Assembly (NCBI GenBank): GCA_949710005.1
Contig: OX453273.1
Location: 8,835,246-8,899,245 of the forward strand
Reading direction: 5' to 3'
Origin: Ricordea florida
Taxonomy: Eukaryota; Cnidaria; Anthozoa; Corallimorpharia; Ricordeidae
Length of the DNA: 64,000 bases
The first letter of the stretch is position 1, and each line of letters opens with the position of its first letter. The notes beneath the pieces are model-generated. The model did not search any database and was not told where the DNA came from. It saw only the letters and a program-made list of their open reading frames with translations. Shown one piece after another: positions 1 through 64,000 of the stretch. The translations under genes were made by a program, and so were the position numbers.

Positions 1-248
1 CAAAGAACGAAAGATCGAGTAATTCTGCATCAAAAACATCTCCAGTCGCACTTTCAACTCCACTTTCAACCTCCAGATTATCAGAATTAGACAGAGTTTC
101 TTCGGCTATGGAGCTATCGTTGACGACGGAAGATTCCACGATGTCGTCTGTTTGCGAAGCAGGTATTTTCGTTTCGTATTCCACCGAGTCTCCATGTTGT
201 GTAAAGGAATGGTCATGAAGAATTTCCAAACCCGCCAGTGTTTTACGT
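1..248 (-). CDS. possible partial exon of an unknown acidic protein
   Basis: One minus-strand frame stays open for about 82 codons from position 248 to the window edge. The predicted peptide is rich in Ser, Asp, Glu and Val (for example SNSDNLEVESGVESATGDVF) and lacks an internal Met, so it would be an internal exon. A pyrimidine run followed by AG lies just above 248 (minus-strand reading ...CCTTTCTTTGACACTGAATAAG), which is a plausible acceptor. The other end is outside the window. I do not recognise the family; the composition suggests a disordered segment. The exon candidate at 5025-5128 is on the same strand and is similarly acidic, but their splice phases do not join directly, so intervening exons would be needed. 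Confidence 0.4.
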
Positions 249-1789
249 CTTATTCAGTGTCAAAGAAAGGTAGTCAGAATCGAAAAGCAACCAAACCGTA
301 ACTGTATCAATTGCGTTGGGTCGACTGAGCAATTACATTTGCCGGCGAATTGACCATACAAACAAGAGTTCTCCCTTTTCAGAGCATCTACCAGCAGATT
401 TTTCCACTGAAATAATTCAGCGAGGAATAAAGGACTAAAAGGGCACCAATCACAGTCAGAACCGCCGATTATGTTACGTCAAAAGTTCTGGGTGAAGATC
501 ACACCGTTCAGAAAGACGACGAGATACACAACCAAAATGGCCGCCTCGATCTCATGTACCAAAAGAAGTACTGAAATGGGGTCGGAGGGGAGAGGTTGTC
601 AGCCAAGAACTTTGTCAAATCACTATGGATTTTCTCATTTCGCTTTCTTGGTGGAATAAAAACAAATCGAGAACTGTCTAGCTTCCAAACGTTGACTGTT
701 CATCACAGTACACAAAGCTGCTAGCGAATTTTAAACAGAAAATACGTTTGCAAAGCACAGGATGGCGTTTACTTGTAAAAGGAACAGACATGGACCCAAC
801 CTGGAACCCACGCTCTCTCTCTCTCTTATCCTCCCTTGTCGTGGGAGGAAAAAAGAGAGAGCCTAACACTTATTTCGACTGCTCTCTAAACGTGTTGCTC
901 AGATTAACAATACTTTCAAAAAAACTCAGCTAAAGCCTTCTTATTAAGATTTCTTCCTTTTGAAGCGCAAAAAAATTTGATAAATAAATAAATAAAGCTA
1001 AATAGAGCAATACAGCGCAAATTCTTTGGCGCGCGTTTTATTTTCACCCGGCATCAACAGGATATCGAACTCAGTGCTCTCTGATTAAACCAAGCAACAA
1101 ATATTTAAAAGATTGAAGTTCCCAAAAGGCAAGGTAATGGTTCTGGACTCAGGGTATTGTTTCTTCTGTAATGAATATTTTGGATTCTTTTAAGACTTAT
1201 AAAAGAATTATTTAACCAAGAGATTGAGAGGTCATCCAATTAAAACCTGTTAACAAAAACAAAACTCCTTTGAAAGGGCATTCAGTTGTAGGCCTTACAT
1301 GTTCAGCAAGCTCTTAAAAGTCGTTCAAAGACCAGCAGTGCTTGAAATATGTCATCGACTTTAAGTTTGGTAAAAAAGCACTGAACACAAATTAATTTTC
1401 CTTCATTAACTATATATGATGAAAAAACGATCTTGCGGTTATTGTTCGATAAAGAAAACTTTAAAAAAGATTCACGTATATTAAAGTTCAGCATTCCACA
1501 AAAGGTTGAAAATAATTCAAAACAAAAGATTAAAAGCCGACTTAGGCTGTACAGTTGTACATACATTAATAAGTCAGTGGAAAGAACAATAGATGTAATT
1601 TACAGTCAAAAGTTTTAAAGAATGATTTAACTGGCGAAATATCAGTTACCCGGTCAGAAAGGGAATCAGTCAGTCAGGGTTCAAGTGTTTAAATCTTAAA
1701 TTGGTTTTTAATGCTTACTTTACGGGTTCAGTATTAGAAATGGTTGAAGTCGCACAGTTATGAAACTCTAGAGACATTACATGGTGTCC
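249..1789. other. non-coding stretch, nothing recognised
   Basis: Only short open frames overlapping on both strands are present, without convincing splice sites or domain signatures. A plus-strand AAAATGGCCGCC at about 534 resembles a start context, but the frame it opens (about 41 codons) has no recognisable content. Confidence 0.5.
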
Positions 1790-2218
1790 TTCCTTCATTC
1801 ACATCACACCAGTTTTAAAAGAGCTCAAATGGCTACCAGTCGCGACTCAGTTATATTTCAGGAGCGCTATCATGGCCGGAGTATCTGTCCTCCCAGTTCA
1901 GTAAGCGAGGAGAAATAAGCGGACGTGCCACAAGAAGTTCACAAATGCTGAACATTCCTCTTTTTAAGTCTGCCAGTGGTCAGAGAACGTTCTATTATAG
2001 AACAGTCAGTATCTGGAAATCCATGGATAGCTCTCTAAAAACTCTCGAGAAAGTATCTGCCTTTAAGTTTTATCTTAAACGTAAACTTATCAAGGATTTT
2101 ATAGATTCCTAATTCTAGTTAATTAATTTTAATTCTGAATATTATCTTAGAGTTTTTAAGTATTTTTAAATTATTGTTGTATTGTCTTTGAAAAGCCTCT
2201 AAGGGGAAAGTCAATAAA
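1790..2218 (+). mobile_element. 3' end of a CR1/Rex1-like non-LTR retrotransposon
   Basis: Conceptual translation across several frame breaks shows the C-terminal tail typical of LINE reverse transcriptase ORFs: a phrase like HITPVLKELKWLPV near 1801, then LNIPLFKSASGQRTFYYRTV and IWKSMDSSLKTLEKVSAF near 1950-2060. These are the conserved blocks seen at the end of CR1/Rex1-type elements. The frame is broken, so this is a dead, 5'-truncated copy. It runs into a short A/T-rich 3' UTR and a (TATG)n tail, a common 3' terminus for these elements. Confidence 0.7.
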
Positions 2219-2246
2219 GTATGTATGTATGTATGTATGTATGTAT
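2219..2246 (+). repeat. (TATG)n microsatellite, tail of the LINE copy
   Basis: About seven perfect copies of TATG directly follow the LINE 3' UTR at 2218, consistent with the terminal simple repeat of a CR1/Rex1-like element. Confidence 0.9.
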
Positions 2247-2467
2247 TGTACACAGAGGTAAGTTGTAATTACAGTTTAATACAATCACTCGCTAGTCTAT
2301 TCTAAGCCTCTCATCACAGTTTTTTACAAGACAACCGCTATTATTTTCACTTCGTTTCAAAAAAAAGGCCGTCAGTCATAACTTTGGGCGTTCTTGCAAG
2401 GAGCCACAGAGATGCGTAAGGCCGGCCTAATTCCCCCCTTTTGAGTACGCGCCAAGTTTGCCGTGTC

Positions 2468-2690
2468 GTGCATGCAATGGTTACCAAAGAACCCAGTCAG
2501 CTATTGCCCACAGACCGAAATAAGTTCCAGAACTGAACAGTTCATAACAAAGTTTCTTCTCAAAATAGATAGCAAGGCTGGTTTTCTCAGAACCCTTATG
2601 AAAACGCGGTTTGCCCTGCATGCAATGGCTACCAAAGAATTGCTTAAAGACCGAAAAAAATCCCCAGAAAACAGTTCATAGTGGAGTTTC
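2468..2690. repeat. imperfect direct duplication, period about 148 bp
   Basis: The block CATGCAATGG(T/C)TACCAAAGAA occurs at 2471 and again at 2619. It is followed in both copies by a related ACAGTTCATA...GTTTC block (about 2537 and 2670). The two copies are diverged. No coding content was recognised. Confidence 0.6.
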
Positions 2691-5024
2691 CTTTGGACAA
2701 CAGCCAACATCTGCCAGTTTCAAGGCTATTCCTGTTATGGATTTCTTCTTTAACTGAGACCCTTTGTTTGCTATAGTACTGAGTATTTTTTTAGCTCGTA
2801 ATTAATTGTGAAGCCATCCCATCCGGAGAGCAGGAAAAAGTGCATGCAGAAAAGCACGATTTGCGTACACAAGAGCGCGCTGTAGGGGACTGGAACTGAA
2901 TCGGTCACTTCACCCAAACAGTCCAAGAAACTTGAAATGGCTTAACCTTATTTCCGCTTTCTTTTCTTTCCTAAAAACACTTGGGACAGTTTAAATAAAT
3001 GCCGTCATGGGAGTTGTGGTATAACAAAATTCGAAAATGACAGTTTTACAATTTTAAAATACAAATAGAATGGGCGTATGTCGCTCGGCACTTATTGATT
3101 CCGATCCTGGGTTACCTGTGAGCACTGTTGCGCTGGAAAGGTTAGCAACTAGCTATTAAAGCGTACTGTCTGTACTCTTATCGATAAAAAATGACCCACA
3201 TATGACATGCAAAGCGAGTTTTTTACTGCGCTGCAAGAATATATTCTTTGTTTGTTTGTTTTCTTTTTTTTTTTGTTCTTTTTTTTTTACACCAAATCAC
3301 TAGTCCCTTGAGGACATAAAGGATCTCTGATCCCTGCGAGGGACATGAAGCATCTATATCGATGGTAAGAGGGCGCACGCAAACATCAGAACGACGCCTA
3401 GGATCGAGAGCACCATCGAAAAAATTGAAACCGTTTTCCCCCTGTGCTATTGATCGGTCGCTGGCTGGTTCCATTTTGCTTCCATTTTGCTTTCAAGGCA
3501 ATTTTGTTTCAAAAAGAATAATTTTTCGCTAAAGGCATACCACTCGCATTTCATTCCGAATTTCTCTGGGCAATTTTGCCCTACACTACTGTCTTCTAGA
3601 AAACTTGAAAAATTGTCATTCTCAGGGGTAGAGGCCGGCAACGAAACTAACAAGGCTTTACTTTGGACGATCAATTTCCTTTTGTTCGCAATATTGCTTG
3701 CATGGTGCTGTGACTCTTGCACGTGATTTGGATTATGTTACTCGGATATATCTTTAGGGTTATCGGTATTGTAAGGGAGTGAAAAACTATATGTCCAGGA
3801 GTTCCCTGCATGTATTCGAATAAAGCAGGAAAAACACAAAATTGGCGACGAGGATGACTGATACTGGTCGCCTTCAGTGCAAGAGATGGTCTCGTGTTAG
3901 TTTGCATAGTTTGCCTTTGTTATATATAATTTTTTTATAAGTTTTTACAAGTAATAGTTAATTTAAACAAAATAACATCTTGCAAACTCAAACGGACGAA
4001 TTTGAATAGTTTGTCTCGTAAAGTTCCGGTGTTCGATGGCAAAAACAGGAAGGTTGTCTTTTACGTTGCGCAGTCCCTTTGTTTTTTGCAAAACTTGTTA
4101 GTAGCTGAGTTCAAACGGTTTATGCCGGCAACAATTTTTATTAAGACTACTTGTCATAATTTCCCATCAGGGCGCTCTGCTTTCAAGAACAGGAAAAATG
4201 ATGAAAACGTGTGGAAAGTGCAACACAACCGCAAACCATAGCACGAATCATTATTCAAGTTGTTTTGCATATATATAGGTACCGATAATTCACTTTGAAT
4301 GTTATACTGAAAAAAGTCACGAGCACGCGGCTGGTAAATTGACATGAAGAAATGATTTATAACAAATATTAGCTAAGACATCATGCACGTAGAACAGTGA
4401 CGCTCCACAGAACATTAAATAACCAATTCTATAGTTATTTTAATCAACTGTAAACATTGCGTCAATCTAACAGTCAAAATCTATGAAGGATCCCACCTAA
4501 ATTAAACTTTTAGGACAGATTTTTAGAATATTTGTTTGTCTTAAAAAGTAAACAAATTAAAGCCGACCCGTTTCAAAACAGAAGGTGAAAATTGCGCGGT
4601 TTTCTGAGATAATGTTTTTCCGAGATAGTGTAGCAAAACAACTGAAAAAATTATGTTGTATAGAGAAAAATAGTTCCTTAATTTACCCCAGATGTATCAT
4701 TTATAACTCTCACATTTTTATGGCTTTTTCCTGTCCGTTTTCAAGGGAAAATATAAACGTATCGAGCATGACTTGAAGAAAGCCTCGGACGCCAGGAAGC
4801 GCGTTTCTTTCTGGCGAAAAGCGAGTTTCAAGACAACTTTGACATTCAAACCTTTGCAAGTCCAGTTTAATATTCTTACCCACAACTTGAAATTATGATC
4901 TATAATTAATGCCATAGAGTTTCATTTCAACAACGGTTATAGAGATATTGTACTGTAAAACGTGATCGGCTCTACACATGGTACCGGTCGACTGAGTATT
5001 GGACCAAGATATATGAATACTTAC
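2691..5024. other. non-coding stretch with homopolymer T tract
   Basis: Contains a T-rich run at about 3256-3290 and overlapping short frames on both strands near 3230-3720. None of these has supported exon boundaries or a family I recognise. Confidence 0.4.
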
Positions 5025-5128
5025 ATAGCAACTCCGCGAAACCCGAGTCTGACAGATTCGATTCCTCGTCGTCTGTAGGATGAGTTTCGAATTCTTTGTT
5101 TATCATCCCTCTACAAGTCCTGCACATT
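5025..5128 (-). CDS. candidate exon of an unknown protein
   Basis: On the minus strand a long pyrimidine tract ending in TTTGTAG precedes position 5128, and a near-consensus donor (CTAT|GTAAGTAT) follows position 5025, enclosing 104 bp. The frame beginning at an ATG one base into the exon encodes MCRTCRGMINKEF and then an acidic, Ser-rich stretch (THPTDDEESNLSDSGFAELL). Good splice sites at both ends and an uninterrupted frame are the only support. It could belong to the same gene as the exon at 1-248. No family recognised. Confidence 0.35.
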
Positions 5129-7767
5129 CTACAAAGTTCAAGGGAAAGCAAGGAAAGCAAACCGCACGAAACGTGCTCTTCTATTTTAAGAGAGCACCTA
5201 ATTGCAATTGATCAGCCGAGCGATCAATCGCCGACAAAACTGATGATGTTTACGTCTCTCTAAGACAACCCTTTTTCTGAATATTGAAGGTATCTTTTTC
5301 CACCAATCAAAGAACGTGTTTGCATAAAAGACATACGTTTCTTGTGTTTCGCTTTAAAAAGACTCTGTAACCAAGCCATTCAAATCGGCTAAGGAAACGC
5401 GTCGCGATCTAAGAAGATTTAATCCTCATTTACTTTTAAATCTCCTTGAAAGTGAAAACCATTGCGTGGTTGTCAGATTTCAATGCCTGGAAAAAACTGA
5501 CGAATCTATAGTTTGTCGTGCTTCGTCACTGAAAAGAACTTCCTGTTAATGGACACGGCATATACCGCTTGAAAAGGTTAACACTTGAGAATTGTGATGT
5601 TTGTCTCTGATCCGGATAATCATTACTGTATCATGAAACAAAGCAACAATGGAGTTGAGGTCAAACTTAGTCGTGTGTAACTGCACGCCTCAACCCTATG
5701 CAAAGACGATCTTTTTCACCAAAACAAACATTTTCAAAAAAACAAAAACCAACACAAGTATTTCTACAACTGACGACCCAGTTTTGAATTTGGCTGTGAA
5801 TGACAAGGATGGAAAAGAGCTGTACAACCTGAAAGAAGGTTTGACCTTTTCAAGTTTTGTTTTCTCGGTCTCAGCACAGGAACCCCACACCCAATACGTG
5901 TAAAAAATATTAAAATTTCTTACCAGAGGCATTTGGCCAAAAGCCAGTGCACTCACAGGCAAAACAAGGCCGACATAAATTGTAGCCCGAAAGTTCCAAA
6001 AGGTTTTTTTCCCACATTCGCCATTCAAATCCGCATTTTTGCCAACCTCATATTACCTTTACAAGGCCTTTAAGGTGAGTGATCGACATTCAGTAAGGAA
6101 GATATACCGTCATTATCCTTCTCGTTATACAACAACATCTCCAAAGAGAGCAAGGAAACAAAAATGTTCTTAAAATGGTGAATACGAGCTGAGAATGTAT
6201 TTTCTATCATGGTGTATGTTGCCAAATTATCGGCAGCGAAACTAGTGTTTCTGACTGCGACCGTTTCTTCCAGAAATTTACACTCACAATCGGGTAGTGG
6301 ACATTGTAAGATAGCAAACTCTCAAAAGCCCTTTGATCAACTGTTTTTTTATCACGCACTGTCATACAATGGCTCAGTAAGAGTTCAGTACCTGCAAGTG
6401 TCGCGCGAGGCTTGGTGACAAGTGTAAGAATAACAACATTTCAGTGTTGATTCACGTTAACTCTGAAAGCGAAGGTAAATGAGAGATGCGAAGACAAGTT
6501 AAATTTTCTAACATGGCCTTACTCAACCCAAAAGTATTATATTAGGAACAGACCAGCAAATTCGCTTGATAGTCACTTACCACAACCTACTACCACCGTC
6601 GAGTGTTGTACTGAGAGACGTGACCTGAAAAACTATGTTATGAATGCTGACGAACTATTTTTACTTTCACTAATAAGCCCTTCCCAGCATCCTGCAAATC
6701 GCCTTCTGCAAATTCTGCGCCTTTTCGGCTATCTGTAGTTTACTCTCTAAAGGTTGACTTATCGTATCGGATCGTAGGCACAGTTTTTCACCAGCGGGTA
6801 AACGTGCAGCCATTTTTCCCGCGACCGTAACACATTCACGCGGTAAAAATGCTGGTAGGAAAAATAATCCTATTCTTTTTGCTGTTTGGGCTAACAGCTA
6901 TAGGATTTATTCTCAGTGTCTGTGTGCCTGACGGGTCTATTCTCTCATCAGAATCCCATAACCAGTAAAAGGTATATATATGTTGGAAAGAACGGAAGAA
7001 ACTGCAATGAAAAGTGAGCACAACTAGAGACAATTTCCGTTCTCTACTGCCACTTCTGTAAGTGCTGCTAGGTACTCTCGATTAGGTGGCCCTTTCTTAG
7101 ACCTTTAAGTCTTGTAATTATTGTAAGCTATTACCAATCGGTTCTCTCCGATTTACTTTCTATTCTTGACTCTAAGCATAGTCCCCGCTACTAACTATGC
7201 TCTAAGCGTCCACACTAACTGTTAGTGTTTCCCAATGTGATTCGATGATAACAGACCACATTGTCCGTACTGGATTTGTCCATGTAGGGGCGTCCCTAGG
7301 GGAGAGTCCCAGGGGTTCCTAAGGCCCCCCTTCTTTGCAGACAAGGCTTTTGACACATAAGTCTACAATTAACGCTTTCTATGCGGGGTTGTACAGATTC
7401 ATTCCCTTTTACCACACCTTACGAACTCCACTTTTGCAAACGTCTATATTGTGACGCTTTGTGCTTTTTGTAACATAATTACTGACTCTTCGTAATCCAA
7501 CCCCATCCCCCCACCCCTTATGAAACCCCTAGGCAAGCCTCTCACATACTGAACAATTCTTGTATCTTTGTACTAAGGGTGGCTTAGTGATCATATTTTC
7601 AAAGCGCATTAGTTGCCAGTCCCACGCAGTGACTCTCCACCCTTTTTCATGCGGCACGACCTCACTATGCCAACATCACACGTTCAAAAATGTCCAACCA
7701 ATGAATTACAATTTGTTCCCTTCACAATAAGAACAACTCTATTGCGACACTGATATCATGACTGGAA
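5129..7767. other. mostly unassigned intergenic DNA
   Basis: Apart from the tiny ORF at 6849-6968 I see no supported gene. A minus-strand open frame between about 5924 and 6060 ends at a good GTAAGAAAT donor, but its upstream boundary is weak and no ATG lies in frame. Confidence 0.35.
6849..6968 (+). CDS. small ORF with a hydrophobic N-terminus
   Basis: An ATG in a good context (GTAAAAATG) opens a 39-codon frame that ends in TAA. Residues about 3-26 are strongly hydrophobic (LVGKIILFFLLFGLTAIGFI), like a signal peptide or single membrane anchor, followed by a short polar tail. It is below normal gene-calling length, has no recognised family and no neighbour that suggests a role. It may be a chance frame. 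A secreted micropeptide or a first exon are the alternatives. Confidence 0.2.
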   Translation: MLVGKIILFFLLFGLTAIGFILSVCVPDGSILSSESHNQ

Positions 7768-8306
7768 ACCAAGAGAAAATGAGGTAAGAGAACGCATCTT
7801 CCATACTGGGTTCTCTTGCTGTGGTAAGGGGACAGAATCTATTTTTAGATCCGGAAACTTTTTTTACTGACCAATAATAATAATGAACTTTATTTGAGTG
7901 TCAACTGTATTTAGCACTGCTGTACTAATTGGGGACATTGTAAAGCGCAAATGAAATAAATTAAATCAAATCAAATGTTGGTTTTGTGGAGAGGGGAAAA
8001 CCGGAGTACCCAGAGAAAAACCTCTCGGAGCAGAGTAGAGAACCAACAAACTCAGCCCACATATGACGCCGAGACCGGGAATCGAACCCGGGCCACATTG
8101 GTGGAAGGCGGGCGCTCTCACCACTGCGCCAACCCTGCTCTCCAATGGCTGATGTTCTTCTCATCACGTGGTTGTAATTTCAATGCGCCATGTGGAAACC
8201 ACGCAGCCATGGAACGAGATATAAATAGATTCTGCGCTAAAAATAGATTCTGTCCCCTTATCATATCAGACGGCGCTATGTTCTCTTTCCCTCATTTTCT
8301 CTTGCT
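7768..8306. mobile_element. inverted-repeat element interrupted by a SINE
   Basis: The sequence AAGAGAAAATGAGG ... AAGGGGACAGAATCTATTTTTAG (7770-7847) recurs in inverted orientation as CTAAAAATAGATTCTGTCCCCTT ... CCTCATTTTCTCTTG (8239-8305). The arms are about 70 bp with internal differences. A minus-strand tRNA-derived SINE (7874-8142) sits between them. This looks like a small foldback/MITE element that later received a SINE. Confidence 0.65.
7874..8142 (-). mobile_element. tRNA-derived SINE, copy 1
   Basis: Read on the minus strand it starts with AGCAGGGTTGGCGCAGTGGTGA, an RNA polymerase III A box. It continues with a B box (GGGTTCGATTC), then a body with GTTTGTTGGTTCTCTACTCTG and a 3' end that turns into ATTATTATT. 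The same family occurs at 8647 and 43232, so the boundaries come from comparing copies. Confidence 0.8.
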
Positions 8307-8646
8307 GTAAACAGAAATTCGGGAAGCGTCCAATCTCGCTCACTTCAATCATAAATCTGAGCTGAGTATCAAAATGGCCCAGAGCCCTTTTGCTTTCATA
8401 TCTCAATGTTTACGGTCGTTCCTGGTCAAAACCATCTTATTCTGACCTGGACCTGTGAGCGTATAAGTCAAAAGAAAATCTAAGAGATGTAAAAGTAACG
8501 GAAATGTGTGTTACATCCGAGGGAAAGCTCAACTTAGTTCAAGCTGGTTTGTTCGGCAATTGTGATGGTATCGATGCCAGAATCTGGAAATCGGAGGGCC
8601 AAGGATGAGAGAGAAATGAACATTCAGATGGAAAAAGAACCGACGG

Positions 8647-8860
8647 GAGCAGGGTTGGCGCAGTGGTGAGAGCGCTCGCCTTCCACCAATGTGGCCCGGG
8701 TTCGATTCTCGGCCCCGGCGTCATATGTGCACCGAGTTTGTTGGTTCTCTACTCTGCTCCGAGTTTTTCGACGGGTACTCCGGTTTTCCCCTCTCCACAA
8801 AAACCAACAAACCAACGATTTCATTTGTACTTTACAGTGCCCCCAATTAGTATATCTTTC
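8647..8860 (+). mobile_element. tRNA-derived SINE, copy 2 (3'-truncated)
   Basis: Contains A box TGGCGCAGTGGTGAGAGCGC and B box GGTTCGATTC, followed by the same body as copy 1 (GTTTGTTGGTTCTCTACTCTG, then GGTACTCCGGTTTTCCCCTC). Similarity fades after CAGTGCCCCCAATTAG, so the 3' tail is missing or diverged. Confidence 0.8.
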
Positions 8861-8879
8861 ATTTTGCCTTTAATGTCAC

Positions 8880-9523
8880 TGCCGAAGTACAAGCAGTTCG
8901 AAGCTTATTAAGAGATTTTAGCGTATTAAATTCACATTTTGTTGTTCAATCTGATTGAAAGAGTTTTATGGTCTCTTTTTCGATAAATAGCTAAAAGGAA
9001 AAAAAGCTGCTCTTTTATCTGAAAAACACTGAGTACATTTGTTATTTTTATGAGTGAAGGTTGAAATAATGAAAAGCTGGTTTGACATAACATGGGCTGT
9101 GCACGGCTCAAAATTGATAAGAATATTCTTCGCTGTTTACTAGCCTACCGTCTTTTTTGAACACTTGAACACTTAAGTCTTCATTTGACATGCTTTCGAG
9201 ATCAAACAAAGGGTACTCGTCGTACGGTCAATCTAAGTTGTGCGGTATAAATCGCTCAAGATAAAACATTCTTGATCGGAGATTATATTCTCGCAGTAGC
9301 ACAAGTACAAATCTTTTTAAACCTGTTTAAATGAACTCATTTTCGAGAAGAAAAATCGAATTCAGAGAGACAGATTCTGCACACGGACCCGTACTGGGAA
9401 GCCCCAAACTTAATGTCTTTCTCGATAAATTCCGCCGCACTACAGCCTAGCCATACCATATCTTAAGGTCCCTACTCTTTTCTGTACGGACAGAGAACAG
9501 GCTTATTTATTAGTCGGGCAACC
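8880..9523. other. AT-rich intergenic DNA, nothing recognised
   Basis: No long open frame, no RNA gene and no repeat that I could match elsewhere in the window. Confidence 0.4.
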
Positions 9524-9530
9524 GACTATA

Positions 9531-9959
9531 TATGAAGGCCCGTTCTGGTCAAAATTGCATGATTAATTTTTCCCTCTTGATGAATTAATTTGATGAGTAC
9601 CTGCTATTAATATTTTGTCTGTTTGTAATTATTTTTTCCTATGCCTGTAATTATTTTCGTGTTCTTTTTAACTTTTCCATGCGTCACAATTATTTTTTCC
9701 TCACCAGGAATTAATTTTTTTATGTGCCGTCTTTATTATTATGCTTCTTTGAAATTATTTTTGTCCTTTACACAGATTATTTTACGGTTGCGGATTAGTT
9801 TTTTGTGTGCTATAATAATTTTTTTGGATAATTAATTGATTTTGTCCTACGCAACTCATAATATAATGATAATTTAATTTTTTCCATTCGAGAATTATTT
9901 TTTTGTTAGTCATAATTATTTTTTCGTAGTTTTAGAAAATGTCCCATAAGCCTCTGCGG
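9531..9959 (+). repeat. left terminal inverted repeat with iterons
   Basis: An AATTATTTTT-like motif recurs at roughly 9561, 9583, 9604, 9627, 9647, 9686, 9707, 9732, 9751, 9775, 9794, 9812, 9829, 9857, 9892 and 9912, mostly 18-25 bp apart, near two helical turns. The mirrored arm at 11652-12080 carries the same array. Open frames found in both arms are simply copies of this repeat. Confidence 0.85.
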
Positions 9960-10783
9960 CGAAGCTCTTGCCATGTGCTTTCTGAAACAAACATGGCGTC
10001 TTCAAACTATTCCAACAACGATCCCGCTTCTATTCAGTCCATTGCTAGCACTGGAATCAGCCACATCCAACAGCTTGTTTCGCTAGTGGAACAACGGCCA
10101 ACAGCGGCATCAAGGTCTTCAAACGAGCTGCAAGTAGCGACTCCACGAGCTGGTACTGCTTTGGAGGAATTTCAATTACGAAGGCGATTCCCAACAGTTT
10201 CAGCAAGGTCAAGCAGGAATGCTGTAACAGGAAGGTATGAAAGATCCAATACTCTAGACCAGAAGCATCCAGAAAAACGAGGGATCAAACGAAAATATGT
10301 CGACCAACACTCCATAGCGACAAGAATCGCAAAACAGAGGATTCAATCCCTAAACTGGAAAGACATTTGAACAATCGGACTTGTCCGAAATCATTGCAGT
10401 ACTCTGCTCGGGCCAACATCGCGCCTGATACTACTTTCCAGAAGGAAATCAAAGACATTAAACAAACTGCCGAACAGGTATTTGTTAACGCCCTCACGCG
10501 CTTCCACAAACGAAGGCTTGAAAGCCTTAGAAACAAATTAAGGACTAAGCCTTTACTTTCGTCCAGAAGACGTACTGATGTAAATAGGCAGAGTCGTTTT
10601 GAGTCGCAATCGGCGTCAAACATTGTAAACAACGACAATGTAAAACTAGCCGAATTGGAGAAAAGGCTCCGGGAACTTACGAATATTGTGTCAACACCTG
10701 TAAGCAACACAAATAAACGTGTGGAAAGTTACAACAGTGTATTCTCTGAACCATCAGAAAAATCACTTTCCTCGACACAATAG
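9939..10783 (+). CDS. hypothetical ORF pair inside the TIR element
   Basis: A 143-codon frame begins at ATG 9939 at the inner edge of the left inverted repeat, with a second possible ATG at 9993 (ACATGGCGTCT). It ends at 10370. The next frame is open from about 10367 to 10783, so a single frameshift could join them. The peptide is polar and basic, with Ser/Ala/Arg-rich segments and a short heptad-like stretch (NVKLAELEKRLRELTN) near the end. No domain is recognised. It may be the element's own protein or decayed captured DNA. Confidence 0.3.
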
Positions 10784-11278
10784 TATATAAAGGGGATAGA
10801 TTTCAAACTGACTCTATCCTAGATATCAGGACCCAATACAAGCCGACAAAAACCTTCCAATACACGCATTTCACCTCATGTCACCCTCCGGGTGTAAAAC
10901 GAGGTTTTGTCAAAGGTGAAGCAACACGACTCCTCAAAAAACTCTTCACAGACTACATTTGAAGAGTGCCTCTCAAACTTCAAACTACGCCTCAAAACAC
11001 GAGGATACCCTAATAAATTCATTGAGAGGTCCCTAACAGGAGTCTGCTTCGAAGACAGAAGGTTGGCACTCCAACAAAGAAAAAAGACTCAAACGAGAGT
11101 CTTACCATTTGTCACGACGTATCACCCAGCAGTGCTTGACCTAAAGAAAATTTTAATGGAAAACTGGGTTGTCATACAAAACCAGCCGTTGCTGAAAAGC
11201 ATCTATACAAAGCCTCCCATTATATCATACAGGAGAGGCAAATCTCTTAAAGATACGCTCGTTAGAACGAAGATTTGA
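10771..11278 (+). pseudogene. C-terminal reverse transcriptase fragment, Penelope-like
   Basis: From 10771 one frame reads TFLDTIVYKGDRFQTDSILD, then a KPTKTFQYTHFTSCHPPGVK block and KRGFVKGEATRLL. After a frameshift near 10930 the frame continues with FKLRLKTRGYPNKF, then LPFVTTYHPAV and PPIISYRRGKSLKDTLVR, ending at 11278. These are conserved blocks of the last part of reverse transcriptases of Penelope-like or related elements in aquatic animals. The catalytic core upstream and any nuclease downstream are missing. The piece is therefore a dead fragment carried inside the TIR element. Confidence 0.65.
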
Positions 11279-11308
11279 CTGAAGGCTAAAATGCATCGCT
11301 ACCAGAAC

Positions 11309-11632
11309 TCACGAGGGGAGTCCGTGTAGACTTGTCATTATCTTTTGTTTTTCAAAAGAATTCTTCAGGTGCTGCACAGGAACTTGAATCGCATTTGACG
11401 GAATACCAGTAGCACTTGTGAGACCATTCGACATGTCATTCAGCAGAAATGACAACGTGCCCGAAGCATCCACTAATCGACTCTTCGTTTGAATCAGAAC
11501 GTCTGTCTCTAACTCATCAACACTAGGCAACAGATTAAGAACGCTTTTTAGATTCTGTAAGAAAAGCGCGAACCCACGTTCATTTCTCTCTCGTAACACC
11601 ACTGGGCGTGACCGACGAGTAGGAGCCGCCAT
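11309..11632 (-). CDS. hypothetical ORF reading inward from the right TIR
   Basis: A 107-codon frame on the minus strand starts with ATG at 11632, about 20 bp inside the right inverted repeat, and ends at 11309. It begins MAAPTRRSRPVVLRERNERG and is mostly amphipathic/helical in composition (FLQNLKSVLNLLPSVDELET). It faces the plus-strand frames that start in the left arm. No family recognised. The ATGGCGGC start context makes it more credible than a random frame. Confidence 0.35.
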   Translation of the reverse strand: MAAPTRRSRPVVLRERNERGFALFLQNLKSVLNLLPSVDELETDVLIQTKSRLVDASGTLSFLLNDMSNGLTSATGIPSNAIQVPVQHLKNSFEKQKIMTSLHGLPS

Positions 11633-12176
11633 GTTTGTTTTACATGCATTACCGCAGAGGCTTATGGGACATTTGCTAAAACTACGAAAAAATAATTATG
11701 ACTAACAAAAAAATAATTCTCGAATGGAAAAAATTAAATTATCATTATATTATGAGTTGCGTAGGACAAAATCAATTAATTATCCAAAAAAATTATTATA
11801 GCACACAAAAAACTAATCCGCAACCGTAAAATAATCTGTGTAAAGGACAAAAATAATTTCAAAGAAGCATAATAATAAAGACGGCACATAAAAAAATTAA
11901 TTCCTGGTGAGGGAAAAATAATTGTGACGCATGGAAAAGTTAAAAAGAACACGAAAATAATTACAGGCATAGGAAAAAATAATTACAAACAGACAAAATA
12001 TTAATAGCAGGTACTCATCAAATTAATTCATCAAGAGGGAAAAATTAATCATGCAATTTTGACCAGAACGGGCCTTCATAGACTATAGGTTTACACTCGA
12101 GTTTCATCGCAAATCGCAGTCACGTGCAATGGGGAATACCGCAGACACGTAATAAGGGCGCAACCTTCTTTCTACG

Positions 12177-12545
12177 ATGTCGAAGTCGATGATGGCGAAT
12201 ATGTCGAAAACAAATGGTGTCATCTTTTCTACGCTCAAACATACAGACCCACACACCGTTCGCGGTAGACCCACTCTAAAAGATGGCGTGTGTAATGAGC
12301 GTATATTTCGAAACGGGTCGTTCCGCGAACTGAAAATAGCAAAAGAATCAAATGATTTAGCGAATGTCTCACTAGAATCAAACCAGAAATCAAACGAGTT
12401 ACCAGTGAACAGAAAATGTGGACAGGGTGACAGAAGAGCATTTGCTGATAAAGACAAGGTGCCTCGCGATGAAACTCGAGGAAACGACAACAAAGATGCC
12501 ACGTTGGAAACCAGGACCTTGGTACCCTTAGCATTTCTTTTTTGA
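12177..12545 (+). CDS. hypothetical hydrophilic 122-residue ORF
   Basis: ATG-initiated uninterrupted frame directly right of the TIR element. The predicted protein is polar and lysine/asparagine/glutamate-rich (for example KIAKESNDLANVSLESNQKS), and a cluster of early Met codons makes the exact start uncertain. A minus-strand frame of 157 codons overlaps it, but it is poorer in charged residues and I take it as the shadow. No domain, no splice partner and no polyadenylation signal recognised. It might be the first exon of an undetected plus-strand gene. Confidence 0.35.
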   Translation: MSKSMMANMSKTNGVIFSTLKHTDPHTVRGRPTLKDGVCNERIFRNGSFRELKIAKESNDLANVSLESNQKSNELPVNRKCGQGDRRAFADKDKVPRDETRGNDNKDATLETRTLVPLAFLF

Positions 12546-13560
12546 ACCACTCCGCACCATAAGTGGTCAACACTCATAACAGCACGTCTACCTGTTGCCC
12601 GACTTACGATCTTAGATCGTCTTGTTTATATTTATTTGTCTTGTAACATATCACAATGACAAGGAGAGATATTTTTTTCACAAAGTTGGCACATATGACG
12701 ATCGTTAGAGGGTTAGGTGGATATTTATTTAGTGTTTTGCCAACTTGACATACCCAAAGTAATTTATACAGTGAATGGAAAATGTTATCATACAAAAAAC
12801 AGCTGTTCGATTTGAGCAGGAAATCCCAGTCAATGTACAAATGAAGGAGACAAAAATTTAACAGTATGTGCTTGACGGAAACATATTAAAACAAATATAT
12901 GATAACACTAGCGACGTAGTCGCGGGAAAATAAGTTAGATGCGGATTTCACATATAGATGGCAAAACTTACACCGATTTCTTTGTTTATCCTTTTGGCAC
13001 CAGTGAAAAAAAAATTGTCCATGAATCTTAACAGTTCGCAAATAAAGGTCATAACAAGGAAATTAGAAGCGGCCAGCCGCTTACTTTTCAAGTACTACAT
13101 ACAGACCGTCCCGCACTAAAATGTCCGATATTACGAATTAGAGCGGTTTTCAATTCACTATTCAAAGTAATTTCACTATTGCCTTGCTTTTGCATGGCTT
13201 TGATAGGTGATTACCTACACTAAAGAATGTCGCACCGCTTTCTCGGCCAATCAAATGTCACCTTGATCATGGAAACTGAGCGTGTAAAATGCAGTTCTGA
13301 CTGCAATAATGTACATGCAAAAAAAGCCAAAGTGCTAATTGGCTGAGAACAAGTCAATTATTGAGTGCACGGATTCTAGAGCCTAAAACAGGGTTAACTG
13401 TACTTTTTTGTCAATGAATGTGAATAAGAAAATTTCAAATGTGATCCGCGGAAGAGAGATTTAATAAGTGAAAGATATCTATCTATCGTTTAACATTTTA
13501 TTGATGCAAGAGTCGGCTTATTAAACGAGGGAGGAATTTGAGACTGTAAGAAGAATTTTA
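12546..13560. other. intergenic, nothing recognised
   Basis: AT-rich, without long open frames or repeats matched elsewhere in the window. Confidence 0.4.
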
Positions 13561-13564
13561 CAGA

Positions 13565-14090
13565 ATTTTCAGTAGCTTTCCAAAGAATGGTCACACTGCA
13601 TGGTTTGATCCAGAGATGAGAAAGTTAGAACCACATCGTATAGTAATACAAACAATACCACAGTACAGTACTGTTTAGTAGCTTTACAAAGAATTGGTCA
13701 TACTGCATGGTTTGACCACAGAAGAAAAAGTTAGAACCACATTGTATAGTAAAAGAAACAGTACCACAGTACAGTACTGTTCAGTATCTTAACAAAGAAT
13801 GGTCATACTGCATGGTTTGACCACAGATGAAAAAGTTAGAACCACATTGTATAGTAAAACAAACAGTACCACAGTACAGTACTGTTCAGTATCTTTACAA
13901 AGAATGGTCACACTGCATGGTTTGATCCAGAGATAAAAGAGTTAGAACCATACCGTAAAGCAAAAATATTATATACTTTTATGTAACCAAAGATTACACT
14001 GCATGGTTTTATCTGCATGTGATAAGGCAAGAGGTACACTTTGTAGTATAACAAAAAGTACCAAAGTATAGTACTGTTTAGTAGCTTTGA
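13565..14090. repeat. tandem repeat, unit about 110 bp, 4-5 copies
   Basis: The unit contains AAGAATGGTCA(T/C)ACTGCATGGTTTGA, then AAAGTTAGAACCACATTGTATAGTA, then ACCACAGTACAGTACTGTT(C/T)AGTA. It recurs from about 13570, 13680, 13790 and 13900, with a decayed copy to 14090. The short palindrome ACAGTACTGT is in each full unit. Confidence 0.9.
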
Positions 14091-14832
14091 CTTCGTGCAC
14101 TGTTTACAAGGGTGTGATTTAAAGTTTGAAAAACTGGGTGAACGCCTTAACAGAGACGCCCTAGATTATATGTACATTTTTAAAAAGACTTAACATAAAA
14201 TCGAAGAAATAGTTATTACCGTATGACAACTTTCATATTTACCTCAGTGAAGAAATTCTAAAGTTGAAGTAAGCATACTTAGGATAGCTCCTCAAATTAC
14301 ACTCGGGGGAAACAATTCAAAGTAACTGGTTCTATATACTGGAATAGTGATACCTTGGAATTTGTAGAATGCGACGTGTGAAAAATATGAATAAGAGAAT
14401 GTCTTACTGACTTTTTTGATACATTGCTAAAGGATAAAGTTGTTCTATACTTGCAAAAACTGGTAACCCACTATAAATAGGGCAGGCTAAGGATTTAAAA
14501 ATTCACTGGATTCAGACGAAAGCGTTGATAAGATTGGCTAGCAAAATAATAACACTTATTAAAAACAAAATCTTGGAAAATACAAAACGGATTTGGGATT
14601 TAAAAAATGCTACACGGGCGCGTAGCCTGGCAGAAAAGTTACAAGAATTAAAAAAAAAATTGCGAATAAGACTTAACTACAACCTTCGGCGACAAGATTA
14701 GAATTTGGACTTCCTGGAAAACTTTCTTTTGCTTCAATGTTAACGCGAAAGAGAGTTGACGGATGATAACTAAAAATTTGGGGCGAATAGAGTCCCCACC
14801 CCTCCCCTACCTATTCATCTCATCACACGTTG

Positions 14833-15330
14833 TTTAGCAATCGTGCAAACTTGGAATCCAAGATTTCCGCGCTTTCTTAACTGGGTAGCCCTAATTCGTA
14901 ATCAGGGTTTACTCAATAAGCCAGCAGATACGAAAAGGCGAAAAACAGGGGTTAAGGAACGAGTTAATTTAAGGACGTTATACCACCGAAAGCAGAGGTC
15001 TCAAACACGATCGAACCATCACTTCTATCATTCGACGGCAGTAGAACTTACTTTTCTTCGTTCAATTAATCTCAAGTTGCTTGGCAATCGTGCACATTTC
15101 CCACCCAAGATTCCCGCGCTTTCTCAGCAGAGCTAAGACAACTGGGTGGCTCAAATTCACAAGCAGGGGCTGTTAAAAACGTCCAGCGCATAAGCCTTCG
15201 AGGCCACAAAACCAGTAGATAAAGGACGTTTTACCATCACAAGCGAAACTTTCCACAACGCTCAAAACGTGCGCTTCTTAAGCACTCTACGGTGATACAA
15301 CTTAATTTTCTCAATTCGTTTGATGACCCC
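14833..15330. repeat. two diverged tandem copies, period about 240 bp
   Basis: GCAATCGTGCA...CCAAGATT(T)CCCGCGCTTTCT...ACTGGGT(A/G)GC occurs at about 14837 and again at about 15082. Both copies are followed by a shared GACGTT(A/T)TACCA(C/T)C block and a CAATT-rich end. The 97-codon open frame across the block is a by-product of the repeat. Confidence 0.7.
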
Positions 15331-15612
15331 ATTGCAGGTGTCCAAACTCCCACCAACGCAGCACCAGTTTCTTTAGACTCTAACCCCTTTATAGATAACA
15401 GAGTCATTTCTGTATTCCATTAAGCATTGCAAGGAGCATTTTAAAAAGAACTATTAAAAACATTTCCTACCCAAAATGTTACAAGCAAACACCAACATTT
15501 TACCTCTCACTTAACACCAAAGAAAGCTAACTAACATACGTTAAATGATAAAAAAGGCTTCCAACCGTAATGTCAATATTTACAACGTAAAAAGTGAAAC
15601 CATTGGCAGTAA

Positions 15613-17607
15613 CTAGGTTCGCTTATATACAGGACCAAACTTTTTCATATAACTTCGAATATATTCTTTAGTCTTGATTTTCACGGAGTCCGTGCACTGA
15701 AGGGTTTCTTCATCTGTGAGGTGACTGAGTTCTTTCATGAGAATTCCGTGAGTTAACTGGAAAAGCAAAACACCTCACTCAGTCTCATACTCTCTGGGGC
15801 ACCCAACGAGAATATAGTTCAAAACCACTTAAACAAAGCATTGTTAAAGTGTTTTAGTATTTAAAAGGTTGATTTAAGCATATTTTTATCCCCTAAAATT
15901 TTTTAATCTGTTCGGATTTCCTAGCTGAGAGCCTTGTGATCCGAAAATTATAGCGATCAAAACTTATCTTTTCGAAAATTTCAGCCAGAAAAAAGGCTCC
16001 CGAAAATTCTAGGTGACCTTTTTACGTTAAAAATCCGTTTAAAATGGGCAATGATACCATTTTTTAGATGTTCGAAAATCCTAGGAGAGGCAAACAAGCA
16101 AGAATTTTTTTTAACAAATGTTCCGAAAATTCTAGATCACAATCGTCTTCCGAACAGCTATTTTCCGAAAATTGACGTTGGGTGCCCCTGCTGTAACGCA
16201 GTTAGCTAGAACGCCAAGCAACTCGAATTAACAGGGGAATATAGTTTCGTGACATTAAGAATCGAGTTGCATGGTAATACAGGCTCACTTGCTTAAAAAT
16301 AAAATCTGACATAAAAGCTGACAAAGAACAAATCCAACAGTATAGAGCTTGGATAACGTTAATCACACATTTAACCTAGTGGTTGATTAAAAACAAAAGT
16401 GAAAACACCTGCAGCGAAAGAAATGGCAAACTCTGAATCAATAGCTTTCAACATGGGGCCCCTTACTCTAGAGACCCGGTGACTTTAACAGACCCGGTTC
16501 GCTTTTTCATGGCTATTTCATGATCGCAATATTTACATTTTGTCGGTTTAAGCCAGGCGATTTTAAGTTTACTTAAGGGTTGGGCTGGTCTGTGCGTCAA
16601 GAACTACACAAACGTTCGCTAGACTACGATCCAAAAATGGACCTTCGGACCCATATAGTTTACGGGACGTTCAAGAAACAGGGCCCTGTTCCAGTTTTGT
16701 GAACCTACCTTTCGAGCTAAGTATTTAAAATCCTCCGTGCTCATGATTCTACCACATTTACAGTCCACTTTAAAGAACGGATTTAGACAGTTCACGACCA
16801 CATTAGACAGCTGAAATGAAGACAACGACGCATTAGTAGAAAATGGACGTTTTTAGGACCAACACAACTTTGAAACTTTCTAGCCGAAGGTGGTACTGCG
16901 ATTTTACCCACAAGTGAAAAAGTTAGAACCCCACACATTATAGTAAAACAAACAGTAGCAGAGTACAGTACTTTTAATAGAGATGTTAGTGTTCGCACGA
17001 CCAGGCTAAGCAACATGCTCAGGACTCCTACAGTAAAACTTGAAAGTACAAAAAGAGCGCTTTTCTACCACGGCCGTATAGTTTTTAACAATCAGTGTAA
17101 TACTTATACTTTTTATTTTTTTTTCTATCTATTTACCTGTTTATTTACATATTTATTTATTTATTTGTCTATTTTATTTTGTTACTTGGTTATTATCATA
17201 AGTATTTTATTGTAAATAATTGTAAATAGTTACATATCTATATTCACTAATAATATTTCATTCTAGTTTTTAACGGCCTCCATTGATAGCAATATTATGT
17301 GTATGTAATATTGAAGGATTTTTATACCGTTGTTAAATAAAGGGATATATCTATCTATCTACCTACCTACCTACCTACCTACCTACATACCTACCTACCT
17401 ACCTACCTACCTACCTACCTACCTACCTACCTACCTACCTACCTACCTACCTACCTACCTACCAACCTACCTACCTACCTACCTACCTACCTACCTACCT
17501 ACCTACCTACCTACCTACCTACCTACCTACCTACCTACCTACCTACCTATCTACCTACCTACATACCTACCTACCTACCTACCTTCCTGCCTGCCTGCCT
17601 GCCTGCC

Positions 17608-17661
<54 letters not shown>

Positions 17662-18654
17662 TCTATCTATCAGTAGCTTTCTGTAAAATGATCAGAGCTT
17701 ATTACTACTTACCACTAGTCTACTACTATCACAGTTAAAACTGGTAATACAATTATCATTAACATGCACCTTCAGTCTGAACATTTCCCTGACTTTCTGA
17801 TGGAGATTGGAGGAACTGTGAGATGAACCTTCAAGAGGAAGTTCTCCCCCCCTGTTGGCCGTAGTATCTGCTGCAGCTGTTGTATATGCCAAGGTTGGAC
17901 TCTCAGGTGGGGTACCGGGTGGGGTGCTTGGCGTCTTGGCTGCTTTCTTGCCTTTTGATCGTGGTGTCGTTTGCTGGGGGTAAAAAATTAAACATAAACT
18001 GCTTGGAAATTGACTATCGAGGTTACGCGGGAAAACAAGGCAGAACCTTGAACAGCAGTACCTTGCGATGTATCATGATTTCAAAGATTTCATATCATCA
18101 AAACATGGAGGAGACATGTCAACTTGCTTGTAAATATGAGAAAAGGCGTGGGCGTCTTGCATGTTGTAATAACAGCCCAAATTGCCCCTCATTTGCAAAC
18201 TGCAAAATTACATGAGCATTTTGCTACACCGCACAAATACCTCACCCGTATGTTTTAATTTGATACATGAAATTGAATTGTGTCAGGGTGTAGCACGCGA
18301 TAAAAGTGACCGGAAGTGGACCGTCATAAAAAACAGAAATGGAAGTCCACAACACGTGACTTTTGACCTACGTCACTTACATCAGGGAAAGTTTCATAGA
18401 CAGGTTTTCTCCTGTACAGCTTGTTGTGCGAAAAGAAAATGCTGTTTTGCTTCGCCGCAGTGTGTCCAGGGTGGTTTCATGGCGCACGGGTAAGAATTGC
18501 TACACTGATAAATTCTCTCACCTCCTCTATATCACTGTAGCCAAGGGACTTCACGTCTCGGCGCTGATCGTCACTCGTTTCGGAGGAACGTGGTCCTTTC
18601 TCGGGTGATGGTCTGGTCGTACTCTCCCATCTCGGAAGTTCCCACTGGGTTTTC
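15613..18654 (-). CDS. SETD2: SETD2 exons 20-23: WW end and SRI domain
   Basis: Exon 20 completes WW with [10 protein letters not shown]. Exon 21 is Thr/Pro/Lys-rich ([13 protein letters not shown]) and ends in VREMFRLK. Exon 22 encodes [14 protein letters not shown] and [13 protein letters not shown]. Exon 23 encodes [13 protein letters not shown] and [18 protein letters not shown] before the TAG at 15613-15615. These are the helices of the SRI domain, which binds the phosphorylated C-terminal repeats of RNA polymerase II. Confidence 0.95.
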
Positions 18655-21600
18655 CTACAGATGTTTACGCATGAATATGATAAGTAGTGCGCTACAGCAC
18701 AATTCGATGTCAACCTTCACCCTCCCATAACAAGTCTCCTTAGTCAGTCACGTACAATTCCTTGCATGTTACTTTGAGGAGTTAAGAATTAGATCAATTC
18801 TAAAGCCCTCTGTTGGCAATCTTATCAATGCTCATCGCTGGTCTGCTTGACAACACATCTACCAAATCGCCAACACAGATCATCAGTCGAACGTGCACCA
18901 TGTAGAGTAGCCTAGCAACCCGTGTAAGTCCTCTGATGTGGTGTTGACTTACTTTTTAAAACACAATAAGCTACACGCACTCCAAATAATACTAAGGGCC
19001 GAATATTTAAACTAGGCATTCAGTAGGAAGGCTTACCACTTTTCCTGTGTGAACGGTTGGGTTGGTTTTCTTTTTCTTGCTATGGTTACGCGCTTCCTTT
19101 TAAAACAATTTTGAACACAGGTTTATTAGACAGCCCGAAACTGTAAATGCGCGGGATTTTTTCTTTACCGCCAAACAGAGCGGTTACACGGGACTGGATG
19201 ATTTTTGGAACCAGGCCGGCCAGGGCAAGCCAAATTTGGCGCGCTTAAGCTTAACAAAACGAGAACAACTCCTCCAAATAAGAAAAACTACATATCCAGA
19301 TATAAGGGTTTTAACTTGACGGCAATCATTTACTACGTTTAACACAGAAATCTCACCGTGTCAATGCATGGTAGTAGTAGACCTTGCCCTGCGGATCCGT
19401 TGCCGACTTCCAGTGCGGTGGTAAATGCGTTAGTTTATTCCTGACGGGCGAGGGTGTACTCGGCTCGGATCCCGATGGTGTGCAATCCATTGTCTCGGGT
19501 CCCTCCGACGATGCTGACGTCACAGTCCGACTCTGAGGCGACATGGCTTTTGCGGGAGATGGAGATGTAACATGCAATGCACTTGCCAACGGCTGCACTG
19601 CACTCTGATTTGATGACTGAGTAATCTGCTGATCTGGAAGGATGTTGGCTGGCGGCGGCTGGGGAGTGAACGGAGTAAACTGGTTCTGCTGGGCGGGAAA
19701 ACTCAGCGGAAGACTCTGAGGCGGTCGTACAACGCTTCCTGGCAAAAAGTGAGACGGAGGAGCAGACGACACACTTGTTGGAAACTGTGGCGGTGGAGGA
19801 AGCCTCACAAACGGTGGAGGTTGAACCCGGGGAAAGAACACTGTTTGATTGGTGGGAAGAGGAGGTGGAGGAACAGTCTGCGTTAATACAGGCGATGGAT
19901 TCTGCTGCTGAAAATTCGGCGGCGGAACCTTGCGAAAAAACTCCGCTGGTGGGATGTTAGGAGGAGGCACACTAAAGTTTGGCACAGGAGCAACAGGAGC
20001 AACAGGTGCAACAGGAGCGGCAACACTTCTACTGAAACTTGTTGTACCCACATTTTGAGGCGGTGGAACTTGTTCGCGGCCTCCTTTGAGACTAGGAAAA
20101 TACGGAATTGCTTGACAGTTTTGTAGGGTATTTTGCACCGGTTGTGAATGAGGTGCTCTCCAGTGTGCTGCTCCGCGCTGCTGACCAAAACCCATTTGTA
20201 CTTGTACGTTGGCATTGCCGAAGTTCAAGTCTCCTGGCAAGTTTCTTTCCTGTTGTTGTAGAAACAGATTCTGCGTCCTCTTTTTCTTTTTCTTGTTATT
20301 ATTGCGCGCTACCTTTTGCTGAGCAAAGTTTAACCCCTGCTCCGCACCAAAGTTCATGCGTTGCTGATAACCAAACGTTTGCATCTGCGATTGAGAGAGC
20401 TGTTTTTGAGGACTATCAGACGAAATGGACAGGCCAAATTCAGCTTGAGGGTTTGACGTCTCTCTGGCTATTCCCTCTATGGCGTCATCAAACTCCAGTG
20501 AGCTGAAATCTCCGGCTCGTGTCAAAGGAAGCTGATCCTCAGAGCTTTTCACTGTTGTTTCCGCACTACAAGTAATTACTCCCTTGGAAGCAAGAACGGT
20601 CCCAGATTCCCTGGGAAATAGGGGTCGTGGGGAGCTGGAGTCGAGACTCTTCATAATGATGTCCAGCTTGCCAGGAGATTTCATTTGCTCAATTTGGCTC
20701 CTGGCAAGAGATTGATTGCAATTAATATTAACTTATGTTGTCCTGTTCAGGAAGCAGCTTTCATACTATGGGAGTTAGATGAGTTTCATTGAGTCAAAGA
20801 ACGCTTGCGCGCGTCCAAGGGTCACTTTGGCACGAAAGCCTGACAACCATTGTCACCTTTCAATGAGTTGCAGCGAAAATGTGGCAGCGCCGATCAGAAG
20901 TTCCCAAAGAATGCAACTTAAACTATTCACAATTACGGAACTTGCCAACCTTCTAAGTCAGCTCAACTGTGCCAAGATTAGGTGCTACTACTAAATACAA
21001 CGGTATCATATTTGAGTGAATCGCAATGGGGCGTCCCTCTCCATTATTTCTTGCAGGAGTAGGCAAAGCTCAGACTACTATTTCAAGTGTGCCTAAATTC
21101 TCCTCACCTGCTTCACTGAAAGCGAATGAACATTGTAAGGTGAAGTTGCATACTGGTCACTTCTGAGAGTAAGAGGGTAAATAAGATGCTTCACAGGACG
21201 TTATCTACATTTTCTTGATTTCATCTTGGGCACGTATCCATAGATGATTCTGCTACTCATTCAAACACCTAATGTGGGAGTATCCATTCTATTAATCACT
21301 TACGGGAATTGCGAAGCCTAACGATTTCTCGTGTCAAGCTTCTGCCTAGCGCTTCTGAGAAAGACAACTTACCTTTGCTGTTCACCATCTGTACTTCCTG
21401 GGAAAACAAAGGAGACAAGAATAAACGGCAATGTTCACCGACAAATTTGTAATGACTTTTATCAAGTGTAAAAAGGATCCGGAGAGCAAGTTTCAATAAG
21501 TTAACCATCGTCCAAAAAAATTATCAAAAAAAAAAACAAAAAAAAACAAAAAAAAAAAACAAAAAAACAAAAACAAAACAAAACAACAACAACAAAAAAA

Positions 21601-24600
21601 AAACCTAAAGAAATAGCTCTGCCATATCAGAACAGATGCAAATGGCCTACTATTGTTTAGTTTTAGCTTTACTTCTGATTGGTTTAGAAAGTGGCGCGAG
21701 ATTAAATAGCCAAGCACATGGTATAGCGATGCAAAACCAAACTGTGGATTTTTTTTATTTATTTTCAACTGAATAAACACAACATTAAGTTACATCGCTC
21801 TAAGTTACATGCATGGACACCTAACAGACGGTCACACGTACATTATAAACTGGGTAAATCAAACGAATTAAGTAAGTTATACCACAATAAGGTAAAAGGG
21901 AGGTTTTGAGGTTTCGAGCGTTGGCCCTTCGTCGTCAATTAAACATTCTCGATAACATTTTGCTAGACATACAGTATTGGCAACGTTAGGTAATCAAAGT
22001 TACAATCAAAGTTACAGTCTACCACCAACTTCACTTCGGTAGTGACTTGGGATACACTTCCAAGAACATGACAAGTCATCCATAAACTTTTGAATGAATT
22101 CAATACTTTGTGCTTCAATCGTGGTTTTCATATGAGGCATCTTTAGGCCTCCTTCCTTGATGTCATTAATAAGTGAACAAACTAAAACAGTATTTGTGGG
22201 GATAGTTTCTAACAGTTTTTGACGTCGAACGAAATGACAAAGATGCATCGAAACCTGTAGCGCGACACTTAAATCTACCTAACCAATCAACTCACAACAT
22301 GGCGATATGTGGCCTTTCCGTGCATCAGGGCAACACGGAAAGCCGTAAAAACCTAGAACAGAAATTTATCTCCCAACTCGGTTCTCTTAATCCCCACGGT
22401 ATCAACGAACGTTTCTCACTCATTTAATCATTCATCTAATTTATTCACTTCCATTCACACACTACTATGTTTCCACCAATAGCATGGCTCCAAACTTCTC
22501 TATATAAATTGAACGTAACCCACAATCCTCTCATTCGCTCCGACGAAGGGCTAACGCTCGAAACGTCAGCACCTCCCTTTTACCTTACGGTGGTATAACT
22601 TACTTAATCAACTCGTTTGATTTACCCAGTTTCTTGTAAAACAGTATTTGGTTGATTTCTTTAACAAACGTTTTATTAACACCAAGAAGACTCATGCGAT
22701 ACAAGATTTTTGGGATGGCAACAGCTTTAATTATTTGTATTTTTTTTTTCCAATCAAAGTGAGACCTCTCCAACTCTAGCTGTGGAATTGCTTTTAAAAA
22801 CAATTTGAAAGCCGCTCTACTAGAAGAAAACTTTCTAAATTAAGTTGAATCAGTCCACGCAGTTGAAAAGGCAAAATGTTGAGTCACTTACCCGCCGGGC
22901 TGCCTGAAAGTGTGCTCAACTCATATCTATCCTGCTTTGCCTAAATGAAAATTTTAAAAGATCTGTTAGTCCTAAAAGTTTCATCATTTTAAACAGTTAT
23001 TTTTACTTCTCCTAACCGAATGCACCAGATGTCCTCTGACAGTCACCCTATTAAGGTCCCGTTTAAAGAGTGCGCTTTTGGCGCCAAAATTTCGCGCTTC
23101 TGGCGCTGAAGAAAGGAACCACGTCATGCCAGTTCAATAGCAAAATCCGCGCTCAACAGGAAACGGTTCTGAGATAAATTTGAAAAACCAGCAAGTTTCG
23201 TTTCCAAGAAGAATCAACCTAAAGCAAAGTTAAAAAACCATGTTCCACTTTCAAGAGCTAAGCTATCGAATAAGTTTTTCCCTACAAGATTTTTAAAGTC
23301 CATTGTTGTACATGTTAACAGCTCGTGCCGACGCCAATTCACGATTAATGACTTCCTTGGAAGGGCTTCGAGCTGTTGAACCGACATGGTCTGCGGGCCT
23401 AAACCAGCAGGATAGTTTCCGCGATTAGCCAATCGATGCATTGTAGAAATTACAAGCAAAGAGTACTAAAACAGTAGCACAGTACAGCTTGTGCGTATGT
23501 TGAAATAACTGAGATCACAACTTGAATAGACCGATAAGAGAATACCTACGTATCCATAACACATTGGACAAAGTGGACCTGTATTAAGAAAGGCTACATT
23601 CATGCATTTATACAGCCGTATGCTTTCAATAACAAGAGACTCTTTTGCAGTGATAAGATTGTAACGCAAGTTCCGATTGAAGAGAACCAAATCATCCGGT
23701 TAAGCAAACAAGAGATTTGCAGGTACATTAATGAAAGCACAATTTACTCAGGCAGTTAACTTCATTTAGCAAGTAAAATGTCTATTTTTTTCCCTTAGCT
23801 TTTGCACTAGATAAATGATGCAAAAGCCAAACCAGCAGTGAAAGAAGCAGAAGCAAATTCAGCTTTTTCCAAAATTCTCATACTTACGGGAGTTGCTGAT
23901 TTCTTGGGTATTCTGTAGACTTCCTACAAACAGAATATAGCAACACAATAGATTATCAGTGCTGCTGAAGGAACGTAAATGGGAACAAAATCAAAGAAGA
24001 AATTTGAAGTACCAGTACTCACTTCTCTAAAACCTAGGAATATCATGTGCTCGATTTTTTACTTGTCTCCTGATAACGTTTCTATTAAAGATTTCACCAA
24101 ATGGTAACAGTTTTGGGACATTTGAGAGTACAAGTTGAACCAAAAATGTACTTTGATCATCCACAAAAAGTGGTTACTCATGGTGGACCTCTGATTTTCA
24201 CGAATGGATAGCTTGCCAAACTAAACTCTACACAGTAGCTCAGCTGGATCAAAAAAGAATTTTACAATAACTGAGCGAATTCTCGCGCGCTGATTGGCTA
24301 ATTTTTATCATCAATAAGAGTACAGACACATAAAATTTTAATTTATGCAAGGTTTTTTCGCGTGATAAGTGAGCTGTCAAACAGTCAGATTTTTACCCAA
24401 TCAAATTGTATTACGTGTTGTCACAAGCCAATGAGAAGGCGAGGAAAGTTATTGAGAATAGTCAAAGTGTTGTAGATCCACTCGCCTATCGGCTCGTGGA
24501 TCTACAACACTTTGACAATGTTATGACGCAATTTATCATCAATAAGAGGACAGACGCATAAAAAACGGACGTCAATTTGTTAAATCGATAATCATGAATT

Positions 24601-27600
24601 TTACAAATTTCAATTATTTATTGGTTAACTCCTCTGCAGTGCGGTTTTTTGGATTCGTAATAGTATTCAGATTCAACTTAAATTCTTTTGGACTCCAAGA
24701 ATCACACAATCTTGGACTTAACCTATGAAATGCACTTTGAGAAAATTGTGCCATTCTTACCTGCCAATCTCCTATGCAATACAAAACTAAGGAATATAAA
24801 AAATTGAAAACTGCTATGACTGCAACAAGCAATACTTACCTTGAGAGAACTCCATGATTTTAACAAGTCATTTGCGATCAAGGCCACGCCTACATCACCA
24901 TTCTCTGAGGATCTCTCGTCTTCTGACTTCCCATCATCCTCTGAGAGGTCATCTGAAGACTTCCCAGAGCTCTCTGCAACCATACTGGCTTTCACTGCTG
25001 CAACTGTATCCATCTTCCTAGCAGTAAACTCAGCAACTTCCGCATCCAGAGAGTCATCGTCTGATTGGTCCTTGTTAGAACACTGCCTCTCAAATAATGG
25101 TCGGTGCTCCTTGACTTTCTCTTTGTCAAGAGATTTTGTCAAACTCTGGGTGTCATAGTCAGTATCTTCTGTCCCTGCTGTACATTCAGAGTAGGCAGGG
25201 CTGTTGCCATGGGAATCCTGCCCACTGCTGGATCCCACCTCTCCCAATGGCGAAGTGGAAGCAGCCCACTTTCTTACCACTTTAATGACCTTACTGTCCT
25301 CTAGTTGATTCTTGGTGGCAATCGGTAGATACTTGAGCGTTTCCATTAGCTGGTGATCGGCAATGCATCGAGTTAGCAATTAAGGTAACTATGACTGGTA
25401 AGGCTTGTTGAGATACACAGTAAAGAATGGAGAAAAAACACTGCGAGAGAAGTGGTAAACGTCACCCATGACATGATGCACATACATTTACAATTACATG
25501 AATGTAAATATAATTATTAGAATTTCATATAAGTGCACTGCAGTGGAAAGAGATTTAATAAATAAAAGATCCTTACAGTTATGTAGGCAATGTTAAGCAG
25601 TTACAAAGACCTGAAAAAATTCAGGCTTGAACAGGATTTGAACCGATGACCTTGTGACACTGGTGCAATGCTCTAACAAACTGTCAAAAGAGATGACTTT
25701 GTATATATTTAAATTTATGTTCACAATTTCACATTTGTAAATATCACTGATTTAAGTTCAAACGTCCTCTCTGTAAATACCTCTAGTTTTCTTAGCTGTT
25801 AGTAAGTGATTAGTTAATTGCAAACGACCCCACAAGCTCATGTAGCTGTATCTATCTATCTAGCTATCAAGTCAACTGGGAACTGGTCATTTATGAGTTC
25901 ATAGCCATTAAAGATGAAGAAATGAACGTAAATACTGTATAATTTATGAGAATTTCATACACTGCGGTAGAAAGATATTTTAATAATAATTTACAATAAT
26001 TTACAATTACATTTTATAAATTAAACCCTTTGAGCCTTAATGTCAAGATTTACACCTGTATACATATTCTTCTTTGTGATACCCATTCACCAGTAATGAG
26101 AATTTTTAATTTTATATCTTCACAGTTCATTATTGGTGATCATTTCCTAATAACTTATATTTTCCCCATTGGTATTCATTACTATAAACTGATATCACTT
26201 GGAGAAAATGGATACTTGGACAGTGCTCGAAATTAGCGGTTGCCTGGTTGCCCGAGACAACTAAAACTTCATTCGGGCAACCATTTTTTAGGAAAAATGA
26301 AGGGCTAGTTGCCCGAGAAGAATTCGTCGGACAACCCAGGAAAAAATTGAAGTACTTACACTACTGGGATGCGTAACAGAATAAAGAACAGAAGCAATAA
26401 CTTGAGACACGAAAACAGCTCTAAATGCGAGGTTTATCTCCTGATCAATACTGATAGATGGATGAGGATCCATGACAATTTGTAAAAAACAGGAAATGGA
26501 AGGTTGTAACCCTTAATTGAACGCATTTCGTTCGATTCAATAAGACACGATAAGCTTCTCGTGTTGTCTTCAAACCCTGACCTCCTCGAAATATTTTGGT
26601 GCACACGTATTTAGTCTTTTCTGGGGCATTCTGGGATCCGTGCTTACAGATCTTTCAAGTGACAATTTTGAGTTAAGAGTAATAATTGTTAGCTTTATAA
26701 TGAAGTAAATGGGTGGGTTATACTTACTTTGTTTGAAATATTAAATACTTATTATTTGCAGCACTTCGAAAACTCTGGAAACAGGGCTTACTGATAGGGG
26801 TATTATTTCTCTGGTCAAACCCTATAACTAGGCAAAAATCATAGAACATGTTAAGGGCAACCAAGTCCTTATCAGGGCAACCAAAGTCAGGGGCCAGGTT
26901 GTCCGGCATTTGCCATAAGGACAGCCGGGATTTTTTTCTTATTTCAAGCACTGCTTGGAGTTCGAAGGGTTGAGAATGATTCAGTAATACTTTGATCTAT
27001 TTAAAATATTTTGTCAAAACAATCTCGGTATATAAGAATAAATCATATAACTGCACTGTACTGCTGTTAGAAACACACCCTGTCCATGTAATAGAGAATT
27101 TGACCATATAAGAATGAACAGAATTTTAGCAATTGTGATATAACCTAAAAAAAAACAGAGTGGGACAAAAATCTTTCTAACTTTGCAACTTAGCCTGTTC
27201 TTTTTCCAGGTTAAATAACAATAATTGCTAAAATTGTTTACATAAGGGTCATGTGTTGTTTCTGTAGAACATGTTACCTCCTTCTTAAGTTTTGCCTTTT
27301 TCCCTCCACCATCCACCATCCAACTCCAGAGTAGTGACAGCCCTTGATACCTCAAGAATCCCCTAAGACATGACTGATCGCTGGTGTGCTATGGACAAAC
27401 ATGGACATGTTTTTGTAGTTAATCACAAAAAAGTCTAATCCAGATTTAAACATTAAATACATGTAATCTCAACAATGGAAGGGGTGATGAATGGTCCATT
27501 AAAATTTTTAACTGCTCACAAAATTTTACCTTTGCTCGATTTGCTTGCAAAATTTAAACGAGTGCTCGCTTGCTCGTGCTCCCTAAATTTTTGCAGTTGC

Positions 27601-30600
27601 TCGCATGCTTGCAAAGCAATTTTTTACCTCTGCTCGTGCTCGGAAAAAAATAGCCTGCTCGCATTGCTCGCAAATGCTCGCAAAGACCATTCGTTACCCC
27701 TCATGGACATGAGATACTCTTCAGCATCTCTCAATTAGTTCTACCTGTTTGACCATCCAATAGACCTATGATGCCTTTATCAAAAGCTTGACACCAACAA
27801 CAACAAGTTTTATTTGTTCACATCAGATGTAGTTATTACTTAGCTGGCTTGCAAATAGCAAAGAGCTAATAACAGCAAGTCAGGCAGTTGACAAACAATT
27901 TTACACAATTTTACACAGTAAGTAAATATTCACATAAAATAACAACAAGTACCGTAGACATAACACTTTGTGCTTTCAAGCATCTAGGTAAAGGAGTAGT
28001 AATTAGATGCCTGGATTTGGAGCACAAAAACGTCAAAGATCATTCTGTGTGAATCATGAAAGATCCTCCTCCATATTGCACAAAGTACACTGAACAACAG
28101 TGACAATACCTGCAAAATTTTGAGCAGCATCACTCTTTGCTTCGTGGTCTCGGCTCGCACCATAAGTCGTGACAACTTCAGCGCCTGGTCACTGTTGGTT
28201 AAGCCTCTCTGTTCACCTAGAAGTTTCTCCACTTCATCTTCAAGCTTCAAAAAGAAAAAGAAACAGTAATACAGTACAGTAATAAAAGAAGTTTTGATCC
28301 AGTTCCTACCACAGGAAAAAATCCTAAATTCCCAAAATTGGTAACTAAATGGTAACTCAAAATTACCAATATAAAACCAACAATTTACCAAAATTAGGGA
28401 AAACTAAAACTGGACATTGCAAGAAGGCAACTTGGTAAAGGTAACTTCCCAAGTTTAATGTTTTTGTAAATTGGTAAAACCTTGGTAAACAGTGTTTTAA
28501 GTGCCAAGTTCAACTTTAATTTGGTATTACCATGGAAAGTGCATTGGTAAAAACATACAAAGAAACAAACAGTAAAATCACAAGCTTGGGATAAACTCGG
28601 TATGGAGAATTTTAATTTGGGAAAAACTTGGTAATGCTGGTGTTAAAAATGCCAGAATTCCCAGTCTGATTTGATAAGGGAGGTAACCCACTCATTTGGG
28701 AAAATGTTGGGAAAACTACAACTTTTAAAAAGCCAGGCAACAGACTTAAAATCCCAAATTTGGGATGAGAGTTAATTTGAGGAAAACTTGGGAAATGTTG
28801 GTGTTAGAAATTGATATGTCAGAATTCCCAGTTGGATTTAATTTGTGGGGGTATTAAATAACTAAGTTGGGAAAACTACTGTTAATAAAGCCAAGTAACT
28901 GACAGTTTACAACTTGGTATGCAGAGTATTTGATTTGGGAAAAACCTTGTATTGTTAACATTGGACTTAAAAAATGCCAGAATAATCACAGTTCATGCAA
29001 TGACAGACATTAAAATCCCAAATTTAGGATGAACTTGGTATACAGAGTATTCATTTTTGAAGAACTTGGGAATGCCTCAATGCTGGTGTTACACAAATGC
29101 CAGATTATTCCCAGTTTAATTAAATGAAATGAAATGGTAATAAAACAAAGCACAGGGGTAGCTTATTTCCATTCAACAAGCCAATCTGTTCTTTTGATTA
29201 ATCAGATGCAAAACCAATATTCAAGCTTTGTAATCAGACAACGGAAATTGGAAAAATTTTCAATCTTCAAAGTCTGATTTGTAAGAAATTAAACCACAAA
29301 GATGTTGCATGCTTTTTAATTAAGGATTGCTACTTTGATGCAAAGAATTATGCTGGCTTTGTATCACATTAAACTTGAGATCATAATTATAATGTTCCAA
29401 TTCACGCTTCAGAATTGTCTTTTTGAAGCTGTTTACCAGTAATGAAAGATGTGTGGTAACTTGGAATTCAAAGTGTGTCCTGTAATTCCCACATTCCATT
29501 TGACATCCAGCTTCCCTGAAGTTTCTTTATTATGCAGTCCCAGTGTACACTATGGATAGTGGAAGTTTCCTTAATGAATTTGTTTCCCCCTGGCCATCTT
29601 GGATGTTCCTTTAAGAAATGAAGTCCAACTGTCTTATCATCTTCTTGAACAGAAATAATTCTGGCTATCCACTGAGCATCATTTTCACCAAGAATGAGTA
29701 CCATGTCTTGTTTCTTTGGGTAAAAAGGAACAACCACAAATGTTTTATGAGATGGTAAAGAAGGCATGTCAAAGTCTATTAAGACAAAATGATGAGGAAT
29801 GGATTGGTCTGGCCATGGATAGAGTATTACTTTTCGCAAAACATCAATACTATTCACCAATTGAACAGTTTGGGACAAACAAAGGCATTGGCTTTGGCTA
29901 CCAGGGTGATATCTTTTCTCACCATTGTCATTTGTTGCATGCTGGTACAACTGAACTTCCACAAACAAATGCACACTTTCTGCAGCATCGGCACTCTGAA
30001 TCATCATTGAATGAAAGTCACTTATTCTGCCTGTTCTTTCCTCATTGTTCACTCGCAGCAATGCATTTTCTCCTTTTCTGTATAGCATGCTAGGGACACC
30101 AGGTTCTTTTGAAGGCTTTAGAAAGCTCTTACATCTTTTAGTGGCTGATGGTAGAGTGTGTAATTCAATCTGTGCCCCACGAGAAGAAATGTCCTGGAAT
30201 ATTTCTTGTCGTTGAGATTCAGAAATCTCTTTAAAGCCTTTGTTCTGGCTACCAATTAGTATTCCACCTTGGAGATGAACAAGATTGTCACATGCATGTA
30301 CAATTAGATAGTCACCTTTGACTAATGAGGAAACTTGTTTTAACTTTAGGGCAGAATCAATTTCCCTCTGTGTTAAAATGGGTGTGTCCTTTTCCCTATT
30401 TTTGGCAATATCCAAATTCTGAAGGACTTCTCTCATCATTTCATTGTCACTGTAAGTCTTCTCGATGTTGCGGTGATTTGTTGATTGGTTAACATACCGT
30501 TTAACAGCTCTTTCTAGGTCAAAAACCCAGTAATTATCTGGTGAAGAAAAGCGGTAAATATCTTCAGCAACATGAATCAAATTGTGCTCTGTAATGACAC

Positions 30601-33600
30601 AAGCAGCCAAACCAAATGTCTCCTCCACCATAATGTTGTGACGCCAGGCTAGTTTACTGAACAGTTCGATATCCTTGAAAGTCCAGCCATGAGTACGACA
30701 ACAATTATAAACCATTGTAACCATCTGCACAAGTAGTTTCCAACACTGAAATTCATTAGCAGGCATTTGGTCATACAGAATAACTTCAGAGGCTGGAAAG
30801 CAGAACTTTTGATAGTCTTCTGCTTTCCAGTATCCAAGTCGTGCTGTTATTCCACTTGGGTACCGAGAGGCCCTCATTTCTGGAGTCCATGGAAAGTTGG
30901 AGAGTCTTGATTCAATGAGGTCTTTGTTTACATTTCCAGTATCAAGTAAGCACCGCAAGTGCTTCTTGACTGGATTCATTGGTAAGTTGTGCATCAAATC
31001 AATGACAGTGTCTAACAGTACATCAAACCCATACAGCTTATAAAGAGTAACAAGTTTGCTTAGACCAGTAAATCCACTGTCTCTTGAGACTCTATTCCAA
31101 GCTGCTCCCACTTCTTCATCTGCTTTCTTTATAACAGGAATTGACTCATCCATGGTTCTACTTGCCCATTTGTATCTTGCATGATACCTACAGTTTCCAT
31201 AGTAATAATGAGGTAAACCTGGTTCCAGTGGTGTACCAGAGACATGACATCGACAGCAAGATTTCTTCCCAGTACGTTTTACTTTAGTTACCTCACTCTG
31301 TCCTGGGTGGTAACCAGTCCAGAGCAATATAAGATGGCGAATGACTGCTATTCCACTCTGTATTTCAAAGTCAGGAAAGTCAGCAGCATAATCAACTTCA
31401 ATTCCCTCAATGAAGCCATTCACAATTTCATCAGTCAAGGGTGTCAGAAAAGGGTCTAGGAACTCAGGGGTTTCATCTGGGGTTTTGAAACAGGGCACAA
31501 ATCCCACTACAAATACTTGGTCAGCATGATTTCGTTTGTCTTTAGACATGTTTGCAATTTTCACATCAATTACTCCAGTGCTATGACCCCCAGATGTTCC
31601 AAAGGGACTGAAACCATCCCAGTGTGCAATGTAAACAATGTTTCTAGGATCTCCATGTGCATACTTGGGTACATGATTAAACACAATTCGACAATTAGAG
31701 CAAATAATGTCAACTGTGCCATCTTCAAGAACATCATGAGAAGCAATTTCTGGTGCAGAAATTACTGTTGTCTGTTTTAACTCTTTGCAGTGTGGACAAA
31801 TAGCAGGCAGTAGCCATTCAATGTCCCTGTCAAAAAACCATGAGTACTGGGAAAAGCGTGAGCCATCCCACAGCTCTTTTTTGATTGGCCAACCCTGAGT
31901 TTCACCTCTTTCATAATTGTTAAACCAGTGTTCCTTCTGTCTCCAGTGATCAAGCATGGCACTGCATGTAACTAGATTTCCATACCACCTTTTCACTTTG
32001 TTGGAAAGCCCCAGGTAATAGAAATAAATAGAACCAGGTTCTCCACAGTGCCTACACTTATCAAAAGACGATGTCATTATGTCCCACTCTCTCGGATGTT
32101 GGTCACTCATACAGATGAAATAGTTCTTAGGTGATTCATAACCAACTTTTTTCAGAATGTCCTGAGTTTCTGACCAAGAAGTTGGCCATCTGTCCTTCAT
32201 TTCCTGTTCAGTTATAACAAAGTCTTTGGCCCATTTCAGCCAATCCTCAAATGACTTTATAGAATCTCCTTGTTGTTGCTTTAAGGGTAATGCATTAAGT
32301 ATGGCCTTGACAATTTTTTCATCCAATTCCGCTTCACTTGTCTGTGTCTCTTCGTCAAAAAATTCTGGAGAAGGGCATTGAAACACACTATGGGGATCTT
32401 CATTATTACCAGCAGTATCACTACCACCACCATCATTATCATCATCATTATCACCATCATCATCATCATCATTGTCATCAATGTCATCATCATTATCATT
32501 ACAGGAAAGTTGTGTGCCATCCATAACATCCTCATTACCTGTTTGGGAACAAAAGGGAGAACTGGTTGTAGCTGTTAAAAGTGCTAGCACATTCACGAGA
32601 ATTCCCTTAAATTTGTCAAATCGATGTCTGCTTAAGAGCATCATGGTGACAAGAAACACAGGACATCACAAACACAGTTCCTGGGGTAGACAAGATTGCA
32701 TCATGTTGCAATTACTTCACTGATCAAATTTCTTATATTTTGTTTACGCAAGGCAAGTGACTGAATTAGTGAGAAACTGAGCCCCACACAGTATTAACTT
32801 TGTGGTACCAAGTCGTTTATCATTAATTATGCATAGCTTCGTGCATTTACCTGTGATTTGAGGCCCTTCTCCACTTCCTTCGTCACCCCTCGTTTCCAAC
32901 TGTTCGTTGTTTCTATGAATGTGCAATTCTTCATCTGCTTTGCGGTGATACTGATAAGTTGAGCGAGAAACGGCTTTTCCACTACAATTGTAAACGATAC
33001 AGTAGCAATGGGCGTGTCGATAATCGCGGGCATCACATCGACACGAGGTTGCTGCAGGCATATAAAACTCGCAAAGCTCTCGATGGCATGAAAATCGATC
33101 ATATTACAACAAATTCTTTGTCCCAAAACAGCACGGGTTCACAAACGAAGGACCCGACGGCAACACATCAGCATTCTCGTCCCCAGATCGAGCCCTCTTT
33201 TTTGTCACTTGGTCGACGTTTGACTCGCGTTTGATTGTCGACTGGGTCGTCAAAATGCGCCTGTGGTTTAGAGTTCATCTGCTCTGTATTCATTTTGATG
33301 GGCTAAAAGTTGAGTTTCAGACGTGGCCAGTTTCGCTGTCAAAATTTCGATCCATGGTCATAGAAAGAGCAATGGAACATTTTAAAGACTCAAAATGCAT
33401 TTTCGTGGAAGAGGAACTGCACAGGTTGAGAAATGAACTAAGCGAGATTGCAAGCGTTTTAGAAGATAAATGTCGACTTTTTGTCATGGGAGCTGGTTCC
33501 GAAAACCCAATAGAAGTGAAAGATATGAGTACTGTCCACTGGGATGCCGACATTTTCCTTTCCGTCCGCGAATGGAATGATGGATATGACACGGAGATTG

Positions 33601-36600
33601 TGTCGACTGATCAAGATTCAGATGAAGAAATTGAAAATTGTGAAGGATGGCTGCTTGAAGGTGAGAAGTACTAAAAATAGTTTGAGTTTTGATTTTGGTT
33701 AGCCTTCCTGTGATTATATATATAGGGAATAATATCTCCAAGCGCCAAAGTATTGTCCTCTTATTTTAAATAAACACACTGCATGTACGAATAGAGCTGT
33801 CAAAATGGCGCGTAATTATCGAAGGCGTTGATTGGCTCTCGGCAGAAATCCCATCTTTCTCTCTGCACCGCGCCGTGTTTTGGCGCGCTTTGTGGCTTTC
33901 GGTTTCGGGGAAGACAAGATGGCTTCGAGCGGGCAAAACAGCGCAAAATCTTCTTGTTCATCACCAAAGAGTGCAAGTACTTTAGACCAAGATTTGGAAG
34001 GTAAAATCTCGTTACTTTATTAGCAGTTAGTTTCAAAGCTTTTAACTATGGTAAGGTCAGTGTTGATTTTGTGTACAACACGATGTTTTCCCCTCCAGGA
34101 AACGTCTGTTTCCAAGTTTAATTTGAGCTACGAGGCCTGTGGTTGTCTTACCTGAATCATTTTTGCCAAAATTTCTTTAGAATGGGACACAGATGACGTT
34201 TTGCAGTGGTTAGACAGCCAAGGGTTAGGTGGTTTTAAGATTGGTTTTCGAGGTAAGCCGAAATCTTTTTGTCGTCACTGTTAAATGAAGTCGATCTTGC
34301 GTGTATGATAGTTCTGACCACTCAAACCAAAGCTAATGAGGAAATTAACTTTCTAGAAAAACATGTCAATATTCATTTCAATATATATTAAACTACATCG
34401 CAATAAAAGTCAAAACACATCACACACATTTTTTTGCTTGTACCCAACGCGAACTGTACAGCTTTTTTGCTGTGATTTAGAGAAAATTCTGCCAATATAA
34501 GACTTTTCGGGAAAGTGTGAATCGAGAATTTAAGGAATAAAATAGAACGTTGGATTGAACTTAAATCTTTTTTTTATGTTGGAATATCTTCGTTGTGTAA
34601 ATTTGACAGATTCAATATATCTAATTTCTCTTTTTATGCACAAATTTGCACCATTTTCCCCGTAAGCAGTTTTTCAACACACTTTATTTTTGACCTTGTA
34701 GAACAAAAGATTGATGGGATGTGTCTGAAAGAAGGATTATCAGATGCTGAACTAAATTGCTGCAAGGTTGTGACAGTTGGAGACAAAAAAATGATCAGGA
34801 GAAAACTCCAGGAATTAGTAGGTATGTTTTTAATACAAAGTTGGCAGATGTTACTGAACAAGCAAAGAGTAATTATTTAAAACCCAATTAAATAAAAACG
34901 TCAAATTTCTTTCAGGTGATGAGTCGACACCAAAAATGCCAAGACTACACAGAAGTAGGAAAAAATCCATTGTCCTCTCCCCAGAACAGAAACAGGACTT
35001 ACTTCGAAGGTAAGACTTATTTTGATTACTATTAACTTATTTTCTAGTGTCCTTTAGAGCACTGGAACAGAAATGTCACTAAACTCTTTCACTTCTAATA
35101 GAACTGAGAAGAAATTCACCTTAGTAAATGACATATGACAAAGCTCTGAAAAAGAATTAGCCAATTTCATACGGTGAGGACTGAGTATATGGTATATTCT
35201 GACTACCAGTATATGAGTTTTGTGTTACCATCATCAAATTTGAGGGACTCGTACCCAGAGCTCACAGTATGAAATTGGCTAATTGCCAGGCTTTAATTGG
35301 ACTTGAAACCATGGCTTTTGCAAAATACTGGTGCAAACACTCTACCAGTTGAGCTATCAAGCCACACAGTTGTGAACCAAGTCAAATTTTTAATTCAGTA
35401 ATACCTGTACGAATGAGACAAGAAGTGGGTATAGCAATGTATCAAGGTAGTTAATTATCTTATTTGCTTATAGACGGAAACAAGTTCACAGGAAAACGGT
35501 AACTGCATTTCCAGGAAACAGTATACCTATATTACGGGGTAACCCATGTGCCCAAAAGCAATTTGAAGAACTAACAAAAGAATGCCAAGGACTTCTGAAG
35601 GCTGAAGTTGGTTATGATGAAGGTGGGAATTAGTTCTTATCCTGCTCCTGGAACTTTGTAATTATTTGAAATGGATACACATGTTGTTGACCTTAAAGGG
35701 CCTATAGCACAATATTGCACCAATAACGCTTGCCACAAACCAAAAAAAAGGGACAAGCAGGAAAATAGCTCTGGCAACAAAGTTTAGTGATAATTGGTCA
35801 TGTGACCAGTTTATGCAAAGGGCCTACTATTATATCTTACTTTATGATCATTAATTTTCTTTTAGAGGAACTAAGGCGGCACATCAGATCAATACTTGAC
35901 GAAAGACGAAGGATGGTAAGGGAAGGATATAATTATGAGGTATGTCAGCACAGGTGTGCACAGAAATAAGGGTACATTACTTTGGTAGAATCCAAGATTG
36001 CATTTTTAATCTCAGACCACACAAATACTTTGCTCCCAAAGAATCAAAGAATTATCAGAAAGTTGATTTTTTTTGCCATGACATCTCAGTAAACACTGTT
36101 CATGCTAAAAATAAAATATTATTAGGTATTTATTTTCCATCAAAGTTTTGCTAGACAAATTCATTGCAGTGTACAAAAGCCTTCTATACAGGCTGGCATG
36201 CCAGTTAATTCAGTTTTTGTTAATTTCTTTTAACCCAACATTCATTTGGTGCAATATTTACTTCTATATATAGGAAAAAAGTTCTACTGATGAAGAAAGT
36301 AAACCCTCACAAAGCCAACAGGATAAAGAGAAGGGAAGTTTATCTGACAATGGCAGTTATGAGGACGATGAGTACAATTACTCACAGAGGCCAAAAGAAA
36401 CAGAGGAGAAGAGCAATGATTGTAGAGACACAGTCATTCAGTTACCAGGTAACATGATGAGTATGTAGCAAGCTGTTTTCAGTTCTGATTTTTAGACCAA
36501 TTTACTTTACTCACAGCTAACATTTAAAATCTCCAATTATTTTCATTTCTCTCCTTCAAGCCTGCAAATAACTGTTGGTCATCGGTCAAATGACCATTAA

Positions 36601-39600
36601 ATTTCAGATTTTGATGGGCATAGGCGTGGGCTGGTCATTCACTCTTAACTTCTTGCAACCACTTTTTGGCACTTAGTACTTGTTCCTCTATTAGTTAAAG
36701 AAGAAACAAATGATGCAATATAGCATTTTAAATTTTTAATAGGAGTTTTGAATTGCCATTGCATAGTTGCATGAGTTTTATAAGTTCCCGTATATAGTAC
36801 ATGCTTTTTAATTTTGTTGCTTTTTTTGCAGGAGGTGAACAAGCTTCCTCAGTACCATTAACAACGGCAGAGACAATTGTATTAGCTTATTTTAACAAGG
36901 GCTACACAAAGGAGGTGAAGAAAGACCTTCACCTAATGCCTGCTTGTAGAGAGTTCAAAATGAAGAACATAAAGTCAAAAGACAAGTCTGAGTTGATGAT
37001 GTTGTTAGCCAAGGAACTTCTTTTAAGTAAACACATAATCTTGAAAGATGATGCTGACTTTTATTGTCTGCACAGACAGAGTGTTGTTGTCAAAAAGGTA
37101 CCCCAAGTGTAGCACAGTACATTGTACTTTGTAGGTGTCACTTAAATGCCCTTGTTCATGGGTATTCAAGTATGTTTTAGTGCCTTTACTATTCTAGACA
37201 CAGTCCAAGAATCATGTTGTAGTTTATAGTAAAATTGTTAGCAAGTAGAAAAGCGTTAACCATAAGTTGACTTGTTTTGTTATAGTTGGTGAGAGTATAT
37301 AATTATGATGTTCCCTTTGGGAGATTAGTTGTGGAAAGAACCAGTAAGGGACAATTTGAAATTGCAAGAACAAGAGTTTTATTATCATCAAGTTTTGTTG
37401 TATATATAAAATAATAAAAGTTGGAAACTGACACATTTTGTTTATTTAATTTAAATAGAATATAGTCAGAATATTCCTTGAATATGATAATTTAGTCAGA
37501 TGGTGAAAAGTAAACCACCATCTTGGGTAAATGTAAATTACCAAGATAAAATGAAATTAATATTATCATTTTGGGGAACTACTTTACCATAGAATTTCCA
37601 ACGTAAACCCAACTTTAGAAGATTTAAATATGGTAGAAATCACCGGTAAGTCAGGGGAAATATTTGGTAATTCAAATTGCCAAGGTTTGATCCTTTAGCC
37701 GTGGGATCTTTTGGGAAATGACACTATTTACCAGGAGGTTACCAACATTATTTCAACTCTGGGACCAAAGCTTTTTCCCCTGTTGTTTTGGTATTTTTGT
37801 GATAAAAAAATGTTATCATCTTGGAAAAAGTTTGGTAAATTTGATTTCCAAGGTAATCCCAGATTAGGATGACTCAGTTTTACCAAGTCTGGGATGTTGG
37901 GAATTATAGTATCTACCAAGAAATTACCAAGATTTACTCCAACTCTGGGACCTTAAGCTTGGGTTTTTTACCCCGCTTATTTTGGTATTTTCTTGGCAAA
38001 GGAAAACTTTTCATCTTGGGAAAATTTTGGTAAATTGAATTCCCAAGATGAACTGAAATTGGGATGGCTCGATTTTACCAAGTTTGGGATCTTCTTGGGA
38101 ATTTGGCTATTTACCAAGAAGATACCAATATTAACCCACCCTTGGGATTTAAGGATTTTTTCCTGTGTATACATTTACAAGTACTAGCTTGAATATGTTT
38201 CTCGTTTTCATTCCACAAGGTAAAAGATGACAGTACCATATTTAACCTTGCATAAGTTGACCTATCAAGACCTAAAAATCAACCCAAAAAATCGCCCTAG
38301 ACTTACACATGGGTCAAAAGCTCAGATCCAAGTATCAGTTTTGATAAGCATAATAATTGCCTTTTAATGTTAACAAACATGTAATGAACAGCAGCACAGT
38401 TTAAACATAAGTTCACATAGTGATCCGTTTCTCTATATCAGAGCTTCATGTTGGAATGCAGCAACATTTATCTGCTAATTTAATGTAAACCTGAATGTTA
38501 TAGATGCTCACTTGCTCAATTTCGTCATCTTTCATGCATCAAACTTCTCTGCTTAGTAACCTGGCAGGTTAGCTTGGCAGCGAGCATGTTTTGACAATAT
38601 AGTGTTGATTGGTAAGTGTTTTTTTTTTTTTTTAACCACTGTGATGGCTAAAATGACCACATACACACTTGTTGCTAAAACAGGTAAAACGTGTGTATAT
38701 GTTGTAGCTCCATTTTTTCTTGGTTTAAATTCTATTTTCCTTTGTTTTTTTGCTATGACAATGTATGATAATGAGTTTGAAACAAAGGAAAATAAAATTT
38801 AAACCAAGGATAAAATTGAACCACAACATATAAAGTATGTGCAATTTAACAAATCGAATGTGGTTTAGCGTTGTCTGTACTCTTGCCAACAACGAGTATG
38901 TGTCATCACATTGGTCAAAATGTTGTGGACTCATGAGGTGTAGCCAAGTGAGTCCACGGCAAATTACAGATAACGCTAAACAACGTGCAGACAATGCTAA
39001 ACCACATTCAATTTGTTCTTTACCACAATAGCAATGTTAAAAAAAGTCAAAGGAAATGTTTTTCCAGAGCGTGACCAAGATCATGACACAAAGAAAGAGA
39101 AAGTGTTGTCTATAACTTTCTCGCAATCTGATTGGTTTATTCCCCAAAATGAGCATTTCTGATTGGCTATTGCCTTGAAGACACATTGATGCGAGCAGCG
39201 TTGTCTAGACTCTTATCAACAATGGCAAATTAGCCAATCAGATTACGAGATTAGTAACAAATTTTGGTAAAAAGTAATTTATTAATTGAAACTTCACATT
39301 GGAACTTGTTGTGATGTGTTCACATAATCCATAATAGCTGAAAGAAAATTGTAAGAAACACAAGATACATTTTCCAAGAAATTCTTTCCTAGAGATTAAG
39401 AAAATCTAGTTTTGGGGTGAAAAAATCCCAGTCATGTCATGATGTATACCGTAGTTACGATGTTGAAAACATTCTTCACTTACCGTCAAGTCATCAAAGT
39501 CATTTGCAATGGCTCTTTTCTTCCGTCTTCTCCTTGGTGAGCTTGTTGAAGGTGTAGCTAAAGGCAAATAACAAAAGAAAATTAATGCTGTGAAAATATG

Positions 39601-42600
39601 ACTTCTTGCTATAACTACAATCCATCAAAATAAGTTATCTTTAATTCCCTAAGAACGAATGCTAGACATTTACAATTCTTCCAGTGGAGTTACGAGCAAG
39701 AATCTTCTTGTTAATCCACTGGTACAAAGGCAGAAGAACTTTCACCTCTAGAAGTCTATATAGTTATAAGGAGATCTTAATGCTTATCTCATGGCTATGT
39801 AAAGAAATTAAATATAAAAGAATAGAAGAAGTAAAGCGATAACACTGCAGGGCCTGGGAGTTACATTTCAGAGGGAAAATCTCTCCGTTTATACCTATTT
39901 TCTCCACAGTGTTTTTTAGTGGAGTTTGCTTCTCTCCACCAATGAATCCACGGCAGTTGGGTGCCTCGCAGTAACAAACTTGAGCTATTTTCCTACATGC
40001 AAGTCAAACAAAGCAAAAAATATTAGCTTCATTCATGTGAGGAAAAGCCACTTGCAAATGCATAGTTTGTTTTTACTCTATTGCCATTATCAAATATTTT
40101 ACATGCCAACCATGAGGACAGCAGAATCTAGTAAACTACTGTTAAGCTACATGCAAGTCAAGTTACATGTACATCAAGTAGACAATCACCAACAATCACA
40201 GACTTTAGTACACAGCTTTCTTTGCATGTATGTGTAGTTTTACTTCAATGAGGCCAACCAGTTAAGTAACATATTTCCAGGTGTACTTCCTTATACTGTA
40301 CATTACTACTGTTCTGTATGTTACAGTAAGTACATATACAAACCCATAACGTTGTAGTTGGTAGTCAAAAGTCAGTTCTGTTCCAGCTGGTATTCTGCGC
40401 TGGGTGAAAAACCCAATCCTGAGCAACCCATTCACTGTCCACTGAATAAAAATAGAATTAATAGTTGGGCTGTATTTAACAGAAGGGGATAAAAAAACTA
40501 CAAGATTTTACACCTGTTTCACATTGATTGGTCAAGGCATTGTCTTGTTTGTAAGGGAAATTAAAAAAGCCATCTTTGCTTAGTCAGCATCTTTGTGCAC
40601 ATTGGTAAATATTTTCATTGTTTCCTTTGAATAGCCCTCCTAATTGTGGGCAAAAGCTCTGTAAGTTAGAATTTTTTAGATTTAATAAAGAATTGTTACT
40701 GAAAATTCCTGTCCTACTGGAATAAAAGCCAAATCTTGTACTTGACCAAACCTCTGGAGCATATCATATGTTACAGCATCTTTTTAAACAAGACTATAGG
40801 ACTTACTCCCCTTACCTTTTGAGTCTCACAATTTGAGTCACAGCTGTGGTTTATAAACCGTGACAAGTTTCCCCTGAATGTTGCATCAATGATCTACGGA
40901 CAGCAGAAAATAATGTAAACTGAAACAACTGCAAATAACAATAATTATAATTATTGTTTTGCATGCAGCCTATCAAAGGAAAAACAGAGTAATACATGTA
41001 TATGATAATATAAATTTGTTCTTTTGTCTCACAATGGAGTCACTGGATGATGATAATAGTGATGTTTGGACTGCTTACAGTAATTAACAACAATCGTCGC
41101 AAAATGGAGGTTAGGTGCCCCAGGAGACTATGGGCCTGAATGACTGCCCAAACCCCCTACCCTAAGAAGACCGCCCAGCCGGCAGGTACTGCCCGCCTTC
41201 CCAGCCATGAGCCCCCCCACACCCTACACCACACACTGGGCACCCGTCACACTGAGCCGAGTTAGTGGAAAATAATAAAATATATAAATAAATAATAAAA
41301 TAAATAAATGAATAAATTATCAACTAGATAACTAATAACATAATAATATATCAATGACAGAAACAATAATATAACTCAAACAAATACCAAAAAAAAAACA
41401 ACTATGAAAAAGCCAAGGGCAATTAATGGGGAGGGAGGGAAACTCGAAGAACGGATGAGAACAACTCAAGAGCAACTGCCAACTTGGAAGGCAAGGTACA
41501 CACTAAAAGTACACAATGCATACGATGAACCAAGGCATCAGGAGAAGACCGCTGGCCGTCGTCCCAATCAACTGCCCCAGGGCTCCGCTGACCATGAAGG
41601 TTACATGCCAAGATGGCTACCTGCTGCATGCCCGAAATGACAATATGCTGCTTTCTTGTAAGCCATCTGTAGATCCAAACACACTGCCCCACATGTGTGG
41701 ACCACTGACAAATATACCAGATGCCACAGATGCCAACTGGTGATAAGATCACCAGTACAAAAAAGCATGCTAACCGCTACAAACGCTAACCGCTACAAAC
41801 GCTAACCGCTACAAACGCTAACCACTACAAATGCTAACCGCTACAAATGCTAACCGCTACAAATGCTAACCGCTACAAACACTGACAACTGACATACTGA
41901 CTGATGATACGCTGACTGATGATACGCCGTAGGATGAAACCACCAAGGGAAAAAACACATAACATTGCTCCTCGTAGTTAACTAGCTTAAATTACATTTA
42001 AGTCTATTATATGTATGTATAGTAAGCCCTATAATTTGCCTTTAATATACATTAAGCATGTGAAAGAACTGGCAACTGGCCAGGAAATTATCTGCAGTCT
42101 TGGTAAAGGGTGGTAATTGGTGCATTGGTGGTAAAGGGTGGTATGATCTGGATTTGGATTTGGATTTGTGATCTGACAACACTCAGACCATGGCACATCA
42201 AAGGATCTGATGAATCCTCTCCCATAATGGCTTCATTGGTTTCTTTTATGTGCCATGATCCATATGATCTTGGATCACAAATCCAATGGCACTGCGTTGT
42301 TTACTTAGACAAGAAACTTGACTCGACTCTGTCTCACTCTACCCAGGCGTATAAATGGCTACCACCAACAGTCCTGAACTAGACTAGCATCCTGTCCAGG
42401 GAGGAGGAACAATGCTCCCAGGTGGTTCATGCTACTGCAACTAGCACAAGCTCTCATTGCATGGGCTTTAAGGCTGGTGTGTACCTTTCCCTTTATCTTT
42501 ACCTATAATTCAATTACTGTAAACACTTACCTCGTCTGCCCTCAGTGTCATGAAGTAGTAGTGCCTTCGATTCTCCTTGTCATAACGTTCTGCTCTTTCC

Positions 42601-43622
42601 TGGAAATCCTTGTAACTGAGAACCTCTCCACAATATTCCATTACAAATTGATTCCTAGAGAGTTACAAAAACAGCCTAATCAGTCAACTCATTCTACAGA
42701 TTGCCAATGGCTCTAGAAAGTGAGTGAAAGCAGCAAGTACGCACTGTTCAAGATCTTCCAAAGTCCTAAGCCCCCATCCCTTGTGCTCAGTTTTGAAGAC
42801 TTCAACCTTGACTCTACAGCCCTGCAAAATAAATAAAAAGTGAGTTTTACATGTATGTTGCATACTGAATGCACTGAGTCTCACAGAGATGGACTACTTT
42901 CTCAAGAAACTGTGCTGACTAGGTTGGGAATTGGATCACAAAAAAATACACAACTGCACCATCACAGCATGGAATGGTGCATGATGAAGTCGTTCTTACC
43001 TGCTGAAATCTTGTATTGGTACAGAACTGTCTACAAGGACATCTGCTATTACTGCAAAGAAGAAACACTTTGTCTTATTCCGTGCCTTGACAGAAAGTGG
43101 ATTGGGACAAAACTGATTGCTTATTACAGATCTGCCAAGTGTGTTCGATAACTTGAACCTTCAATGGAAATTGACAAACGTTTGAGTAAATATTGGAAGT
43201 GCAAGTTATCATGGGTAAAATTATATCAAAAATAACCTGAGGCAGGGTTGGTGCAGTGGTGAGAGTGCTCACCTTCCACCAATGCGGCCCAGGTTCGATT
43301 TCCAGCCCTGGTGTCATACAGTATGTGGGCTGAGTTTGTTGGTTCTCTAACATGCTCCAAGAGGTTTTTCTCAAAGTACTCTGGTTTTACCTTCTCCAAA
43401 AAAAACAAACATTTGATTTCATTTGATTTCAATTCTGCTGTGTAGTGTCCGCAACTAGTACCTCAGTACTTGATACAGTTGACACTCCAATAAAGTTCAT
43501 TATTATTATTCTTTAAGGGAAACAAAACTTGCCTTGAGTTAGCAAGAGTTCTAGTTAGCAAGGGTTTGAGTTATCAGAAGTTGACTGTATATTAACCCTT
43601 TCACTCCCAAGAGTGACTTAAC

Positions 43623-43657
<35 letters not shown>

Positions 43658-46219
43658 TGGGAGTGAAAGGGTGAAATGAGGACCAAATGAGACAATTGCC
43701 CATTCTTCCTCCGTAATTGGTTTTAACGTGGGCCGAAACCATAACCTGCAAATTGCAGGCTTACATTTTGATATCGCTTTAAAACTGGTGAGTGTTACAG
43801 GTTTGCAATGTTGTACTAGTCATATTCAACTTGATGTTAATTGCAGAACGAATAAAGAACTTTCAATGAAACTTGAATGATGTAATTATTGTGTCCTTGG
43901 CTTTCTTTCTGACATAAATTAGAAGCGTAGATGTAACACAGAGCGAGAAATTCAAAGTTTTGTGAAATAGAGCGATGCATGCGCCTCTATGATTGTTACA
44001 CGTTACATGCGAATTTTATTGTGTTCATTTAAATGATAGAATTTCTTGAGACCCTGAAAAGGTCTAGCCCTGACATTTTTCTAAGTTATTTTACAGAGTA
44101 GCCAATAAATTACACGTAGAAAATGTTTCAGCGAAAAGCAGCAAATATCAAGTGAGATATTTAGGTTGAAAGAAGTACTGTGCTACTCATCTTTCTATTC
44201 CCAATGGGTAGGATACTTGTCACATTTTTTATGTTATATGCTATGAAAATGGAAAACACCTGGACCTTTTCTATTTCTAGCCTTTTATTAGTCTCTATTA
44301 TAATAACAATGTTGCAAGAACATGAAGAAAATTATTTCTTGAAATATTAACATTTAAAGATGGAGATGGATTGGACATGTGCTTCGAATGGACAACAACA
44401 ACATAGCTAAGACTGCAATGCGCTGGACACCTGAAGGCAAACGCAGAAGAGGGCGCCCAAAAACAACGTGGTGCAGAGCAGTAGAAGCGGAGTTAAGGGA
44501 GCTCAATTACAGCTGGAGCACCATTGAAAAACTGGCTAGAGATAGGCAAGGTTGGAGGAACTTTGTTGCTGCCCTATGTGCCACACAGGCATGATGGGCA
44601 GTAAGTAAGTAAGTAAAGATTTATTATTGAAAACATATTTTCACCTCATAAAATCTCTAATATACAGTACTGTATATCCAGGATATGCATGCGAAAAATA
44701 TTGAGAAAGCTTTCTTGTATCAACAAGAGAAGATGGATTGAAAAAACAAGTGCATCACCAAGCTACCCCCTGCATTATATCACTAGTACCCATTTAAACA
44801 ACTTGGTGAAAAGAGACAATACCAACTTACATCTCTTGTCTAAGGGAAACCACAGTGTTATCATTAAGGCTTGATCCCCGGATGTCCCAAATGGAAGTGT
44901 GAAATGCTTACCACTACACTACCATGCCTCCCAGTTAAAAAAATGAAAATCCCAAAAACATAGAAATATAAGTACAAACCATTCAATCATTAAGAGTCTA
45001 TTGAGGCAATCCTCTCCACATCCAACACAGTCAGGATCATCTGTAGAATGGAAAACACACGCTAATTATCCCGTTGTCACTTCAAAATATAACAGCACAA
45101 AACATAAAAGTAATTGTGACCTTCCATGGGAAAGTGTACACTAATGCTTTGCCATTTAATGACTTAAAACTAACAGATATTTAATGGTTTTCAACACTGT
45201 TCTGACGTTTTGAATTAATGGTCTAAAGGAACACTTTGTTAGGCGACTTGATTGTGACCCCGAAGCGGAGTTTTGACAAATTTCAGACTATCAAATGAGC
45301 AAGTCAAACGTTGAAACAAGAAGAATTGACAATTTACAATAATTATTTTTATAGTCAAAGAACTAGCAACATAAAATGGACTTGTATCAAACTCGTTTAA
45401 GAAACAAAGTTTTCTGATCGATCGCTTTTGAATCACTCATTGTGACGCCTGCAACAAATCCACTGTGTGTAGATTTCGTTCAACATGAGATGTTAAAGCA
45501 GGGCTGAGCTAGGAGTCAGCTCAGTTGAACAGCTCTATTTTTTTTAGAAAAAAAAAAAGAAACTGTCTCCCATTCCTGTGCTTCATTACAAGAAATCAGA
45601 AAACAAGAAATCTGAAGTAAACAAACATCACATATGGCACAGAACAATATGTCTGGGAGGGGAAATGGTGACAAATTTCTTTTCCACAAGATCCAAGGCC
45701 TGCTTCAGTCACGTAAGTGAACTAAGCAGCCGAGGGGGGAATGGGTAATGTACTTGACTGCACTTATTTCTCTTCACAAGCTGTTTTTCCACAAAATTCA
45801 GAATTACAGAAACCTCTCCACACAATTACAAGACAACTAACATACAAGACTAGCTTAACGATCTAACAGATGACGCTAATGCTCTAAAGGTTATGACAAA
45901 ATGCTCTAATGGATGAAGCTAAAGCCTTAACTGATAATATTAACGCTGTAATGGGTAAAGCTAACACCCACACAAATAAAGCTAACGCTCCAACAGATAA
46001 TGCTAATGCTCTAACAGATAATGCTAACACTCTAACACTTTCACAAAACCTTCTAATGGATGACTAATGGATGACTATCAGATGCCTAACGCTTCAGTCA
46101 ATCTAACGGTTAAGTGTTAGTGTACGTTTTCCCAAGGAAGGTCACAATTTTTCCCACCATAGTGAAAGTAAAAAATTTTTTCAGGATTTCATTTTAGAGA
46201 GGGAAAATATATGAAAACA

Positions 46220-46273
<54 letters not shown>

Positions 46274-49200
46274 TGATGATGATGATAATAATAATAATAA
46301 TAATTTTTATCTAAATACTAATATTCTATTGGCATCAAAAACTAACTATTAATTTATGTCATTTTATTTTTTTTTTTAAATTTTTACGATTAAAAACAAT
46401 TCATTTTGATTACCAACAATCTATTTCAATTAAAAACAAAACATTTTTCAAGCATAATGTATTCTAACTGGAAAGGGGAAATAAAATGGAGTTCTCAACA
46501 TCTCAGTGAATATTGGTGAGTTCTTTTAATAGTAACAATAATAATAATTATTATTATTAATATCATTGTTTACCAGCATCATAGATGCATTCACACTGCA
46601 TCCTCCGAACTTCTTTGTTGATTTTCTTCTTCCTGCAATAATAGTGCAGTTCCAAAATGTTATCATGCACTCAAAAAGAAATTGCCTTTAGATTATACTT
46701 CTCTGTTTACTACACCTGATGCACTGTCAATGAAGGCTGTTTATCTATCAAAATGTGCTCAAAGGTAAATACCAACTAGTTGTAAGGTCACATCTAAAAA
46801 CAACTGCACCTGTTTCACTCGATTGATCACTCCTTGCATTTTCATTACAAAAGAATGACCTTTTGATTTTACAGAAGGGTGTAAGCATCAGCTATTTTGA
46901 GTATTTGGTCAGCAGTGAGCAGGCCCAGATGGACGACAAATTTTAGCTCTGTTGTTATTCATTCTTTCAATTGTTAAACGCTCTATAATCTCTTCCATTT
47001 TTTGTTAGTGTTTATTTTACATGATGTAAATGTTAATAACACAATGCCGGGAATCAGTTGCTGTCCTTAAAAAGGAAAACCAAGTGGAATCCTTATCTGA
47101 AGCGATGCAAAAACTTCAGGAGAAATTTGATCAAATGCAACTGATACCTTCCTTGTGACTTGTCAATGTTGATCTGTCCACCATCAGAGAGAATACCAAA
47201 AGTCTTGAATTCTTAAGTAGGGATATGATGAACTTATTCTATCTCAAGCTCAAGCGACAGCCGAATTAAAGCAAGTTTGTTCTTGCCTGGATGAACTGAT
47301 TGAAAAGACTGATGCTATTGGTCAAGCCGTCAACAAAATAAAATAGTAGTTACAAGTTTAAATTAAAAATTGTTGGACTGCCAGAAATTAAAGAAAAAGA
47401 ATCAGCAGAAGAAAATAGTTCCTTGTGTGTCAAGCTTTTTTGGGAGATGAGAGCTGAAGTCAACATTAATGACATCGACATAGCACATCTCATTGTTAAG
47501 ACTGTACAAAGTAATATGGACACGCCTGTGGAATTTTCATTGATTTAAAAAAAAGCATTTGATACAGTCAACCACTCAATTTTGCTAACTTAGTTATATC
47601 ACTGTGGCATTAGAGGCATTGTAAATTATTGGTTCTCTTCATACTTCAAACATGCTTTTTGCTGATAACAAACTCCAGTCTCTTGAGGCCACAGTTCATA
47701 ATGAACTTCACAATGTATGTTACTGGCTGACAGCAAACAAACTGACACTTCATACAAAAATCTAATTTTGTCATATTCTGACCACGACAAAAAAAGCTCA
47801 AATATGACACATGGGTTCTGGAGTTTGTTTGAAATTCCCGAAGTTTGCTACGAACTTGGAAATTTACTGACATAGTTGTCAATCAGATCGCTAACTTGGA
47901 AACGAAGTTGCAAATTTCAAGCCAAACTTCACTGGTAAGTAGCGAAGTTTGTTGCGAGCACAGTTCGTGCCATTTGGTGTAGCTGGGTTGGCCACATAAT
48001 AACAAATGAATCTGTTCACGTTGCAAGGGAAAGCAATCCGAAGTTCTGTCAGACAGAAAATTTTTGAAAGCTGGTTAGAAGGAAAAGGGCCATTACAAAT
48101 GGGAAATGAGACTACAGAAACAAACCATTGCCAACAATGTTGATAACTTCGTTCACAGAGGGAATGCTGAAGCTGAAAAAGGAGGAAACAAATGTGGCCA
48201 TCCAATTCAACAAGTCTACCATAACAGAAGATAAGACAAATTAAGAACTAGAATAATGACAATAATAGCGCCGGCTGTCAAACAATTCCAACTTCCCGTG
48301 CCAAGTTCTGAACTTTGCTACACGTGAATTCGCAACTTTGTTTCAAAGTTTGCAATTTGATTGACAACTACGTCATGAAATTTCCAAGTTTGTAAAAAAC
48401 TTCCGGAATTTCAAACGAACAGGGGAACCCATTTGTCATAAAGTTTTGTGAAATGCATTGTAAAGTAATAGATAACAATACTAATATCTTGGAGTATTGA
48501 TTGATAAAATTAATAAAATGATGTTGATGATGTTGTTGTTGTTGGGTCTGTCCTAGTGTACATAAGAGCTGATACAATAGACCAAACAATACATTACAGC
48601 TAACCAATGTCTCATAAAAATACAATACAATGGTTATTCCCTCATGTACCAGTATATGAGGACAGAACCTATATTTGTTAGCATGCATATAAAAACCATT
48701 ATTTAATAAATGATCTTAAAGAAAACTATGTTAACTTTTAGATAATAAAATCACAATGCAGCAAAGTTTTACCTGTCAAAGAGGTATGCATTCTCTTCAA
48801 TGTACTCATAATATGGTGGTTGGTATTCTTCAGTAGAAGAAATAACATGTTCACCAGACACCTGTGAATCAACAACACATTTATTTAAGAAAACATAATC
48901 CAACTGTACTTCTTATTTGCAATGTTTTTAGCCTGGAAAGACTGATACAAAAGGATTAGTTTCTGCAGGAAATGGTGTTGTGTTGGTGGGAAACAGACCA
49001 AATGATTAAAGGCTAATGATCAAAACATTAGTCTACCTTGAAGGAGTTTAAAAGAATTACAAAGTACATGATTTACTTTATGTTTTCTCCAGGCAAACAC
49101 ATCATTTTCTATTTCCTATTATTATGATTATGACTTCCATGCCATAATTCAGGACACAATAGTTATTTAATTTTTCCCACTGTCCATTTTTGTAATTTAT

Positions 49201-51662
49201 GTTTGTCTTACCTCATCCTCACTTTCAGACCTAAAAGGTAAAGAAAATACTCTGTCAGTGACAGGGTTCATACAAAAAATTGCAACCATTTTTCAAGGAC
49301 TTTTCAAGGACTTTTCAAGGATCAAATGTGATTTTCAAGGACCCCAAACAGGAATTTAATTTCAGGGATGGCAAATACAAATAGACATACATGTACGCAT
49401 ATTCCAAACTAACAGGTTTTCAAGGCCACAAGTTTTTGCTCCACCTCCGTCTGACTTGCTGTTATCCTTAGTTAGCTTATTTTGCTGTGTTGCGAGTTCC
49501 TTGACATCAGAAAAAGAATAACAATGCAAAGCAACTTTGCTTTCGACTCCACCGCGTTCGAAGGTTGAGAAAATTCAAGGACTTTTCAAGGACTTGTAAA
49601 GAAATTCAAGGACTTTTCAAGGATAAATTGAGTTCAAGGACTTTTCAAGGACTCCCCCTAAAATTCAAGGACTTTTCAAGACTGTGCGAACCCTGAGTGA
49701 TAGTTTCAGTCAACATTCAAGCAGAGAGCACATGCATCACACTTGAATCTAGTCAGACTGCTTGAGTTCAATATGTGTTCAACTATAATGTTAACATAAA
49801 ACAAACTGACCAACAAGGTGTACTTCACCATAAGAGACTGGAGAAAATTTGGTTCAAACATGTCAGATAAAGTTTGCCATTATGTTAAACAACAACAAAT
49901 TCATTTTAATTAACAACTGAAAGTATCATAAAACAATTTCCCTTTCTATAAAATAGGGAAGTTAATCACGGTATGAGGGAAAATACACTGGAAAAATATG
50001 AACATAGTAACTTAAAAATTTTGGTTGAACAAAAAAGATTTACGAGAGCACAAATGTACACTAACAATGAAAACAGTCAATTTATCAGAGTTCTTCATTC
50101 ATTATTTAAATTGGACACTTTAAATTTTGAACTATGTACCTTCTACCATAATAAACCTCCAAGACCAAAGTTCTGTTAGTTTTGATATAATTATACTATT
50201 AGCACTATTTTCTGTAACTTTGGATCCATTTCACCTATTTTCCAAAAAACACACTAAAAAGATGGAGTACTGTCTGCCATATCAGCCAGTTTACATATAC
50301 ACAGTGGTTACTCTTAACTTATTAACGAGGATTAATAATTACTATTAATGCAGTTAATAGGTTGATAACCTAACACATTTCAAAAGGTCTTTGTTCACAC
50401 TTGGTTGCTTTTAGCCTTCACAGTAAACAAATAAACTCGATTCTTGGCCTTATCCATCATATCATGATATGGTATTCACACAGGAAAATCCAAACAAAAT
50501 CAAAATCACATATAGCATGGCTTCTTGTGGCTAAGGGTGACAATCCTTTCTTTTTACCTTAGACATGAACATATAGGTAAACTGGTTATTTTGCAGAAAA
50601 TTTAAACACCACCACCTTAAAGTTTGATTTTTCTTTACCATCTATATATCCCTCAGGATAGTTTTATTCTAAAGTAAACTTTAGGCACATCAGCAATTCG
50701 AACTTCCGTTGAACAGGACCAACGTAAGAGGACAGAGGGAACAGGTCACGGTTGAATGAGCGTACATAATAGTACTAATACTGGCTATTCTATACTCAAA
50801 AAACCACAGGAAATAAAACATAACCGGAATTATGCTTGCGAATGTAGTGTAGGCTTACCACCAACATAAACAAGCAACGATTCAGACATATTTTAAAGAT
50901 ACTTTTCGTACGATTCTGCAAAGTAGGGAGAAAAACGATGAGTTGTTATACACTAACAGCTGAGCGAAACGGGTCAAGACGAACGGATCACATTAGTTAT
51001 GAATCTTAAATCTCTTTGCTTTCGACGATGACAAGTTCCTTATGTGTCACTGGTCACGGTATAGCGGGTTGCGGGATAAATCAAGCTCAAAAGTACAGAA
51101 ATGCAAAAGGTATTGAGAATTCGCTCGCTTCACTGATGCACCGTGGACGTGAAATTAAACACCACAGGCAAAAGCGTGGTAATTTGCATTCGTGCTTTTT
51201 GTTAACGAAAATCTTATACCAAAGTGATAATGAATTGAACCTGTTTTTAAAATGTAGTCACGGTTTCCAGATCGAATTTAGGCACGAGATCGGATCTGCT
51301 ATCAGAAAGGTGACGAAAACAAGCGACTACCTGCAAGATTTTCTTTAATAACCGAGCGACACTTTCAAGCCCCCACCGATCGCCTTGTCAGAATATGTCC
51401 TAGATAGAACGACAAATTGTAAATAGACTAACTGTGTGTACATGTCGATTCTTTAGTGGTGTCCATGTTTTTCTATATGGAACATCTCCTCTACTACTGG
51501 AGCAAGACAAAACAAAAGTTTCATCTCAAAAAGCATAGAACCTACAAAATACATGGTTTTCACTGTGTAAATTGCAAGTTATTGTATGAATTTCTCTCGT
51601 TTCGAGACTTACCCGCCATCACCAGAAGGAACAGAGTGGTCCGATCTTTCCTCGATATCCAT
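15613..51662 (-). CDS. SETD2: SETD2, histone H3K36 methyltransferase (23 exons)
   Basis: Methylates histone H3 lysine 36 behind elongating RNA polymerase II in the nucleus. Exons in transcription order: 51662-51613, 49230-49212, 48861-48773, 46632-46574, 45040-44980, 43051-43000, 42821-42745, 42654-42531, 40893-40816, 40441-40344, 39992-39895, 39557-39484, 28244-28110, 27388-27278, 25349-24840, 23923-23888, 22940-22892, 21397-21373, 20700-19357, 18654-18522, 17973-17770, 16810-16709, 15756-15613. Every junction is GT-AG and all phases agree, giving 1223 residues. Order of domains: AWS about 55-113, SET 113-236, post-SET 236-260, middle region 294-560, Pro/Gln-rich 580-1000, WW 1006-1040, SRI 1130-1223. 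Vertebrate SETD2 has over a thousand extra N-terminal residues that are absent here. The first exon is the least certain part. Confidence 0.93.
15795..16191. mobile_element. small inverted-repeat element with CCGAAAATT iterons
   Basis: GGGGCACCCAACG at 15797 is mirrored by CGTTGGGTGCCCC ending near 16191. Inside are about six copies of TTCCGAAAATTCTAG-like motifs (15956-16175). It lies in the last SETD2 intron, about 40 bp from the exon 23 acceptor. No target duplication could be recognised and there is no coding capacity. Confidence 0.75.
16913..16978. repeat. single copy related to the 110-bp tandem repeat
   Basis: GTGAAAAAGTTAGAACC...ATAGTAAAACAAACAGTA...GAGTACAGTACT matches the middle of the 13.6-14.1 kb repeat unit, in the same orientation, inside a SETD2 intron. 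Confidence 0.65.
17015..17345 (+). mobile_element. LINE 3' end with simple-repeat tail
   Basis: The short frame [20 protein letters not shown] resembles the last residues of CR1-like reverse transcriptase ORFs. It is followed by an AT-rich 3' UTR ending in AAATAAAGGGATAT and then the (CTAT)/(CTAC) array at 17347. The copy is heavily 5'-truncated. Confidence 0.5.
17347..17672. repeat. compound tetranucleotide microsatellite
   Basis: CTAT, then about 55 CTAC units with rare CATA/CAAC variants, then CTGC, CTGT and CTAT runs. It is in the intron before SETD2 exon 22. The 118-codon frame through it (LPTYLPTY repeats) is an artefact of the 4-bp period. Confidence 0.97.
19357..20700 (-). CDS. SETD2: SETD2 exon 19, Pro/Gln-rich linker and WW start
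   Basis: A 1344-bp exon encodes a low-complexity region with a Gln/Asn-rich first half and many PPP motifs and APVAPVAPV in the second. It ends with the first half of a WW domain ([20 protein letters not shown]). A coding run of basic residues NNKKKKKR near 20285 could act in nuclear localisation. Length and composition match the disordered linker that precedes WW in other SETD2 proteins. Confidence 0.93.
21373..39557 (-). CDS. SETD2: SETD2 exons 12-18, middle region
   Basis: Exon 12 is basic ([17 protein letters not shown]). Exon 13 encodes [19 protein letters not shown], exon 14 [19 protein letters not shown], exon 15 [20 protein letters not shown] plus a long acidic Ser-rich linker ending in [11 protein letters not shown], and exon 16 EVYRIPKK. 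These blocks occur in the same order in vertebrate SETD2 downstream of post-SET. Exons 16-18 are tiny (36, 49 and 25 bp). Intron 12, between 39484 and 28244, is 11.2 kb and hosts the transposon at 28310-38167. Confidence 0.9.
21509..21603. repeat. A-rich simple repeat
   Basis: Runs of CAAAAAA and CAAAACAAAAC units in the intron between SETD2 exons 17 and 18, about 110 bp from exon 18. Confidence 0.9.
21845..22635. repeat. inverted repeat pair carrying a conserved hairpin motif
   Basis: CTGGGTAAATCAAACGA...TTAAGTAAGTTATACCAC...AAGGTAAAAGGGAGG...TTTCGAGCGTT(G/A)GCCCTTCGTCG is found at about 21849-21935 and in inverted orientation at about 22538-22630. The right copy reads CCGACGAAGGGCTAACGCTC followed by GAAACGTCAGC. 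A related CTGACAAAGGGCTGTCGTTT followed by GAAACGTCAAC occurs at about 63010. Part of a LINE lies between the arms. Confidence 0.75.
22012..22803 (-). mobile_element. fragments of a Tx1/L1-like LINE
   Basis: Two minus-strand frames encode C-terminal reverse transcriptase pieces: [20 protein letters not shown] with [11 protein letters not shown] (22600-22803), and [13 protein letters not shown] with [17 protein letters not shown] (22012-22248). In intact elements these blocks are close together. Here they are separated by the right arm of the inverted repeat and about 300 bp, so another sequence appears to have interrupted the LINE. Confidence 0.65.
24464..24516. repeat. near-perfect palindrome
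   Basis: CAAAGTGTTGTAGATCCACTCGCC, a 4-base loop, then GGCTCGTGGATCTACAACAC. GATTGGCTAA lies about 180 bp upstream. The layout resembles the elements at 53950-54360, 60116-60355 and 63627-63826. Confidence 0.85.
25620..25685 (-). mobile_element. tRNA-like SINE head, second family
   Basis: Minus-strand reading gives GTTAGAGCATTGCACCAGTG followed by a B box (GGTTCAAATCCTG) and a GCCTGAATTTTTTCAGG tail. The arrangement is that of a tRNA-derived SINE; the A box is incomplete and the limits are approximate. Confidence 0.5.
26221..26953. mobile_element. non-autonomous DNA element with 6-bp duplication
   Basis: Termini CAGTGCTCGAAAT (26221) and ATTTCAAGCACTG (26953) are inverted repeats with one mismatch. 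CTTGGA flanks both sides (26215-26220 and 26954-26959). TTGCCCGAGACAACTAAAAC and related GGGCAACC motifs repeat near both ends. No transposase is encoded. It sits in a SETD2 intron. Confidence 0.88.
27477..27706. mobile_element. 230-bp element with GCTCG iterons
   Basis: AAGGGGTGATGAATGGTCC at the left is mirrored by GACCATTCGTTACCCCTCAT at the right. Between them TGCTCG or TTGCTCGC occurs more than ten times on the plus strand. The ends are conserved and the inside is entirely iterated, so this looks like a minimal non-autonomous transposon. Confidence 0.75.
28310..29110. repeat. left subterminal repeat array of the transposon
   Basis: Degenerate motifs TTGGTAA, TTACCAA, TTGGGAA and TTCCCAA recur every 30-60 bp in both orientations (about 14 GGTA/TACC-type copies). 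Longer units of roughly 200 bp that contain TTGGGAAAA, TGCCAGAATTCCCAG and TTGGTATGCAGAGTAT are also repeated. Equivalent arrays bind the accessory protein in plant En/Spm elements; that role here is inference. Confidence 0.85.
29468..33061 (-). CDS. TNP2-type transposase (CACTA/EnSpm-like), two exons
   Basis: Catalyses cut-and-paste movement of its element if active. Exon 1 is 33061-32851 and exon 2 is 32538-29468, joined through CACAG|GTAAAT and AACAG|GT in matching phase, giving 1093 residues. Exon 1 has a Cys/His cluster (HCYCIVYNC then [11 protein letters not shown]) that may bind zinc. After an Asp-rich low-complexity stretch, exon 2 shows TNP2 hallmarks: [60 protein letters not shown], and [20 protein letters not shown]. 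The Asp of DGFSPFG and of DLMHN are candidate catalytic residues. The frame is unbroken over more than 1000 codons. An ATG at 32659 makes a longer single frame, but the spliced model explains the upstream zinc-like exon. Confidence 0.85.
33062..33254. promoter_or_regulatory. divergent promoter region of the two transposon genes
   Basis: Only 193 bp separate the ATG of the transposase (minus) and the ATG of SAM exon a (plus), so both transcripts must start here or inside overlapping leaders. TATAAAAC lies at 33061-33068. No further element is identified with confidence. Confidence 0.45.
33255..37112 (+). CDS. SAM-like-domain accessory protein of the transposon
   Basis: Exons: 33255-33660 (first exon a), 34181-34252, 34702-34821, 34916-35009, 35474-35622, 35866-35939, 36274-36448, 36832-37112, all GT-AG with consistent phases; 456 residues. 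Exon a begins [16 protein letters not shown] and may fold as a small beta-grasp-like domain (inference). Exons 2-3 encode [19 protein letters not shown] and [15 protein letters not shown]...[14 protein letters not shown], which matches the helix pattern of SAM domains. A basic stretch (RLHRSRKKS) and an acidic Ser-rich linker follow, then a helical C-terminus ending [15 protein letters not shown] lies at 37413. No known family beyond SAM. Its position divergent to the transposase suggests a DNA-binding or oligomerising partner. Confidence 0.8.
33919..34000 (+). CDS. alternative first exon (b) of the SAM-like gene
   Basis: ATG at 33919 (AAGATGGCTTCG context) opens 27 codons rich in Ser ([20 protein letters not shown]) that end DLE+G before a GTAAAATC donor at 34001. 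Exon a at 33660 also ends after LLE+G in the same phase, so either can splice to 34181. Using exon b gives 348 residues without the exon a domain. A G+C-rich stretch just upstream (33790-33915) could be a second promoter. Confidence 0.65.
35156..35282. repeat. inverted-repeat insert in a SAM-gene intron
   Basis: TTAGCCAATTTCATAC at 35156 is mirrored by GTATGAAATTGGCTAA near 35265-35282. It lies next to a tRNA-like sequence at 35285-35375, so this intron has collected secondary insertions. Confidence 0.7.
35285..35375 (-). mobile_element. tRNA-like SINE head
   Basis: On the minus strand GCTTGATAGCTCAACTGGTAGAG (A box) is followed 40 bp later by GGTTTCAAGTCC (B box) and AATTAAAGCCTG. Degenerate anticodon region; most likely a tRNA-derived SINE and not a functional tRNA. 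Confidence 0.6.
37413..37418 (+). terminator. polyadenylation signal of the SAM-like gene
   Basis: AATAAA 300 bp after the stop codon at 37112 and just before the right subterminal array. Confidence 0.5.
37480..38167. repeat. right subterminal repeat array of the transposon
   Basis: The same TTGGTAA/TTACCAA/TTGGGA motif set as at 28310-29110, with about 14 GGTA/TACC copies. It is organised as roughly 200-bp imperfect tandem units: compare 37710-37900 with 37905-38100, both with CTGGGACC, TTTTGGTATTTT, ATCTTGG and TTGGTAAATT in the same order. The outermost part is the inverted terminus. Confidence 0.87.
38697..38827. repeat. hairpin element next to the transposon
   Basis: GTTGTAGCTCCATTTTTTCT...TTTAAATTCTATTTTCCTTTG is mirrored by CAAAGGAAAATAAAATTTAA...AATTGAACCACAAC. 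A near-continuous palindrome with a short AT-rich loop. Confidence 0.85.
38853..39017. repeat. inverted-repeat element (TGTGGTTTAGCGTTGTCTG ends)
   Basis: AACAAATCGAATGTGGTTTAG at the left is mirrored by CTAAACCACATTCAATTTGTT at the right, with further internal copies of GCTAAAC/GTTTAGC. Confidence 0.85.
39119..39257. repeat. inverted-repeat element with GATTGGCT motifs
   Basis: CTCGCAATCTGATTGGTTTA at the left is mirrored by TTAGCCAATCAGATTACGAG at the right. It shares the TGATTGGCTA motif with the larger foldback elements in the window. Confidence 0.7.
39895..46632 (-). CDS. SETD2: SETD2 exons 4-11: AWS, SET and post-SET
   Basis: AWS zinc-binding cysteines appear as [22 protein letters not shown] and [13 protein letters not shown] (exons 4-6). 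SET motifs follow: [15 protein letters not shown] (exon 7), [15 protein letters not shown] and [11 protein letters not shown] (exon 8), the cofactor-binding SRFINHSC plus NCETQK (exon 9), [12 protein letters not shown] and [12 protein letters not shown] (exon 10), then the post-SET cysteine cluster [13 protein letters not shown] (exon 11). All catalytic landmarks are present, so the enzyme should be active. Confidence 0.95.
41103..42000. repeat. repeat block with a 16-bp minisatellite
   Basis: Contains a locally C-rich, TE-like segment (41103-41270), overlapping open frames on both strands at 41404-41750 that I regard as non-genic, and a minisatellite. The minisatellite at 41770-41884 has about seven copies of GCTAACCGCTACAAAC. 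A short GACTGATGATACG duplication follows. Confidence 0.6.
42147..42290. repeat. hairpin with GATTTGTGATC ends
   Basis: GGATTTGTGATC...ACCATGGCACAT is mirrored by ATGTGCCATGATC...GATCACAAATCC, in the intron between SETD2 exons 8 and 9. Confidence 0.7.
43232..43510 (+). mobile_element. tRNA-derived SINE, copy 3
   Basis: Same family as 7874-8142 and 8647-8860: GCAGGGTTGGTGCAGTGGTG, GGTTCGATTTCC, GTTTGTTGGTTCTCTAACATG and CTCTGGTTTTACCTTCTCC. It is full length, ending in CAATAAAGTTCATTATTATTATT. Confidence 0.85.
43597..43672. repeat. palindrome CCCTTTCACTCCCAAG / CTTGGGAGTGAAAGGG
   Basis: A 75-bp foldback. Related half-sites occur at 62062 (AACCCTATCACTGCCAAGAT) and 63047 (CACCCTTTCGCTCCCAAGAT). 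Confidence 0.8.
44358..44620 (+). mobile_element. LINE 3' end, C-terminal GKRRRGRPK motif
   Basis: One open frame encodes [35 protein letters not shown] and [18 protein letters not shown], the classic C-terminal signature of RTE/craTIN-like and related LINE ORFs. It ends at 44594 and is followed by a (GTAA)n tail near 44600-44617. Severely 5'-truncated. Confidence 0.8.
44872..44936 (-). mobile_element. tRNA-like sequence, third SINE family
   Basis: Minus strand: GGGAGGCATGGTAGTGTAG then TGGTAAGCATTTCACACTTC and a degenerate B box GGGGATCAAGCC. The intron between SETD2 exons 5 and 6 has no sign of a functional cloverleaf gene. Confidence 0.5.
45111..46152. mobile_element. 1.04-kb inverted-repeat element with internal short repeats
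   Basis: AATTGTGACCTTCCATGGGAA...GTGTACACTAA (45112) is mirrored by TTAGTGTACG...TTCCCAAGGAAGGTCACAATT (about 46147). Between 45855 and 46060 there is an array of degenerate CTCTAACAGATAATGCTAA units. No coding frame. Confidence 0.75.
46222..46302. repeat. (AAT)n/(GAT)n microsatellite
   Basis: About 16 AAT units, then ATG and AAT units, in the intron between SETD2 exons 4 and 5. Confidence 0.95.
47030..47790 (+). pseudogene. decayed CR1/Jockey-like LINE
   Basis: Broken frames show an ORF1-like coiled coil ([12 protein letters not shown]) and the phrase [13 protein letters not shown], then reverse transcriptase blocks [34 protein letters not shown] and [19 protein letters not shown]. The catalytic YADD-type motif has become FADN and there are many stops and a large internal deletion. 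It is in a SETD2 intron. Confidence 0.8.
47799..48440. mobile_element. 640-bp inverted-repeat element
   Basis: TATGACACATGGGTTC...GTTTGAAATTCCCGAAGTTT...AACTTGGAAATTT at the left is mirrored over about 130 bp at the right, ending GAACCCATTTGTCATA. Non-coding interior. It lies directly against the decayed LINE. Confidence 0.82.
48773..51662 (-). CDS. SETD2: SETD2 exons 1-3, N-terminus
   Basis: Exon 1 (51662-51613) starts at an ATG and encodes [16 protein letters not shown] before a GTAAGTC donor. Exon 2 is only 19 bp (49230-49212) and encodes an acidic SESEDE. Exon 3 (48861-48773) encodes a Tyr/Glu-rich segment ending ENAYLFDR, which leads into the basic [11 protein letters not shown] of the AWS region, as in other SETD2 proteins. 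Phases 2, 0 and 2 link the three exons without a stop. Extra upstream exons cannot be excluded, but none is needed. Confidence 0.75.
49262..49695. mobile_element. non-autonomous element with TTCAAGGAC iterons
   Basis: Ends CAGGGTTC and GAACCCTG, flanked by AGTGA on both sides (49257-49261, 49696-49700). Many copies of TTTTCAAGGAC lie near both ends. It is 26 bp upstream of the acceptor of the 19-bp SETD2 exon 2. Confidence 0.85.
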
Positions 51663-52516
51663 ACTTTTCGGCTCTTGCTTAATTTAGATTACTTGATGGA
51701 AATAAAACAGCAAAGATTCACGTCTGCTTTGCAAACACAATGCAAAGCGAACGGACCGATCGTTAGAACAGGCCAATCAAGGTTTTCCTCCAAGATACCT
51801 ACCAAAGGAGAGGGCTGATTTTATTCGCTGAGTATCTTAAGTGTACTTTGTAACACTTCCCTGCATGAAAGCTTTCGCCTTTCCACCATCCATTCCTACA
51901 AGTAACGGTTTGGAGCAATCACATCAGCTTTCCCAAAACTCTTTTCGCCGGGAACGCTCTACGGCGGCGGCGGCGGAGTGTTGGTACATCCGGGAGATCG
52001 ACAGACAGCCGTGCCACGTGTTTCCATTGGTTCGTCCGCGAATTTACAACAGCTGTGGTTGAGAGATTTTAATTCAATCACAAAAGCTGCAGTTTATTTT
52101 TCACTCAAATTCTACGCATCAGTCAGTGTGAAGAGCGGTGAAAGCATCCAACATTATCTTTTCATTGTCTCAGTAAAATTAAACTAATCTTTTGTTTGTC
52201 ATTGTTTTAAATAAATGAGTTTAGGCTTGTTATGTATGTAGATCTTTGCAACTTCTCCGCGTAAATATATTTGAAGTTATAAATAGCGCGGAAACCTACG
52301 AACGGAGAGGCGACAAAACACTGGTCCTTATCTGTCCTGCTTGACTACGAAGATGATAAATTATTCAGAGGAGATGAAACGACCAATTGATTGGCTGAAA
52401 ACAGTTTCACATCCTTTCAACGTAATGTGGTAGATGTGATTGTTATGTGTGAAACCCACGGATAAATTTAAGAACACTTCGCTGAGATCGAGAATGGCAG
52501 TTTGACTTTCAACGAC
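51663..52516. promoter_or_regulatory. shared upstream region of SETD2 and the Sec14-like gene
   Basis: The two start codons point away from each other across 854 bp. The central part is locally CpG-rich, with a CGG run (51963-51976), CACGTG (52015-52020) followed by an inverted CCAAT-like box (CCATTGG, 52024), and further right TATAAATAG (52277) on the plus strand. Bidirectional activity is inferred from geometry only. Confidence 0.5.
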
Positions 52517-55500
52517 ATGAGTGGATATTTGGGTGATCTATCTTCAACGCAGGAAAAATCGCTGGAGGAATTAAAGGATTTGTTAATAGAGGAGTCGTTG
52601 GCAGATGAGGTAATTTTAATCCATTGGTCCGATAATTGTTGAAATAGTTTGCCATCTGGGTCGTTGTGCTGACAAACTGTACTGTTCATCGGAATTCTTG
52701 TTGAAGTTTCTGAATCAAGGCCAGGTCTGAGCGATGTATATACAGTCCTTATATCTATACGTTGTTGCTGACCCGCATGGCCAGCGTTAAGGTTATCTAC
52801 ATGTCAGGTAACAATATCATGTAAGGTGTTTATCTAATACGTGTTGAACTGCAAAAGAGCTGTTGGTGTCATGGGTTTCCGCATATATCCAAGCTAAGTG
52901 TGGTTCAACTCAACCATCGAAGGTATATAAACTTGGCGTTGCTTTACTACAAGCGCTGCATTCTACCTGTTCCCTTAAAACTTTGCCTTCATCGTTCCAT
53001 TGGAAGCTACGAATTTGACAGGTATTAAACGTAAAACTATAAACTTAATTTCATTCACGACTTCATCCAGCTTTATCGCTTAAAAAGATGTGAGGAAATG
53101 ATGTCTTCCTTCGACTCGAATTGACTTCTCAATATTCCCGATGGTTTCCGTTCTTCACAGCTTAAGAAGGAATCTTTCATTTACATGTAATTGCATCATT
53201 CGTGGCCAAATTCGTTTTGCGTCAAATAATTCTTTAGAAAATAAATGTTGCACAAATCTGTAGGTCTATATTAAATTCTAATTGGCACAACTCCAGTCGC
53301 TTGTAGATTTAAAGAATATTTTTTTCATATATAGGTACAGTGTAAGCGATGAAGGTTATGATGCAACATTTTTTTTAACTTAGCTACCGAATTGTTGAGG
53401 AGGATCACTTGAAAATGAACTGACCGAACATCAAAATTGCAATGAATTAATTTCTTGCTTTTATTTGAAATGTTAGTGATTGGAAAAAGCACCAAAAAAT
53501 CTGAATATTTTGAAAGGAAGATCAATGCCTAACAAGTCTCTGTGCTGGAGGGGAACATTTAATTTGCATATGTTCATATCATCACAACTTGAATAATGGG
53601 CTTTTAAATAAAGCCCCCAACTTTTAGCTATGTTACCTCTAGTTTGTTATTTCGATTAAACCACACAAATTTTAAGAAAGCTACAAATATTTGCAGTAAT
53701 AATCCAATGTGAATGTTATGGTGTGAAGTCTTGAGCAATTAAACCACAAAAATTGAGCATTACATTAATCTATTTATAATATAATTTTCTCCTGTCCTTT
53801 TTATTTCTGTAGTAGTTATTCATTATGTGATACTCTATATACTATCAATATGTCATTAATCTAAATCTTGTGCAAAATATCTAGATGTTCTCATGTCAAA
53901 AAAACCCTTGAATTGAAAGCTTGCTACACATGATAGTAGATATTATTATTCATTCAAAATATTTCCCCTATTCTGATTGGCTAAAAGCACACGTTTAATT
54001 CACGGTAACCAGTTACTGATGACCAAATTTGGAAGAATTTTGACTTTAACGAGGAAATGACGTCAAAAATGCAGCATTTTCGCAGGTTAAGGCACCGTTA
54101 ACCGAGAAGACCTGGGGACGAGCTTGTGTTATTTTGTTGTTTTGTTATATTGCTGGTGGGTGTGAAATTTGTGAAAATAAAGCGCATTTTCTCCTTTAAG
54201 TGTTAGAAAATATTTTGATAAATAATAAAGCAATTAATGAATTCAGCTTTCGTAGGATGTGAAGAATTAAGCGGATCTCGGAAGGGTGTTATCCACCTCG
54301 ATCCACTTAATTCTTCATATCCTACTCAGCCTCATTCATTAATTGCTAATCATTCTCTGACTAAATTATTTATTTATAAATGTAATTGTAAACTCTAGGC
54401 TTGCAAAATATTTGTTTCTAATTCCTTAAATGTATTTCCATTTATTACTTTTAATTTTTAGTTAGTTTGTTCTTTGGGCTGAAAAACTGCAGTAATGCTT
54501 ATTCAAATATTTTTAGTTTTCGACTTGATGCATCCTGATAAGCATGCATAATTAGTTTCAAGTTGGCAACCATTATTTAACAAAATTTCAAATCTTGTCA
54601 TAATTTTAGCACAGGTGTTAAAAGAGATTTCCTTTAAGCCTTTTCACCTCATTAAACTAGCTCTTACAATCTAAGGTCTTTATAAAGAACAAAATTTCAT
54701 AACACTACCCCATAAGAAGAATTATACATAAAGTACATCCATTTAAAATTGGACTTAAGTTCATGACCAGTGTAGAAACGAAAACATACCCAAAGAAAGA
54801 AAGAGTGTCTGCAATTTAAGTTAACTTTGTAATGCAACTGTACTCACAGTATGTATGAAGATCAGGCTAGAAGTTAGGGAAGCAATACACAAAGTTCATA
54901 TGCAGCTAATGGTTGAGCATCGTGCTTCACAGCTGACACTGTGAGCAAGTTTCCTTTGTGAGTTTTTGTGGTGTTTCTTGCACTGACAAAGCAACATATT
55001 TCTTGTTCAACTTCTCCTCCCCCTAATTCCTTTCTGTTCCATTAACTCATTAGTGAAGGCATGATTGGTGCTTCAGGATGTAGTGTGAGCTGGTTGCTGG
55101 GTCGTAATCCAGACCATGCAGATACACGTACTGTCAACCTCCAAGTTGGTGATCATGACACCAGCCCTGAGGGTTTATCTGAGCACCCAACCTTTCTTAT
55201 TATTCTGGTCGTTGACAACCTTAGGATCTTTAAAGAAGGGTACCCGAGACACATATGCATTGTTTCCAGTAGCCAGGGGCCAGTTGTTCGAAGGCAGATT
55301 AGTTCTAAGCCAGGTTTAAATTTTAACCCATGCTTCTTTTCCTCTAGTTAAAAAGTGGTTTCTCCAATAACTTCCTCTATATTTTTCAGAGCATACAATC
55401 AACAAATTGTATTAAAAAAGAATTATACTGAATGTGCTTTCTGAGCTCTCATATCTGCATTTAAATTTTGCTCTAACCCTGGGTTACCTTAACCCTGTTT

Positions 55501-58500
55501 CGAACAACCCGGCCCATGATTTTAAGTCAGAGACACTATATATATTTTGCATGACATGGAACAGGATGCAGTTCTTAAGTAGAAGTTTATCTAAGCTCAT
55601 AGTTTATTTGTTAACATCTTCAATTCACTATGAACTATGAGTACTGACATCCCATTTAATATCAACCTGGTTGTATTATTTCAATCATAGAATGAAGTTT
55701 TCTAAGATAATTTCAAATTTTATGGATCATTAATAGGACACGAGGTTCGAAACCAATTCCAAGTGTTCATTCAATAATTTGATGACTGTTTTGTCTCACC
55801 TGCAGGCAACCCTACTAAGATTTCTCAGAGCTCGAAATTTTGATGCAAAAGCCGCTTACATGTAGGTGACGTGACTGTGAAAAAACATCACTTTCTTCTG
55901 CTACTTGTGTGGTGCTGTAAACAATTCGTATTTTATTATTTTCCTTTCTGTAATACAGGCAGTATATTGGAACAAGAGAGTGGAGATTAAACAATGATAT
56001 CGATCGAATTCTTGAAAGCAGTGTAAGTCTGTAATTAATATCATCATCATCATTATTATCATTATTTTTATGATCACTTTGCTATTATTAATTATTATTA
56101 TTATTATATTATTATTATTTTACTAAGGGTGAAGTACCAAAAGTGAAGGAAAAGTGCCAAAATAGCAATCTGTGCATTCCTGCATTAGCAATAAGTTTAA
56201 CATAATGGTTTAAATTGTGTTGGTAGCTAGGGAGCAGTTATTAACCATCAGAGTGGTAGGAGTCACGTAGGATTGGATTCACCATAGTATGCTAGTTGAT
56301 TATTAATAATCATTTATTCGCTTTATTGTTAAATAGCTAAAATGAGCTTTTTCGATTTTTTTTTTTTGTAGAGACCTTTGGACAAAGAGGTGAAAAAGGT
56401 ATAAAAAGTATAAAATTAATTAAATTTTTGACACTTTTGAAAATGCATTGATCTCAGTGCAATCTTACGTAGATGTATATATAAAAGAAGTTCTAAGCTA
56501 TTATAGTAATGATGAGGTGATGGTTAAAGAGATCAGGTTTTAGTTTAAAAATCACATGAATATAAATAATATGAACTCATCTTCAATAGCAAGAGTTAAT
56601 TGTTTTAAGTTGACTGTCAAAAGTAGCGGCACATTGATTATTGCTTTGGTGGTGTATTTGGATTGGCTTGTGAAGCTCACACCACTTTTATGGCTTATAA
56701 TCAAAAATTGAACTTGAACCAATAATGACAATATTGATCAAGGCTTCTCAAGCCAAATTATTGCAGACTGGTGACAATGTGATTGCTTTGAGTTCTAGTC
56801 AGTTCATTGCACTTAATACAAATATCTGTGCATGGATAAATGAGTCTATGACCATGTTAAATTACATTTTCATTGAGTTTTATAGCAGTCATAGAAAATA
56901 AGCTGTTTTTAATGGCTCGGAGTACACAAATTCTGATTGACTTCTTTTTGTCTATTTTTAGGTTATGTCTTCTGCTTTTCACAAGCATGATAAATTTGGG
57001 CGGCCCTGTTACATTGAGCACACAGGGAGAACAGATATAGCTGCTTTATTGAAGGTAGAAACAGCCAACAAAATGTGCAACCAAAAGGATCACTGAGGAT
57101 TCATAATCCTGATTTGGCAAATAATAAAGACTAGCTTGAAGAGCAAAATTAATTGAACAACTTCTGATTTGAAATGTAAAATTAAAAACTGTGTAAAATG
57201 TTTCAGTCTTTCGACCTTTGTCAGTTACAAAAAAAAGGGTTAAAAACTTGTGTCTAACTACAAGCAAATTATATAACAGATTGAAAGAAAAATAACATAG
57301 ACAGTGAAAGTGGTTACAATAAAGCATAAAAGAAAACAGTTGGCATACAGGAAATGTGAATCAACTTTGGTAAGTTTGGCTGGCTCAACCTCAACAGAAT
57401 TTAAAGTTAAAAATTTAAAAACCACAAATCCTCCATGAAAACAAATAAGAAAACTTGCAAAGTCGCCATACACTTCAACCAAACATATCACACGTGCTAT
57501 TGTAATTGGACTTCACATTTCAATGTTTTATGTTTCGAATCAAAAGTTGTCCAATTTCGACCTTTTTAACTAGGTTTTATAATTGTTTACATACCTATAT
57601 ATATTTCATTGCAACCATTAACACCACTTGCAGTGTTGTCATACAAAGTTAGTTTCAAGCTCCCTCTAAATGTTGTTACATCTTTTTTCCAAAAATAATT
57701 AATCTGACGTTGTTTCAATCAGTTTTTTTCTATTTCTTGAATATAGAGCTAATGCCCAACAGAGCAAGAGGTAGGCTTGCGTAAATAAGTCCTGTGACTG
57801 GGTTAATGCACATAATGGTTTTCACAGTTAAGCAATTCGATTAAAGCTGTGTTTTAATTTGGATATAATTGATGATATATTTTAATTTCAGCTGCCCGCT
57901 GATCAGTTTGTTCATTGGCATATCTGGAACAATGAAAAACAGATTCAGAGAATGCAAGAATTGTCTGAAGAGTTTGTGAGTGTATTTTGTTTATTTTATT
58001 TTTTTTTTCAACACACTACATTCATTGTTTCCATTTTTAATTCTATTTAGTTCAGAATTATGAGATTTTGAAGAAAGAAGAAAGGACCTTTGCTTATGAA
58101 AGTACATCTTTCTAACTGACAGTTTATCAAAGTTCATGTCTTTAATCACCTTATATAACTACATGTACTGTACATCAATAATTCCAGCCATCAATCAGTC
58201 AGTAAGCTGAACCATATTGTCAGAAACTAACAGCAAGAAGCAGTATGTTGTAGTTAAGGCTGTGTATGTATTGCAGGGTACTCCAATAGAAACAATGGTA
58301 CATGTCCATGATCTGGCAGGAGCTACAATGCTTTTGAGGTGACATTTGATTGCACTGCTTTTTACTTACTCTGCCAGCATTGAAAATAGTTTTATTCATC
58401 AACTCTCTGTAAAAGTCACTAGAAATGTTCAATAGCTACAATCAGTTGCAAAGTACAGTCAACTCCCGATGACTTGAACCCTCAATAACTTGAACCTCCC

Positions 58501-60220
58501 GCTAACTCGAAGCAATTTTTGTTTCCCTTAAAGTCCTTTTCTATATAATTTTACCCTCCATAACTCAAACTCCCGATAACTTGAACCTTTTTCAATTTCC
58601 CTTGAAGGTTAGAGTTATCTGAAGTCGACTGTAGTTGAAACACTCTTTCTAATGAAAGAACCCCTTTCCTTCCTTCAAATCACTGCTGCCAATTAACAAG
58701 CCATGGTCATGTGCCTGACCCCCTGTCTAAAAGCCCCCTTCCCACCCCCCCTGCACACCCACCCCCCTGCACACCCACCCCCTGCACACCCACCCTCCTG
58801 GACACCCACCCCCTGCACACCCACCCCCCTGCACACCCACCCCCTGCACACCCACCCCCCTGCACACCCACCCCCTGCACACCCACCCCCCTGCACACCC
58901 ACCCCCCTGCACACCCACCCCCCTGCACACCCGCCCCTCCTGCACGCCCACCCCTCCTGCACACCCACCCCTCCTGCACACCCACCCCTCCTGCACACCC
59001 ACCCCTCCTGCACACCCACCCCCTGCACACCCACCCTTTGAAATTATTATAATAAGTTTGCGTCTCTAGCGACAATAATAACAATGGAGAGCCAGCCCTG
59101 CGCTGTAGTGTTTGAGATAATGACTCCCTTAAAAAAGTGGATTATCTCATTGACAACAAATTTTGCAAATTTTTGAAGCTTAAGGGAATTTTATTTGCAT
59201 CCTGGATTTATAATGCCCTGCCCTTTTCTAGTATCTGAGCAATATGAAGGTTGTTACAATTAACAGATGATGGATGACAAGGGAAGAAAATACATAACAG
59301 CAACTACAAGACCACACTTGGTGACTCAGTCCTTAGGAAAAGAACTTTTAACATTGATATGATTTATGCACAAACAGGAAAACTTTAAATACGTTCAAGA
59401 GATTGGCCAGACTTGATCAAGAATATTATCCTGAGAGGATGGGAAAGGTATGGTGTTATTGCTGCCTTAAATATGTATGGGTTATTGACCAAGTGTGAAG
59501 TCAACAATCTAAAAAGCTTGATCAATAAAGGATTTATTGTATGGCCATTCTGTTTTGTTTTGTATCACAGGACAAGCAGGCAAGATAGGCTGATTTTGCC
59601 GGCTTGGGTAGCCAATCATAACTCAAGATTTGCTTCATCTTTGCCACTTGCAGAACCAGCCATATGATAATTTCTTTTGATATTTGTGTTTATTTCTGTT
59701 ATGTTTTTGTTTTTATTTTTGTTTTATTGTTTTTTATTTGCGTTTGATATTTATTTTGTTTATTTATTGATTTCCAGATATTTATTATCAATACCCCTTG
59801 GTAAGTGAAAGCTATTTCACTTCTGGAAACTACATACCTGCACAGTACTTATAAACACTGCACAGTACTACTACCCTGCACATGTCACTATGATCTAGTA
59901 AAATTTGAATTGCCTAACCAGTTTCAGCCCCACTATCAATATGCTTATTCTCAATTACAGTCCCCATACAGTTTTGTCACCAAACTAATGAAGTAGGAAC
60001 AGTATAACATTCAGTACGTTGGATTTATGCCTGTATATACTTTACTGAAATTGAAAGGATTAAATTTGCCCCTGTCAGTTTCTTCTGTTATACTACTACG
60101 TGAGAAATTTCTGTAATTTGATTGGCTAAGAGCAGTGGTATTTCTGCTTAATTTGAAATACCTGCATGTGAAAATTACAAACCTTTTGCGAGTAGTAGTA
60201 TAAACAAATATTAGCATGAT

Positions 60221-60252
<32 letters not shown>

Positions 60253-63200
60253 AGATATTTCAAAATTGTCTCAAATTTCACTCGCCTAACGGCTCTTGAA
60301 ATTACGTACAACAATTTTGAAATATCCCTCGTGGTATTTATTCCAAATATCACTACAAACCATGCTATTACCTATACTTATGACTAAATATATTAGAGTA
60401 TCACATCAGAGAGCGGTGTTGAAACACCAGTTTAAATTAGAACTGGTTTATCCTTTTGGGTCAAGCCTTTTAACTTAACGTGTCACCTTGCATCTGTCCC
60501 TACCAATTCATTTTTTGCCTCATGCTATCGACCCCACATACCAGCCCTCATCCAAGCCTTTGCAACTTCAATAATTGTTCTTTTAACACACACAAAAAAA
60601 ATGGTTTCTAAAAAATGGTTTCTATTGAAAACAAGTTGATGCTTTGGTCCTTTTTGTTATGGCAAATGACGGAGGACTACTGAGTGCTCAAGATGTCAGC
60701 TTTTCTGTTATTTTATTTTGGTACTACTTACATTTTCAACTCACTTAAAAAGTCTCCAGGGCTTGAGACTAACTTCTCAGCTCGCTAGCCTTAATTGGCT
60801 AGTAACAGGTCCAATTTTACTAGCCAAAACACAATTTTCACTAGCCAAAGTTGTCATGCACAGTTTCAGTGATTTGTTTTATGAGAGTGGTTGAGCTCAG
60901 ACATACCTTCCTAAATCTAAAAATTATTATGAAAAGAATTCCGACGCTCGCAAACATAACATCCACTGTTATTACTCAATACTCTTGAATACTGAAAACA
61001 GACCTTTTGATATTAAATAAGTTACACTGAGAGAGTGAACAGCTGACACTTTCACATATTGTGCAAACTGACTTCCTTTACATTTCAAGATTTGTGCGGT
61101 TTACAATTTGCAGGAAAAATATCGTTCGTCATTCTAACAACAGGAGGACACATGCAATCACTGCTTTCTTTTACAGTTTTTTTCAACCATTCGTTTTCAA
61201 GTCAGTTTATGTTGTGAAAACCCCTCAAAGTCTCTGTATTTACTAGTTATGTCCTCTCTCAAGTGTCCTTATTTATCTGAAATAACTTAAGACTGTTCAC
61301 AGTCCCCGGTTTTTTTTGTTTGTTTTTTTTTTTTGCAGCATTTTCAAGACTTTTACGCTGCAATTGAACAGCCATCTTGGATTGTTTGCGCAAACGTAAC
61401 CTGGATACATAGTGTAAAAACTATTAAGCTGGACCAAGTCAGGTGACTTTAAGGTCATGTCCCCTCAGTAATTCAGACACTCCCCTGCAAGTTCCAGTGC
61501 TAGCTGGAAAAAAATCAAGATGGCGGCTGTTCAATTGAAGCATTCAAGTCTCGAAAATCCTACTGGAAAACTGGTGATGTGAACAATCTAATGTAAAAAT
61601 AACTTTCCATTTTTTTCTGTCCACTACTAGAGTGCTTCACAATTTTTACTAGCCCAAATGGCTAGTGAAAGAGTAAAATCCACCAGCCAAAACTGATGTT
61701 TTCCTATCCTGTGGTTAGTTGACTACCGTTAGTCTTGAGCCCTGTGAATCTTTTTCCGTTTCGTTTAATTTCCCATTGACGCAGCACCAATTTATTTAGA
61801 GACAAATTACGTCACATTTATATTTCTTTTAGGGTATTTCCAGTTTTATGGAAAATTGCCAAGGTGATCTTAGATCCTAAAACAAGAGCCAAGTGTGTGG
61901 TGCTAAAGAGTTCAGAGCTGTACCAACTCAGAGAATATTTCAATCTTGAAGATCTTCCAGAGGAATTTGGAGGAACGTGTAGATGTGAAAATGGCTGTCT
62001 ACCACCTATCCCTAAACATATGGTAAGTTACTGTAAATCCTCCATTAATTCACCTCCCTTAACCCTATCACTGCCAAGATCTAAAGAGAAATTATCCTCA
62101 GTGACTCCATACTTTGTCTTACTTGTTAATTGGGAGAATTTGCTTTTCGATCAATTCAGTATCCTTGAGTTGATAATCTTTTCAATTCTCGTCACATCAT
62201 CTTGGTAATGTATTGATACCGGTAATTGCGAGGAGAAGTTGTATATTGATCTCTTTTGGGAGGGACAGGGTTAAAGAAGGCACCCTCTGTTATAAGCCAC
62301 CCCTCTCCCCTGAATGATAAACATGAAATCATAGTGACACAAGACTGTGAGAAGCCTGACTAGCTCGCTGCCCTCTTGGTTTTGTAGTGTAATTTGTATT
62401 TCTGAGTTTTGGAATTCTTTTAGCACAAAAAAGGGTGAGAAAACTCTCAAATGTACAAGAATCTTTAAATACAGAAATTCTTTTTGCTGCATTAAGCTAA
62501 ATTCAGGGTTCGTGCTACTCCTTAAACTCCTTAGATTTGATTTATGTTCTAAAGGGCGCTTAAAAACCCCTTAAATTTACAAAATTCAGCAAAAACTCCT
62601 TAAGAACGCCTTATTTCTTGTCAAACAAAGCTCAAACATTAAATTTTAGCAGAAAACATTTCACATGTTAGATGGTGTTTATACCTTCATTGACATTATA
62701 CATTTTTGTGGGAAGTTCCATGTCGTGTTATGATGTTATGTTCACATTATTCACAATATTTCTTCTGTTTCATCATTATTATTAAATTTATATTCAATTA
62801 TACAACAGTAGCATATTGTGCATGAATAATAAATAGAAACAATGGCAGTTATTTCTTCTTTTTTTTTCAAAGAAACAAACAAGCAAAGTACTTCTTAAAA
62901 ATTGCATTTTGGTCCTTTAGTCCTTAAATTCTGTTTACTCACCCCAGCACGAACCCTGTAAATTAATCAGCCACCTTAAGCAAAGGACACTGCTAAGCAG
63001 CTTTATTGCTCTGACAAAGGGCTGTCGTTTGAAACGTCAACTCCCCTTCACCCTTTCGCTCCCAAGATCTGAAAATTGATTCTCCTTACTACATACCATA
63101 CATCCCTAATGCTAATCAGTAGATATTCTGAAACATTGAGTGACATAATTAATTTGATTATTCGATAGACTCAGTATTTTACAATCATTAAATCTTTCGT

Positions 63201-63389
63201 TTCTTTGTGAAACTGCTTACATCGCATGACATAAATTTTATCTTGTGTGTCAGGTGCACACTGCATTGGATTTATTAGCAGTGACACTGTTTGATTTTGA
63301 AGAGACTAGATTAAAATTTTCCTGTATCTTGTATTCCACTCTGTAGCTGGAGATCAGCGAGAACCCTGCATTAACAGAGCAAACAATAG
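52517..63389 (+). CDS. CRAL-TRIO (Sec14-like) lipid-transfer protein, 3' end open
   Basis: Binds or exchanges phospholipid or another hydrophobic ligand in the cytosol, by family. Exons: 52517-52609, 55806-55861, 55959-56022, 56372-56398, 56962-57054, 57892-57975, 58277-58338, 59378-59447, 59778-59800, 61833-62022, 63347-63389; all GT-AG, phases consistent, 268 residues so far. The N-terminal helical part has SLEELKDLLIEESLADE and TLLRFLRARNFDAKAAYM. The lipid-binding domain has HKHDKFGRPCYIEHTGR, VHVHDLAGATMLLR, IFIINTPWVFPVLWKIAKVI and LEDLPEEFGGTCRC. The last exon ends in phase 1 at a GTAGG donor, so at least one further exon probably lies beyond the window; read-through would stop within ten codons. 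No GOLD domain is seen inside the window. Confidence 0.9.
53950..54360. mobile_element. foldback element with long palindrome
   Basis: CTGATTGGCTAAAAG (53974) is followed 250 bp later by a palindrome at 54230-54347: AGCAATTAATGAATTCAG...GGATGTGAAGAATTAAGCGGATC then its mirror GATCCACTTAATTCTTCATATCC...CATTAATTGCT. In intron 1 of the Sec14-like gene. Confidence 0.8.
55273..55514. mobile_element. MITE with GGGGCCAGTTGTTCGAA ends
   Basis: AGGGGCCAGTTGTTCGAAG (55275) is mirrored by TTTCGAACAACCCGGCCC ending at 55514, and inner AACCCTGGGTTA-like repeats match on both sides. No clear target duplication. Confidence 0.8.
58457..58632. mobile_element. Tc1/pogo-like MITE with TA duplication
   Basis: TA, CAGTCAACTCCCGATGACTT ... 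AGTTATCTGAAGTCGACTG, TA. Internal copies of CTCCCGATAACTTGAACC. A solo right end with GAGTTATCAGAAGTTGACTG occurs at about 43570. The TA target and short inverted ends fit the Tc1/mariner/pogo group. Confidence 0.82.
58745..59035. repeat. C-rich minisatellite, 14-15-bp unit, about 20 copies
   Basis: CACACCCACCCCCCTG units with one- or two-base length variation. Proline- or glycine-rich open frames on both strands are by-products. Located in an intron of the Sec14-like gene. Confidence 0.97.
60116..60355. mobile_element. foldback element with long palindrome
   Basis: TTTGATTGGCTAAGAG at 60118 and a palindrome from 60226: GTGATATTTGGCATAAATAC...GATATTTCAAAATTGT and the mirror ACAATTTTGAAATATC...GTATTTATTCCAAATATCAC, with CTCGCCTAACGGCTC at the centre. 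Confidence 0.85.
60757..61744. mobile_element. 1-kb non-autonomous element with CTAGCCAAAA iterons
   Basis: Ends CAGGGCTTGAGACTAAC and GTTAGTCTTGAGCCCTG. Near both ends are repeats of ACTAGCCAAAA or its complement TTGGCTAGT. Same CAGGG terminal style as 49262 and 62504, but no convincing target duplication. Confidence 0.78.
62504..62958. mobile_element. non-autonomous element with 6-bp duplication
   Basis: Ends CAGGGTTCGTGCT and AGCACGAACCCTG (the right inner copy is slightly diverged), flanked directly by TAAATT on both sides (62498-62503, 62959-62964). CTCCTTAA/TTAAGGAG-like motifs repeat inside. In the last visible intron of the Sec14-like gene. Confidence 0.88.
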
Positions 63390-63626
63390 GTAGGCGTATC
63401 ATGATTTAATCATATCTAAAAGTCGCATATTGTATTGTATCATAGACATTTTTTAAGCTTCTTTGAGTTTTTGTTACTTTTATTTTATTATGTACTAAAT
63501 TTTCGGCGACCGCTGTCCGCTTTTATGAGAGGTACAAATGTAAAAGTTTCTTTAGATTCACGTGTTAGTTTGTCTGTTTCTGTTTGATACGATGCATTAT
63601 AACATAGCTTTGGGAAAGCGCGCGCT

Positions 63627-63826
63627 ATGATTGGTTGATACGCGCGATCCATTTGCCCATGCGTTGCATGCTGACGTCAGATCGTGAAGTTGTGCAGTCT
63701 TATGTTATAAAAGAAATGGTAAACGCAGCAGCTTTGCAACCATCGAGTTATGGACGCACATGGGAGGTTTGCTAAGCACTCAAGAAGCTACGCTTCCCAC
63801 GTGCGTCTATAACTCGATGGTTGCAC
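63627..63826. mobile_element. foldback element with long palindrome
   Basis: CTATGATTGGTTGATACGCG near 63625, then a palindrome at 63737-63826: TTGCAACCATCGAGTTATGG...CGCACATGGGA and the mirror TCCCACGTGCG...TATAACTCGATGGTTGCA. Same plan as the 53950 and 60116 elements. Confidence 0.8.
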
Positions 63827-64000
63827 GCTGCACTTTTACCATTTCTTCAACAGAAATTTAGTAAGATAACAGTGCCACACATTGCCTGTTCTTGCCAACT
63901 TTGTTCCTTAAGAGTTTTACTACGACCACGATTAATAACCGCTTACTAACCGAGTTCGAGGTCCGTACTGTAAGTTACGGACCGAGTTTTTCCGCTCGGG

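Follow-up and report, generated by a model that had tools for sequence, protein, structure and literature searches.

We found that an intron of the SETD2 gene of the corallimorpharian Ricordea florida harbours a full-length element of 9,858 bp (28310-38167 of the window, i.e., of the whole 64,000-nucleotide stretch analysed). It is likely to be a two-gene cut-and-paste transposon of the EnSpm/CACTA type, in which a SAM-domain protein serves the transposase as an end-binding partner. The nesting within SETD2, as originally predicted, agrees with the minus-strand exons that matched SETD2 in the PDB on the upstream (42513-42662, E 1.4e-11) and downstream (24726-25379, E 1.7e-6) sides of the element. 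The coordinates of its features are collected in Table 1.

Table 1. Features of the Ricordea florida element (window coordinates; minus-strand exons are given in the direction of reading).
Feature	Position	Strand	Basis or remark
Target-site duplication, left, 3 bp, tac	28307-28309		one mismatch vs. right copy tat
Left terminal inverted repeat, 16 bp, CACAGGAAAAAATCCT	28310-28325	+	same in C1, C3 and C12 copies
Left subterminal array, TTGG(G/T)A motifs	28326-29130		
Transposase exon 2	32538-29468	-	sequence and homology model
RAG1-like DDE core in exon 2 (predicted)	about 32335-30389	-	fold from P0008 model
Codon 480, Tyr in window copy at the site of the second catalytic Asp	31310-31312	-	
BAH-like region in exon 2 (predicted)	about 30286-29782	-	fold from P0008 model
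Tudor-like region in exon 2 (predicted)	about 29737-29519	-	fold from P0008 model
Transposase exon 1, Cys/His-rich N-terminus	33061-32851	-	open frame and GT donor
Gap between divergent coding regions, 193 bp	33062-33254		presumed shared promoter
SAM gene exon 1a	33255-33660	+	ends GWLLE|EW as Paramuricea P0002
SAM gene exon 1b, possibly used as alternative first exon	33919-34000	+	donor phase as in exon 1a
SAM gene exon 2, SAM domain first half	34181-34252	+	
SAM gene exon 3, SAM domain second half	34702-34821	+	
SAM gene exon 4, basic linker	34916-35009	+	
SAM gene exon 5, conserved helical middle domain	35474-35622	+	40% identical exon in second family
SAM gene exon 6, middle domain continued	35866-35939	+	
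SAM gene exon 7, acidic linker	36274-36448	+	
SAM gene exon 8, conserved C-terminal domain	36832-37112	+	stop 37110-37112
Right subterminal array, motifs oriented both ways	37421-38151		
Right terminal inverted repeat, 16 bp, CACAGGAAAAAATCCT	38152-38167	-	same in C1 and C3
Target-site duplication, right, 3 bp, tat	38168-38170		

The ends of the element have the form CAC..GTG (CACAGG..CCTGTG), as EnSpm/CACTA requires, and its two terminal inverted repeats match at 16/16 positions. A whole-genome search with the 24-bp end, allowing up to 3 mismatches, listed 25 matches vs. 0 for the reversed control, nine of the 25 being ends of the window copy and of copies C1, C3, C12 and C11. The 3-bp target-site duplication of EnSpm/CACTA was exact in three of the five copies compared, namely C3 (tat), C1 (ttt) and C11 (cta); in the window copy two of the three bases agree (tac/tat), and in C12 the duplication could not be scored because of an altered right end. 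Subterminal repeat arrays, a defining trait of the EnSpm/CACTA family, are present at both ends. Occurrences of TTGG(G/T)A, taken together with those of its complement, number 24 in the left 821 bp (28310-29130; mean of 2.3 in shuffled sequences, maximum 8) and 21 in the right 747 bp (37421-38167; mean 2.5, maximum 8), and none of the 1,000 shuffles made for each end reached the observed count; the background in the window outside the element is 1.1 per kb. The original prediction of a CACTA-type mobile element in an animal genome, with inverted termini and matched motif arrays inside both ends, is supported, and so is the pairing of transposase and SAM gene between the same ends. That prediction was to be given up if the two genes never occurred together between these ends; at four of the five genomic loci with a left-end match both are kept (in one of these four broken), and the fifth is a 526-bp internal-deletion derivative.

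In our predicted exon model, which combines sequence and homology, the tnp2-type transposase is encoded by two exons and comprises 1,093 amino acids without a stop, in accordance with the length and open frame expected. By eye, its N-terminus is similar to that of P0008, a full-length protein from Exaiptasia. Against Pfam Transposase_21 (tnp2), the window transposase scored 20.3 bits (E 3.4e-4), below the curated cut-off of 28.6, as did P0008 (25.0 bits), with the relative P0004 scoring above it (38.9 bits). The folds were predicted on P0008, and their coordinates, moved to the window protein with a constant offset, are approximate. Over the catalytic core, the model of P0008 matched the RAG1 fold; a sequence search of the PDB gave no match to RAG1. 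On this model, the transposase is predicted to have a RAG1-like DDE fold, to which BAH and Tudor-like domains have been added.

The relatives have the DDE triad of EnSpm/CACTA, in which C(2)C and H(3-4)H separate the second D from the E. The second catalytic Asp is kept in all 38 relatives with a residue at this position (1/39 is gapped) and in all three sister copies C3, C1 and C12. The window copy is probably not active because Tyr replaces this Asp in its transposase. Hence, the expectation that the copy was intact and might be young or still active held with respect to both open frames and failed with respect to activity. Signs of recent activity are seen in C3 and C1 instead: their coding DNA differs by 0.13%. 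The family has thus moved recently, and this recent movement is a property of the family and not of the window copy. Since both frames have remained open despite the loss of the catalytic Asp, one might suppose that the host has co-opted the window copy, keeping a catalytically dead transposase and the SAM protein for a cellular function. However, at a divergence of 1-2% frames need no selection to be open. Among the codon changes private to the window branch, those in the transposase (7 synonymous, 13 nonsynonymous) do not clearly point to constraint after insertion, and those in the SAM gene (9 synonymous, 5 nonsynonymous) are too few to judge. Such co-option is very improbable.

The second gene lies head-to-head with the transposase gene, and the 193-bp gap between them is presumed to be a shared promoter. 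As anticipated, it is a divergent SAM gene of eight exons (33255-37112, plus strand) encoding 456 amino acids without a stop, according to an exon model predicted from sequence and homology. Pfam SAM_1 (E 1.3e-5, 25.9 bits) and SAM_2 (24.3 bits) are both above cut-off in the window protein, and SAM_2 scored 37.2, 34 and 29.6 bits in P0001, P0042 and P0002, where the C-terminal domain is also conserved. Exon 1a with 12-base margins is 98.8% identical in C3 and C1; the possible exon 1b, whose N-terminus resembles by eye that of the Exaiptasia isoform X2 (P0042), is 99.1% identical there without gaps. The stretch 37286-37414 is a doubtful candidate for a ninth exon, since it has a 2-base gap in C3 and C1. 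The structure model of the SAM protein was of low confidence (pLDDT 57), and fold comparison gave no clear match. The relatives of the SAM domain among solved structures include liprin and SHANK and, weakly and ranking behind these, Polyhomeotic-like 3 (E 0.07) and L3MBTL3 (E 0.28). In Pfam, the partner and its relatives showed SAM families alone at cut-off, with no RAG2-like Kelch row.

The data obtained indicate, in line with the original reading, that the transposase and the SAM protein travel together: they are paired in the copies of their own family, in a second family and in an Exaiptasia listing. In the second family, whose transposase is about 39% identical, both loci examined carry this partner gene, oriented as in the first family; they are near-identical copies of one family and therefore count as one case. 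The SAM match there is below the Pfam cut-off (E 0.013, 16.1 bits vs. 20.5), and the C-terminal domain of the SAM gene was looked for in this family and not found. The partner exon sits about 2.9 kb upstream, outside the 1.5-kb flanks, in which no partner gene was detected at E < 0.2 at distant transposase loci (23/30 of L015-L044); DNA past such flanks was examined upstream of the two second-family loci. In the sea anemone Exaiptasia, both proteins are listed with a contig of equal length (408,752 bp) and under near-consecutive locus numbers, which links the pair by contig listing. An octocoral homologue of the SAM protein is Paramuricea P0002.

This pairing bears on the possibility that the SAM gene was captured from the host as a passenger, with no role in transposition. 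SAM domains are common in animal proteins, and some transposons do carry host fragments. Nevertheless, the recurrence of the pair in two families and, by contig listing, in Exaiptasia, together with the ratio of 0.14 that reflects constraint between copies (0.33 to 1.7 where the decayed C12 copy is compared), makes a passenger very improbable. The protein database also speaks against it: three SAM-protein homologues were among the matches listed at E up to 0.01 (7999 best-sharing candidates scored; multi-exon genes may be under-represented), and none bears the name of a host gene whose function is known.

In maize, TNPA is credited with binding the subterminal repeats and bringing the ends together. 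By analogy, we infer a division of labour as in plant En/Spm, i.e., a transposase and a repeat-binding second protein, the latter plausibly unrelated to its plant counterpart. The transposase would nick at the CAC ends and join the nicked ends to the target, leaving 3-bp duplications; the SAM protein would bind the TTGG(G/T)A arrays that lie inside the ends and, through its SAM domain, may help in end synapsis. What the BAH and Tudor-like domains may read, as putative readers, we likewise infer from the modelled folds. A tentative extension, possible though short of probable, is a RAG-like two-subunit system, where the SAM protein multimerises on the subterminal arrays to synapse the ends and the RAG1-fold transposase picks targets via its own BAH and Tudor readers, the partner being unrelated to RAG2 or TNPA.

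It is rather unlikely that the SAM protein, instead of being a structural partner in synapsis, regulates the element or counters its silencing at the level of host chromatin, methylation or its own promoter. This would accord with the action of maize TNPA, which restores the activity of a methylated promoter and represses a promoter that is unmethylated (PMC1636069, in part), with the TET/JBP enzymes of some fungal EnSpm elements, thought to serve escape from silencing (PMC12730594, in part), and with the weak nearness of the SAM domain to Polyhomeotic-like 3 and L3MBTL3, behind liprin and SHANK. On the other hand, the dense arrays are located at both ends, away from the intergenic gap, and the partner has no enzyme domain at the Pfam cut-off.

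If the tentative RAG-like reading above is true, recombinases of two subunits built on the RAG1/CACTA fold would have had at least three separate origins, with a different partner in each. RAG operates as RAG1 with RAG2, the latter reading chromatin, and the reader-like domains predicted to be fused to the RAG1-fold transposase may offer a testable parallel. Maize Spm requires two element-encoded proteins (PMC1636069, in part). The Spm and RAG transposases have motifs in common and, by model, a fold. The present family adds a third, different type of partner, found in two transposon families of one genome and with homologues in a sea anemone and an octocoral, thus allowing a comparison of partner roles in end binding, synapsis or silencing escape. 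The system is accessible to experiment through its recent copies, in which neither frame is interrupted.

Like the Ricordea florida element, plant En/Spm elements bear subterminal arrays. They also share with it ends beginning with CAC, a 3-bp target duplication, a DDE transposase and a second element-encoded protein (PMC4158355, in part). However, its ends read CACAGG and those of plant CACTA elements CACTA, and the maize Spm proteins arise from one alternatively spliced unit (PMC1636069, in part), in contrast to two head-to-head genes with a SAM partner. The Schistosoma CACTA element SmTRC1 is alike in its animal host, its inverted ends and, judging by the score of P0004, its Transposase_21 relative, but its ends begin with CCC and 7/14 copies examined show a 2-bp repeat; the accessible part of the same source (PMC1636069) does not mention a SAM partner. 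With ProtoRAG and RAG1-RAG2, our element shares, by model, a RAG1-like transposase fold, as well as an adjacent gene for a second protein and ends starting with CAC (CACAGGA vs. the RSS heptamer CACAGTG). ProtoRAG has tail-to-tail genes, a RAG2-like partner and 5-bp duplications (PMC8289069, in part), unlike the head-to-head genes, SAM partner and 3 bp found here. Membership in ProtoRAG was rejected because of the 3-bp duplication, the head-to-head genes and a partner with no Kelch match in Pfam. Transib (HzTransib), a single-gene element with 5-bp duplications, also differs from the two-gene element of Ricordea florida.

By the exon matches found on both of its sides, all from a gene running on the minus strand, the element is inserted in a SETD2 intron, just as the original prediction held. 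The 16-bp termini match perfectly in inverted orientation, and inside them lie 24 TTGG(G/T)A motifs in 821 bp on the left and 21 in 747 bp on the right, numbers reached by 0 of 1,000 dinucleotide shuffles made for each end separately. The inverted ends and matched subterminal arrays claimed before were thus confirmed, as were the two open genes. The SAM gene starts 193 bp from the transposase gene; by eye, its first form resembles the Paramuricea homologue P0002, and the form with the alternative first exon resembles the Exaiptasia isoform P0042. The inverted CATAGGAAAAAATAAT pair elsewhere in the window is near chance, since matching to the element's end gave a total of 4, a number attained by 7 of 100 shuffles.

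Features of the element and its surroundings (window positions)
Feature	Position	Structure	Details
Whole element	28310-38167		9,858 bp
Transposase gene		two exons, minus strand	1,093 residues
SAM gene		eight exons, plus strand	456 residues, SAM domain
SAM gene, second possible first exon	33919-34000		same splice phase as first form
SETD2 SET-domain exon, upstream of element	42513-42662	SETD2 strand	PDB match, E 1.4e-11
Another SET motif, upstream of element	near 40860
Later SETD2 exons, downstream of element	24726-25379		E 1.7e-6
WW-domain match, downstream of element	in frame 19356-20732
CATAGGAAAAAATAAT inverted pair	9628-9643, 11968-11983		3 mismatches to the element's end
Long tandem repeat	17315-17735		translation gives LPTY repeats in three frames
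Tandem repeat	58639-59141	open frames on both strands	proline/histidine-rich vs glycine/cysteine-rich

A search of the species' own genome (537.8 Mb, 48 contigs) for the left end gave five matches, namely the window and copies on contigs C3, C1, C12 and C11. The C3 (10,031 bp) and C1 (9,879 bp) copies are complete and bear exact 3-bp duplications (tat and ttt, respectively); the C11 copy is a 526-bp derivative with about 400 bp of the left end, 157 bp of the right end and cta on both sides, and the window copy is flanked by tac on the left and tat on the right. C3 and C1 differ at 0.13% of coding and 0.36% of noncoding positions, and the window copy differs from them at 1.3-1.4% and 1.8-1.9%, respectively. 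The window, C3 and C1 copies keep both reading frames open; in C12, where the right end is altered and a 4.9-kb insert lies within the transposase, both frames carry internal stops and broken codons. Comparison of the copies indicates that the element family moves. The C12 insert (loci L006, L007, L014) has an apparent 5-bp duplication, and its long frames, judged by eye, resemble those of retroelements.

The original prediction also held that the element may be still active. However, codon 480 of the window transposase encodes Tyr where the second catalytic Asp is expected, a residue present in the C3, C1 and C12 copies and in 38 of 39 aligned relatives (a gap in the other). R499C, again private to the window copy, alters another conserved position, which is Arg in 37 of 38 relatives. 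With Tyr in place of the catalytic Asp the window copy is probably dead; the base behind the Tyr may, however, be a sequencing error.

Comparison of the window copy with C3 points to constraint: in the SAM gene, 13 changes are synonymous and 7 nonsynonymous (ratio 0.14, Fisher p 1.5e-5), and in the transposase 17 are synonymous and 27 nonsynonymous (ratio 0.41, p 0.007). Comparisons with C12 reveal no clear constraint (the two parts of that copy give ratios from 0.33 to 1.7), as might be expected of a decaying copy. Between C3 and C1 the changes are too few for judgement (1 synonymous and 4 nonsynonymous in the transposase, 0 and 1 in the SAM gene).

The co-occurrence of the two genes between these ends was upheld among the five matches to the left end: all four copies with the interior kept carry both, in C12 in broken form. 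The genome also holds further transposase pieces of 31-50% identity (the search gave at least 46 matching pieces overall, including 9 from the four copies of the window family, with 43 of 543 candidates scored). Two of these loci, C11:23799334 and C3:26424366, belong to a second family and have long open frames (transposase 39% identical), and their upstream DNA was taken. Both have a head-to-head exon 40% identical to the SAM protein's middle domain (E 3.6e-12; 9.7e-18 by profile search), preceded by two exons that match SAM weakly (Pfam E 0.013, under the cut-off) and whose intron position and phase are common to the window SAM gene; the C-terminal domain was not found in this upstream DNA. 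Since the two loci are 98.7-99.2% mutually identical over aligned stretches, they count as one family and one case. No partner was seen in the 1.5-kb flanks of the fetched distant transposase loci, beyond which such an exon would fall. For the Exaiptasia transposase (LOC110235289) and SAM protein (LOC110235292) alike, the contig given is 408,752 bp long; the remaining listed SAM homologues are P0002, from an octocoral, and P0001, from a 1,211-bp contig. The protein database thus lists 3 SAM homologues vs 39 transposases, a scarcity that poor prediction of multi-exon genes in that database would explain. The gene arrangements lead us to conclude that the transposase and SAM gene belong together.

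Two further ends occur within 1.5 kb of distant transposases at C14:16671339 (CACAGGAAAAAATGCC, L029) and C2:39140597 (CACAGGAAAAAAATTG, L027), and one end type may be common to several transposase families. In the C7:1533883 region (L057, 1501-1722), the related end CACAGGAAAAAATACC and its inverted partner span 222 bp in total with tca on either side, the structure of a short, MITE-like sequence belonging to a sister family. The listed relative P0036 (Em0003g939a) joins a piece related to the window transposase to Pfam PF14291 and may be a gene-model fusion; PF14291 is described as a hAT-type family in the part of PMC3985635 consulted.

Judged on sequence, the element is EnSpm/CACTA by its ends, duplication length and catalytic motifs, the transposase family being assigned only through relatives. 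Its description as anthozoan follows from the best relatives that carry a name, those of Exaiptasia, Paramuricea and Actinia. Elements of such kind may be deposited in Repbase. In the portions consulted of the literature outside Repbase, including PMC4158355, PMC12730594, PMC1636069, PMC2872659, PMC8289069 and PMC3985635, we recognised no account of EnSpm/CACTA-type transposases that have a SAM partner or that carry BAH/Tudor domains. ProtoRAG was ruled out, because the partner and gene orientation differ and the duplication in the element is 3 bp.

The transposase would probably cut at the CAC ends and join them to a 3-bp staggered target. Many SAM domains multimerise, and the SAM protein may therefore gather the two element ends by binding the repeated motifs; the main rival is that its role lies in the regulation of silencing. 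For a SAM protein gathering the ends, the working systems that come closest to the pair are that of TNPA and its transposase in maize and that of RAG2 and RAG1.
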